This document shows, in pieces, positions 1 to 64,000 of a DNA stretch of 64,000 nt. Position 1 is the stretch's first letter; the number at the start of each line of letters is the position of its first letter. A model generated the notes under the pieces. That model was given only the letters and a program-made list of their open reading frames with translations, ran no database searches and was not told where the DNA came from. The translations under genes and the position numbers were made by a program. The DNA comes from Isoetes taiwanensis. Its lineage: Eukaryota > Streptophyta > Lycopodiopsida > Isoetales > Isoetaceae. The stretch covers positions 3,007,821 through 3,071,820 of the forward strand of contig JAJEKV010000057.1 in NCBI GenBank assembly GCA_021234155.1, in the 5' to 3' direction.

Positions 1-470
1 AAGCCTAAGCGAAAGAATCACAACCCTGAACTGAAGAAAGCAGCGCCATTTCTATGCTTTTGAAGAACAAGAAGACCAATTTTTTCTCTTTGTAGAGCTA
101 TGTCGTTTCTCCTAAAATCAAAGCTACACAGAAAGAAAAGCTGAGAAAAACGACTCCAACTTGACAGAAAACTGAAAAAAAAGGGTCGTGGTCTAAGGTT
201 CAGAAAACTAAGGGTTTTACTTCCACCCGTTTGCCATCGCCATCAACTGCCTTCTGTTCATGATCCATAAATTATAAGCTGCTACACCTTGGAAGGTCCG
301 ATTAGCTTCTTCCATCTTAGAAGCTCTGGGGCATAAAGTAGTTTGTGGATCTGCAGCGCCGGAAATGCAGTATTGCTTGACGCATACAATCCACAACCCT
401 AAAAAAACTGAGCTAAAACTGTCCTGAAGATGTGGCCCACGCTAAAATTTTAAATATAATAGCACACTAT
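1..470. repeat. partial duplicate of the DUF688 gene leader region
   Basis: This block matches 5493-5928 over its whole length with scattered substitutions. It starts with the same bases (aagcctaagcgaaag) and ends at the same point (aatagcacacta). It carries about 55 extra bases near 125-180 that the second copy lacks. It therefore duplicates sequence upstream of the 6220 gene without the gene itself. No long reading frame is shared intact by both copies: the minus-strand frame open at 5591-5833 is broken here by a one-base indel. It may be a promoter or leader duplicate, or a dispersed repeat. Confidence 0.8.
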
Positions 471-479
471 ATATACCGT

Positions 480-1203
480 ATGGTACAACATAGTTAAGTG
501 GTCCTTCAATGCTGGACGCAGCGTGGATGGGTGTGTACACACGTGGTTACCCATTCTCTATGTCACTGGCCTAATCAACCGAGTTGACCTTGCTCAGACC
601 TAGAGGAATATTGGTTGCAATGTTTGATGCTATGATTGCTTAGTTATTATAAATGTGGTCTTGAACGTCGGAATTATGTTGCAATGGTCATACTTATACT
701 CATGGTATAATTATGCAGTGTAGATGTGCTTGTTGGGCTAGTAACATGGATTGCAGGGGCGAGGCTACGGTAAGGCTAAGTTATTATTTCTAGGTTAATG
801 CTTTGCGTTGTTGATGCTCGACATGTCCTAGATCCCCGATCCCCACTTAGTCCGTGTGACTAATCCCGTGGTTGATGGTGTAAGCAGAAGTGCGAGATGC
901 TCAGGAGAGTAGCCAAGCTTCAGGAAGGCGAGAGTAGAAGTGTAGATTGTCAGTTAAACAAACTTGATTATTATTATTATATATTGGCTTGAGGCTATAA
1001 TTATTAAGAACATTAATTGTTGTGCGAGGTTATTGCTGAGTAATGGGCAAGGATATTTTTGGGACCTTAGAATATACAAAGATTAAATTCTTTACCTTAA
1101 CATGCATGTGTTAATTTCTTGAGTTCGGAGGCTTAGGTAGATCCAACGGTAGAGATTGACGGGACCTCCAGTTACCAAAGGTTAACTGGTCAGGCCCGTC
1201 ACA
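480..1203 (+). mobile_element. solo-LTR-like block (LTR family also at 57378-58471)
   Basis: The right part (about 830-1203) is homologous in inverted orientation to the LTR at 57378-58471. Shared blocks include a GCTTACAC..GACTAAGTGGGG segment, a GATTAAAttctTTAC segment and the end block GGGACCTCCAGTTACC..GGTTAAC. It would end in CA at 1202-1203. No primer-binding site follows, so this is either a solo LTR or a 3' LTR whose internal region is lost. The left boundary is uncertain; homology is convincing only in the 3' half. Confidence 0.45.
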
Positions 1204-1425
1204 AAAACTTAACCAAATAGCATATCATATATCATCAAAAAGATCCCGGATAGAGCTTTCCAACGCAATAAAAAATACTTAAAATGGAGTCCGGATTCAA
1301 AAGGTATGATAAAAACCATATTACCATCAAATCTGCATGACATGCACTTTGCAGAAAAGGTAGGTCAATATGATCTGAATCTAACCTCTATACCTCAAGT
1401 TAGCGCTTCTCTCTCTCTCTCTCTC

Positions 1426-1564
1426 TAGCGCTTCTCTTCTTTATCTATTTTTAGTGACTTAGATATTACATACCAGTTAGCAGTTAGCGCTTCTATGTCT
1501 CCAATGCTTCTCGCTCTAGTGCTTCTCTTCTTTATCTATTTTTAGTGACTTAGATATTACATAC
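1426..1564. repeat. 48-bp direct repeat, two copies
   Basis: The 48 bases at 1426-1473 recur at 1517-1564 with one difference (tagcg versus tagtg near the start), separated by 43 bp. A short (TC)n tract (1408-1425) precedes the first copy. There is no coding content. It lies just outside the (AAT)n tail of the LINE. Confidence 0.9.
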
Positions 1565-1614
1565 AGTAGTATGACAAAAAAAAACTCTCATAACAATCTT
1601 ATCGTAATCGGTCA

Positions 1615-1615
<1 letters not shown>

Positions 1616-1672
<57 letters not shown>
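1616..1672. repeat. (AAT)19 microsatellite, likely LINE 3' tail
   Basis: Nineteen uninterrupted AAT units. On the minus strand this is (ATT)n directly downstream of the LINE 3' untranslated region, so it is best read as the element's simple-repeat tail rather than an independent microsatellite. The poly-Asn frame through it is not a gene. Confidence 0.9.
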
Positions 1673-1673
<1 letters not shown>

Positions 1674-1734
1674 TATTTAAATCCCTTTTGGACCTTGAAG
1701 ATCATGGAGCAAAACAATTTACAACATTTGTCTT

Positions 1735-3655
1735 GCTTTTAACAAAAAAAATCTATGAGTTTCTATCTTTTTCATGTATGCGCCTAAAATATTTGGTGGC
1801 ATTTCTAGCAATGAATGAAAACTGCTGAAATTAATGTTGAAAACATCTCTTAAATGCTGTATGCTGAGCAATGAAGGAAGACATGTGGTTTGTCTTCCAC
1901 TGCACCGGAGTCACAGAACAAGCATTTTTCGGTCCTCCCTTAGTATCTTTGCCCAGCGCCCTGTTTCGACTCCCAAACGGTGAGAACTGGTTCTATATCT
2001 AGCAATGATCTGTTTTATAGATCTTGGTACCTTCGATCCCAGATATGCTTGGGTTGTGTACACAACCATTGTATTGACATTTTCCCTGTAATACTCCATC
2101 CGAGATCCTGACTTGGCCCATATTTTGTTTATTGCTAGCATCTGCCCTAAATCTCTCGTTCCCACATCCGTATCTGGCCAATTATTTACCGTGATCCCCC
2201 ATTTCTCTGCCCATTTCATGACATCATTATACCAGCCCAATTCAAATGATTGGTTCATTGCTTCCTTGGATAGGCGACTATCAGCTTGTTTATGCAGCCT
2301 ATTCACAAAATTTATTGTAAGGTTCAAAGCTTCAGCTTCGAGTGGGATCAGCCCTACCTCTGCCAGCATTATGGCATATGGAGTTTGCTGTTTGATGCCC
2401 AATTCCTCCATCAGAAAAGTCTTTAGAACCACTTCTATTTGGTCCCAATTTTCTCTTAAGATAGCTGGTCCCCAGATTGGCGCTTCATACAGTATTACGG
2501 TCTGTACCAAAGTTTTAAATAACATTTTTTTCAAACCCCAATCCGTGAGGTATAATCTGTGGCATTTCCTCAGCATGCCATATAGAGCCACTTTTCCTCC
2601 AGCAACTCTTTCTTTATGCACTTCTTCCATCTGTAATTAGAGCAGAACTCTAGACCCAAGTATTTGTAACAGTGTACTACTTCTAACTTTTCTCCATTGT
2701 AGAACAAATCAGGTCTACTTACAGTCCCACATATCATTGCCTTGGATTTTCCCATATTGACCTGCATTTTCTTCTCCTTACAAAAATGTACCAGCACATC
2801 AAGATGGCGTTGTAATACTTCAGGTCTGTCCGCTAGAAGAACCACATCATCTGCATACAGTAAAAGCTGGACCACAGAATTCCCTAAACGGGTGCCATCT
2901 ACGCCTCTGCTATGAAGCCAATCTTCGAGTTCATCAACGTACAGACCAAATAGGGTAGGTGACAAAGGGCAGCCTTGTCGTACACCTATGGTGCTATATA
3001 CCGGGCCTGATGCTCCAGTCCCCAACTTGATGATCACTTCCTCATACAAGCAAGCCACTGAGCTCCGCAAGGAGTCCGGCACACCTAGCTTTTCCATTCG
3101 CTTATCGAGGCCATCCCTGGGCACAGTGTCGAAAGCTTTAGAGAAGTCAATAAAAGCCATACATAAAGACTTCCTGGGTGCTTTAGCTTTCTCTGACAGA
3201 ACCCGGAGTGTTAGTGCATGATCCAGAGTACTGTGATTCCTCCGGAAACCTGCTTGAGATAGAGCTCTTTTACTGTTTTCATCAGCCCAACGACTCAATT
3301 TGAATTCCAGCAAACTGCCTAACAATTTAGAAAACATGCTGCCCACCAAAATTGTACGGTAATTCTTGGCTTCTAGCTTGCTGCCAGATTTGTGGATCGG
3401 AATGATCATGTTCTCTCGCCAGGCTTGTGGCAGGCCATTAATGACAGCTTCATTTAGTTGGTGCATGATCACTGTGATCAGATCATCTCCTCCCCATTTA
3501 AACAGTTCAATACACATACCTTGCAGATCCGAGGCCTTGCTGTTTTTCATGTGCGAAAGAGCTTCCTTAACATCAGCTTCATTGAACATGAGTTCGTTAG
3601 TGCGGAGTTTCCTCATTGATCCTGCACCTTCTTGATGGTAGAGCGTTTGCACCAT
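1735..3655 (-). pseudogene. 5'-truncated LINE: reverse transcriptase to C-terminal zinc knuckle
   Basis: Copies its own RNA into DNA at a nicked target in the intact family. The first frame (3655-2570) has the RT core: FIDFSKAFD at residues 168-176, GVRQGCPLSP at 224-233 and the catalytic YADD at 267-270. A one-base slip in an A-rich run near 2610 moves the frame; the rest continues at 2630-1911 (ALYGMLRKCH..PIWGPAIL.., then SHRLGVETGRWAK). A second slip near 1920 hides a CLFC..H..HC zinc-knuckle-like end, and a last segment (LGAYMKKIETHRFF) reaches about 1735 before the (ATT)n tail. ORF1 and the endonuclease are absent. The YADD signature and simple-repeat tail fit a non-L1 (RTE-like) clade better than typical plant L1; clade is inference. 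Inactive. Confidence 0.88.
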
Positions 3656-3673
3656 CTCTTATGTGCAAACGCT
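3642..3673. repeat. perfect 11-bp inverted repeat with 10-nt loop
   Basis: agcgtttgcac (3642-3652) and its exact reverse complement (3663-3673) flank a 10-nt loop. It straddles the truncated 5' end of the LINE, overlapping its first RT codons, so it may mark the insertion junction. It could fold as a cruciform or hairpin. Confidence 0.85.
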
Positions 3674-3797
3674 TATGTGTTTTATGTATATAGAGGCCCC
3701 CTTTTCCTTGATTCCCGTGAGGAAGGTCGTGGCCGCTACGCCAGTACGGAGGCCCCCGACTCACCTAATCGGCGCGAGGGGGCATTCTCGCAACGTG

Positions 3798-4042
3798 AAA
3801 GCAGGGTGGCTGTAGATTCGGCGCCACGTGTCGCACATCCAGCAGCTGTAGTAAAGAATGTCAAGTGAAAATGAAAATGTCGTGCAGAATCGCGGGCGAA
3901 AATAGAGGGCGACATTCTTGAAAAGAATTGCTGCCACGTGGCAAGGCGTGATTGGTTGTTCAAGCAGAATCTACGGCACCCTGCTTTTACGTGCATTTTG
4001 CAATGAACCAGACATGCAATCTTAGTGCTATAAGAATATATA
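3798..4042 (+). promoter_or_regulatory. promoter-like block with two G-boxes inside an imperfect inverted repeat
   Basis: Two CACGTG cores lie at 3825-3830 and 3935-3940 (the second within the palindrome tgccacgtggca), an inverted CCAAT box (ATTGG) at 3951-3955 and a TATA-like stretch at 4028-4042. Order and spacing resemble a plant G-box promoter. The block also folds: 3798-3821 pairs imperfectly with 3966-3989 (gcagggtg..gtagattc motif). It may instead be the promoter part of a degenerate LTR or foldback element. No coding region follows, so what it would drive is unknown. Confidence 0.35.
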
Positions 4043-4192
4043 CATTGTAAATACATTCAAACTTTTAAATAGATTAAATATACTTGTCTAAATAGTGGTC
4101 TTGTTTTACCTCAATCCTGCAAGCACCTACTATTTTATATCAACCATATATCTGCCTAGCTTTACTATTAGAAATCTCTAGTATTAGGTTTT

Positions 4193-4472
4193 TTTTCCAC
4201 GGTAGTCGTAGTCACATATTTTATCAAATGATGGTTGGCCACCTATTGTCCTAAAAAAGACTCACTTTTCCACTATAAAAATAAGACGTGTCTTATTTAG
4301 GTTCGGAATAGGTTTGGATTGTAAATGGAGTCTTATTTTATTTGGAGGATTTCCCCTGCTATATAATAAGGCACCTACTCTTATTTGAAAATATAACTAA
4401 AAATAATTTTCATGGTTTTCCACTAGTACTTTAGTGGTGTCATATTTTATGACTACCATGCAGTGGAAAAAC
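4193..4472. mobile_element. small foldback element, MITE-like
   Basis: About 280 bp bounded by imperfect inverted repeats: ttttttccac..ggtagtc on the left and gactacc..gtggaaaaa on the right. A further internal palindrome (ccacta..tagtgg) lies near 4420. No ORF. Target duplication not seen. Confidence 0.35.
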
Positions 4473-4947
4473 AAGTTTAATTTTGTGTGTCTCATTTTTA
4501 GCCCTGGAGTCACAAATGGTGTCGTATATTGTATATGACAGCCGGAAAAAGGCCTTAACCTCAATTGTCGAATAAGTATTCCGAGTTGAATACAAACTTT
4601 TCATGCACAATAGATAATACCTTCCTCTTCTAGGACATTTATTCTATTATGTTACTCCAAGGATGCATGTCTATGATGCTGGCAAGGTTCGAGCTACATT
4701 CAACTCTGTAATATGCGAGGTAGCATCTAGTTAACAATCATCTTTATTCGTAACAAGGAGGTTACCAGAATATTACTATGTGGCAAGAAACTGTAAGAAT
4801 CAATGAGATTGACAGGGTATTAAAGCTGAAAATTTTAAATGGTAAATTAACTCCATAAGAACTTCCTCGCAACATCTGTAGCTTCGAATCACTTCTTCAA
4901 CCTGCTTGCATCTGTAATCTGATAAACAATGTACCAATCTTATGCAT

Positions 4948-5012
4948 GACTCGAAAACTTTTTTTTTTTTTTTTTTTGTTTGAAGGCAAGGTTGGTGGGA
5001 CGACTCGAAAAC
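4948..5012 (-). mobile_element. micro-retroposition: 24-bp fragment plus T19 between 11-bp direct repeats
   Basis: The sequence gactcgaaaac at 4948-4958 recurs at 5002-5012. Between them is T19 (4959-4977) and 24 bp of other sequence. On the minus strand this is a tiny 5'-truncated fragment with an A19 tail flanked by a target-site duplication, the hallmark of LINE-machinery retroposition. Confidence 0.7.
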
Positions 5013-5162
5013 ATTTAAAGAATACCAAAGTCTACAAATATTGGGCATGCTGAGGAGCCCATTCAGCCTCCGGAATGGAAAGCGGCGGGCTTGATTCCGC
5101 TCAACAGGTGAAGAACAGGTAAAATGGATCAAATTTTGCATCCTCCCCAGTTGCCATGTTGT

Positions 5163-5258
5163 GGGGGGACGAAACAGGGTCGCTGATTCCAGGACCCGCT
5201 CCCGGCTGCTGCCGGTCGCGGGACCCCCTGGAATCATCTCCCCTGTTTCCGTCCCCCC
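5163..5258. repeat. GC-rich 96-bp foldback hairpin
   Basis: Left arm 5163-5200 (ggggggacgaaacaggg, then tgattccagg) pairs with right arm 5216-5258 with few mismatches. The loop is about 15 nt. The G/C-rich arms contrast with the AT-rich neighbourhood. A frame open across it (4800-5435, minus) has no recognisable domain and is not called. Candidate MITE or small-RNA hairpin. Confidence 0.7.
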
Positions 5259-5492
5259 ATACATCAAGCCCACAACAAGGATAAACGCAAAATTCCTATC
5301 TGGGAAGTGACGGAGGATGGGAGGATATTCCAGATAAAAGGATAGTAGAGATTGGGCATTGTTGCATAAACCAGACCAAATGCTGTGGACAGAGGGATGG
5401 ATGCTACTTATAAAATCAATAACAGTAACCATCAATATTTATGCTAACATTCTCAGGCCTCCCAACTTGGGCTTTGGTTGTTACATTGATAT

Positions 5493-6219
5493 GAAGCCTA
5501 AGCGAAAGCATCACAACGCTGAACTGAAGAAAGCAGCGCCATTTCTATGCTATTGAAGAACAAGAAGACCAATTTTTTCTCTTTGTAGAGCTATGTCGTT
5601 TCCCATAAAATCAAAGCTGCACAAAAACGGTCATGGTCTTCTACTAAGGGTTTTACTTCCACCTGTTTGCCATCGCCATCAACTGCCTTCTGTTCATGAT
5701 CCATAAAATTATAAGCTGCTACACCTTGGAAGGTCCGATTAGCTTCTTCCATCTTAGAAGCTTTGGGGCATAAAGTAGTTTGTGGATCTGCAGCGCCGGA
5801 AATGCGGTATTGCTTGACGCATACAATCCACAACCCTAAAAAAACAGAGCTAAACCCTCGAGATATCAGTGTTCCGGTGTCCTGAAGATGTGGCCCACGC
5901 TAAAATTTTAAATATAATAGCACACTATTTTTTATACGAGGAAAGTTTTCACGACCACAAGAGGGTCCATCATCTTCATGGCACATCGAAAGAAACGTTT
6001 TTGCACGTTCCTTTTCATTCCGGCCAGTTCTATGGAGAATCATATATCTTTTTGTCAATCTGTTGGAAGCATGCCTATACTGGACCATGACGGCAGCTAA
6101 CTCTAGGGCTCTGTAAAGATGATCATGTACGAAAGTGACCGCCATAGCTGCACTTTAGGTGAGTTGTTGAAACCTTCACATTGGAGAATATTTTTTCTTT
6201 AGATAGAACCAGGATCAGG
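5493..6219 (+). promoter_or_regulatory. upstream/leader region of the DUF688-like gene
   Basis: Contains the second copy of the 1-470 duplicate (5493-5928) and then unique sequence to the ATG. No clear TATA box can be fixed. An in-frame stop at 6160-6162 precedes the coding frame, so translation cannot begin farther upstream without an additional intron. Confidence 0.4.
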
Positions 6220-8357
6220 ATGTCCCAAGATTGGTTACAAATTTTGGACGAATCACTAGCCAATTTTGCTGGATCAACTCAAGCGACAGAGCATGTTGAA
6301 AAAAAGTCATGGGAAGTTCGGGATCATACTGTAGAGAAGAATCAAGATCATGATACAACAGAAACAACAAGAGAAGAATTTTTTTGGATCAAAGATGCAT
6401 ATGCTACATCAGAAATAAAAGGTACAGAAGCAAGGAATGTGCAAATACCTTTAGAAGATGGTTTTAGCAGCAGCCTTGCTCTAAGGAAGTTAAGAAAGGA
6501 CGATGAATATGAAGAGTCGTGTTCATATGGATCTCCTGGATCTGTGCCTTTCAGCTGGGAAGCAGAGCCAGGGAAGCCTAAACATCCTCAAAAAATAGAA
6601 GGACTACCGCCTCCTCTCAGTCCTCCTCCTCCTCTATCATTAAGCAGCAGCTTCAAATCCAACAACTCCAACAAATCAAATTCAAGTTTGACAGATTCAC
6701 ATCAAAGATCTCTTTCAGGCATGGTGAAGGGCATCTTTAATGTAAAGGGTAAGGAGTCTCCTAGTAGAAAATTTCAGAGGTCACATTCTTCTTTGTCAAA
6801 AGAAAATTTCAATTCTAATGGGAAAGAGTCTCCCCTTAGCAGACGTTCTTATATATCAAATTCTTTTCTGGTAAAAGAAGCAAACTCTGATTCTGTTCTT
6901 CCTAGTCCTCATCCTCTTCCTCTTCCACCATCTCCTTCCCCTACAACTACACTTTATGGCCCTGGCAGTAGCCCTAAATCCTCCATTTCTGTATCCCCTT
7001 TACATTCTCATCAGTCTTCAGGAAGATCTCAACATACTGACATCATTGATCACCTTCCTCCACTAATATCTCAGATTTCATTCAAAAGTATACATAATTT
7101 TGACATTGTTGATCCTTTATCAGCATCTAAAGATTCTAGTTATGCTTCAGATCCAATTGATCCTCAGATGGAATCAGTTGAGCCTCCACTTTTGGACCCT
7201 ACTAATGCTTTTCTGGAATCTAAAGATCCTTTTCCAATGCCACAAGATTCAGGACAAAATGAGCCATGTGATCCTCCATTTCCAGCCTCTTTCACACAAT
7301 CAGAGCATCTAGTAACTCAAGGCGTGAAGCCTGCGGCAATGTCAAATGCAGTACCTCGGTCTCCGATATCCAATTCCAGGCTGAGTTTTGATCTAGGAGG
7401 CCCATGGGAACATGTTCTTCATACAGATGGCAAGAGCACATATAAACTTAAGGCTAAGTCAGGTCCTTTTCCAAAACCAAAGAGGAAGGTGAACAACATT
7501 GAGAGCATGGTAACTACTAGCACAGCTGCACCAGCTAGGCAGGCTAGCAAGCTAACTGGCATAGGAAGCTTGTCCTTCGCCGAAGGATTGACGCGCCGGG
7601 ATTCCGATTCAAAGCGCATAGAAGACTGGATTGAGGAGGGGGCAAAGGGGTTAATACAAGGAGAAAATGATGATGTTGATGATGATGATGGGAATGATGA
7701 AGATGAGTATTTGAATTATTCATTTCCAAGATCAAGGTTTACAGCTATGGAGATGGAAAGTGAACAGGGAGATGAAAATGAAAATGGAAGCGAATTTAGC
7801 ATAGAATTTAGTGGTCAAGTAGGCAGGTGGAGTAGCGGAAGGATTAGGAGTATTAACCATGCCATCGAATCTGAAGCAGGGTTCAAGGCTGAGGAGGTGG
7901 TTCGAAGTATAGAGGAAGTAAGATTTGTTATCTCTCCTGTGGCCACTGCCTTTGTGTTTGCAAATTCTGGGTCAGATATGTACTCTGAAAATGTGGGTTC
8001 TTTGGAATCTCTACAGATCCAATCTGCATCGGATGACTACTATGCCGATGCAGACCCAAGTAAGAGCGCCAAGTTGCAACAATCTCACATCAAATGGGGC
8101 ACTTATACTAATAAGGTATGCTAATTCGTATTAGGTTATTGTTTAAAGACTAATGGGTTCCTTTTCATTATGTCCCTTCTGCATTGAATGTGTTATTTGC
8201 ATAAAATAATCTTCTACCCTCCCATTTGTTACTTGATTACTAATCTCGTTTCTCTGATGCAATGCAGAGATGGTTTACATGGGGGTGGAAGGTTCCTAAA
8301 TTGAAGGTTCCACATTGTCTTCGTTGCCATCATGGAGCCACCAACAGTTTCGGATAG
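6220..8357 (+). CDS. DUF688-like plant protein, two exons
   Basis: Exons 6220-8115 and 8268-8357, with a GT-AG intron of 152 bp (donor aag|gtatgc, acceptor tgcag|agatgg, phase 0). The product is 661 residues. The first ATG in the open frame is 6220; the frame is open from 6163 but has no earlier ATG. Residues 109-121 (SVPFSWEAEPGKP) match the short signature of plant DUF688 proteins, whose function is unknown. Most of the rest is Ser/Pro-rich and predicted disordered, with PPPLSPPPPL near residues 130-140 and an Asp/Glu-rich stretch near 480-500. Exon 2 adds 29 residues with WGWKVPKLKVP, a conserved-looking basic C-terminus. No signal peptide or membrane segment. The intact long frame and clean splice sites argue that it is a real gene. 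Confidence 0.82.
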
Positions 8358-9507
8358 ATCGATCAGTTTACACATTGTTGTATAGCCTACCCAATTTTTG
8401 TACAAAGAGTGATTTAGGAGGGAACAATATTGTTTGGAGATACTTTCATGAACCTATGATAACAATAAGTACTTCGTAAACAACAATCTAATTGGTTATA
8501 GTATGAGAAGTGTTCTTTGGGCCACATATGTAGAGTAAGCTTTTGCAACCCAAATAGCCTTGACAAAGTTCTCCATGATCTATCGCCATGGATTTTTTTT
8601 TCTCTTTTTTGTCTTTTCTTAGACTATAGGGTGAAAAGGGCTCATTATTTTTTGTGCGATTCTTTTGCCTGGTTATTCTTTTGTTTGTGGAACAAACACA
8701 TAGCTTGCTATTTGCGGATTGTTGGCGGCTACAAACGATGCTTTTGTTTATAGGTATACTTGGTTTTATTTTGCAATTGATTATGCATCACGGTTCTTGT
8801 TTGCAGTTTAGGCTTGATTACGACTTCTTGAATTCCAACCTGGATTTTTTGAATATTACAGTTTTTGGTTGAGATGAAGTTGCAAGTCAACATGCTCTCT
8901 TTGTTGGATGTTTTCTTTGTCTAATGGTTTTTGTTTTTAGTCCTCGTGGTTGATTGTTTTGGACCTGCTATGGAAAAGGCAGCTAGAGTTGTTGCAATGG
9001 AGTTGGGAAAAAAATACTTTCTTTGTATTGTCTCATTCTATGTTTGGTTGTAAGGTGTTCATAATTAAGATAATCATTTTGGACACAATAGAAAATAAGG
9101 TGTTGTTGCATTGTGGGTTGCCGAGAACGAAAGAAATATAATTCAAATCAATGGTGCAAGGGAATGTATATGCATTGTATTTGGCACTTTTGCTAAAGAT
9201 GTTTTACAAAGTCCCCACATGGACAGCTGCTAGAAGTGGAGCCAAGGCCAAAGCTTGCAAGAGAAGGAGTCAAAGGACTACTAAACAAAGAAGGCTTATC
9301 AAGGCCCGCCAGAAACAATGCTTATCAAGCAAACCAAACAACACAAGTCCTTTGAAATAGCAAACCAAATAACACACGTCCTTTGAAACATTCTAAACTT
9401 CCCAAATTGATCTCAAGAGATTATTACAGCATTTAAATCCACTTACAACTTTCCAATCGTATCGTTATCAAGCTATCTCACCAGGTGAGAACCAATATCT
9501 TCGTCCT
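8358..9507. other. intergenic, no gene seen
   Basis: This holds the 3' flank of the DUF688-like gene followed by AT-rich sequence. Only short frames are open; one at 9151-9360 encodes a basic peptide without recognisable features. A polyadenylation region for the upstream gene presumably lies in the first 150 bp, but no single signal is decisive. Confidence 0.5.
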
Positions 9508-10159
9508 AAATCTAGCTGGTTACCATGACAAACAGTTTTATAGCATACAGCCTAAGATAGCATAAACAGTTTCATAAAAGCATAACCTTTTAGACGTTGT
9601 AAACTTCTCATTTTTTGTAAATACGCGATGCATGTACACCAGCCAATCCCTTGCTTACGCCAATCCTTGATCGTTGTAAGCAAATCTCAAGCCCAACTCA
9701 AGCTTCCAAGACATATAGAAATATAGAAATAAAGCTTATGCTTTTCAACATCATATCGTGTAGAAACTGCAATTAATGAAATTTAAATAAATAATCCAGT
9801 TACAATTTTATTTCTACCATATAGTATATGGAAAATCCATTAGTTGGAAGTTTTTACTAGGTTATAAAAATACACTAACCTAAAGGAATAAATATGACCT
9901 AACAAAATACATTAACCTAAGGCGACGACCTAAGAAAAAAACACAAAATTTAGTTAGACGTTTCATAGTTATATAAAACTATCAAATCCTTTGCCATTCG
10001 AGTCAGTTTTGCTATTGGGGTCCTCCATTAGAAGCTATGATCACATCCAACCAGATTCTTCAGCATAAAAGGTTGGATGGTAGATTTTCTCATCTCAAGC
10101 CTCTTGATTTTCTTTCCTTTACTCATATTCATCTGTTTCTTTTCTTTTATCCATCATGT

Positions 10160-10505
10160 TTGGGGCATGGTCTAGTGGCAGAACCTTAAACTACCAGACG
10201 CGAGGTCACGGCTTCAAACCTAGCCAATATCGGTCTACTAGTAATGGGAACCTTAAAAATCCATTGTCTTAAGGTCGCGGATTCAAGTACGACCAACTGG
10301 TCCTGTGGTAGAGACCTTAAACCTGGCGTATGTACTCGATAATCATATGTAGAGCAACTTCTAGCATATTGCCCCTAGATAGTGGATTGGCTTTCAAGTG
10401 ATGTATATCGTGCCTATATAGTGGATTGGCTTCCAAGTGATGTAGAATGCACTCATGATATGATGATGAATAGATTGATATCCTTCAATAAAAAAAAAAA
10501 AAAAA
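10160..10505 (+). mobile_element. tRNA-derived SINE with A16 tail
   Basis: A tRNA-like head carries an A box (tggtctagtggc, 10168-10179) and a B box (ggcttcaaacc, 10210-10220), the internal RNA polymerase III promoter. A second, weaker tRNA-like repeat (ggattcaagtacg, gtggtagag) follows, so the element may be dimeric. It ends in A16 at 10490-10505. Non-coding; in intact families it is mobilised by LINE proteins. Confidence 0.72.
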
Positions 10506-10664
10506 TGTTCTGCAATTTTTGGGTGGTGTATATCTTGCATCATTTTCAATCTAAGAAATATGTATTTCTAACATTCTTAATGATTTAAAAAAAATATATA
10601 TAATGTATGTTGTTACTTTAGTTTTTTATATCTAAACTAGAAAAAGTGCCCAGCGTTGCTGGGC

Positions 10665-12987
10665 TATAATGCATGCAATATTAGAAAAAAGACATGCCAA
10701 AAATTAAATTTATTGAAAAGGCCAATTGAACTTGAGAATCTAAATAAATATAAATATATAAGAAAGATTATTTAGGCCAGACCTTGGAAAACTTCATGCC
10801 TTCTACAATGTTCTTTGCAACATCTAGTTTACAAAACACAAAGATTTTCTACATTCTTTGATCCTAGACTTGCATCTTAGAACATAAAACATGATATTAA
10901 GCCCGAGCTAGTCGGTCAAATATTCCTACAATTTGTGGGTTTGATTGAATAGAATTTTCTTAATAGATTAATGGAGTCAAAGTACTATTATATATGTGTG
11001 CAAAAAAAATTATAACATTGTTAATTTAGGGGAGCTCATTTTGCACGACCTTTGGACTTGTTCACGACCTTGTAGATAGCATCTGCAAATAAAGATGAGA
11101 AATATGAGGCAAATAAGAAACTACCTAAGTTTTTGCCAATGCATATCTAATTTTCTGCCAATACAGTCTTTCCTCTAGCATAGCACACATGTGACTTGCC
11201 ATTTTGATGATCACTTCCTCAAGGCCATTGTTTTCACTATGGCCATGCCGACAATATAAACACAAATATTTAAAATCACGAGGATCAGGAGGAAATCCAC
11301 CTGCCCAAATAAGATTATGGAATGGAAGCACCCACCATCATATCACTGCTCAAAAGGTTAACCTGCACATACTTTCCTTCTGCATAATCTGATCAACTAA
11401 CATCTACGACTTCAATTGCTCGATTTTAAGACTATACTTATTCCTAAAAGACAAGTTAGTAAGTTGATAGCACAAACAGTTTTACAAACCCCAACTTGAC
11501 AAATCCAACCCTTTGCAGTTCCAATCGGCTAAATACGTTGAATCTATTGAATCCATGCCTGACAACTATATTCCCATTGGAGATGATTATACGAACAAAT
11601 TTTTTAAAGCTCTCCAGTTTCAATCCACAAAGGGCATTTCATATTCGCAGACTAATGATGTGTATGGCACAAAAAAATTGGAAGCTTCACCTTTTCTCTT
11701 GTAGAGAGACAAAACCACGCCAAACCCAACCTTACATATGCATTTTCCCTCAAATATATTTTACTTATCACATGGAGAAACCTCCAAGCTGCCTAGAGCT
11801 GGTGGATGCTAGAAACCTAGAAGCTAGTATACCAGTCCTATAACCGCATTTCCAAAGCACCTAATCCCAAATTTTGAGCCTATTTCTTGCCATAGAATGC
11901 AAATGTAAAACAAATAAGAATTTAGAAGACAATAGCTGCAAGAGAATCACATGGTTATTAGCACACATTTCAATCTTATATGCTGGTAACTTATAGCAAT
12001 TTTGTAATCACAGAAAATCAATGCAAATACATTTGGGCGTCTAAAGAATGCAAATCCATGGAAGAAACGACCAAGGAATGCTTTATCAAAGAGTAAAACT
12101 TGGACATTCAAAGCATAACCCAACGCATGCTTACCTCAGATTGCTACATCCTGGGCATACCAGTTTTGCATGATTCACATAGGCGCTGGGTAATAAACAA
12201 CCAACCCAATTTTTTTTCTAAGATAGATAAATGCTCGGGCCTATGCAGAAGGGCGATTTGGGCCGAATTCCAATCATGCAGATCGGAGCGGTGGCGATCC
12301 CGAAAGCATGGGCGGGTTCCTACCAAAGAATTTTCACCATTTAAGAACCACCGGGTTTGTGCTCGCACAATTTTCTGTTCTACCAATGCTACCATTGTTT
12401 TGAATGGGTGGGACCATTGATCCGCAAGAGTTTTCGTGCTATAAAAATGCTTTGGCCTTTAAATGCGGGAGATTCTATAAATCTCCCATGATCCGAGGGT
12501 CCGGAAATAACAATAAAAAAGTATAAGGATAAGGATAATGCTAAAGAAGTCGACAACAAGTCGGTTTTCTAAATTAAAGATTGAAGCCTTAGTAATACAA
12601 TCCATTATTTCAAGAATTCTTCTATGCAAATCTACTTCCCCATTAGCCATACCAAGGGATTAGCGCAGAAAACATGCTTAACACGTGGATAGCTGGACGT
12701 AGTGATAGATAACAATACAGAGAGTATTAAAACCGTGTTTAACCAAAAAAAACATCACTATCTTCACCAAACCAAAAGGAATAATAAGAAAAACATAAAG
12801 TAATCTTGATTAATTCCAAGCCGGTAATAATCTTATAAATAAAGCAACACAAAACAAAGCGACCTATATCTCAAACATACGCGTGTAGTAATCTCAAACC
12901 CGTCCAAGACCCATGTTTGCAACCACCTAGAAATGAGCATCCCCGCCACTTAAAAGGAACAAAGACAAGTAAACCATCCATCTCTAG
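10665..12987. other. Helitron 3' half, no gene recognised
   Basis: Only short frames occur. Minus-strand frames at 11125-11331 and 12144-12395 read like protein (the first includes a CLYCRHGH motif) but match no family I recognise. They may be further captured exons too short or too degraded to name. Confidence 0.4.
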
Positions 12988-14068
12988 TCACTTCTTCTTT
13001 CCAAAATAGGGTCTTTCTTTTCCACGGCTTTGATAACACCAACACCCACGGTCGCCTCATGTCACGAGCAGCAAACCTAGCCAATGGAGGATATTCAAAG
13101 AAAAGTTTCCACAGTCATGGGCTTGGTTGGAATCATCTTAACAAAACCTCGCATCACCATTCTTCAAAAACTTGGGTTCCTTCTCAATCTCCTTTCCTCG
13201 ACCGCTGTCTACCTTGGTCGAATCTCGAAAAACTTGATTGCAATGTGAGAAGTGTGGCAATGCAAGATCAGCGATAACCATTGCCAATCTGACCTGGGTG
13301 ATTCATAATAATAACTGAAAGCGGTGAAGTTTGCGGCTTCCTTTGCGGGTCATTCTTGGAATCGGATGCAACAAAACCACGTTTCAAATCCTTGACAAAG
13401 CAACATTCTTCGATTGAATCCAACATTGTCACCGGCGAGCCTCCGGGAGGGACTCGTGATGCATTTCCACGGACTTGACCTCTGTGGTAAGTCCCAGTGG
13501 CGGCGCAAAAGTCACAACCATACCGGGCTTGAATACTGTCTCAACTCTTCCCACCGCACGGTTCAATACCACCAATTTTGTAAACGTCCCGAAGTGGGAG
13601 ACGCAGGGCTTGTCGAAAGGTCTCTTGGGTTCTGTCCAAATGCGCCGCCCCTTGTACCAATCAAGGTTAGCGTAACGTTCAATCATGTTGTCTCCCTCAA
13701 ACCCCAATAGGAACAAATGGGATCTTGTGCGGGTTGTACCCAACTTTCTTCAAATATGAAGACACTTCCTTGACAACCTCACTCCCAATGTGAATGCAAG
13801 GAGTGCATGCTCACGGGTCCGACCATCCTTAGAAATATCAGCCTCAAAACCTCCAGTTGTAGAATCAATAATCAAAATAGCACAATCACCAGTAAATGCA
13901 AGAGAACCTGCGATCGAAGTTGGAAACAAAGAGTGTCAAATCGAACTTTACCTGTGAGGTTCGGTAATCATGTTCTTAATGAAATCACGATGCCCGGGAG
14001 CATCAATAACAGTCTTCTTGATTGTACTTCGTGGTCTCAAACTTCCACAAGGCAATATCAATGGTCAA
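12988..14068 (-). pseudogene. EF-1alpha fragment captured by the Helitron
   Basis: Translation elongation factor 1-alpha delivers aminoacyl-tRNA to the ribosome. The fragment starts at TIDIALWKFETTKY (about residue 72 of the roughly 447-residue family), continues through APGHRDFIKNMI (the G3 GTP-binding motif), [25 protein letters not shown] and [14 protein letters not shown], and reaches the C-terminal stop at 12988-12990. About 24 codons after FTLGV and about 10 after LDWYKG are missing, and many small indels break the frame. The N-terminal P-loop is absent. Some of the frame breaks coincide with lost CAG/CTG triplets and may be sequencing errors. Either way it is not a full gene. Confidence 0.92.
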
Positions 14069-14319
14069 TCGTAAACACAGGCCAAAAAATAGCATATGCA
14101 AGTACATTATATCTTGGTAAATCAGATGCCCCGTTTGCATTAAAAATGTATTAAAAGTCGACAATGGTCTTAAGTTTTGGCTCCTTATTGTCACAAACCG
14201 CAACACGATCAAGTTGGCTGTCCAAACTGTGGTTTACTTTGACAAGCGAAAAAAGATTGTATGTCTCTCGGTGAGGGCTGAAGCGGTGATATCATTGTTG
14301 TAGTTTTCAATGCATGCAC

Positions 14320-14433
14320 CAATTGCTTGGAAGCACTTCATAATTTGATGGGTTGTAGAGCTATCTAGACCAGTTGATATATTATCCATGAATAGGGTTC
14401 TTGCCGGCCCCACTACCATTTCTCCCTCAGAGA
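14320..14433 (-). pseudogene. ABCG/PDR-type transporter exon fragment
   Basis: Reads [18 protein letters not shown] and then [15 protein letters not shown]. This is the Walker B (LFMDxIS) and D-loop (STGLDSST) region of the nucleotide-binding domain of full-size plant ABCG (pleiotropic drug resistance) pumps. In the family the Walker B acidic residue is normally followed by Glu; here that residue is Asn. Only this one exon-sized stretch is recognisable; coding similarity stops abruptly on both sides, as expected for capture of one exon with intron edges. Confidence 0.8.
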
Positions 14434-14899
14434 TTCATGCACAAAATGATGGAGACAAAATTAAGTTCTATAAAGAACACTTTGAATCAAACATGTAATT
14501 GGTAAACAAAGTTAGTTAATAAAACGCTCCAAGCGGATACACACACTCGGGTGTCGGCAAAATCCGCACCACAAAGAATATATGAAGCACTAAATCAACC
14601 AAAAGGCACAAAAATACAATCTCGAGAACAAAATGCAAATCATACGCACCTTTAATTCTTCAACACGAAAAGGTCACGTCTCGGCCATCCCAATGTTACG
14701 AGGATTATGGATAGTTTCAAACCAATCGTAAAGAAGATATTTATTATGGAAGAATATGAGAGGTTTATCCTACTGCATCGAGCATTTCGTGGCACATGTA
14801 AGCATTTGCCAAATATAAGTGGCAAGCCGAAGATCCATATAATAGATATTAAGGTGATAGTCCATGCCTCCAACTCCCTGTCCCATTGTTATTTCTTAT

Positions 14900-15530
14900 A
14901 CACAATGAAACAAACAATACATACTCGTGAGGAGCAATTAAAGTAAAGGGGCCCCGGCCAGCCATTGTTGTATAGGCATCGAATTGTTGGGTGTCCCTCC
15001 CCGCTGATAAGGCCCGGCTTATCACGGACTCCAATAAGACATAAGTTAACATCCTAAGATACAACTCTTTAACAGTTTTGTCTTGTTAGTACCTAGAACA
15101 AGGGTAACTTCCTTATCGGGCTTTGCAAAGGGAATCCAATCCCTTCTCTAGGATGAATTATGAATGCTCCATGGATTGTTGCTCGAGCCATGCTATATGT
15201 GCATGCCACCGAGTGTCCCCTGTTTGGCCTTGAGTTGTGAAATTGTATAGGAAAGAGTTTCCTCGTTGAATTGGACATTGTGTAATATATGCCATCCATC
15301 GAACCATCCGGAGCGGATTTGCCTCACTCCATGCCCATCAACACGGGTTAATATACACATCCATCTCAAATTGATGAGTATTTGGTAGTGTCTTACCGAT
15401 GAATGGTGATGTTATGTGGTGATAGATTATTGACCCTCGATAAGTACCCTATCTCCTTCATTTGCATGGATCTCGGTCCGTGAAACGCCCATTTATTTAT
15501 GTAGCGATATTTCTAGTCATGCGAGTCCGG
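14900..15530 (-). pseudogene. laccase (multicopper oxidase) fragment with introns
   Basis: Laccases oxidise phenolics in the cell wall using four copper ions. Pieces in order on the minus strand are EIHANEGDRVLI, VNNLSPHNITIH, (W)[44 protein letters not shown] (second copper-ligand motif), [26 protein letters not shown], and a DAYT..GP..APHE block near 14930-14980. An intron-like interval (gtaagac..) of about 60 bp separates NITIH from HGVRQ, at the place where laccase genes have an intron, so genomic DNA rather than mRNA was captured. The N-terminus and the C-terminal copper domains are missing and the frame is broken repeatedly. Confidence 0.85.
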
Positions 15531-15949
15531 TAATGCTCAAAGATTGTCACCTATAAAATGCAAGAATTAACACAAAAACTATGACACGATGAAAGAGATA
15601 AAACGAAATTGAGAAAGGGGAGCACAATGCAAACATTAAACTCGTAATTCGATGATGGGTCGCAACCAAGAAAAGCAGAGAAACACAAGGATAACAAAGC
15701 ATGTTGTGATAGACTCTTGTGCCCATGTTTGTTGGAATTGAGCGGTTGTTTGATGAATGGGCCACAACTCGCTTTTTATAAGTTAGGCTAAACCGTAGTT
15801 GGAGCCGCTCAAATCTATTGGGCAAGCACGGAATGCATCAAATCTAAGCTAGGCCTTGCCTACCTCATTTTAGTTATAAGCAAGCTCATATATTCAAGCT
15901 TCATATCTTACCCGATGTCACCAGCCATCCGGAAAACCCACGCTTTGTT

Positions 15950-16790
15950 TGCAAAGAAGCGTAGAAATTGTGATATTGCCGAGAGCTTGCTTCGCCAAAA
16001 GGGAAGGAACGCACCACATCCGGAGACCCAACGAGCACCGGAAAAGCCACGTTTTGTTTGCAAAGAAGCGTAGAAATTGTGATATTGCCGGAGCTTTGCT
16101 TGGCCAAAAGGGAAGGAACGCACCACATCGGGAGACCCAACCGCTTGGAAAAAACAACACACATCTCGGCCATCTATTCAATCGAATGGCCCCTGGCGCT
16201 TGCAAAACGAATTTCGGGGATGTTCAAGGACGAACTTCTAATCAATAACCAAAGCTATCTTTTCTGGGAAGTAAAGCAATTCTAACCCCATTCCGCAATC
16301 AATAACCATAGCTATCTTTTACCGGAAGCAATTCTAACCCCATTCCGACATTCATTCGAACCGGAAAGGAAGATGCGAGAAGCGAGAGCCGAACCGTCCG
16401 ATAAAGAAAACCGCCAAAAGCCAAAATCAAGGGATGAAAATAAGTTGAGAAAATTCAACCAACCGCTCTTGGAAAAAGAACACACATCTCGCCATCTATT
16501 CAATCGAATGGCCCCGCCGCTTGCAAAACGAATTTCGGGATGTTCAAGGACGAACTTCTAATCAATAACCAAAGCTATCTTTTACCGGAAGTAAAGCAAT
16601 TCTAACCCCATTCCGGCAATCAATAACCATAGCTATCTTTTACCAGAAGCAATTCTAACCCCATTCCGACATTCAGGAACTGGAAAGGGAAGATGCGAGA
16701 AGCAGAGAGCCAGAACCGTCGTATAAAGAAAACCGCCAAAAGCCAAAATCAAGGGATGAAAATAAGTTGAGAAAATTCAACGCGCAAGAT
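15950..16790. repeat. nested tandem duplications near the Helitron 5' end
   Basis: A roughly 105-bp block (caaagaagcgtagaaattgt..) at about 15952-16040 is repeated at 16060-16140. A roughly 320-bp block at 16168-16460 (catctattcaatcgaatggc..) recurs at 16493-16785. Each large block contains two roughly 58-bp versions of an aatcaataaccatagctatc motif. The block lies just inside the Helitron 5' terminus, where such elements often carry subterminal repeats. Several overlapping frames on both strands come from this repetition and are not genes. Differences between the copies lie mostly at CAG/CTG positions. Confidence 0.85.
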
Positions 16791-17216
16791 TGCGCGCAGA
16801 CTATCACAAAACGCCTTTATTATTATATATAGATTCCCACAAACATACTTCCATTCAATTTTTTTCAGCAACTAGCAAAAGATCATGACATCAAAACAAT
16901 TTTGAGCTTAAATTTATACTAGTAAACGTGTGGCCCACATTGTTGTAAATTGGATCGCACATAAGTTTGGCTCCCATGTTCGTGTGGTCTCTCAATCCTC
17001 GAACCTGTATATTCAACCTATATATTTTTAAACTCAAGGAAAATAGTTAACTAGCAGCAATGCAAGCCTGAGGAATGGGTTCTGTTGGAATGGTTGTGAG
17101 GTAGGTTATCACATTTTTGGTGTGTACATTTTTGTTTGTTTGAAGTTAGACGGTGAGAATTTAATTTGTATGTATTAGTTTGCATCTGGAAGTAGTGTAC
17201 TATATGTGTCAAAGGG

Positions 17217-17296
<80 letters not shown>

Positions 17297-17297
17297 G
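17217..17297. repeat. (TTG)27 microsatellite, copy A
   Basis: Twenty-seven TTG units; the matching tract in copy B (39366-39476) has 37. The poly-Asn or poly-Cys frames through both are artefacts of the repeat. Confidence 0.95.
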
Positions 17298-18269
17298 CAA
17301 CCAATATAAACAAAATGCAAAATCAAAATTTCTATTATGGACCTCATTGAGAATTAGATATGGCTGTTAATTATTAGCTATTATCAAATAAACTATGCTC
17401 AAGATCAGTAGTGACTTCGAGGATTGAAACAAGTATAATCATTTTAAGCAAACTGAAAAAATACGTTTCTTCTTTTGTTTAATAAGATGACGGAGTGACT
17501 GGCGAAATTCAGACTGTCTTATTAAGGAACCGCCTTTTAATTAAATTTCAGGAAAATTCCTATAGTTCCTAGGGTGGAATCACACTACGTTCTTGGTGTG
17601 ATACGATTCAGGTGAATTCAACGTCCCGAGGCTACCCTTCCCTGCCACGTCACGTTATATCCATCCCTATAATGTGATTTCACCCTTAATTTTACAAAAT
17701 TAAGAGGTTTTTTGAATTGCCATAAGTGATCAAGTTGCTAGCATATCATCAAATCTCTATATTGCTTTGATAGGTTTTTTTGCTTATTTTGTACGCTTGG
17801 TATTTTGTTTTAGATTTCCATCCTAAGGGCTGAGATCTCATCTCACCTGGAATATTCTTGATTGATCCTGGCCGAAGTAACAGAGCAAGACTTAATGATA
17901 AGCCAACTCGTTCAGGGCCCATCTCCATTAGCTAGATTTGAGGTTTTTCCTGTGCCTTGTGGCAAACCCAACCACAAACACCGGCATTCCCATTACCTTC
18001 AAGCGTCGGAGTTTTGCTGACGAATCCAGATGTTCTGGAAGTCCATCTGAAAAGCTCACGACGAACTGAGTTTGCTTTGTCTTCTAGCAGATCCGTCCTT
18101 GCCTTTAACAAAGCCAAGAGGTAGGAAAGACAATCCCCAATGGAACCTCTGTTTCTTCTCCTTCTATTTGTTGAGGTGGCAGAGTGAAAGTGGCAGAAAG
18201 ACTTTGTCCTATTGGGGATCGGCCTTTAATTTAAGCTTCAAAAAGTTTCCTAGGCATTGAGAAATTGAG

Positions 18270-18282
18270 GAAATCTAGCTGG
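18270..18282 (+). repeat. 13-bp direct repeat, left side of the 19.6 kb insert
   Basis: gaaatctagctgg here is identical to 37891-37903. The left copy follows the end of segmental copy A; the right copy overlaps the first bases of copy B. It is therefore read as the target-site duplication of the insert between them. Confidence 0.75.
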
Positions 18283-19847
18283 AGGAATAGCTTAACTCCT
18301 AGAGAGATGCTAGGGTTAGGTCGCGACTAGGGCGGCGGCAGGCGGCCGCCCATCTCGTGCAGCAGACTGATTTCTCCTTGCTTGCTGGAAGAGTGGCCGA
18401 TGCTAGGCCACTGGCTTCTCCATTCTGCTTGTTTTTTTGCAGATGGAGAATAGAGTGCTAGGCATTTCACATCTTGCTACAATCCTTCTTTCTTTGGAGC
18501 TCGCCTTAGCTTCTGAAGGAGATCATAAGTGCAGGATTTACGGTCAGAATAGATGCTCGCCTCTTCTTCTGTGATCTAACCAGAATGGATAGCCGTGAAG
18601 AAACCCCAGCCAAGTGGTATGCCTTTCCCTTGTTTGATGTGTATCTTAGTCAGTTTTCTCAGGTTCAGGAGGCTATGCTGCATCTGCTATAGCGTTGTAG
18701 AGGGCTGCACTCACTGTAACCGAATATGCTGCACTCACTGCAGCTCAGGGATTCAAATGAAAGCTGGTTTCGTTTTCATTTCAAAGAAGGTGTGGACACA
18801 ATCAGTTGGCTAGGTTTTTTTCGTACTGAACATGGAGGACAGTTTCTTTCTTTCAAGGTAACGTGTTACGTTTGAGATTTAGTTGTGGCAAGCATGAGTT
18901 TGTTTGGTGGAGTCCTATTACCCCTGTTCACTGCTGCACTAGCTTTGGTTTTGGGTATGTCAAAGTTCTGTCTACTACAGGTTGGGTACAGCAAGAAGAG
19001 GGCACTGGATTTATTTAACCGGCATCCATGGCGCTATTATTGCAGTGGCTTACCTGATAGCTGAATAGAGGTGAGACATATTTAGTTTTCTTGTGCTTGA
19101 GAAGTGCCTCTGTATGAAATCTTTCGGAGCTACTTAAGGGTGTGCGAAGGAGATTCCTCAAGCATGGTAGCTTTAGCTTGAGTCAAGCTACTGTTTGTTT
19201 GGAGAGCTTTGGTTTTTGGTGGCAGCGCTATCTTTTTCATGCTTTAGCCATGATCGTTCTGATTTGTAGCACTTACTCCATGGAGAGAGGTTCTGTTTTT
19301 TATGTTTGCCCTCTTCCATCCCATGCTTCAGGAATTTGCACCACAAAAGCAAGTTACAACAGCTATTGACTCCATGAGGCATAGGGACGGGAGGACCACA
19401 TGTTCTCATAGTTGCCTACTAGAAATGGTGGGTAGAGACAGGGAAGGTGAAGCCCAAGTGAAGGAGGCCTTAGAATCATCTATGTTCCAAGGAAGATGGT
19501 GAGTATAGGTACTCCAAGTACGAGACATCGGAAATGAGTTCTTCTCCCAGTAGTACTTGAGTATGGATAGAATATGGGCCGAGTTAAGGCGAGGGATGAT
19601 AACTCTACTCTTTTGTTCGTGTCTGTTGCAATTCCGGATGTGGAACTTTAAGAGGTAGCATCTTCAGGAAATTTGGGGTCAGTATTTGAGATGGATTGTT
19701 ATAATGGTGTTTGTGCCTTTTCTCTACACTTTTTGGGAAAACGTGCTGAAATGTTTTAGGCTATCTGGCTTTGGAGCCATAAATAAATGTATTTACATAC
19801 TATTATCAATAAAAATAAAATATCTTGCTCTAAAAAAAAAAAAAAAA
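18283..19847 (+). mobile_element. retroposed sequence ending in poly-A, 5' part of the large insert
   Basis: Begins with a GC-rich leader-like stretch (near 18300-18360) right after the 13-bp repeat and ends with an AT-rich 3' region (aataaatgtat, then atcaataaaaataaaat) and A16 at 19832-19847. The poly-A signals and tail mark it as copied from a plus-strand RNA. Frames are short and none matches a family I know; it could be a LINE-derived or non-coding transcript. The tandem array begins immediately after the A16. Confidence 0.6.
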
Positions 19848-22575
19848 CCCTTAAACTGCAAAACAGTCTTTTATCTAGTTAAAACCCATTTGGGTAATTA
19901 TCTAGATACAATAAGCAATCCTAGAAACAGTAGGTGCAAAACTGGATCTAGGCAAAGACTTGGTGTATACTTGAGAACAAAAGCAATGATCATAGTATAA
20001 AAGCTAAAAGCTTTCTACATTCATCAAGACACAATGATAGATTTCTTTGATCATTTATTTAAAATCAAGTTTGCTAAGAAACTGACATAATTTTGAGCAA
20101 GTAAGACAACAAATATATTGCAGAACTTAAATGTTACAGAACATTTTATGATCTTCAAGAGTTCGTCTTCGTATAATTTATCCGCATCAATGCCCAATCC
20201 ACTCGTTACATATTTGGAAAACATAACAGAGAGTAAAGGATCCTGTTACCTGCACCAACATTACAAAAAACAAGCATTAGAAATGGTTGCCTTGTACATG
20301 GTAGCAGGTGTCATGGGATCTTTAGGGTCATCCCCCTTCACACTAATTTACAACACATCCATTAGCCATTAGTAATGAGATGTTATCTAGTGGATTATTA
20401 AAAGCAAATGCTAAATCCTCATACGTGACCACTTTTCCTCTTATGTTAGTGCCAGACTACTCTATTTCTGTGTTTATATATTAGGATCTAAGACATATGC
20501 CACATGGTAATGATTAGTCCATATTTTCAGTAATATGACCATAGTATATTTTAACCTGCTGATTTACCGGTGTCCTGCAGTTTGCCATGATCTGTCACCT
20601 CTTATTATATCCAGCACACTACCTTATTTGCATACTACATGCCTGTAGTCACCAAGTCCAGCCAGAAAATGTCTATTCTCAATATATCCACTTATGTAAT
20701 AGCAACCTTCAACTACGCGTTCACCAAATGTACATCCTATTCATCAATCAAAGTAAGAGGTGGTTATTGATTGTATGTAGACTGCAACTATTATGTTGGC
20801 CAGAAACATGCAGGCATCTACAACAGAGGTCTATAAATTTCCAGATCTGTCAAGCTATTGCCGCTCTAGGATACAACAAATTTGATATCGTAATGTGAAA
20901 TATTTGCTACAAAAGTTGCCTTCACAGCCCAGAATGGAAAACATTATTAAACATAGTGTGCCAGATTCTAGATTCTAAAAGAGCTACTGCTATGTAGTTA
21001 AGGCCAGATCTATTTACATAGCTCAAAAACTTCCTAGAGTTCACAGAATATGCTAAGAATAGCCAGCGATAGTTCAAATCAACAATAGATCTGAAGCGGA
21101 CATTGCAAGCAACATATAGTATTATTATAAATGGCATGATCACTTACTGTCAAAATAATAACGTATCTGACCAGCTAAAGAATAAAGACTCTAAATCTTA
21201 ACTCCAAACCTGATTAGAACGAATGTTGTCCAATGAATGATGCTGGATTCATCCACAATTGCCGAAATGCATTCTTCTCGTTGGCAATATAGGCACGTCT
21301 TTAGATTGACCATGAACATGAACTGTAGACGATTCACCCATATCATATTTCCATCCTCTTGTCAGCCGTAATGGAAGAAAAGGAGGCAGTCATATGGCAC
21401 TGCTAAATCTCTCTCTCTCCTGTTGTCTGGCTAGCCCTTAATGCTATGTTACGATCTCCCTTCCTCTGCTCAGAGCCATAGATATACACCATGCATTTCG
21501 TTTCTACCATAGTCCGGAACCCTAAATGTATAGGTAGGAAATACCAGGACAGTCCCAAATAGGTGCAGTCAGGCTCCATTTCCTTGGAGGACTAGGTTCT
21601 TATGCTCTCATTAGTCCATGGAGTACATGCCATTGTTGAGCTGATCAAGCGGACATGCAAACTTGAAAATTATGCCCTAAAAAACCTTCTATAAGAGTTA
21701 GACGAGTCACATCTTTAACAACATACCAAATGCACTCTTAACTTTACTTAATAAAAAAACCCTGCCACCAACCGTAGGTCAGGGGGCCAAAGTGAGAACA
21801 ATATCATAGCAACAAGGAGAGTAGGACCTTGTTGCACCAAGGCCCTACCCTACCTATATTGCCCATACTTCTACTCATGCGTATCATAAACATCTTATAA
21901 GATAAATGGAAATACCTCATTTTGCAAAATGTTGAGTACATTTTGTTTGCTATCCTTCAGATTTTGAACATTTTTGCACAATGTTCAATGGGCACTTCAA
22001 TGTCCAAACATCAGCTACAAAGCTTGACCGCGAATATACTGATGGTAGAACTTGCGCTTGACCATAAGGCCGAGCCAATTTCTTATATCCCAATGGAATC
22101 AATAAATTTACCATAGTTTTTAGCAAATGCTTAATGTCATGTCAAACATGACTTTCTGATCTCACCTATTGCTTTTAGATATCATTGTAATCCTGTTCAT
22201 AAAAAATTAGAAAGTTCAAAAATGTTATCTAGACATGCAAAAAATCAGCAAAGCACCCTATAGCCCATTGCTTTTTCCCAGGCAAGATAATTCAAGATAA
22301 TTCATTGTACCTTGCTTGTACACATCATTGTCATGATGTTCCTAGAAAATCAGAAAGTACAAATGTGTAATTCAGACATTTGGCCTGTTTCTTTTGCATT
22401 TGCCATAAGATAACATAAACTCGTTATTTCGATGCTTTTGAACTTCATACTCTTCTTGTTCCTGGTCCTGTATATCACATAGTACCGATGAAATATTTAG
22501 AAATGTCAATTATAAATCAGCACCTATAATCACCAGAGTCTTTGTTATTGGTATAACCAATAAATTGAGATTAAG
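19840..22575. repeat. array unit 1 (A-B-C)
   Basis: Block B spans 20253-21212 (960 bp) and has at least two internal deletions compared with later copies: one near 20341 removing the gcctgtgatcc segment, one near 20452. There is no D block. The unit abuts the A16 of the preceding retroposed sequence. Confidence 0.9.
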
Positions 22576-24760
22576 AAAAAAAACCCTTAAACTGCAAAAC
22601 AGTCTTTTATCTAGTTAAAACCGGGTAACTATCTAGATACAATAAGCAATCCTAGAAACAGTAGGTGCAAAACTGGATCTAGGCAAAGACTTGGTGTATA
22701 CTTGAGAACAAAAGCAATAATCATAGTATAAAAGCTAAAAGCTTTCTACATTCATCAAGACACAATGATAGATTTCTTTGATCATTTATTTAAAATCAAG
22801 TTTGCTAAGAAATTGACATAATTTTGAGCAAGTAAGACAACAAATATATTGCAGAACTTAAATGTTACAGAACATTTTATGATCTTCAAGAGTTCGTCTT
22901 CGTATAATTTATCCGCATCAATGCCCCATCCACTCGTTACATATTTGGAAAACATAACAGAGAGTAAAGGATCCTGTTACCTGATTAGAACGAATGTTGT
23001 CCAATGAATGATGCTGGATTCATCCACAATTGCCAAAATGCATTCTTCTCGTTGGCAATATAGGCACGTCTTTAGATTGACCATGAACATGAACTGTAGA
23101 CGATTCACCCATATCATATTTCCATCCTCTTGTCAGCCGTAATGGAAGAAAAGGAGGCAGTCATATGGCACTGCTAAATCTCTCTCTCTCCTGTTGTCTG
23201 GCTAGCCCTTAATGCTATGTTACGATCTCCCTTCCTCTGCTCAGAGCCATAGATATACACCATGCATTTCGTTTCTACCATAGTCCGGAACCCTAAATGT
23301 ATAGGTAGGAAATACCAGGACAGTCCCAAATAGGTGCAGTCAGGCTCCATTTCCTTGGAGGACTAGGTTCTTATGCTCTCATTAGTCCATGGAGTACATG
23401 CCATTGTTGAGCTGATCAAGCGGACATGCAAACTTGAAAATTATGCCCTAAAAAACCTTCTATAAGAGTTAGACGAGTCACATCTTTAACAACATACCAA
23501 ATGCACTCTTAACTTTACTTAATAAAAAAACCCTGCCACCAACCGTAGGTCAAGGGGCCAAAGTGAGAACAATATCATAGCAACAAGGAGAGTAGGACCT
23601 TGTTGCACCAAGGCCCTACCCTACCTATATTGCCCATACTTCTACTCATGCCTATCATAAACATCTTATAAGATGAATGGAAATACCTCATTTTGCAAAA
23701 TGTTGAGTACATTTTGTTTGCTATCCTTCAGATTTTGAACATTTTTGCACAATGTTCAATGGGCACTTCAATGTCCAAACATCAGCTACAAAGCTTGACC
23801 GCGAATATACTGATGGTAGAACTTGCGCTTGACCATAAGGCCGAGCCAATTTCTTATATCCCAATGGAATCAATAAATTTACCATAGTTTTTAGCAAATG
23901 CTTAATGTCATGTCAAACATGACTTTCTGATCTCATCTATTGCTTTTAGATATCATTGTAATCCTGTTCATAAAAAATTAGAAAGTTCAAAAATGTTATC
24001 TAGACATGCAAAAAATCAGCAAAGCACCCTATAGCCCATTGCTTTTTCCCAGGCAAGATAATTCATTGTACCTTGCTTGTACACATCATTGTCATGATGT
24101 TCCTAGAAAATCAGAAAGTACAAATGTGTAATTCAGACATTTGGCCTGTTTCTTTTGCATTTGCCATAAGATAACATAAACTCGTTATTTCGATGCTTTT
24201 GAACTTCATACTCTTCTTGTTCCTGGTCCTGTATATCACATAGTACCGATGAAATATTTAGAAATGTCAATTATAAATCAGCACCTATAATCACCAGAGT
24301 CTTTGTTATTGGTATAACCAATAAATTGAGATTAAGAAAAAAACCTTTTAAACTGCAAAACAGTCTCTTATCTAGGTAAAACCCATTTGGGTAGTTATCT
24401 AGATACAATAAGCAACCCTAGAAACAGTAGGTGCAAAACTGGATCTAGGCAAAGACCTTGGTGTATTTTTAAGATAAGATATACCATGCTCCTTAATCCA
24501 TTGCTTTAGCACTTCATTATCATCCTGTCCTTAGAAATCAGAAGGTACAAATGTGTAATTTAGAAATTTGGGCTGTAAATATTGCATTTGTCATAATCCA
24601 GTGATGCAAGATCCTTAATCCAATGCTTGTAAACTTCATTCCCTTCTTGTTCCTATATATCAGAAAGTCCAAGATAATATTTAGAAATGTCAATTATTAG
24701 ATCAGCACCTATAATCACCAGAGTCTTTGTTATTGGTATAACCAATAAATTGAGATTAAG
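22576..24760. repeat. array unit 2 (A-C-D, no B)
   Basis: Block A runs straight into C at 22983/22984, with a single acctg at the joint where B-containing units have one acctg on each side of B. D spans 24337-24760. Confidence 0.92.
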
Positions 24761-27700
24761 AAAAAAAACCCTTAAACTGCAAAACAATCTTTTATCTAGT
24801 TAAAACCCATTTGGGTAATTATCTAGATACAATAAGCAATCCTAGAAACAGTAGGTGCAAAACTGGATCTAGGCAAAGACTTGGTGTATACTTGAGAACA
24901 AAAGCAATAATCATAGTATAAAAGCTAAAAGCTTTCTACATTCATCAAGACACAATGATAGATTTATTTGATCATTTATTTAAAATCAAGTTTGCTAAGA
25001 AACTGACATAATTTTGAGCAAGTAAGACAACAAATATATTGCAGAACTTAAATGTTACAGAACATTTTATGATCTTCAAGAGTTCGTCTTCGTATAATTT
25101 ATCCGCATCAATGCCCAATCCACTCGTTACATATTTGGAAAACATAACAGAGAGTAAAGGATCCTGTTACCTGCACCAACATTACAAAAAACAAGCATTA
25201 GAAATGGTTGCCTTGTACATGGTAGCAGGTGTCATGGGATCCTTTAGGGTCATCCCCCTTCACACTGCCTGTGATCCTACTAAATAGCAGAAATAATTTA
25301 CAACACATCCATTAGCCATTAGTAATGAGATGTTATCTAGTGGATTATTAAAAGCAAATGCTAAATCCTCATACGTGACCACTTTTCCTCTTATGTTAGT
25401 GCATACCAGCTGCAACTGTATGGAAATTGGGAATCTGCTACTAAATCATCTGCGCAACACATATTATAAGCATAATGTGGTAATGAATCCATGTCCATAA
25501 GCAGTTGGACGGATGTTTAAGCAAATGTACTGCCAGACTACTCTATTTCTGTGTTTATATATTAGGATCTAAGACATATGCCACATGGTAATGATTAGTC
25601 CATATTTTCAAAGAATATGACCATAGTATATTTTAACCTGATTTACCTTGTGTCCCTGCAGTTTGCCATGATCTGTCACCTCTTATTATATCCAGCACAC
25701 TACCTTATTTGCATACTACATGCCTGTAGTCACCAAGTCCAGCCAGAAAATGTCTATTCTCAATATATCCACTTATGTAATAGCAACCTTCAACTACTCG
25801 TTCACCAAATGTACATCCTATTCATCAATCAAAGTACTAAGCAAGAGGTGGTTATTGATTGTATGTAGACTGCAACTATTATGTTGGCCAGAAACATGCA
25901 GGCATCTACAACAGAGGTCTATAAATTTCCAGATCTGTCAAGCTATTGCCGCTCTAGGATACAACAGCTGCATACAAAATGTGAAATATTTGCTACAAAA
26001 GTTGCCTTCACAGCCCAGAATGGAAAACATTATTAAACATAGTGTGCCAGATTCTAGATTCTAAAAGAGCTACTGCTATGTAGTTAAGGCCAGATCTATT
26101 TACATAGCTCAAAAACTTCCTAGAGTTCACAGAATATGCTAAGAATAGCCAGCGATAGTTCAAATCAACAATAGATCTGAAGCGGACATTGCAAGCAGCA
26201 TATAGTATTATTATAAATGGCATGATCACTTACTGTCAAAATAATAACGTATCTGACCAGCTAAAGAATAAAGACTCTAAATCTTAACTCCAAACCTGAT
26301 TAGAACGAATGTTGTCCAATGAATGATGCTGGATTCATCCACAATTGCCGAAATGCATTCTTCTCGTTGGCAATATAGGCACGTCTTTAGATTGACCATG
26401 AACATGAACTATAGACGATTCACCCATATCATATTTCCATCCTCTTGTCGGTAAATGGAAGAAAAGGAGGCAGTCATATGGCACTGCTAAATCTCTCTCT
26501 CTCCTGTTGTCTGGCTAGCCCTTAATGCTATGTTACGATCTCCCTTCCTCTGCTCAGAGCCATAGATATACACCATGCATTTCGTTTCTACCATAGTCCG
26601 GAACCCTAAATGTATAGGTAGGAAATACCAGGACAGTCCCAAATAGGTGCAGTCAGGCTCCATTTCCTTGGAGGACTAGGTTCTTATGCTCTCATTAGTC
26701 CATGGAGTACATGCCATTGTTGAGCTGATCAAGCGGACATGCAAATTTGAAAATTATGCCCTAAAAAACCTTCTATAAGAGTTAGACGAGTCACATCTTT
26801 AACAACATACCAAATGCACTCTTAACTTTACTTAATAAAAAAACCCTGCCACCAACCGTAGGTCAGGGGGCCAAAGTGAGAACAATATCATAGCAACAAG
26901 GAGAGTAGGACCTTGTTGCACCAAGACCCTACCCTACCTATATTGCCCATACTTCTACTCATGCGTATCATAAACATCTTATAAGATAAATGGAAATACC
27001 TCATTTTGCAAAATGTTGAGTACATTTTGTTTGCTATCCTTCAGATTTTGAACATTTTTGCACAATGTTCAATGGGCACTTCAATGTCCAAACATCAGCT
27101 ACAAAGCTTGACCGCGAATATACTGATGGTAGAACTTGCGCTTGACCATAAGGCCGAGCCAATTTCTTATATCCCAATGGAATCAATAAATTTACCATAG
27201 TTTTTAGCAAATGCTTAATGTCATGTCAAACATGACTTTTTGAACTCATCTATTGCTTTTAGATATCATTGTAATCCTGTTCATAAAAAATTAGAAAGTT
27301 CAAAAATGTTATCTAGACATGCAAAAAATCAGCAAAGCACCCTATAGCCCATTGCTTTTTCCCAGGCAAGATAATTCATTGTACCTTGCTTGTACACATC
27401 ATTGTCATGATGTTCCTAGAAAATCAGAAAGTACAAATGTGTAATTCAGACATTTGGCCTGTTTCTTTTGCATTTGCCATAAGATAACATAAACTCGTTA
27501 TTTCGATGCTTTTGAACTTCATACTCTTCTTGTTCACGGTCCCCATATATCACATAGTACCGATGAAATATTTAGAAATGTCAATTATAAATCAGCACCT
27601 ATAATCACCAGAGTCTTTGTTATTGGTATAACCAATAAATTGAGATTAAGAAAAAAACCTTTTAAACTGCAAAACAGTCTCTTATCTAGGTAAAACCCAT

Positions 27701-28074
27701 TTGGGTAGTTATCTAGATACAATAAGCAACCCTAGAAACAGTAGGTGCAAAACTGGATCTAGGCAAAGACCTTGGTGTATTTTTAAGATAAGATATACCA
27801 TGCTCCTTAATCCATTGCTTTAGCACTTCATTATCATCCTGTCCTTAGAAATCAGAAGGTACAAATGTGTAATTTAGAAATTTGGGCTGTAAATATTGCA
27901 TTTGTCATAATCCAGTGATGCAAGATCCTTAATCCAATGCTTGTAAACTTCATTCCCTTCTTGTTCCTATATATCAGAAAGTCCAAGATAATATTTAGAA
28001 ATGTCAATTATTAGATCAGCACCTATAATCACCAGAGTCTTTGTTATTGGTATAACCAATAAATTGAGATTAAG
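24761..28074. repeat. array unit 3 (A-B-C-D)
   Basis: Complete unit of 3.3 kb; B spans 25174-26298 (1125 bp) and D 27651-28074. Useful as the reference copy because it shows few of the CAG/CTG-centred differences. Confidence 0.92.
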
Positions 28075-31000
28075 AAAAAAAACCCTTAAACTGCAAAACA
28101 GTCTTTTATCTAGTTAAAACCCATTTGGGTAATTATCTAGATACAATAAGCAATCCTAGAAACAGTAGGTGCAAAACTGGATCTAGGCAAAGACTTGGTG
28201 TATACTTGAGAACAAAAGCAATAATCATAGTATAAAAGCTAAAAGCTTTCTACATTCATCAAGACACAATGATAGATTTCTTTGATCATTTATTTAAAAT
28301 CAAGTTTGCTAAGAAACTGACATAATTTTGAGCAAGTAAGACAACAAATATATTGCAGAACTTAAATGTTACAGAACATTTTATGATCTTCAAGAGTTCG
28401 TCTTCGTATAATTTATCCGCATCAATGCCCAATCCACTCATTACATATTTGGAAAACATAACAGAGAGTAAAGGATCCTGTTACCTGCACCAACATTACA
28501 AAAAACAAGCATTAGAAATGGTTGCCTTGTACATGGTAGCAGGTGTCATGGGATCCTTTAGGGTCATCCCCCTTCACACTGCCTGTGATCCTACTAAATA
28601 GCAGAAATAATTTACAACACATCCATTAGCCATTAGTAACGAGATGTTATCTAGTGGATTATTAAAAGCAAATGCTAAATCCTCATACGTGACCACTTTT
28701 CCTCTTATGTTAGTGCATACCAGCTGCAACTGTATGGAAATTGGGAATCTGCTACTAAATCATCTGCGCAACACATATTATAAGCATAATGTGGTAATGA
28801 ATCCATGTCCATAAGCAGTTGGACGGATGTTTAAGCAAATGTACTGCCAGACTACTCTATTTCTGTGTTTATATATTAGGATCTAAGACATATGCCACAT
28901 GGTAATGATTAGTCCATATTTTCAGCAATATGACCATAGTATATTTTAACCTGCTGATTTACCGGTGTCCTGCAGTTTGCCATGATCTGTCACCTCTTAT
29001 TATATCCAGCACACTACCTTATTTGCATACTACATGCCCCAGAGTCACCAAGTCCAAAATTAAAATGTCTATTCTCAATATATCCACTTATGTAATAGCA
29101 ACCTTCAACTACTCGTTCACCAAATGTACATCCTATTCATCAATCAAAGTACTAAGCAAGAGGTGGTTATTGATTGTATGTAGACTGCAACTATTATGTT
29201 GGCCGAAACATGTAGGCATCTACAACAGAGGTCTATAAATTTCCAGATCTGTCAAGCTATTGCCGCTCTAGGATACAACAGCTGCATACAGAATGTAAAA
29301 TATTTGCTACAAAAGTTGCCTTCACAGCCCAGAATGGAAAACATTATTAAACATAGTGTGCCAGATTCTAGATTCTAAAAGAGCTACTGCTATGTAGTTA
29401 AGGCCAGATCTATTTACATAGCTCAAAAACTTCCTAGAGTTCACGTATATGCTAAGAATAGCCAAATGATAGTTCAAATCAACAATAGATCCGGCGGACA
29501 TTGCAAGCGAAGATATAGTATTATTATAAATGGCATGATCACTTCTTGTCAAAATAATAACGTGTCGACCAGCTAAAGAATAAAGACTCTAAATCTTAAC
29601 TCCAAACCTGATTAGAACGAATGTTGTCCAATGAATGATGCTGGATTCATCCACAATTGCCGAAATGCATTCTTCTCGTTGGCAATATAGGCACGTCTTT
29701 AGATTGACCATGAACATGAACTATAGACGATTCACCCATATCATATTTCCATCCTCTTGTCAGCCATAATGGAAGAAAAGGAGGCAGTCATATGGCACTG
29801 CTAAATCTCTCTCTCTCCTGTTGTCTGGCTAGCCCTTAATGCTATGTTACGATCTCCCTTCCTCTGCTCAGAGCCATAGATATACACCATGCATTTCGTT
29901 TCTACCATAGTCCGGAACCCTAAATGTATAGGTAGGAAATACCAGGACAGTCCCAAATAGGTGCAGTCAGGCTCCATTTCCTTGGAGGACTAGGTTCTTA
30001 TGCTCTCATTAGTCCATGGAGTACATGCCATTGTTGAGCTGATCAAGCGGACATGCAAACTTGAAAATTATGCCCTAAAAAACCTTCTATAAGAGTTAGA
30101 CGAGTCACATCTTTAACAACATACCAAATGCACTCTTAACTTTACTTAATAAAAAAACCCTGCCACCAACCGTAGGTCAGGGGGCCAAAGTGAGAACAAT
30201 ATCATAGCAACAAGGAGAGTAGGACCTTGTTGCACCAAGACCCTACCCTACCTATATTGCCCATACTTCTACTCATGCGTATCATAAACATCTTATAAGA
30301 TAAATGGAAATACCTCATTTTGCAAAATGTTGAGTACATTTTGTTTGCTATCCTTCAGATTTTGAACATTTTTGCACAATGTTCAATGGGCACTTCAATG
30401 TCCAAACATCAGCTACAAAGCTTGGCCGCGAATATACTGATGGTAGAACTTGCGCTTGACCATAAGGCCGAGCCAATTTCTTATATCCCAATGGAATCAA
30501 TAAATTTACCATAGTTTTTAGCAAATGCTTAATGTCATGTCAAACATGACTTTCTGAACTCATCTATTGCTTTTAGATATCATTGTAATCCTGTTCATAA
30601 AAATTAGAAAGTTCAAAAATGTTATCTAGACATGCAAAAAAATCAGCAAAAGCACCCTATAGCCCATTGCTTTTTCCCGTGCAAGATAATTCATTGTACC
30701 TTGCTTGTACACATCATTGTCATGATGTTCCTAGAAAATCGAAAAAGTACAAATGTGTAATTCGGACATTTGGCCTGTTTCTTTGCATTTGCCATAAGAT
30801 AACATAAACTTCGTTATTTCGATGCTTTTGAACTTCATACTCTTCTTGTTCCTGGTCCTGTATATCACATAGTACCGATGAAATATTTAGAAATGTCAAT
30901 TATAAATCAGCACCTATAATCACCAGAGTCTTTGTTATTGGTATAACCAATAAATTGAGATTAAGAAAAAACCTTTTAAAGCGCAAAAACAGTCTCTTAT

Positions 31001-31389
31001 CTAGGTAAAACCCATTTGGGTAGTTATCTAGATACAATAAGCAACCCTAGAAACAGTAGGTGCAAAACTGGATCTAGGCAAAGACCTTGGTGTATTTTTA
31101 AGATAAGATATACCATGCTCCTTAATCCATTGCTTTAACACTTCATTATCATCCTGTCCTTAGAAATCAGAAGGTACAAATGTGTAATTTAGAAATTTGG
31201 GCTGTAAATATTGCATTTGTCATAATCCAGTGATGCAAGATCCTTAATCCAATGCTTGTAAACTTCATTCCCTTCTTGTTCCTATATATCAGAAAGTCCA
31301 AGATAATATTTAGAAATGTCAATTATTAGATCAGCACCTATAATCACCAGAGTCTTTGTTATTGGTATAACCAATAAATTGAGATTAAG
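28075..31389. repeat. array unit 4 (A-B-C-D)
   Basis: Complete unit, 3.3 kb; B spans 28488-29610 and D 30966-31389. Differences from unit 3 cluster at 29030-29060, 29440-29580 and after 30600, nearly all at CAG/CTG. Confidence 0.92.
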
Positions 31390-33587
31390 AAAAAAAACCC
31401 TTAAACTGCAAAACAGTCTTTTATCTCGTTAAAACCCATTTGGGTAATTATCTAGATACAATAAGCAATCCTAGAAACAGTAGGTGCAAAACTGGATCTA
31501 GGCAAAGACTTGGTGTATACTTGAGAACAAAAGCAATAATCATAGTATAAAAGCTAAAAGCTTTCTACATTCATCAAGACACAATGATAGATTTCTTTGA
31601 TCATTTATTTAAAATCAAGTTTGCTAAGAAACTGACATAATTTTGAGCAAGTAAGACAACAAATATATTGCGTAAACTTAAATGTTCTGAGAACATTTTA
31701 TGATCTTCAAGAGTTAGATCTTCATTATAATTTATCCGCATCAATGCCCAATCCACTCATTACATATTTGGAAAACATAGCAGAGTAAAGGATCCCATTG
31801 CACGATTAGAACGAATGTTGTCCAATGAATGATCTTTGGATTCATCCACAATTGCCAAAATGCATTCTTCTCGTTGGCAATATAGGCACGCGTCTTTAGA
31901 TTGACCATGAACATGAACGTAGGCGATTCACCCATATCATATTTCCATCCTCTTGTCGGTAGTAATGGAAGAAAAGGAGGCGATCATATGGCAATCGCTA
32001 AATCTCTCTCTCTCTCCTTTATGCGGCTAGCCCTTAATGCTATGTTACGATCTCCCTTCCTCTGCTCAGAGCCATAGATATACACCATGCATTTCGTTTC
32101 TACCATAGTCCGGAACCCTAAATGTATAGGTAGGAAATACCAGGACAGTCCCAAATAGGTGCAGTCAGGCTCCATTTCCTTGGAGGACTAGGTTCTTATG
32201 CTCTCATTAGTCCATGGAGTACATGCCATTGTTGAGCTGATCAAGCGGACATGCAAACTTGAAAATTATGCCCTAAAAAACCTTCTATAAGAGTTAGACG
32301 AGTCACATCTTTAACAACATACCAAATGCACTCTTAACTTTACTTAATAAAAAAACCCTGCCACCAACCGTAGGTCAAGGGGCCAAAGTGAGAACAATAT
32401 CATAGCAACAAGGAGAGTAGGACCTTGTTGCACCAAGGCCCTACCCTACCTATATTGCCCATACTTCTACTCATGCGTATCATAAACATCTTATAAGATG
32501 AATGGAAATACCTCATTTTGCAAAATGTTGAGTACATTTTGTTTGCTATCCTTGATTTTGAACATTTTTGCACAATGTTCAATGGGCACTTCAATGTCCA
32601 AACATCAGCTACAAAGCTTGACCCAGCGAATATCTTGATGGTAGAACTTGGCGCTTGACCATAAGGCCGAGCCAATTTCTTATATCCCAATGGAATCAAT
32701 AAATTTACCATAGTTTTTAGCAAATGCTTAATGTCATGTCAAACATGACTTTCTGATCTCATCTATTGCTTTTAGATATCATTGTAATCCTGTTCATAAA
32801 AGATTAGAAAGTTCAAAAATGTTATCTAGACATGCAAAAAATCAGCAAAAGCACCCTATAGCCCATTGCTTTTTCCCGTGCAAGATAATTCATTGTACCT
32901 TGCTTGTACACATCATTGTCATGATGTTCCTAGAAAATCGAAAGTACAAATGTGTAATTCAGGACATTTGGCTGTTTCTTTTGCATTTGCCATAAGATAA
33001 CATAAACTTCGTTATTTCGATGCTTTTGAACTTCATACTCTTCTTGTTCCCGGTCACCGTATATCACATAGTACCGATGAAATATTTAGAAATGTCAATT
33101 ATAAATCAGCACCTATAATCACCAGAGTCTTTGTTATTGGTATAACCAATAAATTGAGATTAAGAAAAAACCTTTTAAACTGGAAAACAGTCTCTTATCT
33201 AGGTAAAACCCATTTGGGTAGTTATCTAGATACAATAAGCAACCCTAGAAACAGTAGGTGCAAAACTGGATCTAGGCAAAGACCTTGGTGTATTTTTAAG
33301 ATAAGATATACCATGCTCCTTAATCCATTGCTTTAGCACTTCATTATCATCCTGTCCTTAGAAATCAGAAGGTACAAATGTGTAATTTAGAAATTTGGGC
33401 TGTAAATATTGCATTTGTCATAATCCAGTGATGCAAGATCCTTAATCCAATGCTTGTAAACTTCATTCCCTTCTTGTTCCTATATATCAGAAAGTCCAAG
33501 ATAATATTTAGAAATGTCAATTATTAGATCAGCACCTATAATCACCAGAGTCTTTGTTATTGGTATAACCAATAAATTGAGATTAAG
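31390..33587. repeat. array unit 5 (A-C-D, no B)
   Basis: B is missing; the A/C joint is at 31803/31804 and is locally garbled (cccattgcacg for cctgttacctg). D spans 33165-33587. This unit is dense in CAG/CTG-centred differences. Confidence 0.9.
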
Positions 33588-36500
33588 AAAAAAAACATAA
33601 AAGCGCAAAGCAGGTCTTTTATCTAGTTAAAACCCATTTGGGTAATTATCTAGATACAATAAGCAATCCTAGAAACGATGGGTGCAAAACGGATCTAGGC
33701 AAAGACTTGGTGTATACTTGAGAACAAAAGCAATAATCATAGTATAAAAGCTAAAAGCTTTCTACATTCATCAAGACACAATGATAGATTTATTTGATCA
33801 TTTATTTAAAATCAAGTTTGCTAAAGAAACCGACATAATTTTGAGCAAGTAAGACAACAAATATATTGCGAGAACTTAAATGTTCTGAGAACATTTTATG
33901 ATCTTCAAGAGTTAGATCTTCGTATAATTTATCCGCATCAATGCCCAATCCACTTTCGTTACATATTTGGAAAACATAATAGAGAGTAAAGGATCCCATT
34001 ACTGCACCAACATTACAAAAACAAGCATTAGAAATGGTTGCCTTGTACATGGTAGCGGTGTCATGGGATCCTTTAGGGTCATCCCCTTCACACGCTTTGT
34101 GATCCTACTAAATAGCAGAAATAATTTACAACACATCCATTAGCCATTAGTAATGAGATGTTATCTAGTGGATTATTAAAAGCAAATGCTAAATCCTCAT
34201 ACGTGACCACTTTTCCTCTTATGTTAGTGCATACCGGTTTTACAAGCAACCATATGGAAATTGGGAATCTGCTACTAAATCATCTGCGCAACACATATTA
34301 TAAGCATAATGTGGTAATGAATCCATGTCCATAAGCAGTTGGACGGATGTTTAAGCAAATGTACTGCCAGACTACTCTATTTCTGTGTTTATATATTAGG
34401 ATCTAAGACATATGCCACATGGTAATGATTAGTCCATATTTTCAGCAATATGACCATAGTATATTTTAACCTGCTGATTTACCGGTGTCCTGCAGTTTGC
34501 CATGATCTGTCACCTCTTATTATATCCAGCACACTACCTTATTTGCATACTACATGCCTGTAGTCACCAAGTCCAGCCAGAAAATGTCTATTCTCAATAT
34601 ATCCACTTATGTAATAGCAACCTTCAACTACTCGTTCACCAAATGTACATCCTATTCATCAATCAAAGTACTAAGCAAGAGGTGGTTATTGATTGTATGT
34701 AGACTGCAACTATTATGTTGGCCAGAAACATGCAGGCATCTACAACAGAGGTCTATAAATTTCCAGATCTGTCAAGCTATTGCCGCTCTAGGATACAACA
34801 GCTGCATACAGAATGTAAAATATTTGCTACAAAAGTTGCCTTCACAGCCCAGAATGGAAAACATTATTAAACATAGTGTGCCAGATTCTAGATTCTAAAA
34901 GAGCTACTGCTATGTAGTTAAGGCCAGATCTATTTACATAGCTCAAAAACTTCCTAGAGTTCACAGAATATGCTAAGAATAGCCAGCGATAGTTCAAATC
35001 AACAATAGATCTGAAGCGGACATTGCAAGCAGCATATAGTATTATTATAAATGGCATGATCACTTACTGTCAAAATAATAACGTATCTGACCAGCTAAAG
35101 AATAAAGACTCTAAATCTTAACTCCAAACCTGATTAGAACGAATGTTGTCCAATGAATGATGCTGGATTCATCCACAATTGCCGAAATGCATTCTTCTCG
35201 TTGGCAATATAGGCACGCGTCTTTAGATTGACCATGAACATGAACTATAGGCGATTCACCCATATCATATTTCCATCCTCTTGTCGGTAGTAATGGAAGA
35301 AAAAGGAGGCAGTCATATGGCACTGCTAAATCTCTCTCTCTCCTGTTGTCTGGCTAGCCCTTAATGCTATGTTACGATCTCCCTTCCTCTGCTCAGAGCC
35401 ATAGATATACACCATGCATTTCGTTTCTATCATAGTCCTAACCCTAAATGTATAGGTAGGAAATACCAGGACAGTCCCAAATAGGTGCAGTCAGGCTCCA
35501 TTTCCTTGGAGGACTAGGTTCTTATGCTCTCATTAGTCCATGGAGTACATGCCATTGTTGAGCTGATCAAGCGGACATGCAAACTTGAAAATTATGCCCT
35601 AAAAACCTTCTATAAGAGTTAGGCGAGTCACATCTTTAACAACATACCAAATGCACTCTTAACTTTACTTAATAAAAAACCACGCCACCAACCGTAGGTC
35701 GGGGGGGCCAAAGTGAGAACAATATCATAGCAACAAGGAGAGTAGGACCTTGTTGCACCAAGACCCTACCCTACCTATATTGCCCATACTTCTACTCATG
35801 CGTTATCATAAACATCTTATAAGATAAATGGAAATACCTCATTTTGCAAAATGTTGAGTACATTTTGTTTGCTATCCTTCCATTTTGAACATTTTTGCAC
35901 AATGTTCAATGGGCACTTCAATGTCCAAACATCAGCTACAAAGCTTGACCGCGAATATACTGATGGTAGAACTTGCGCTTGACCATAAGGCCGAGCCAAT
36001 TTCTTATATCCCAATGGAATCAATAAATTTACCATAGTTTTTAGCAAATGCTTAATGTCATGTCAAACATGACTTTCTGATCTCATCTATTGCTTTTAGA
36101 TATCATTGTAATCCTATTCATAAAAAATTAGAAAGTTCAAAAATGTTATCTAGACATGCAAAAAATCAGCAAAGCACCATATAGCCCATTGCTTTTTCCC
36201 AGGCAAGATAATTCATTGTACCTTGCTTATACACATCATTGTCATGATGTTCCTAGAAAATCAGAAAGTACAAATGTGTAATTCAGACATTTGGCCTGTT
36301 TCTTTTGCATTTGCCATAAGATAACATAAACTCGTTATTTCGATGCTTTTGAACTTCATACTCTTCTTGTTCCTGGTCCTGTATATCACATAGTACCGAT
36401 GAAATATTTAGAAATGTCAATTATAAATCAGCACCTATAATCACCAGAGTCTTTGTTATTGGTATAACCAATAAATTGAGATTAAGAAAAAAAACCTTTT

Positions 36501-36912
36501 AAACTGCAAAACAGTCTCTTATCTAGGTAAAACCCATTTGGGTAGTTATCTAGATACAATAAAACTTAACCCTAGAAACAAGATGGTGCAAAACTGGATC
36601 TAGACAAAGACCTTGGTGTATTTTTAAGATAAGATATACCATGCTCCTTAATCCATTGCTTTAGCACTTCATTATCATCCTGTCCTTAGAAATCAGAAGG
36701 TACAAATGTGTAATTTAGAAATTTGGGCTGTAAATATTGCATTTGTCATAATCCAGTGATGCAAGATCCTTAATCCAATGCTTGTAAACTTCATTCCCTT
36801 CTTGTTCCTATATATCAGAAAGTCCAAGATAATATTTAGAAATGTCAATTATTAGATCAGCACCTATAATCACCAGAGTCTTTGTTATTGGTATAACCAA
36901 ATTGAGATTAAG
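33588..36912. repeat. array unit 6 (A-B-C-D)
   Basis: Complete unit; B spans 34005-35132 and D 36487-36912. The A block and the first 250 bp of B differ strongly from unit 3 at CAG/CTG sites, whereas 34300-35200 is nearly identical to it. Confidence 0.9.
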
Positions 36913-37865
36913 AAAAAAAACCCTTAAACTGCAAAACAGTCTTTTATCTAGTTAAAACCCATTTGGGTAATTATCTAGATACAATAAGCAATCCTAGAAA
37001 TAGTAGGTGCAAAACTGGATCTAGGCAAAGACTTGGTGTATACTTGAGAACAAAAGCAATAATCATAGTATAAAAGCTAAAAGCTTTCTACATTCATCAA
37101 GACACAATGATAGATTTCTTTGATCATTTATTTAAAATCAAGTTTGCTAAGAAACTGACATAATTTTGAGCAAGTAAGACAACAAATATATTGCAGAACT
37201 TAAATGTTACAGGACATTTTATGATCTTCAAGAGTTCGTCTTCGTATAATTTATCCGCATCAATGCCCAATCCACTCGTTACATATTTGGAAAACATAAC
37301 AGAGAGTAAAGGATCCTGTTACCTGATTAGAACGAATGTTGTCCAATGAATGATGCTGGATTCATCCACAATTGCCGAAATGCATTCTTCTCGTTGGCAA
37401 TATAGGCACGTCTTTAGATTGACCATGAACATGAACTGTGGACGATTCACCCATATCATATTTCCATCCTCTTGTCAGCCGTAATGGAAGAAAAGGAGGC
37501 AGTCATATGGCACTGCTAAATCTCTCTCTCTCCTGTTGTCTGGCTAGCCCTTAATGCTATGTTACGATCTCCCTTCCTCTGCTCAGAGCCATAGATATAC
37601 ACCATGCATTTTGTTTCTACCATAGTCCGGAACCCTAAATGTATAGGTAGGAAATACCAGGACAGTCCCAAATAGGTGCAGTCAGGCTCCATTTCCTTGG
37701 AGGACTAGGTTCTTATGCTCTCATTAGTCCATGGAGTACATGCCATTGTTGAGCTGATCAAGCGGACATGCAAACTTGAAAATTATGCCCTAAAAAACCT
37801 TCTATAAGAGTTAGACGAGTCACATCTTTAACAACATACCAAATGCACTCTTAACTTTACTTAAT
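36913..37865. repeat. array unit 7, truncated (A-partial C)
   Basis: No B (joint at 37325/37326). C ends after cttaactttacttaat, where other units have seven A followed by ccctgcc; here the A-run becomes 23 long and the array stops. Confidence 0.9.
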
Positions 37866-37888
37866 AAAAAAAAAAAAAAAAAAAAAAA
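37866..37888 (+). other. A23 tail at the right end of the 19.6 kb insert
   Basis: Twenty-three A residues directly before ga and the 13-bp repeat at 37891-37903. Read as the poly-A tail of a retroposed plus-strand RNA, although C blocks contain a short A-run here that could have expanded. Confidence 0.6.
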
Positions 37889-37890
37889 GA

Positions 37891-37903
37891 GAAATCTAGC
37901 TGG
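37891..37903 (+). repeat. 13-bp direct repeat, right side of the 19.6 kb insert
   Basis: gaaatctagctgg, identical to 18270-18282; it also forms the first bases of segmental copy B (compare 9508). Confidence 0.75.
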
Positions 37904-38634
37904 TTACCATGACAAACAGTTTTATAGCATACAGCCTAAGATAGCATAAATAGTTTCATAAAAGCATAACCTTTTAGACATTGTAAACTTCTCATCTTTT
38001 GTAAATACGTGATGCATGTACACCAGCCAATCCCTTGCTTACGCCAATCCTTGATCGTTGTACGCAAATCTCAAGCCAACTCAAGCTTCCAAGACATATA
38101 GAAATATAGAAATAAAGCTTATGCTTTTCAACATCATATCGTGTAGAAACTGCAATTAATAAAATTTAATTAAATAATCCAGTTACAATTTTAGTTCTAC
38201 CATATAGTATATGGAAACTCCATTAGTTGGAAGTTTTTACTAGGTTATAAAAATACACTAACCTAAAGGAATAAATATAATCTAACAAAATACATTAACC
38301 TAAGGCGACGACCTAAGAAAAAAACACAAAATTTAATTAGACGTTTCTGGTGCTCGAGAATTTATTTTTCGGCAGTCTTAAATTCTGTTTCTGGCAGCCT
38401 AATTTAGAGGATTTTTTCTTTTCATGCTTTTTAGACATCTATAGTTATAAAACTATCAAATCCTTTGCCATTCGAGTCAGTTTTGCTATTGGGGTCCTCC
38501 ATTAGAAGCTATGATCACATCCAACCAGATTCTTCAGCATAAAAGGTTGAATGGTAGATTTTCTCATCTCAAGCCTCTTGATTTTCTTTCCTTTACTCAT
38601 ATTCATCTGTTTCTTTTCTTTTATCCATTATGTT

Positions 38635-38908
38635 TGGGGCATGGTCTAGTGGCAGAACCTTAAACTACCAGACGCGAGGTCACGGCTTCAAACCTAGCCA
38701 ATATCGGTCTACTAGTAATAGGGACCTTAAAAATCGATTGTCTTAAGGTCGCGGATTCAAGTACGACCAACTTCTAGCATATTGCCCCTAGATAGTGGAT
38801 TGGCTTTCAAGTGATGTATATCGCGCCTAGATAGTGGATTGGCTTCCAAGTGATGTAGAATGCACTCATGATATGATGATGAATAGATTGATATCCTTCA
38901 ATAAAAAC
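38635..38908 (+). mobile_element. SINE, copy B version
   Basis: Same element as at 10160-10505, with identical A and B boxes. It lacks 64 bp between two caact repeats and its tail has shrunk to five A. Confidence 0.7.
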
Positions 38909-39365
38909 TTCTAACATTCTTAATGATTTAAAAAAAATATATAATGTATGTTGTTACTTTAGTTTTTTATATTTAGATTCCCACAAACATACTTCCATTC
39001 AATTTTTTTCAGCAACTAGCAAAAGATCATGACATCAAAACAATTTTGAGCTTAAATTTATACTAGTAAACGTGTGGCCCACATTGCTGTAAATTGGACT
39101 GCACATAAGTTTGGCTCCCATGTTCGTGTGGTCTCTCAATCCTCGAACCTGTATATTCAACCTATATATTTTTAAACTCAAGGAAAATAGTTAACTAGCA
39201 GCAATGCAAGCCTGAGGAATGGGTTGTGTTGGAATGGTTGTGTAGTTAGGTAGGTTATCACATTTTTGGCGTGTACATTTTTGTTTGTTTGAAGTTAGAT
39301 GGTGAGAATTTAATTCGCATGTATTAGTTTGCATCTGGAAGTAGTGTACTATATGTGTCAAAGGG

Positions 39366-39476
<111 letters not shown>

Positions 39477-40489
39477 CAACCAATATAAACAAAAGTTTAT
39501 AATTGCAAAATCAAAATTTCTATTATGGACCTCATTGAGAATTAGATATGGTTGTTAATTATTAGCTATTATCAAATAAACTATGCTCAAGATCAGTAGT
39601 GACTTCGAGGATTGAAACAAGTATAATCATTTTAAGCAAACTGAAAAAATACGTTTTTTCTTTTGTTTAATGAGATGACGGAGTGATTGGCAAAATTCAG
39701 ACTGTCTTATTAAGGAACCGCCTTTTAATTAAATTTCAGGAAAATTCCTATAGTTACTTAGGGTGGAATCACACTACGTTCTTGGTGTGATACGATTCAG
39801 GTGAATTCAACGTCCCGAGGCTGTCCTTCCCTGCCACGTCACGTTATATCCATCCCTATAATGTGATTTCACCCTTAGTTTTACAAAATTAAGAGGTTTT
39901 TTGAATTGCCATATGTAATCAAGTTGCTAGCATATCATCAAATCTCTATATTGCTTTGATAGGTTTTTTTGCTTATTTTGTACGCTTGGTATTTTGTTTC
40001 AGGTTTCCATCCTAAGGGCTGAGATCTCATCTCACCTGGAATATTCTTGATTGATCCTGGCCGAAGTAACAGAGCAAGACTTAATGATAAGCCAACTCGT
40101 TCAGGGCTCATCTCCATTAGCTAGATTTGAGGTTTTTCCTGTGCCTTGTGGCAAACCCGACCACAAACACTGGCATTCCCATTACCTTCAAGCGTCGGAG
40201 TTCATCGGACGAATCCAGATGTTCTGGAAGTCCATCTGTGAAGCTCACGACAAACTGAGTTTGTCTTGTAGCAGAGGAAGCTTTGTCTTCTAGCAGATCC
40301 GTCCTTGTCCTTTAACAAAGCCAGGAGGTAGGAAAGACAATCCCCAATGGAACCTCTGTTTCTTCTCCTTCTATTTGTTGAGGTGGCAGAGTGAAAGTGG
40401 CAGAAAGACTTTGTCCTATTGGGGATCGGCCTTTAATTTAAGCTTCAAAAAGTTTCCTAGGCATTAATTTAAGGAATTGAGAAGTTAAT

Positions 40490-40813
40490 TGAATTGTCAT
40501 AAGTAACCAAGTTGCTAGGCATATCATCAAATCTCTATATTGCATTGATAAGTTTTTTTTTGCGTATTTTGTGCCCTTGGTAATCTGTTTTAGGTTTCCA
40601 TCGTGAGGATTGAGATCTCATTCTTACCTGGGATATTCTTGATTGGTCCTGACCGAAGTAAGAAAGCAAGATTTAGTGATAAGCCAACTTGTTTAATTTA
40701 ATTTTCAAGAAATTTCCTATAATTACTTAGTTTTAAGGAATTGAGAAGTATTTGAATTGCTATAAGTAACCAAGTTGGAGGGCATATGATCGAATCTCTA
40801 TATTGCATTGATA
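40490..40813. repeat. diverged tandem copies of the end of segmental copy B
   Basis: 40490-40695 is a diverged copy of 39898-40102 (for example gttgctagcatatcatcaaa, then gatcctggccgaagtaa). A third partial copy lies at 40748-40813. These are older than the copy A/copy B duplication. No gene seen in them. Confidence 0.8.
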
Positions 40814-41021
40814 GATCTATCTTGTTATGTGGTGTTGTATTGTTTTCTGCTCTTATAGGCCAACTCTTTTTAATGCAAAAAATCATACCTACTTGTTTTT
40901 GTTTTTCCACCTTTTATTTCACTAAAACTAAACATGTTATGAGCAAATTCTTTTAATGTAAAAATCTTGTTTTCCCACCTTTTATTTATTTAAAACTAAA
41001 CATGGATAGTATAAAATTGTA
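40814..41021. other. AT-rich flank, nothing recognised
   Basis: Low-complexity AT-rich sequence leading into the (GGAA)n tail of the next retroposon. A phrase close to ttcccaccttttattt occurs near 40973-40988 and again as gtttccaccttttatatg near 42851 beyond the retroposon, so the element may have inserted into a local duplication. Confidence 0.4.
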
Positions 41022-42830
41022 GGAAGGAAGGAAGGAAGGAAGAAATTTTTAACGTCCACGGAACCCAATCGGGTTATGGGACCAGAACAAACAAAGGGGG
41101 CATAAGCCCTAACAGAACAGAGGGCCGAAGCCCAAAAAACAGAACATGGGGTCTAAGCCCCGTTACAACACACAAAAAAGAAAACTGAACCAACCCAAAA
41201 AGCGAGGGGCAGGTGGCTATGCCAAAATGTCGAGGGGGATCAGCCCGACCCAGCGATCCCTAATGATAGCACGGCCTCCCCTATACCTTTGCCCGATTCA
41301 GTCGTGGTAGGCGAGCCTCACGCGCCTTTCGACATAGCTCTTCTTTCAGCTGCAAAGGCGTCTTTGGGGTCAAATCTTCTGAGCGAGAGAAGGTGGTTCC
41401 CTTCAAATGATTGCCATGCCGTAAAATGTGCAGCCTGGAAAGAGCACCGGCGGAGACTAAGAGATGGCCAGGGGCGGTCGGGTCAGCTACCCCAACTTCG
41501 GTGTCGCGAGAGGGGCCGTCGTGCACTGTATGTGCATTACGAAAGTGAAGAAGCGGTCCACCTCAACTATAGCAGGAGTGTCAATCACCTCTTCCAAACC
41601 TACAATGCGTAAGTTCAGAACGGACGTGTGCTCTGTGGCTGTACTAGACTCCGAACGTGGGACCCTCGCTTGCCCCGCGGATAAACAATCCTCTGCCGGC
41701 GGCTGCGTGGGCCTAGGTACTGTAGCATCTTCCTGAGGCATGGTATGTACATAATCGCATGCGATGTTCCGATAGGCTCGGTGAAACACTATCGTGCTCG
41801 CCACCGTAATAACGATACCTCGGAAAGCCGCACCCAGCTCTCTAAGGGTAAGTGAACAGATGTTTCTGTAAGAATGATGGTGGATTGGACCGTGCAAAGC
41901 TTGTCCAGCTCTTCTGGGGGCATATAATGGATCCGGTCAATGATTTTGTTCAAAGTTGCAGCTGAGGATGCAGTGGGAGCCGATTGTGCCAAAATTGGAC
42001 GCTGGGGCCCAAAGGAGGGGGCTGCCTGGAGATAGGGCTCTATCGTGGGGTCATAAGGTGTATCAGATGGCACGGGCACCCTGATAAGGTTTTTTGCCTT
42101 GCGGGTCTCTCTGGCCATACGTTTGATTGCACGGATCATGTTGATGCTCTATGAAACCGGAACTAGGTGGAGCCAAAATAACTAGTGGAAGAAGTTGCAA
42201 ATGGCTGGATCGAAGAGGCCAGTACAACAGAAGCTATGCTGGAAGCTTGCTAGAAAGAAGGTTGTAGAAGACGCTGGCTGGCAAAATCAGGGCTGGGCCA
42301 AATATGCTTTAAGATTTGGAAAGAAATCTGGGGACAAAACAAAGACCACGGGAAAAGGCACATCAGAACAAAGAACAAAGGGAAAGCCAAGCAGAGGCAG
42401 CTGCGGGTTGGGGCTGGGCAAAATCAAGCAAACCCAAGGGTAAAATCTAAATCAAAATCGAAATCGAAATCAAAACCTGGAAGGCGTTACTGGTCGGGCC
42501 TGATGCTAGAGGCCGAAAAGGGGCTGCGCTGCAAAACCATGGCTGGAGGTGGCAGCGTGCTAATCCAGGTTTGTGGCAAATCGAGTCTGGGAAGGACTTG
42601 CTAACCGGGGGCCTAGCAAAACCGTTGCTCTGAGCTGTCGGAAGCCCTGCACTCCCTGCAAACCCAAATCGGACGACCTGCTGGGTGCTGATTCCACCTG
42701 CGTGATGTCAATTCCAGATCCAAAGCCAATCCAAAATCCGGCCTGCTGTATCCGCTGATGCTGCTTGTGCTGGCGCCCTAAGGTGCTAAGGCGGTGGAGG
42801 GGGGAGGTTTATTCATAAAATAGGGGGAAG
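41022..42830 (-). mobile_element. 1.8 kb retroposon with LINE-type 3' end and (TTCC)n tail
   Basis: On the minus strand the 3' end reads ..gggttccgtggacgttaaaaa followed by (TTCC)n at 41042-41022. The same terminal motif (cgtggacgttaaaaaa) ends the LINE at 54590, so both use one 3' end, the part LINE reverse transcriptases recognise. A possible imperfect target duplication is ataaaattgtaggaag at left against ataaaatagggggaag near 42818. No RT domain is seen, so it may be a non-autonomous partner or the 5' ORF1 part of a deleted LINE. Confidence 0.6.
41281..42139 (-). pseudogene. frameshifted ORF remnant inside the retroposon
   Basis: Three overlapping minus-strand frames (42139-41789, 41897-41487, 41526-41281) look like one protein broken by two frameshifts. 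The beginning is MIRAIKRMARETRKAKNLIR, the middle contains VLNLRIVGLEEVIDTPAIV, and the end contains TPLQLKEELCRKAREARLP. Basic N-terminus, no zinc knuckle, no RT. Possibly an ORF1-type nucleic-acid-binding protein of the LINE; I do not recognise the family. Confidence 0.4.
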
Positions 42831-43594
42831 TACCCACCACTTAATTTTGTGTTTCCACCTTTTATATGACAAACTAAAAACAATTTTAGGACCTTTCCAA
42901 AATCATGAAATCCTATGTTCCACCAATGAACGCCATCCTTGATTCGTAAATTGAAAACATTATTTTCATTGCACGGTTTGTTTGATGCTCCTAGAGTTCT
43001 AAAATAAAATCATGTAAACTTTTAACTCTTTTTTAGATATAAGACCTCATTAATATCTAGATATATATAATTCTGATAGAAATATGCTTTTAAAATATTC
43101 TCACTTGATTCTTCCATCTAGAAGTGTCACGTAGGTTTCTGAGGAAAAAATAGGCCGATAGAAAAATAAAAATAACAATAAAAATCTCCATCGTTTAGTT
43201 CTGGCGATGCGCGATCCACCCCAATCGCATAGCCGACGGATTGCCATCTGTCTGGAAGGCTCTTCATCCTGTCGTGCTACCAAAGCGGAGATAGTTGTAG
43301 GTGCACTCTCAAATCTGTTTGTTTTAGCACTCTAGAATCACCTAATCCATAAGTGGGCTATTTGTATTCATGTTTATGACCATAGCCACATATTTTTCTA
43401 GCTTCATCGCCACAAATATGTAGACCTTGTGGCACCTGTAGACCTTGCAGCAGAATCTAAGGAAGAAGAGTTAGACATCTGGGATTTGCCCCTAATTTCA
43501 TCAATTCCAACCATAAAAGAGCTGGTTTTGTTGCCAAATATGCAGCTGAGTTCTTTCTTGCCGGCTATGGCATAGCAAATGGATGGCTATAAAT
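42831..43594. other. intergenic, no gene seen
   Basis: AT-rich sequence with short frames only. A GC-richer stretch near 43200-43280 has a short minus-strand frame without recognisable content. Confidence 0.5.
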
Positions 43595-43976
43595 CTACTC
43601 CGGGATGTGGTTAACCGGGACACATGTTCAGGTTAACCACTGCTGCTCAGTTTCAAGCTCAAAAGACAACGATTTTCGCATGTTTTTTCACTGATCTTGC
43701 TTGATCCATGCTCAAATCATCTGCTCTCTTGATAGAATGAGGTTTCTAGAGGTTGGCAAGGCGATTCCAATGGTGTTTGCACCGGATTAAACAGTTGAAG
43801 AAGCTGATTGCAAGCTCTATTCAAAGATCAGCATGCCAAAACACAATCCCACGCTCAGTTCACCGCGTGGTTATCCCGGCCAAAAACAGTGGTTAGCTCG
43901 GACAAAAGTGTGGTAAGCTCGGACATAACAGTGGTTAACCCGGACATGTGTCTGGGCTTACCACATCCCGGAGTGG
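43595..43976. mobile_element. 382-bp foldback element with 46-bp inverted termini
   Basis: The left end (43595-43640, ctactccgggatgtggttaa..) and right end (43931-43976) are inverted copies with about seven differences. The internal side of the right arm carries two more versions of the core motif (gtggttagctcggaca at about 43889, gtggtaagctcggaca at about 43908). No ORF and no clear target duplication. The structure fits a MITE or foldback transposon of undetermined superfamily. Confidence 0.75.
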
Positions 43977-46141
43977 ATATATGGCGAGCAAACAGGGGCC
44001 GGAACCTTCTTTCTCAAGCAATCTGGCCCTGCTTGGCTATGTTGGGCTCAGTTCCGACCCCATACTCGCTCTTGGGTCTTCCACAGAACTACCGTAATAA
44101 AATATAACGTTTAGATTTCTCATGCAAATTAACTTCACCTTCTCGATCTCAAAAGGACTTTTGCCATGAGTTTTTGGATCGCATCCAATCAAGTCTAATC
44201 ATAGCCATTCATTATCTTTAACATTTGACTTCAATAGATAAAGGATTAATAAGTGCCAATGAACATCAACCCATTGCTTCTCTTTGTCACAAGAACAGAT
44301 CTTGAACCCTTAATGCTCAACAAGATCGTTCTCTAATCATTGAAAGGAAAATGTTTGTGGTGGCATATGCCTTCATGTTCTGCAGCATATGCACTCATGT
44401 CAAACATTTATGCCAATGCTCACATGAAAGATGATGTGATTAAAATTTAAACTTCGAAAAGATTAACAGGTGTTGAGTGGGAAGAGATGGACTGAAGCGG
44501 TAATACAGCAGCAACCAAGCAACCAGCTTCTTAAATTGTCTTTTCACATATAATTCCATTTCCTGCAAGTAAGATTTGATTCTATGTTTCCATTTCATCA
44601 TATCATGATGAAACGTATTTTAGTTTTCTTGAGGAGCAATTTTGTACAGAACATAATAGTCACTAGAAGTTCAACCGACAAAGCAAATAAATCCTTTAAG
44701 AACAAGTAAAACTCATGATAGCGCGTGGTACATCCATGCTAACCATATGTTATTGCTAAAATTTAACAAGATAGCGCCTAGAAATAGCCAAAAGAACTCT
44801 TGCTATAAGACTACTCAATCTCCGGAATAAAAAGCATGAGAAATCCTTTAAGTTGCTTTAGGCGCACCAAACTTGGTATGAATCCATTGTGACGATAGCA
44901 TGAGCTTAGATACAAAGATATCAAATTGTAATGCAGCAACAAGCAGACAGGCAGTATAGAAAATTGGAGCCAATTGTCCTCATAGAACAGAACCATCAAC
45001 AATTACGACGAACAAATTACAGCCTTTGAAGTAAAATCATCCAAATATTCTGAATCCCACATTGTGAAGCTTGCATGGCTCCCCTCTTCAAATGTGTTGT
45101 ACATGCATCCATTATTAAGCAAGCATCTCATCATCACATTATCAAGCTATTACCATATCTATTTTTTTCTTTATACCGAAACCACTACTTTTCTCCCGAT
45201 GTGCTTCCTTACATTATTCTTCTCTACTATAAAGATGTGCCCGATTTCAGCTTCTTATGGTCAGAATGAGAGAATGGGAAGAGCAGTTATGCCCAAGCAC
45301 CTGCATCTCTCTCTTATACTGACTATGAATACTCCAACATGACTAGGTCCTGTGCAAATCTAATGATCCAACGCTTCCCCCTCCATCATGTCTGAATGGA
45401 TGGTTATGGGATCGTCCAACCTATATGCCCATTCCCCATCGGTTGTAAGTTTACGAGTTGGAACACTACAGGGATATAAGAGCAGCAGGCAAGCTGAGGT
45501 ACAAAGAAATTGAAAATTAGAAGTAAAACAAACGGCTGTCAAGTCCAGTTAAATGCATACTAATCTGGGCCATCCAAAGTATCTGGATCATTGGTTTAGC
45601 ACACTAGGTTTATGTTAACTTGCATGAAATATGGAGTGATGTATATCTAGGTGCTAAAGGCTTGACATAAAACAGTAGTTTAAGAGCAATGAAATAAATG
45701 GTGAGACATAAACTGTGCTCTCATATCTTATTGCTTTTTCTAGACCACTCCTAGTATGTATATTCTCTCCTTTTGTTTAAACTACCATGTCCAACATCTA
45801 GAATAGGTGAACTTGAAAACGCCATACCTTACATGATCCCCATCAAAGCGTGACCTCCATTATTGCCACTCCCTTTAAGTTCACTCCAATTATGCAGAGC
45901 CCTGCTGCAAAATTGACCCGTGTTATCAATTTAAAAATAAGTAGTTGGGAAATGAAGACACATAAATTTCTTGCAAATTCAAACCTTGAGATCATATTCC
46001 AAACCGAAGATACGCGTCTTTCACATGAATATGCCCGAGCACAAGTCCAAAGCATGCAGCAAGTCCAACGCATACAGCATGAAGTTATAAGGATTTAGGA
46101 AGGTCATATAAACCATACTCTCAGCAATATGCTGAAGGAAC
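43977..46141. other. intergenic, no gene seen
   Basis: AT-rich sequence, short frames only, no repeats recognised against the rest of the window. It includes the 3' flank of the minus-strand coiled-coil gene (below 46142). Confidence 0.45.
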
Positions 46142-47378
46142 TCAGGGCTTCTGCTTCTCTTCTTGAAGTTGCTGAATTTCCAGGCACAACTCTGTACGCA
46201 CGAAGTAGGAACTTCTTAACTTTGCAAAACGAATAGTAGCTTAAAAGGCATACATTTTGACTATCCAGCTTGTTGGCGTAAATTATATGGAAAAGATTAT
46301 AATTACTGACTACTTCATTAAGCCATAATAGAAGTAGCATGAAAAACTTGCCCGCGCATTTAGTTGCTTCTGTGTGATAGAGATCAGTCAATGCTTCCTT
46401 CTCTTGGAGCAGCTTTTCCCTGTCTACTGTAAGCCTCAAGACTTCACTCTCTGCATGTCTCAACTTCCTTGACATGCGTTCTAGCTTATCCATGCTAGTT
46501 GAATTTTCCTTTTCAAACAATGAGAGTCGTATTTCTAACATCTGCTTTTCCTCTATTATCTGTGTTGCTTTTCTGGCCCTCTCCATTGCAGCCTTGTTTT
46601 CATTCTGAGTCATTGTTAATCTCCTTGTCAAGTGGGCGTTCTCAATTTTAAAACGCTCCAAGTCCTCCCTTTTTATCCCCTCCGCTTCTAACTCCTTCAT
46701 TTCCTTTTCTAAACGCAAATTGTTTTTGGTTAATGCGTCATTTGAAGCCAATGCAGCTTTCAAATCTGCCCTAACCACATCTAGTTCATCAGATAAGTGA
46801 GCCCTGGCTTGCTCCTTAGCCTCAGCGACCTTATGAACCTCCTCGAGCTTCATCAGAACACCCTTTAATTTTTCTTCATACTCCTCCTGCAACTTCGTCT
46901 CCAAGGCAATCTTATCCCTCTCCCACTCCTCCATTCTACTTTCAAACTCTTTGCACATTTCATTATATTTCATTTCCATCTTAGTTAATGGAACTTCCCT
47001 GCTGTTTATCTCTAACACATCAATCCCAAGCTTTGGCAGGTATGTTGTAATCAACTTAAAAGCAGCCATGAACTTCTCTTCCATATCAGGGGAAAGATTA
47101 AAGTTTTTGAGCAAAAGAAACATACCAGTAGCATGCAGATATAAAGACCTGTAAATCAAATCAATCTGTCGTGGCTCTAGGTCATGATCGATCAATTTCT
47201 TTCTATCAAGGCCTGTGCTTCTTAATCCACCATATCTGCCAGGAGATATAGCAAGAGCTCTAGCAGCAGGGGTATCTAAAACTTTAAGAAGCAACCTGTC
47301 GAGCCAGGATTCAATCAGAATGGCTTGATCCTCTTCAACATCATTGTCATCGATCCAAGGCAGATGGGGATCAGCCAT
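46142..47378 (-). CDS. long coiled-coil protein of unknown function, two exons
   Basis: Exon 1 is 47378-46352 and exon 2 is 46191-46142, giving 358 residues. The intron (46351-46192, 160 bp) starts GCAAGT and ends TACAG, a GC-AG type in phase 1. Splicing replaces an intronic read-through (..KFFMLLLLW..) with ELCLEIQQLQEEKQKP and a stop, which continues the heptad pattern and supports the model. Residues about 1-130 look globular (ESWLDRLLLKVLDTPAARAL, then IYRSLYLHATGMFLLLKN); from about 135 to the end it is a nearly continuous charged coiled coil rich in Glu, Lys and Leu. No signal peptide or membrane segment. Likely a structural or scaffold protein. I do not recognise the family. ATG chosen at 47378 (MADPHLPW). 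Confidence 0.8.
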
Positions 47379-47762
47379 GGCTCCCAAAAATTACATGGGT
47401 GCCAGCATATCTCTTTTAGATTTGATTTCTCTGTCAGATTCGGGAGGAACATAGATCATAGCTCCATTCCGCAGGTTTGAAGGGGCGCGATTCGCGAACA
47501 TATCCTTTTGACATTTGTTGTTTTCGGGTCCCGTTATCAGCATGCGTTTTGACATTTTCTAGTGTTTTCTGGACCCGTTATCAGCCGCCTTACCATGGGA
47601 TTATTTTGTCCAAATGTAAGGTCAAATGCTGAGATTTTGTTTGTGGGAAAGGGTTAGGTAGATCATGGAAACGAACGTATGTACAAGGTGGTTGAATTGC
47701 GAGATATGCATGATGGCACATCCCTTATTAACAGCCCCACGTTCCACAAGCTTAGTCGCACA
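47379..47762. promoter_or_regulatory. 384-bp divergent intergenic region
   Basis: Separates the minus-strand coiled-coil gene from the plus-strand secreted-protein gene, so both promoters must lie here or overlap. Two related phrases (ggtcccgttatcag near 47526 and ggacccgttatcag near 47570) form a 44-bp spaced repeat. No convincing TATA box is apparent on either side. The 28 codons open upstream of 47763 are not used in the preferred model. Confidence 0.45.
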
Positions 47763-48602
47763 ATGGAAAAGCTCGGCCTCTTCCTGTTTATGGTCTTTCT
47801 TCTGCAACATGCCTTGGTTCATGCGGCTCGCCCAAATCCTCCAGAGCAGACCTTGCCTTTAGAGCAGCAAACTGGGTCAGCTAATGAGGATCAGGTCTCG
47901 ATGGATCGTCGAAAATTATTGCCTAACTATTCCTATGGTTATCATAGCCCTCAACCAGGCTTTGGTGGTTTTGGCCAAAATAGTGGTGGTCTTGGCAGTA
48001 CTTATGGTGGCTATGGCCAAAATGGAGCTGGATATAGCCAAAGCAGTGGTAGTTATAGTGGTTCTGGTTATGGTGGTTCTGGTTATGGTGGTAGTTACGG
48101 AGGTCCTTACAATGACCCCCATAATGTTATCACTGATCCTACCCCCGGTTATGACCCCTACACATCTCCTACAATCCCTATCTTTGAGCCACCTCCTACC
48201 TCTATCATTGCACATGCCCCTCCTCTATTTGGACCTCATCCCATGCCTTTCACTTCTCCTGTTGTTCCCAATGGCCGTGGTCCTTTCCTCCCCATGGCTC
48301 CACCAATGAGAGGTTGCCCTCCTCTTGCCGATAAGAAAACCATATCCCCCATAAACCTTGCCCCTAGTGGTCCGCTACCTGACCCCCAAGAACCTCCCAA
48401 TGCAAATCCTAGCTCTGATTCTCAAGGTACTGTTACCCTTGATGTCCATCCCACTCCTGTTGTTGGAACAGATGGTTTGCCCCAAGACTCTATTGTATCT
48501 GGCATGCGTGAACATGAATCTACCATGGAGGAAGAACCAAAAGCCGAACATGAATCTACCATGGAGGAAGAACGGAAGGTCCAACAAATTCCTGGAAAAT
48601 AA
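47763..48602 (+). CDS. secreted Gly/Pro-rich protein, cell-wall type
   Basis: 279 residues, single exon. The ATG at 47763 is preferred over the upstream in-frame ATG at 47679 because it places a clear signal peptide (LGLFLFMVFLLQHALVHA, residues 4-21) at the N-terminus. Residues about 64-114 are Gly/Ser/Tyr-rich with GYGG repeats. The middle (about 120-230) is Pro-rich with PPP and PMAPP motifs and two widely spaced Cys-free blocks. The C-terminus has two tandem copies of EHESTMEEE followed by KVQQIPGK. Composition resembles plant glycine-rich or proline-rich wall proteins; no defined catalytic domain. It could be structural or a precursor of secreted peptides. Out-of-frame overlapping ORFs here are composition shadows. 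Confidence 0.72.
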   Translation: MEKLGLFLFMVFLLQHALVHAARPNPPEQTLPLEQQTGSANEDQVSMDRRKLLPNYSYGYHSPQPGFGGFGQNSGGLGSTYGGYGQNGAGYSQSSGSYSGSGYGGSGYGGSYGGPYNDPHNVITDPTPGYDPYTSPTIPIFEPPPTSIIAHAPPLFGPHPMPFTSPVVPNGRGPFLPMAPPMRGCPPLADKKTISPINLAPSGPLPDPQEPPNANPSSDSQGTVTLDVHPTPVVGTDGLPQDSIVSGMREHESTMEEEPKAEHESTMEEERKVQQIPGK

Positions 48603-51374
48603 ATTGGTGCAATCCATCTCATAGAATAAACATCTTATGATGCTATGGCCACACGTCTAGATTGTAATTGGTCCTAAATGAATAATAGGCACTATGTGTG
48701 TCAACTTCTTTGATGAATAATAGGACCTCATGTATGTGAAGTCAATTCTAGTGAGTGATTGTTTTAATAATAGATTTGCGTATGTTTGCGTTGTCAATAT
48801 GTGATTTTTTGAATGCTCTTCTCCATCTAGCTTTGTAGACCTCAAGCTTAGTCTTTGTAGATACCTTTAGTAGTATGACTATGATGGGCTTATATATGGA
48901 ACTGTGTACTATGTACAGTGAAAATATATGGTATCAATCAAGCTAAAGTCATGTTCATAAATATCCGAGAATCAATTTATGAAAAAGATATGTCAATTTT
49001 CACCTCTATCTTTCACAACAATAAAATCGAGTATTCCAACTTAAAATAGAATAGACGTGCATAGTATAGTTCATATTACATGGTGATAAACACCTCGGGA
49101 ATATCTAGCATTAATTAACAACACCACTCACATGAATGATAAGATACCCATATGACACACTTGCATTTTCAAACCTTGAACACTTTCCAATAAATGAAAT
49201 GGGGGATAGATAGAACCGAGCTCACAAGTATAGTGAAGACTATAGCCATACGTGCACACAAGGATATCAAACTTTGGATTAGCTAGTCAATCTATGTTGT
49301 CACATTAGCATTCTAGTAGTGTGCACAAAGGCCCACTCGGCGTTGTGTACCAATTGGGATAGATCAAGAGGGCAATTTTTTTCTGAGGGAAACCTTAGAT
49401 ATTGAACAAGGGTCCCATAGTAGACTCGACTCAATAGTCAGCCACTACAAGAGGGCTGAGTATGAGTTTGCCACCCTTTATGGCAGACGCATCCATCCCA
49501 ATGGGGTCAAGTCAGAGTATAAGGTAACCTTCATATCTTTACTAGATAGCGGCACATTTGCCATCCTTATGACACTTGGTTGTGAATACCATTTCAAGGT
49601 GAGTTATATTCTCAAATTTTGTAGAGTTATATCTGAGCTAGAAGGGCTTAGTCAGATGTCATATAGATATTTGAACATGGGCACATAGCAAAAATGTAGT
49701 GATTGCAAGGTGTGTGGAAATCTTGCAGCATGCCATGCTTTGTTATTGTTGGCTTTGTTTGGGAGGATGTTAGACATAGTATCTATTGTGATCACATTAT
49801 CTCTTCTGTTAATGCTGCGAATATACTAAATTGTTCGGCCATAGATGCCTAAAACATGCTATTGATCAAACATGGTTTAACATGTACAACATGGTTTAAC
49901 ATGTGCAATGCTGCTATTCATGCAAGGAAAGCATAGAAGAATATTGACAATATTCTATACTTCTACTGCTGGATCGGGTCTATTTCTACACTTATGACCT
50001 TTTGCACTTCCAGATCTGCCTGTTCCTAGAATAACATCAGGTCTCCACGGACTTTAACATTTTCAATACATACGTAATACACATTAGATCATTTCCTCTT
50101 TTAATGTTCATAATTTAGCAGAGGCAGCCAACTTGGGTCTGCCAATAATTACTCTAAAAGTTCCACCAATTTCTTTTTTGTTTGCACATTACGTTAGATT
50201 TGTGCTTCCAGATTATCTACATCGTTGGGAAGGTTCTCAGGCTTCCCATTGAAGATCTACTTCATTTTCATGTACAAGTTCTTTAATTGTCATTGTTCAA
50301 AGATTCTTATACAATGGAGATTTACAAATTCAATTTCATAGTGGTGGTCTTTATGGATTTTTTTAGTTCTATGCTTTGTTAATATGTTGATAAATGTACA
50401 TCAGTCTTAAGGTTGTATAACTTTAAATCTCTATTTGTCATGATGACCCCAGCATATGCAGCTTCTATGTCCATCCTATGGAGGGGATCCAAATGCTTGG
50501 AGTGTAATGCATGCATTCCTGGGAGTGTAGGCTCTCAATACAGTATTACTTTTGCACAAATTAATAGGATAGTTTTGTTCATTGTAAAAGCAGAATGTGT
50601 AGCCCCCATTAGTCCAACAGAGGCACACTATATGATTTTCCTTAAAATTCTCTCACAATATTGCACGAAACAATTGATAACTTATTCATAGCTAGAAATA
50701 TATCATGCATAGTCATACTTGATGAGGAATATATCAATGGCACGAAACAATTGTGTAAGCTATTTGTAGCTAAAAATATGTCATTTATAGTAATCCTTAA
50801 CAAGGAATATTTGAAGAAGCTTTTTATTATATGACATATCTTATTTATTAGGTTATCTTAAACATCTCATGTATAGTAATACTTGACGAGGAATATCTGA
50901 ACAAGCATTCTATTATATGACATATATCTTAATTTGATGTGGGGAGCATGTTCAAATTGGTATGGAATCCAAGATAACGTAATCAAGCCTATCTCAAAGA
51001 CCATGCACACAAAGTCTATCTCCTCTACAATTTGGACGATGTTGAACCCTCACCCAAAGCTCATGCATTATGAGCATACCTAGCTTTCTAAAATAGCAAG
51101 AAAAGATACTATAAGATCGAATAGCAGAAAAAAAAATACTGATATTGACAAGGATTGAAGAGGAATGCAAGGATATCCATTGTTTATTTTCTCTAATATT
51201 GTATATTATGCTATGTGTTCACCTTCTCAGATTCATATACAATACAATTCAATCAAAATCCATGTCATTTGGTATCCCTTTGGCTTTACATATTGTTGCT
51301 AAATTTGTGCACTCTCTCTAAAATCACCATTCCATCCAACCACATGCTTCGCATTAACTTATATTTGTACATAT
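48603..51374. other. intergenic / interior of a possible Helitron, no clear gene
   Basis: AT-rich sequence with short frames. A stretch at 49430-49550 reads HYKRAEYEFATLYGRRIHP before a possible GT donor and may be an exon fragment. 50413-50691 encodes an unrecognised peptide. A motif of the type gtatagtaatacttgacgag, followed by gaatat..ctattatatgacatat, is repeated imperfectly at about 50710, 50780 and 50870. The Helitron ending at 51402 must begin somewhere to the left, but its 5' end cannot be fixed. Confidence 0.4.
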
Positions 51375-51402
51375 GCCTGGCAACGCCGGGCACCATTACT
51401 AG
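51375..51402 (+). mobile_element. Helitron 3' terminus (plus strand)
   Basis: Hairpin gcctggc-aac-gccgggc (51375-51391), an 11-nt spacer ending CTAG at 51399-51402, and T as next base. This is the same layout, with the same spacer length, as the Helitron that ends at 10637. The 5' end was not identified. Confidence 0.75.
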
Positions 51403-51610
51403 TAATTATAAGATTTCCTTCTACCGTAGCTAAGGTGTGATTATATATACTCAAGTTCCAATCATGTACCCATTCAAAACTGCAATAGCTGCTTACCAGG
51501 GCTTACTACCAGCTGCTTACTATGACCAAGTCCATCGCTATTCTAGACGACATTCACAATGTAGAAGAATTTACTTTTCTTACTATACATCCACAATGGT
51601 TCAAATAATA

Positions 51611-51640
51611 CTAGTTACGGGTGCCCGGCATTGCCGGGCA
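51611..51640 (-). mobile_element. Helitron 3' terminus (minus strand)
   Basis: Read on the minus strand: a hairpin with a 9-bp perfect stem (51640-51622), a spacer, CTAG at 51614-51611, then T. The element would extend to the right, through or beyond the copia remnant. The 5' end was not identified. It faces the 51402 terminus tail to tail across 208 bp. Confidence 0.75.
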
Positions 51641-51707
51641 TAAGTACAAATATAAGTTAACATGGGTCACTTAGTTGGATACGATTATATGATGCTTAAC
51701 ATAATGG

Positions 51708-53280
51708 TTAATTATTAAAAGGCTCTAATTTTGTTCGAGAGTTAGAATTTACCATATAAGCCTTTGCTGTTATAAACTTGTTTTTAAGAAGCAAATCAAT
51801 GTTGGCATAATGGGTATGGCATAATCTATTGTGCCAAGTTGTCTTTGATGGACATTCAACAAGATTGATAGACAAGATATGGTCTTTGTCAAAGCCAAAC
51901 AAATTTCCTACTCTCCTTCCAATGAACTTCAAAATGTTATGAAGAAATATTTTGCATTCAAGCTTTTCAAAAACAACTTTATACCCAAGATCCACAAGTT
52001 GGCAAACTGAGATTAAATTTCTCCAAGATTTGGAACACATAAAACTTCTTTAAGTATCACACTTTTTCCATTTAAATCAAACAACTCTAATATCCCAGAG
52101 TCTCTAATTTTCTGCATCCCACCATCTCCAAGCTGAACTTGACCATTCTCTTTCTTACATTCTTTTAATATCTTCACATCATGTACTACTGATCTTTCTG
52201 CTCCTGAATCTATAATGAGAAACTTGTTATCATTCTTGTTAAACTCTTGAGAAACATTAAGTGCATGTATTACCTCAATGTCATCAGGATTTTCTTCATT
52301 TGCCTCTTCCATGATGTTCACACTAGTGTTTCTTCTAAATCTCCCCCTTCCCCTTTTTGAGTCCATTTGAGTTCTACCTCAACCTCTCCCTCTTCCCCCA
52401 ATACCCTTGGGACTTGGACAATTTGCAGATATGTGACCTTTACCATCACAATTAAAGCATTTAAATTGCTTACCTTCACTTGGACATTCATTTTTAAGGT
52501 GTCCATATTGGTTGCAAGTGTAGCAGGGCCCCAATCTATCTTTTGCTAAGCTGGAACTGCCTCCTCTTTTCTGCTTCCTTGCAAACAGCACCTCTGGAGA
52601 TTGATCATCATCTTGAATACCTCTGGACTGCTCAAATTCAGTACGAATAATCCTCAAGGCATGCTCCTTTGAAGTGGCTATATTTCTCACTAATGTTGCA
52701 AGCTGAGTGTTGTGAGAAACAGCCCTAGACAATGCCAATATTTGGTATTGCTCACTTAAAACATTTCCAGCTCCTTCAAGATCTGCCACAATAGAATCAA
52801 ATTTCTTCAAAAAATCTGTTAGATCATCCTTATCAAATAATTTTAGTTTCCTTAGTTGCTTTTCCAATAAGTCTATTTGGGATGAACTCTTTACCTCATA
52901 TTGACTTATAAGGTACTGCCACATTTCATGTGGCTTTAGCCCTCTTAATCTCAACTTAAGCGCAGTTCCTACCTTACTCAGGATTATCTGCTGAGCTTCC
53001 ATAACTTTAGTGTCATCTGCCACAGCAACAACAGGAGTTGAAGATGCTCTAGGACCTTCTGGAGTTCCACTCTCTCCCCCTGGATTATTTGAGCTGGCAC
53101 CTGGACTTGCAGAACTAGCAGAACTAGCAGATCTAGTAACTCCAGCTTGACCACCATCTACAAGATGCCACAAATGTTCAAATTCCAAAACAGATTTAAT
53201 GGACTCCTTCCAGACTTGGAATCCAGTGTCTCCCTTAAAGACTTCAATTTGATTTAACAAATTGACTGCAAATCTAGTAG
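51708..53280 (-). pseudogene. Ty1-copia internal region: gag, protease, pre-integrase
   Basis: The gag frame (53260-52379, open farther up to about 53285) contains the capsid-type region and two CCHC knuckles, CYTCNQYGHLKNEC and CFNCDGKGHISANC. After a frame break, 52366-52013 carries the aspartic protease motif FLIIDSGAERSVVHD. After another, 52040-51708 has NLISVCQLVDLGYKV and the GAG-pre-integrase motif TWHNRLCH. Integrase core, RT and RNase H are missing. No ATG precedes gag; ATA stands near the expected start, so the start codon is probably lost. The element is dead and cut short about 100 bp from the Helitron terminus at 51611. Confidence 0.9.
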
Positions 53281-53303
53281 ATATTATTCCTTAAGCCAAC
53301 CTG

Positions 53304-53315
53304 GCTCTGATACCA
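53304..53315 (-). other. copia primer-binding site (initiator tRNA-Met type)
   Basis: TGGTATCAGAGC on the minus strand, the usual plant copia PBS complementary to the initiator methionine tRNA, one base after the LTR end. Confidence 0.92.
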
Positions 53316-53316
53316 A

Positions 53317-54071
53317 TGTTCAAATTATAAGTCAACTAGATATTTCAACTTGAGCAAACACTGCAAATTGACAACCTTAAGTTCACTTGAGAAATTAAGT
53401 CAAATAATATCCTTGATTGATCTATGATCTATGCCACAAGCACTTGGTTGAAATAAAGCACAAATTTCTTAAGGAAATCTATGAATGCAAGGGAGCCACA
53501 ATATGGTCCCTAATCCCTTGCAATATATCAGGAATTTCAACCTTAACACAAAATCATAGTCATTAATGCTTAAGGTTCACTGTAGCTACGAGATTGCCTT
53601 AAACACTGTAGCAATCTCCTTTCTGCACCAAACACGAACTTTTCGACATGAATACTCTTTGTGCATTCGATCTACAGTCTAGTTCATAGTTCAACAACGA
53701 ATCATTCATATTTATGCTGTACTCCGTCGGTTTAGCTTGGATAGAAGTTCTATGTTTAGATCTCGGTGGCTCTGAGATATCCCACAGACGTTATTTGCAA
53801 AATCTGACACTTTCAAATTATCCCACATACGTGCATAGATAATTTCGTCTCACAACCATTGAACCTTTAAACCTTTGCAAAAATATAAAACTCCCTTTCA
53901 ATCTTATGTGCATCTTGTTTTGATATCACCATAACATTCAACCTTGTATCCTTCAATTCTCTTTAAGCAAATTACCTAACAAACCCTGACTTTAGGTTAA
54001 CCATATGCTTTTGTCTGCCATCTCTGAGTTCAACTGTAAGAAGAAAGATTTACATGACCATATTTCTAACA
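53317..54071 (-). mobile_element. copia 5' LTR, 755 bp
   Basis: Starts TGTTAGAAATATGG at 54071 and ends TTTGAACA at 53317 on the minus strand, giving TG..CA ends with short inverted repeats (TGTT/AACA). It directly abuts the PBS. No 3' LTR is present in the window. Confidence 0.85.
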
Positions 54072-54573
54072 GTATAATCTTAAGTGCACCAAATATGGCA
54101 CTCCTCCCTAAGTAATGCTTTGCAGAGTAAGCAGCAGGCTTGACTATGGCATCCAATCTAGTGTTGTAGCAACGGAGTATCGAACCTTATGCCAATTGAA
54201 GGAATATACGGATACAATGGTGAAAATGATGCACTTATACCTAACTTTCTCATATTGCTAGAAGATAGCACAAGCAATTTATTTTTGAAAGCACAAGTTT
54301 GAACTGTCAACTGCATGAAATGTAAATCCTTTGCATTTATCTATTATGAGCTCGTAGAGATATACTATGAAAATTACATGGTTTTATTTCCAGGAAGAAG
54401 AGCAATAAACAGTAGAAGTATAAAACATGGATATGTGAGGGCATCTTACTTTCCCTATCCCACCTCAATATGTACACCCTTTCCGTATCCTACCTCAATA
54501 TATACCTTGCACTAATTCTAAGCGCGACGCAACTTTTAGTTCATGTCCAAACACACAAACTCCACATGTCAAA
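54072..54573. other. flank between copia LTR and LINE, no gene seen
   Basis: AT-rich. A phrase of the type ccctatcccacctcaatatgtac is duplicated in tandem near 54455-54505. No coding content. Confidence 0.5.
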
Positions 54574-56592
54574 GAATAGAATAGAATAGTTTTTTTAACG
54601 TCCACGGATTCCAATAGGTCATGGGACCCATACAATGGGCTAGTACAATCATTACTACTAGGATTAAAAAACCCCTGCCTCCAAAGGTTTTCAAGGGAAA
54701 AACCTTTGCAGTAATGATGATACTAGACAAGCGGAGATAATGACTACTGAGGGCTCAATAATTGCAGACGTTTATCTAGAACCTCAAGTATGTATAATGC
54801 CAAGTCATGCACAGATGGTGCTCTGAGAAGCTGTGGAAGCGTGGAATGGAATGCTAAGGTCAAAAAATGATTCCAGACTATCTCAAAAGCAGGGCAACTC
54901 AGACTTAAGTACAAACAACCAGTATACCAGCCCCAGTGTACATGGAAGCCAATTTTTACTAGTGCATACTCACACAATTATTGTGGAGCTTATCCTGCTG
55001 CATTATGGCAGACCAAGTGGAGGACATGTATAGGCACAAGTTCTACCACGTCGGGGATCATCATCGTATAACCCTAGTAACCAACTCCCAAAGCTAAACA
55101 TACACTGGCCAGGGTTGAACCCCTGACCAAGTGCACATTTATTTTGGCATTACTAGGCCTATACCAACTCACCACACATCCGTTGGGCAAAACTTTAGCC
55201 ATACATGCACACTTTGTAGGCAGGATAGAATCCCGCCTCAGGAAGTCGGGATCCTTCGTACAAACAACCAGTCTCGCTTCTCGCGGCAATTGCGGCCGCT
55301 CCCATCTACCGGTCTCAATCCGTAGCCTGTGGGACCCCGTGCGAATTGACGCAATAGCTACAAGCTTGTTCTTGGACAATGAAGCAAGCAAATAAGCTTT
55401 GGGCCCTGGTGCCAAGGTGGGATTTATGTGTGCATGAGAATGACCAGTTTTCACTTGGGCCAAAGTAACCGCGTCCCATATCTTTTGAGAAAAAAGACCA
55501 TTGAGATATTGTTGCAAAAGCTCAGGATCAGAACTGGCAAGCATCAGGCAGTGCTCTGGTTGCACAGTCCAACGGGCAAACCATGTAGTGCAATGCTCTT
55601 TCCAACATCATTTCAAACGCTGAGGAGATTCAGCCATGGCAAGTGCAAGAACAGGATACCTAACATCATCCATGTGGTGCACCTTGCAGATATAGTGGAG
55701 ATGGCGCTTCATGGCAGAATGTTGAAGAGGTCAAAAACCTGTCTCTTGTAAAAGAATAGCATAGGGCACCGTTGTTTTAACTCCGAGGCTGTAAGTGAGA
55801 AAGGACTTTTGCACCTGCTCCAAGCTCTCCCAAGCACTAGCACTAATGGCAGGCCCCCACACTTCAGAACCATACAGTAAAATAGGCTCTACCAAAGCCC
55901 GAAACAAGTGGGCTTTCCGTGGCCAATCATGAATTTCTGCGCGAAAACAATTGTTTTGCATTGCATAGAATGCTCTCCATCCAGCAGCCACCCGCTTGGT
56001 AATACACTGTTCCCAAAGTGTGTTCTTACAGAATTCTACACCAAGATACTTGTAGCTATCTACAACTTCAACTTCGCGGCTAATCATAGTGCATAGAGGG
56101 AACATTGTGACGAGAAGATTGAACTACCAAAAGCTTGGTCTTTTGGAGATTAACACGCAGACCTGTGTTCTCACAAAACTGTGCAGAGCATGTAAATGTT
56201 GCTGCATATTAGCAGCGGTAAGTGCCAGAAGAGAAACATCATCAGCATACATAAGTTGCCTAATGATATAGTGTGCCAAATGTGGACCTCCGCCGCCATG
56301 ATTATCAAGCCATTCTTCCAATTGATCAATGTACAAGCCAAAGAGTGTAGGAGATAAAGGGCAACCCTGACGAACTCCAATATTGCTAGTGATTTGAGTA
56401 CTTGATGCTGGAAATTTAGCAAAACCCTTTCATAGAGCCGATAAACTGCATTTTGAAGATCTTGTGGAACCCCAAGTGCCTGCAAGCGCTGCCAAAGAAG
56501 CTCGCGTGGTACTGTATCAAAAGCAGAAGTAAAATCCACAAAGCATATATAGAGGTCTTGTTTCAACTGGTATCCAGTGGACGATAAAAAAT
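54574..56592 (-). pseudogene. 5'-truncated LINE with (CTATT)n tail
   Basis: Reading the minus strand: the RT core starts in the middle at LYICFVDFTSAFDTVPREL (about 56555), shifts frame to SNIGVRQGCPLSPTLFGLYI (about 56385-56330), and has MYADD near 56255. It continues as YKYLGVEFCKN..YGSEVWGP (56060-55850) and SHRLRIETGRW (about 55310). The 3' end (cgtggacgttaaaaaaa, 54607-54590) is followed by CTATT repeats. It is the same LINE family type as the element at 1.7-3.7 kb but shares its terminal motif with the 41 kb retroposon. At least three frame breaks, and a SINE-like insert near 55.1 kb. Inactive. Confidence 0.87.
55040..55215 (-). mobile_element. tRNA-like SINE inside the LINE
   Basis: On the minus strand an A-box-like gtggtgagttggtataggc (55175-55157) is followed about 35 bp later by a B-box-like gggttcaaccct (55122-55111). 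It interrupts the LINE where the C-terminal cysteine motif should be. Boundaries are approximate and no tail is certain. The two-box layout is the evidence; without alignment to other copies it remains tentative. Confidence 0.45.
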
Positions 56593-56593
56593 T

Positions 56594-56625
56594 TATTCTA
56601 TTCTATTCTATTCTATTCTAACCAC
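56594..56625. repeat. (ATTCT)n at the truncated 5' side of the LINE
   Basis: Six ATTCT-type units preceded by gtggacgataaaaaa (56577-56591). This is a plus-oriented near copy of the LINE's own 3' end, in the opposite orientation to the LINE body. Confidence 0.8.
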
Positions 56626-57363
56626 CCTGACCCTGCATTTTCGCTAGTTGTTCTAAAAATCACTTTGTAAACTTGACAAACATGGGAATCCCTTATAAAT
56701 CCTCCAAATAGGGTGATGGTAAAGGAATTGTGACATTCCCTTCTATGTCAACACTATTTCCTTTTCATTAAAACAACTATCCTGCCTCTGTGATCATAGT
56801 AATATCAAATGATATCCAAGTATACTTACCCTCAGCTTAAAGCTTGTGTCTCGACTATATTGTGGTGTCTTAATTTAAGCATAGCCTATCTAAAATCATC
56901 TCAAGATGCACATGCTTATCTCATCTTAGGGTGAGCCGACACTTACCTAGATGCTTTTAGATCTCAGCTTCTACGAACTTATTGTATTACCTACTTGTAA
57001 GCAAATACAAGCAAGCCATCTCAATATCATTGGAATTTGCTTCCATTGTGCACACAAAGACCTCTCCTTAGCAATTTGTATAGCTGATGCACAATCCATT
57101 TTGTTCACAGATCCACCATTTCAACCATCTGTCATTTATAGAAATTTGTAGCAATTATAAAACCACCATACCTTCACTATTACCATGTCTTATTCTTCAT
57201 GCTCCACATGAAAATGTTCCTTTTAGCATCTTATCATCCCCTGCCCCCTCTTTTGTGCAACTTTCAACCAAGCTTAGCTCCCTGATGAACTGCATTATGT
57301 TGGTTTTTCATACATCCCCAACTTCAATCTGTAACCAAATTAATACTCGCTGATCCAAACTTC
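56626..57363. other. no gene seen; possible decayed LTR-element interior
   Basis: This lies downstream (minus strand) of the PBS at 57364 and so is where a gag gene should be. Only short frames remain and no gag motif is visible. Confidence 0.4.
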
Positions 57364-57375
57364 GCTCTAATACCA
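57364..57375 (-). other. degenerate LTR-element primer-binding site
   Basis: Minus strand TGGTATTAGAGC, one base different from the canonical copia PBS at 53304-53315. It sits two bases beyond the LTR end at 57378. Confidence 0.65.
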
Positions 57376-57377
57376 AT

Positions 57378-58471
57378 TGAAATAGACCTGCCAGGTTAAC
57401 CCCCCAGGTAACTCGAGATCCCATTAAGACTTGCATGAACACTATGAAGTATACATGAATTGAGTAATGCAATGCAAAAGTAGTCTTAAGCTGAAACTCA
57501 ATGTAAAGAATTCGATCTTTAATCTCAACCATATCAAATAAACATGTATGAGCACTATTCTCAAAGAGTATGATATCATACTATATATAATGAAAAATAC
57601 TTCATGCTCTAATAATCCACAATATCAAGTTTATTAAGTAACCACAAAGCCTTGCTAAAAGCTCACAAAGATCATAGGCCTTTAACTCCCTTTGGCTCTC
57701 AACTGCACAATGATCCTTCAAGCCTCATGTCTATCTGCTTACACTATGAACACATGGGGTTAGTTATAAAGACTAAGTGGGGGTTTGAGGCATTTAGAAA
57801 ATGCTGGCATAATCAACAAGAACTATATATATGAGGTAACAATCACAGGAATCGTTCTTAGATTAGGTGCCTCACCTGAGAATCCCTCTACGGAAGAAAC
57901 TAACAATGCAATGTTAATATATAACATGAACAATGATAATTAAAACCTTCATTATAAAAAATATCCAAACATCATCGTCATCCAAATACGTTATAATGCA
58001 CATACCATAACTTTGCAATAACCATATGTAATCACAAGACCATGAGAAACCATGAAATAATCGTTAAATATCTATGCAGGACACCCAAGCTGATCAGGCC
58101 CTGCAGCAAATATAGGTGGGGTAAATCTCTCTCCTAGCATGCGTCTAGTGTTAAGGGACCATTTCTAAGCTATGTAGCGCGACGAAGCACCCTCGTAGGG
58201 GTGACAATGCCTGATGTCAAAAACAAAAACAACCGCGAGTCCAAGCCACGACAAATGGACTTTAGCCCCGGAGGATACGCACTCATACATAAACTAAAAA
58301 CTTAGCATATGTCCCACATGTCAGAGTTTATATCATATTTATTACCATGATCCAAGAATCCGGAGTCACATTTCACATGCATTTCCCATGTATATATACC
58401 AAGGACACATAGAACAATGCCAAGACTGCAATGATATCATAGAGATTCAATCACATTCTGGTGCTAACACG
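57378..58471 (-). mobile_element. LTR, about 1.09 kb, second retroelement family
   Basis: Minus strand: starts TGTTAGCACCAG at 58471 and ends TCTATTTCA at 57378, followed by a PBS-like site. It is homologous in inverse orientation to the block ending at 1203. No internal coding domain survives beside it. Confidence 0.6.
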
Positions 58472-58477
58472 CCATCA

Positions 58478-60535
58478 GGGATAGGTTCAATACGCTGTAC
58501 GTTTTATATGGAATACGTATGAATTGTATGATACGGCACAAATTTGCCGTATAAAACGCAAAAAATACGGCAAAAAACAATTCCGGCGTCGGAAGATTTT
58601 CAGCGATATCGCGAAAATTTTTCAGCGTCTGTGAAACTTTCAAAAGCTGCGTCGCCAAACCAAATTTTTTCACGCACGCGAAAACAACGGCCAGAGCGTC
58701 TGCGAACATTTTTTCGCGTCGACGCGGTTTAATTGTTTTCGCGTCGTGAAAAATTTGAACTTTCGCGTCTGCGTTCCTCGATGATTTCGAGTGCACGCGA
58801 AAGGGTCTTTTCGGCGTCGCCAATGTAGTTGTTTTCGCGTACGCGAAAATTTTTGAGCTGTTTTGCCCAATTTACTAAGCAAAAAAAATCTTTGCGCCAC
58901 TGTTTGGGCTGTTTTGTGGCACTGTTAATAGTATATATAAGAAGAACATGATTAGCCCTAGAATTCACCACGAACGTTGACCGCCAGGTTGAGTCAAAAT
59001 ACTCCTTGGGAAACGGTTTGCCTTTGAGGTGTCGTTTTTAGGTGTCCGCGAGCGGCGTTGGATCTTGGGAACGTGAGTTTACTCCGTCCCCAGTGGTTTC
59101 CAGCCTTGGGTTCGTGATGCTTCCATAGAATATCCTATAGGGTCCCGTCCAACCCCCCTCGATTCTCGCGCGGAATGTCGACGTAACATATGCATTGTGA
59201 GCTTGCTCCTTTGCATATATACGTCTTCCTTTAGTTCGTGTAATCAAGGAGTCAGATTAAGAGACATTGTCAGCCGGGTCCGAGCAATGGTGGCTCTTGG
59301 TCACGCATCTACCTCACGGAGGTGCGGTGGCAGCGGTCATGCATCTACCTCTAGAGGTGCGAGGGATCGCGTGTGCGCGGGCGTAGGGACCCGCGAGGGG
59401 CAACTCATGCACGTGGTCGCGGTACTGGAGTTGCGGGTCGGAAAAGAGGCCCAGAATGGGAATTTGTGAAAGAGTTTGGCGCAAATGAGTGGGAATGTGT
59501 GTTTTGTGGATACTCATCGGTAAATGGTTCTGCAACAAGAATTTGAGCTCACATCTTACGTGAACGAGACGTCGGTGTCGCAACTTGTACTGCATCTGCT
59601 GACTTGCGAAAGGATGCCATCGAAAGATTGTCTCGACTGGATGGGATACGCAAAACGAAGAATAATATGAGAAAAAGACGAGTTACGAATACTCAAGAGC
59701 AGTGCGGGGCAGGAGCAGACGAAGATAACTATACCACCCCCCCTGTTGGGACAGCATACCAATCAGAGGGTGGACTAGGGTCAATAGGTATAAGCACGGG
59801 AGAACAGAGAATGATAGAGACAATTGAAATAGTGGAAAGACAGACGAAGCAACAGAGGGTTGATCATTGCTTAACATCGAAAGCAACGAAGACGACGCAA
59901 ATTGAAGGTTGTAGAGGCATTTTTATATCTTTGGGTTGTCTCCACATATTTTGGAGCACAAAGCAATGAAAGAAGCCTTCCAGGAAGTTGCCAAAGCAGG
60001 ACCGGCTTTTAGATTGCCTTCATACAAGCATGCCAACAATAAAATGGTTGATGAAATACATGGAAAAATGGTTGAGAGGGTGGAGATGAAGTTGTGTCGT
60101 GTGGATCAAGCGGCCCGGCTTCATTAGTGATCGATGGTTGGAGCAATGTAAACAAGGACCATCTTATAAATTTCATGATCGTGTATCCAGGGGGTGAAGT
60201 ATTTTTTAAAACCGTAGAAACCAAAACTGACCAAGTGACCGGAGATTGGATTTTTCAGAAAACAAAGGCCGTGATAGAGAGTTTTGGACCGAAGAGAATA
60301 TTTCAAGTTGTAATGGATAACGCGTCAAATTGCAAGCTAGCGGGTGAATTATTGGAGTCTGAATTTCCAAGGTTGCATGCTACTAGTTGCCAATGCCATT
60401 GCCTGAACCTATTGCTGAAGGACTGGTTCTCACAGCACACGTGGTTCAAAGATCCCATTCAGAAAGCGCGTCGGGGTAAAATTCATCACAAAGAAGCCGG
60501 CAATTTATGCTATTTACAAGTCATTGCGCTCTCGC
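58478..60535 (+). mobile_element. hAT transposon, 5' end and transposase, 3' end missing
   Basis: Begins cagggataggttcaatacg, which resembles a hAT terminal inverted repeat. It is followed by a subterminal zone dense in short motifs: atacgg/ccgtat near 58500-58575, and at least eight cgcgaaa/tttcgcg motifs in both orientations at 58609-58850, as expected for transposase-binding sites. A decayed transposase gene follows. Similarity ends near 60535 where a hairpin cluster starts; no right terminal repeat was found. Confidence 0.68.
59290..60535 (+). pseudogene. hAT transposase remnant (BED finger and DUF659)
   Basis: Cuts and pastes the element in intact relatives. A BED-type finger (WECVFCGYSS..AHIL, about 59490-59560) contains a stop codon near 59546. 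A linker (LRKDAIERLSRLDGIRK) follows. Frame changes occur near 59930 and 60100. The DUF659 domain is clear: GPASLVIDGWSNVNKDHLIN (about 60110-60170) and FQVVMDNASNCKLAGELLE (60302-60358), then CQCHCLNLLLKDW. The sequence goes on as TKKPAIYAIYKSLRSR in another frame and is lost. The C-terminal hAT dimerisation domain is absent. Confidence 0.85.
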
Positions 60536-60550
60536 CTCTGACGTCATAGC

Positions 60551-60705
60551 AAGTTCTACCTCTAGAACGAAGGATTTTTGCTCCGGCCCCCATTGTGAGC
60601 CTCTTTGTGTAATATAACCTAGCAAAGTGACTAAGCTACATTGACACAGAGAGACTACACAAGAGAGTCAGAGCAAAGCCCGCTCTTTCTAGGGGAGGTA
60701 ACAAG
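60551..60705. repeat. hairpin 1 of the cluster (155 bp)
   Basis: Outer arms cctctagaacga.. and ..tctaggggaggt pair; inner arms tctttgtgt and acacagaga pair. Same family as hairpin 3 at 61034-61190. Confidence 0.75.
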
Positions 60706-60813
60706 AATTTCGAGAAGTCTATATTGTTTGCAGCGAACAATATCAAGCCTGGTGAGTTGACAACCATTCAAGAGGGTCTTTATGTCGGACTTACCCCCAA
60801 AGACCTGGGTTTA

Positions 60814-60933
60814 GGCATCGAGACGTCCCAATCTTTGCTTTCCCCCGCCTCTTTGGACAATGGAACTTAGCATGTAAACTAAGCTACATTGCCCAAAGAG
60901 GCGGGGGAAAGAAAAACGGGGAAGTCTCGAAGC
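60814..60933. repeat. hairpin 2 of the cluster (120 bp)
   Basis: The core arms ctttcccccgcctctttgg (60838-60856) and ccaaagaggcgggggaaag (60893-60911) are exact inverted copies. Outer arms (gcatcgagacgtccc / ggggaagtctcgaagc) are nearly so. The loop contains ttagcatgtaaactaa. Confidence 0.88.
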
Positions 60934-61033
60934 TTGAACTCATCAATCACTAACATCTAATGAACCCACAGAATCGCAAGCAACCACTAGGCCCTATATC
61001 CTCGTGGCCACAATAAAATAGAGTACTCAAAAC

Positions 61034-61190
61034 CTTGTAACCTCCTCTAGAACGAGCGATTTACTTTCGACCCCCATTTTCTTGGCGTCTTTGTGTAATA
61101 TAACCTAGCAAAGTATCTAAGATACGTTGACACAGAGACACGCAAAAGAGAGTCAGAGCAAAGCTCGCTCCTTCTAAAGGAGGTAACAAG
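61034..61190. repeat. hairpin 3 of the cluster (157 bp)
   Basis: Arms run from cttgtaacctcctctagaac (61034) to the inverted copy ending aggtaacaag (61190), with the centre gtatctaagatac near 61112-61124 almost perfectly palindromic. It is closely related to hairpin 1. Confidence 0.85.
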
Positions 61191-61302
61191 AATTTCGAGG
61201 TCTATATTGTTTGCCATGGAGAATATAAAGCCTGGTGACCCGTCAAACATTTTGGAAAGGTGTATTTTGGGCGTCTTTGTGTAATATAACACGATCTAAT
61301 TC

Positions 61303-61420
61303 AGGCTTACTCTATTTTCGAGTTTCCTGCTTGACGTATCTAACTCGCCACCTAAAATGAGCGATGTCATCCCAGTGGGCAAATTAGATACATCAAACAG
61401 AAAACGAAAGAGACTAAGCC
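61303..61420. repeat. hairpin 4 of the cluster (118 bp)
   Basis: Arms aggcttactctattttcg..gacgtatctaac and gttagatac-like..gactaagcc are imperfect inverted copies. The outermost inverted repeat of the cluster (60814-60833 with 61430-61449, catcgagac motif) encloses hairpins 2, 3 and 4. Confidence 0.7.
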
Positions 61421-61599
61421 AGGGTGAGCGATTTGGAAGTCTCGATGCTTTTACTCCATGCTTTTACTCAATGCTTTGATAACGTCATTATACCTTGTTT
61501 GAAATAACGTCATTATACCCGTCAAAATGATACCTTATTATCCATTCACAAAATGATACAGGTCAAAATTTTCTTTGTCTAAAAATGTAATATCTCATT

Positions 61600-63012
61600 T
61601 TCATTGGTCATTTGGGTCAATATAATCACCCTGCGGCCCTGGAGGTGGTGGTAAGAACGGTTAATGTCCGCACAATCTCTCTCCTTCACTTCACGGCTCC
61701 TCCACCCCCTCCACAATTCCATCTCGCGAAAGGTTTGAAAAGTGTGCATCGCCCATCCCTCCTGCGGCGATTCGGATGTGGCAATCTTTGGCATCGACCT
61801 TGCATATTTAATATGGCATATTGTAACTTCGGGAAAAATCCATCCATCTTGCATTGGATGAAGCGGCTTCCGGCATCAATCAAAAACACATCGCATGTGT
61901 AATGCGGCGATGCCCACACCCTAGAGTGTACCAACCCACATGTCAAGTTGTCACCACACACCGGGCAATGTCTGGAATCTTGGAGCTTCAGGTCCTCCCA
62001 CCGGCTCTCATACAAATACTCACGAGGGAGATATGATATTGCACTGCTCCGAAGTCACCCTAAAGGATCGAGAGTCCAACGATTTTGTCAAATTAGCGCA
62101 AGTGATCGTTGTTAGTCATGAGGACCGTAACCTCTCTATTCAAAGCCGCTAAGCGCCTTTTAGTGTCCTCTAATTCAGTGACCATCTTCTCATACCCATC
62201 GGCCGCGGTCTTTTAAGCGAATATTCTCTTGAGGGAGGGTTAGGTTCGACTTCTCTCATTCTCCGGTTGGGCCCGAATATCTACAAGGTCATTCACGGCT
62301 CGGCCCATGACTACCCTGCCACCTCAAAAGTTGGAGAGCGTCGGAAACAAGGTATGTAATGGTGACGGGCTCACCATGTGCCCCCCCTCTCGCTATCTTC
62401 CGATAACTTGACCCTCTTGGTGCTGCCACTACCGCTTCCTTGCCTCCATTTTCTACTCCCATAATTTTCACGGGCACTCCTTCACAAGCTCGTAGTATAC
62501 TTCTTTATCGCGAAACTCTTCTTGAACTCTCCATTGTGGGGTAAATGTCCCTTCACTTGGACATGGCGCTCGACTGCTTTTGCTCGAACCAGAGCAATCC
62601 TGCACTCGTGAGCCTTATACTTACCCCTCCTACTAGGCCACTCTCTTTCAAACTCATTCTTGTCCAAATTTGCCATTATGTCTTCGTAATCTGCTCCATG
62701 TGGACAATGGCCTGACCCTGACTCGCTGGCTACATTATGCACCTCTGTGATGGTGCAATCCTCCCTCTTCGAAACTTCGTCCATCGCACGCAGCCTTCTT
62801 AACTCGGCCGTGCGAAACTCATTCGCTCTTGCATATGCCGCTGCTCTCTCCATCTGCCGAGCAGCTGACATTTCAAGCTCATTCTCCATGTCTTGCAAGA
62901 AAGGAGAGGGAGTCCTCAAATTCGTGGGTACCGAAAAATTATGCTGATCCTGCTGCTGCTCCGACGTACCCACATTCTGTGGATGAGATTCTTCGTCTCC
63001 TTCACGAAACAT
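61600..63012 (-). pseudogene. unrecognised protein gene, broken by frameshifts
   Basis: Minus strand: 63012-62482 is open for 176 codons from an ATG (MFREGDEESHPQNVGTSEQQ), with an Arg/Glu-rich helical stretch (MERAAAYARANEFRTAELRR). Readable segments continue in other frames: VKIMGVENGGKEAVVAA (about 62470), a coiled-coil-like YEKMVTELEDTKRRLAALNR (about 62195-62135), and YESRWEDLKLQDSRHCPVCG (about 62010) with a Cys/His-rich patch CPVCGDNLTCGLVHSRVW. The pieces plausibly form one gene or transposon protein, broken at two or three places. I do not recognise the family; an accessory DNA-transposon protein is one possibility. Confidence 0.45.
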
Positions 63013-64000
63013 AATTATAGTGCTAACTTGGATAGATGCGTTGATTGACTTGTGACGGTGTGCTTTGACTTCTTGTCTTTATAATTTTCGTTAGCTGCAA
63101 CATATACGCAAAAATAGGGACTAAGCTATTATACACACAAACAATAATTTCTCAAATAGCATCAAACGCTCGTTTAATCAATTTATTTGGAATATTATAT
63201 AGTACAAGAATGTTTGAATGTGAAATTATGCTCGTGTGTGAATACTCGACAGAATATGCACGCTAAGCGTGACTAGGACCAGCTTGGTCTACTGCGTCGT
63301 CGCCACCCTGGCCAAGTTGAAGAATCTAATCTGATTCCAACTGTGGCCTCGTGCACGGCATTGGAGAGCAATGAAAACTGCTCCGCATAGTGTCAAGTAG
63401 CTGGGCCATATTAAATATTCGTGTTTTGTCTCTCATTGGCGACTCAACGCAATGTTTCAAGTAGTCGCACATTCTTCGATGCTTGCCTTGCTGCTCCAAG
63501 CTTAGGAGTGCTTACTAGCAAAATCAGCCAAGTAGTAGACAATGTAGGCTGCCCCGTGCAAATCAAAGTCAATCCTTGCAGGCACTGTCTTCGAGCCACT
63601 ACCAAAAAAATCATCGTGCATATATGGATGTCCGCCCTTTCCATCTCAATTCTTTTCTTACCCTCGCCATCCAAACCCTTGTAATGCCATCGTTTTACCT
63701 CCACCGTCTCCGCCCGATCAACCTAGATTCACCCCAATCACAAATGCCAATGTATACGGCTGAGGATCAAGACATCCCTTCTCCTTTCCATAATCAAAAT
63801 GGAGCAATATATTGCGGATGCAAGTCCATATGCAAATATCTTTCTTGATGGAGTTTTAAGTAGCCTTTTGCAAAATGACATTGCCAAGTCCCCAACCCTA
63901 GAGGCAACAAATAATTCTTTCTTTTTGCGCCCTCAAGCAACCTCAAGTCCGTCTCTCAACTCGGGGACACTCCTAACTTCTTGAATGCAAGCTCTGCAAA
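63013..64000. other. no gene confirmed
   Basis: 63013-63420 is AT-rich without features. In 63440-64000 minus-strand frames read protein-like fragments (for example LGAARQASKNVRLLETLR and RKNYLLPLGLGTWQC) in shifting frames, suggesting a decayed gene or transposon that continues past the window edge. Family not recognised. Confidence 0.35.

Follow-up and report, generated by a model that had tools for sequence, protein, structure and literature searches.

A probable nested pair of poly(A)-ended repeats at the joint of a tandem duplication in Isoetes taiwanensis

In Isoetes taiwanensis, a 2.6-kb tandem duplication has at its joint an interval of 19.6 kb bounded by 13-bp direct repeats. This interval consists of two repeats of separate families, named here E1 and E2. 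The locus as a whole is probably best explained by a tandem duplication, the insertion of E1 at its joint, the insertion of E2 in the poly(A) tail of E1, the growth of an E2 array, and a later duplication. The mechanism is ordinary retroposition, nested and with local array growth, and the locus is largely explained by it. The window, i.e., the whole stretch of DNA that was analysed, is 64 kb long, and coordinates are counted from its first base. Two related loci, a tandem copy just upstream (P) and a locus on C963, were used for comparison. The parts of the locus are as follows (TSD, target-site duplication):

9508..10636, + strand: copy A, first part (9508-10494 is 97% identical to 37892-38907)
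10637..16814, no strand given: 6.2-kb insertion within copy A, present in P and absent from copy B and C963
16815..18269, + strand: copy A, second part, reaching the joint (16815-18258 is 93% identical to 38957-40465)
18270..18282, + strand: candidate left TSD of E1; 12 of its 13 bases equal the start of copy B
18283..18304, + strand: 22-nt stretch from the TSD to the conserved E1 start, placed by comparison with other TSD-bearing full-length copies
18305..19831, + strand: E1 body, a non-coding poly(A) retroposon with AATAAA-type signals directly before its tail
19832..19847, + strand: A16, left-hand portion of the E1 tail; the E2 head follows directly
19848..37872, + strand: E2 array with seven heads and seven tails; last unit shortened
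37866..37888, + strand: A23 at the E2 3' end; inner units have A6-A7 at the corresponding place
37891..37903, + strand: candidate right TSD of E1, where copy B begins
37892..40490, + strand: copy B; right limit approximate

The 13-mer GAAATCTAGCTGG is found at 18270-18282 and 37891-37903, both on the + strand, and nowhere else on either strand of the 64-kb window. Runs of at least ten A's are limited to 10490-10505, 19832-19847 (A16) and 37866-37888 (A23). Two bases, GA, lie between A23 and the right 13-mer. Deleting 18283-37903 makes copy A adjoin copy B. The preliminary description had reported the repeated 13-mer, the A-run before its right copy and the adjoining of the two segmental copies once the interval is removed, and all three were borne out. 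In 400,000 random draws from the window, pairs of 60-bp and 25-bp stretches had an exact 13-mer in common 626 times, a rate inflated by the window's own repeats (draws less than 200 bases apart were skipped).

Copy B (37892-40465) is 97% identical to 9508-10494 and 93% identical to 16815-18258. Copy A is split over 9508-18270 and measures about 2.6 kb once the 6.2-kb insertion is set aside. This insertion (10637-16814) was not mentioned in the preliminary description, whose 2.6-kb copy A it interrupts. Past their common end, the sequence after copy A is AAATCTAGCTGG, equal to the opening 12 bases of copy B, and copy B runs into its own right flank. Since the joint reads AAATCTAGCTGG and not the continuation of copy B, the start of copy B was most likely in place before E1. 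This joint sequence, with its left 12-mer equal to the copy B start, supports a tandem duplication that would be older than E1, and with it the earlier proposal that an insertion at the joint followed the duplication. The search for a locus with copy A joined straight to copy B, also proposed earlier, found none genome-wide among the 40 of 876 candidates that were scored (query 37891-40465). As for the 6.2-kb insertion, no clear target duplication was seen around it, and tandem repeats of 109 bp and 322 bp lie inside it near its right end. The C963 locus is a clean empty site for this insertion; P and copy A both carry it.

E1 as a whole spans about 18283-19847 (~1.56 kb). In the genome searched (1.66 Gb, 1,110 contigs), the query 18283-19831 gave at least 42 matches with 40 of 506 candidates scored; the window, P and C963 are included, and some matches are pieces of one copy. 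Copies L002, L003 and L008 (on C1033, C1076 and C985) start at 18302-18305, end in poly(A) and have unrelated flanks. The ends were read at 12 further places, comprising four full-length copies, the C1044 copy in its 3' part and seven truncated copies. An A-rich tail is present in each of the 15 other copies that were followed to the common 3' end; that of the C1044 copy is interrupted. Matches L005 and L006 have different ends. The truncated copies lack their 5' part, start at query positions 207, 544, 948, 1092 (two copies with shared flanks), 1216 and 1222, and end at 1546-1549. The internal A16 had earlier been suggested as a possible mark of an original 3' end, and this is supported. Relative to other copies, the window E1 has a 44-bp deletion at 19461/19462. 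Of the sequence lost from it, about 50 bp is kept in P and about 43 bp in C963. At the site of this deletion, the E1 copy L070 (C1044:5091250-5094570) has about 2.7 kb extra; two of its three ORFs of at least 90 aa were scanned, with no Pfam match.

A short direct repeat after the tail, with its partner just upstream of the element, is found in 7 of the 8 other full-length E1 copies; in the copy on C1076, no TSD was detected. Between TSD and element start, these seven copies have about 0-25 nt. The TSD score was that of the best local alignment of the 45 bases preceding E1 with the first 20 bases after its tail, in test windows that were fixed once the flanks were known and with some edges set by hand. 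The nine full-length copies, including the window, scored 13, 9, 4, 8, 8, 12, 10, 7 and 10. A score of at least 7 was reached by eight of these nine versus 1 of 72 mispaired controls (control mean 4.5; Mann-Whitney p 1e-5). Most truncated copies have no clear TSD, as their scores were 7, 4, 4, 5, 4, 6 and 9, i.e., at least 7 in two of seven, and the last copy of the set has a purine-rich flank. For all 16 copies together, the counts were 10/16 versus 12/240 in controls (p 4e-5). No other copy of the set has a match as long as the 13-mer of the window, which sits in the same position as in other E1 copies and compares with a best score of 9 in the 72 mispaired flanks. This 13-mer fits as the TSD of E1, and coincidence is unlikely given its place and length. 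For E1, the first proposal of target-primed retroposition at the joint, with a TSD of 13 bp and poly(A), is supported; it does not hold for the whole 19.6 kb, which are two nested elements.

The poly(A) tail, variable TSDs and 5' truncation found in the family mark E1 as a non-autonomous poly(A) retroposon. Other classes were considered and rejected. An autonomous LINE does not apply, as no own reverse transcriptase was found: the longest stop-to-stop frame in and around L002 has 109 aa, and two E1-related frames scanned against Pfam gave no match. The coding-potential scan of E1 and E2, 10 frames in all, led nowhere. An LTR retrotransposon or TRIM was dismissed for want of terminal repeats, the self-comparison of E1 giving only weak 15-17-bp matches, none of them terminal. 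A SINE was likewise dismissed, with no tRNA-, 5S- or 7SL-like head found: no Rfam match reached the gathering score and ARAGORN gave no tRNA-like head, though degenerate heads may escape both programs.

The E2 units are 2.2-3.3 kb long, the last one being shortened, with joints near 22570, 24755, 28069, 31384, 33582 and 36907. In head and tail segments, their identity to a reference unit is 96-99%. The joints carry ATTAAG(A)n, and in five units the same motif also stands before a further, incomplete head. In the inner units, the A6-A7 is followed by a spacer of about 1.2 kb. Tandem E2 is also found elsewhere, with the joint ATTAAG(A)8 at C1035 and C1042 (L045, L046). Moreover, nine dispersed heads have a non-joint edge (L034, L039, L040, L041, L043, L044, L048, L049 and L050; L048 and L049 share flanks). 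In eight of them, at least nine A's lie directly before the head; L040 has no such run. This left A-run may reflect either a preferred target or E2's own A8 in expanded form. E1 was found upstream of none of nine dispersed E2 heads, and the 3' flanks of the 15 other E1 copies never open with E2 (judged by eye, and by BLAST for L002, L003 and L008). The search for 18283-19831 and for array units elsewhere, which had been proposed at the outset, shows both families with unrelated flanks and fits the nested model. A single 19.6-kb retrocopy, as it had been considered, is rejected, since the families of E1 and E2 are distinct and have different flanks elsewhere. The accompanying view that the insert probably arrived small and then grew as an array is supported, E1 measuring about 1.56 kb and E2 making up the 18-kb array.

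The 3' end of E2 can be read at two loci. L034 (C1047) has a single unit, and both of its ends are present. It has no similarity to the E2 unit between about 1430 and 2035, i.e., up to its last 52 bases; the similarity of these stops at unit position 2086, and A21 and unrelated DNA follow. The window array ends (37872) at the same unit position and with the same last non-A bases, followed by A23. Among the loci read, the window and L034 are the two with this common end, poly(A) and an unrelated flank. A right-edge A-run is present in both E2 ends (2/2). No TSD other than A's could be shown for E2, and a TSD made of A's only is indistinguishable from a tail. On this evidence, E2 appears to be a repeat that ends in poly(A), and its A23 possibly merged with the remainder of the E1 tail. 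In a tree of E2 heads, those of the window, C963 and P lie apart from nine dispersed heads with a fork support of 99/96 (L045 and L049 were too short and left out; of 19 inner forks, only 5 have good support). This grouping would fit array growth at this locus. The array form has a spacer, and the single copy is without it, which argues that E2 came with more than one unit.

The related loci bear on the order of events. P is a direct 27.5-kb tandem copy (window-relative -34017..-6529 versus about -6521..21238; C1064:2973803-3001291 and 3001299-3029058) of about 86% identity. The second copy of the pair ends inside the array of the window, and P is cut within its array at the junction with the next copy. 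The C963 locus, on the reverse strand, comprises copy A, E1 and about 18 kb of E2 array, with a similarity of only about 83% in the last part of the array; the 6.2-kb insertion is absent there. This array breaks off at a joint between units, and 3.6 kb of dissimilar sequence and then N come next. The 3.6 kb have one 33-base match only to the window and the 38 kb upstream of it. Neither P nor C963 has copy B beside the array. Behind the C963 array, no poly(A), 13-mer or copy B was found in the 3.6 kb of other sequence up to the N. The 2.5 kb downstream of copy B (45000-47500) gave nine matches, none of them on C963, where N stretches cannot match. The C963 locus without copy B behind its array would call for a further rearrangement there.

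Other features of the window were also recorded. An open frame of 653 aa (6163-8124, + strand), inside the duplicated block, has a weak, below-cut-off DUF688 match. Transposon remnants are present as well, namely a reverse transcriptase (2573-3658, - strand; RVT_1), a copia-type gag with zinc knuckle (52382-53290, - strand) and DUF659 (60076-60546, + strand).

The divergence between the copies was studied in four-way alignments of A, B, C963 and P (918 and 1,383 columns). Unique changes number 1 in A, 47 in B, 53 in C963 and 324 in P. Shared sites group A+B versus C963+P 21 times, B+C963 five times and A+C963 once. Many of these differences lie within two bases of CG or CHG motifs: 18 of the 21 AB sites, 37/53 of the C963-only, 108/324 of the P-only and 7/47 of the B-only changes, versus 495 of 2301 columns (21.5%) as background. 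In the 6,700 bases next to copy A, counted relative to A, P mismatches make up 18.5% at CG/CHG motifs versus 6.9% at 12 or more bases away, and C963 mismatches 10.3% versus 1.6%. The slope is weaker for A versus B (6.1% versus 3.7% in one test of 1,272 bases). The changes in P occur in both directions (C>T 90, T>C 72, A>G 46, G>A 42), and those of C963 are G>A 36, A>G 31, C>T 23 and T>C 12. The CG/CHG-linked differences may well be base-calling errors on methylated DNA. Such errors would account well for C963 and for the AB-shared sites, and for P only partly. P and A have the 6.2-kb insertion and C963 is without it, so that P should be the sister of A; hence 324 private changes in P against one in A are not ordinary divergence. 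Given the noise at CG/CHG and the excess of private changes in P, identities to P and C963 are a poor clock.

These counts bear on the reading in which the 13-mer is a coincidence or a recombination microhomology, A-E1-E2 is the native order, and copy B was pasted behind the array later. Indeed, A-E1-E2 are contiguous in both the upstream 27.5-kb copy and C963 with no copy B behind. At face value, the identities (93-97% for A-B, 86% for A-P) and the 21 sites that set A and B apart from C963 and P would make copy B younger than E1. This was the reading initially favoured, and it came to be judged improbable on the CG/CHG evidence: 18 of those 21 sites are near such motifs and are read as shared error, and the enrichment of the C963-only changes (37/53) is not found in the B-only ones (7/47; background 21.5%). 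Moreover, P is the expected sister of A by the 6.2-kb insertion, and its 324 private changes against one in A then cannot stem from ordinary divergence. The 13-mer also sits where other E1 copies have their TSDs. A late arrival of copy B is considered improbable.

It is also conceivable that E1 and E2 came jointly as one chimeric retrocopy, by template switch or from a composite transcript, with a single TSD. A single non-A TSD does bracket both parts, and each part ends in poly(A). Such a chimera would, however, measure at least 6-7 kb, and elsewhere E1 is followed by flanking DNA (15 copies) and E2 has no E1 before it (nine heads) at the loci read. As no other locus read joins E1 and E2, a joint arrival is the less likely course, and we give it a low probability.

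The nested reading, which is preferred, gives the following history. A 2.6-kb segment would first have been duplicated in tandem to give copies A and B. The non-autonomous poly(A) RNA of E1 would then have been reverse-transcribed into the joint in a LINE-type, target-primed manner, presumably with LINE machinery, with 13 bp of target duplicated. E2, the second poly(A)-ended repeat, would have inserted in the E1 tail by retroposition; as it lies between this tail and the right TSD of E1, it came after E1. The right TSD would since then sit 18 kb away, beyond E2. The spacer is also found between E2 units at other loci, and E2 therefore probably arrived as a multi-unit piece of about 5 kb or more, followed by local growth to about seven units, possibly by unequal exchange. 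The 6.2-kb element in copy A and the tandem duplication of the 27.5-kb block with the left parts of the locus would come last, because C963 has E1 and E2 without the insertion and P and A have all three. A more specific possibility is that a read-through RNA of several E2 units, polyadenylated at the last one, was retroposed whole into the E1 tail. This is considered unlikely. If true, a new satellite-like array could be seeded in one step at poly(A) tracts, and the retroposition of several units at once is the more interesting remaining point of the locus.

The locus is of use in several respects. Its order of events can be read: duplication, retroposition at the joint, tail insertion, array growth and later duplication. 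An 18-kb array inside the TSD of a 1.5-kb retroposon illustrates that a single TSD can bracket far more than was first retroposed. Furthermore, CG/CHG sites distort the identity between segmental copies of this assembly, which makes such identity a poor clock. This locus is not named in the titles and abstract openings of the papers found.

E1 resembles the poly(A) retroposons mobilised by LINEs, such as processed retrocopies and L1-dependent elements, in its poly(A) tail with an upstream AATAAA-type signal, its variable, short TSDs and its 5'-truncated copies, and in having neither terminal repeats nor any coding capacity that was found. At about 1.5 kb, it is longer than SINEs, and no parent gene or LINE is assigned here. 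It differs in the up to 25 nt that often lie between the TSD and the element start. Retroposons that insert in the poly(A) tail of an older retroposon are known from the Alu/L1 field. E2 in E1 is alike in that the tail of the first element is split by the second, with A-runs on both sides; it is unlike in that the second element is here an 18-kb tandem array of several units. Tandem satellite-like arrays derived from transposable elements and amplified locally are also of a known kind. E2 shares with them the head-to-tail arrangement, units that are 96-99% alike, shared deletions and higher-order shifts. In contrast to such arrays, it starts at the head of the element and ends at an apparent poly(A) site, and not at arbitrary points.
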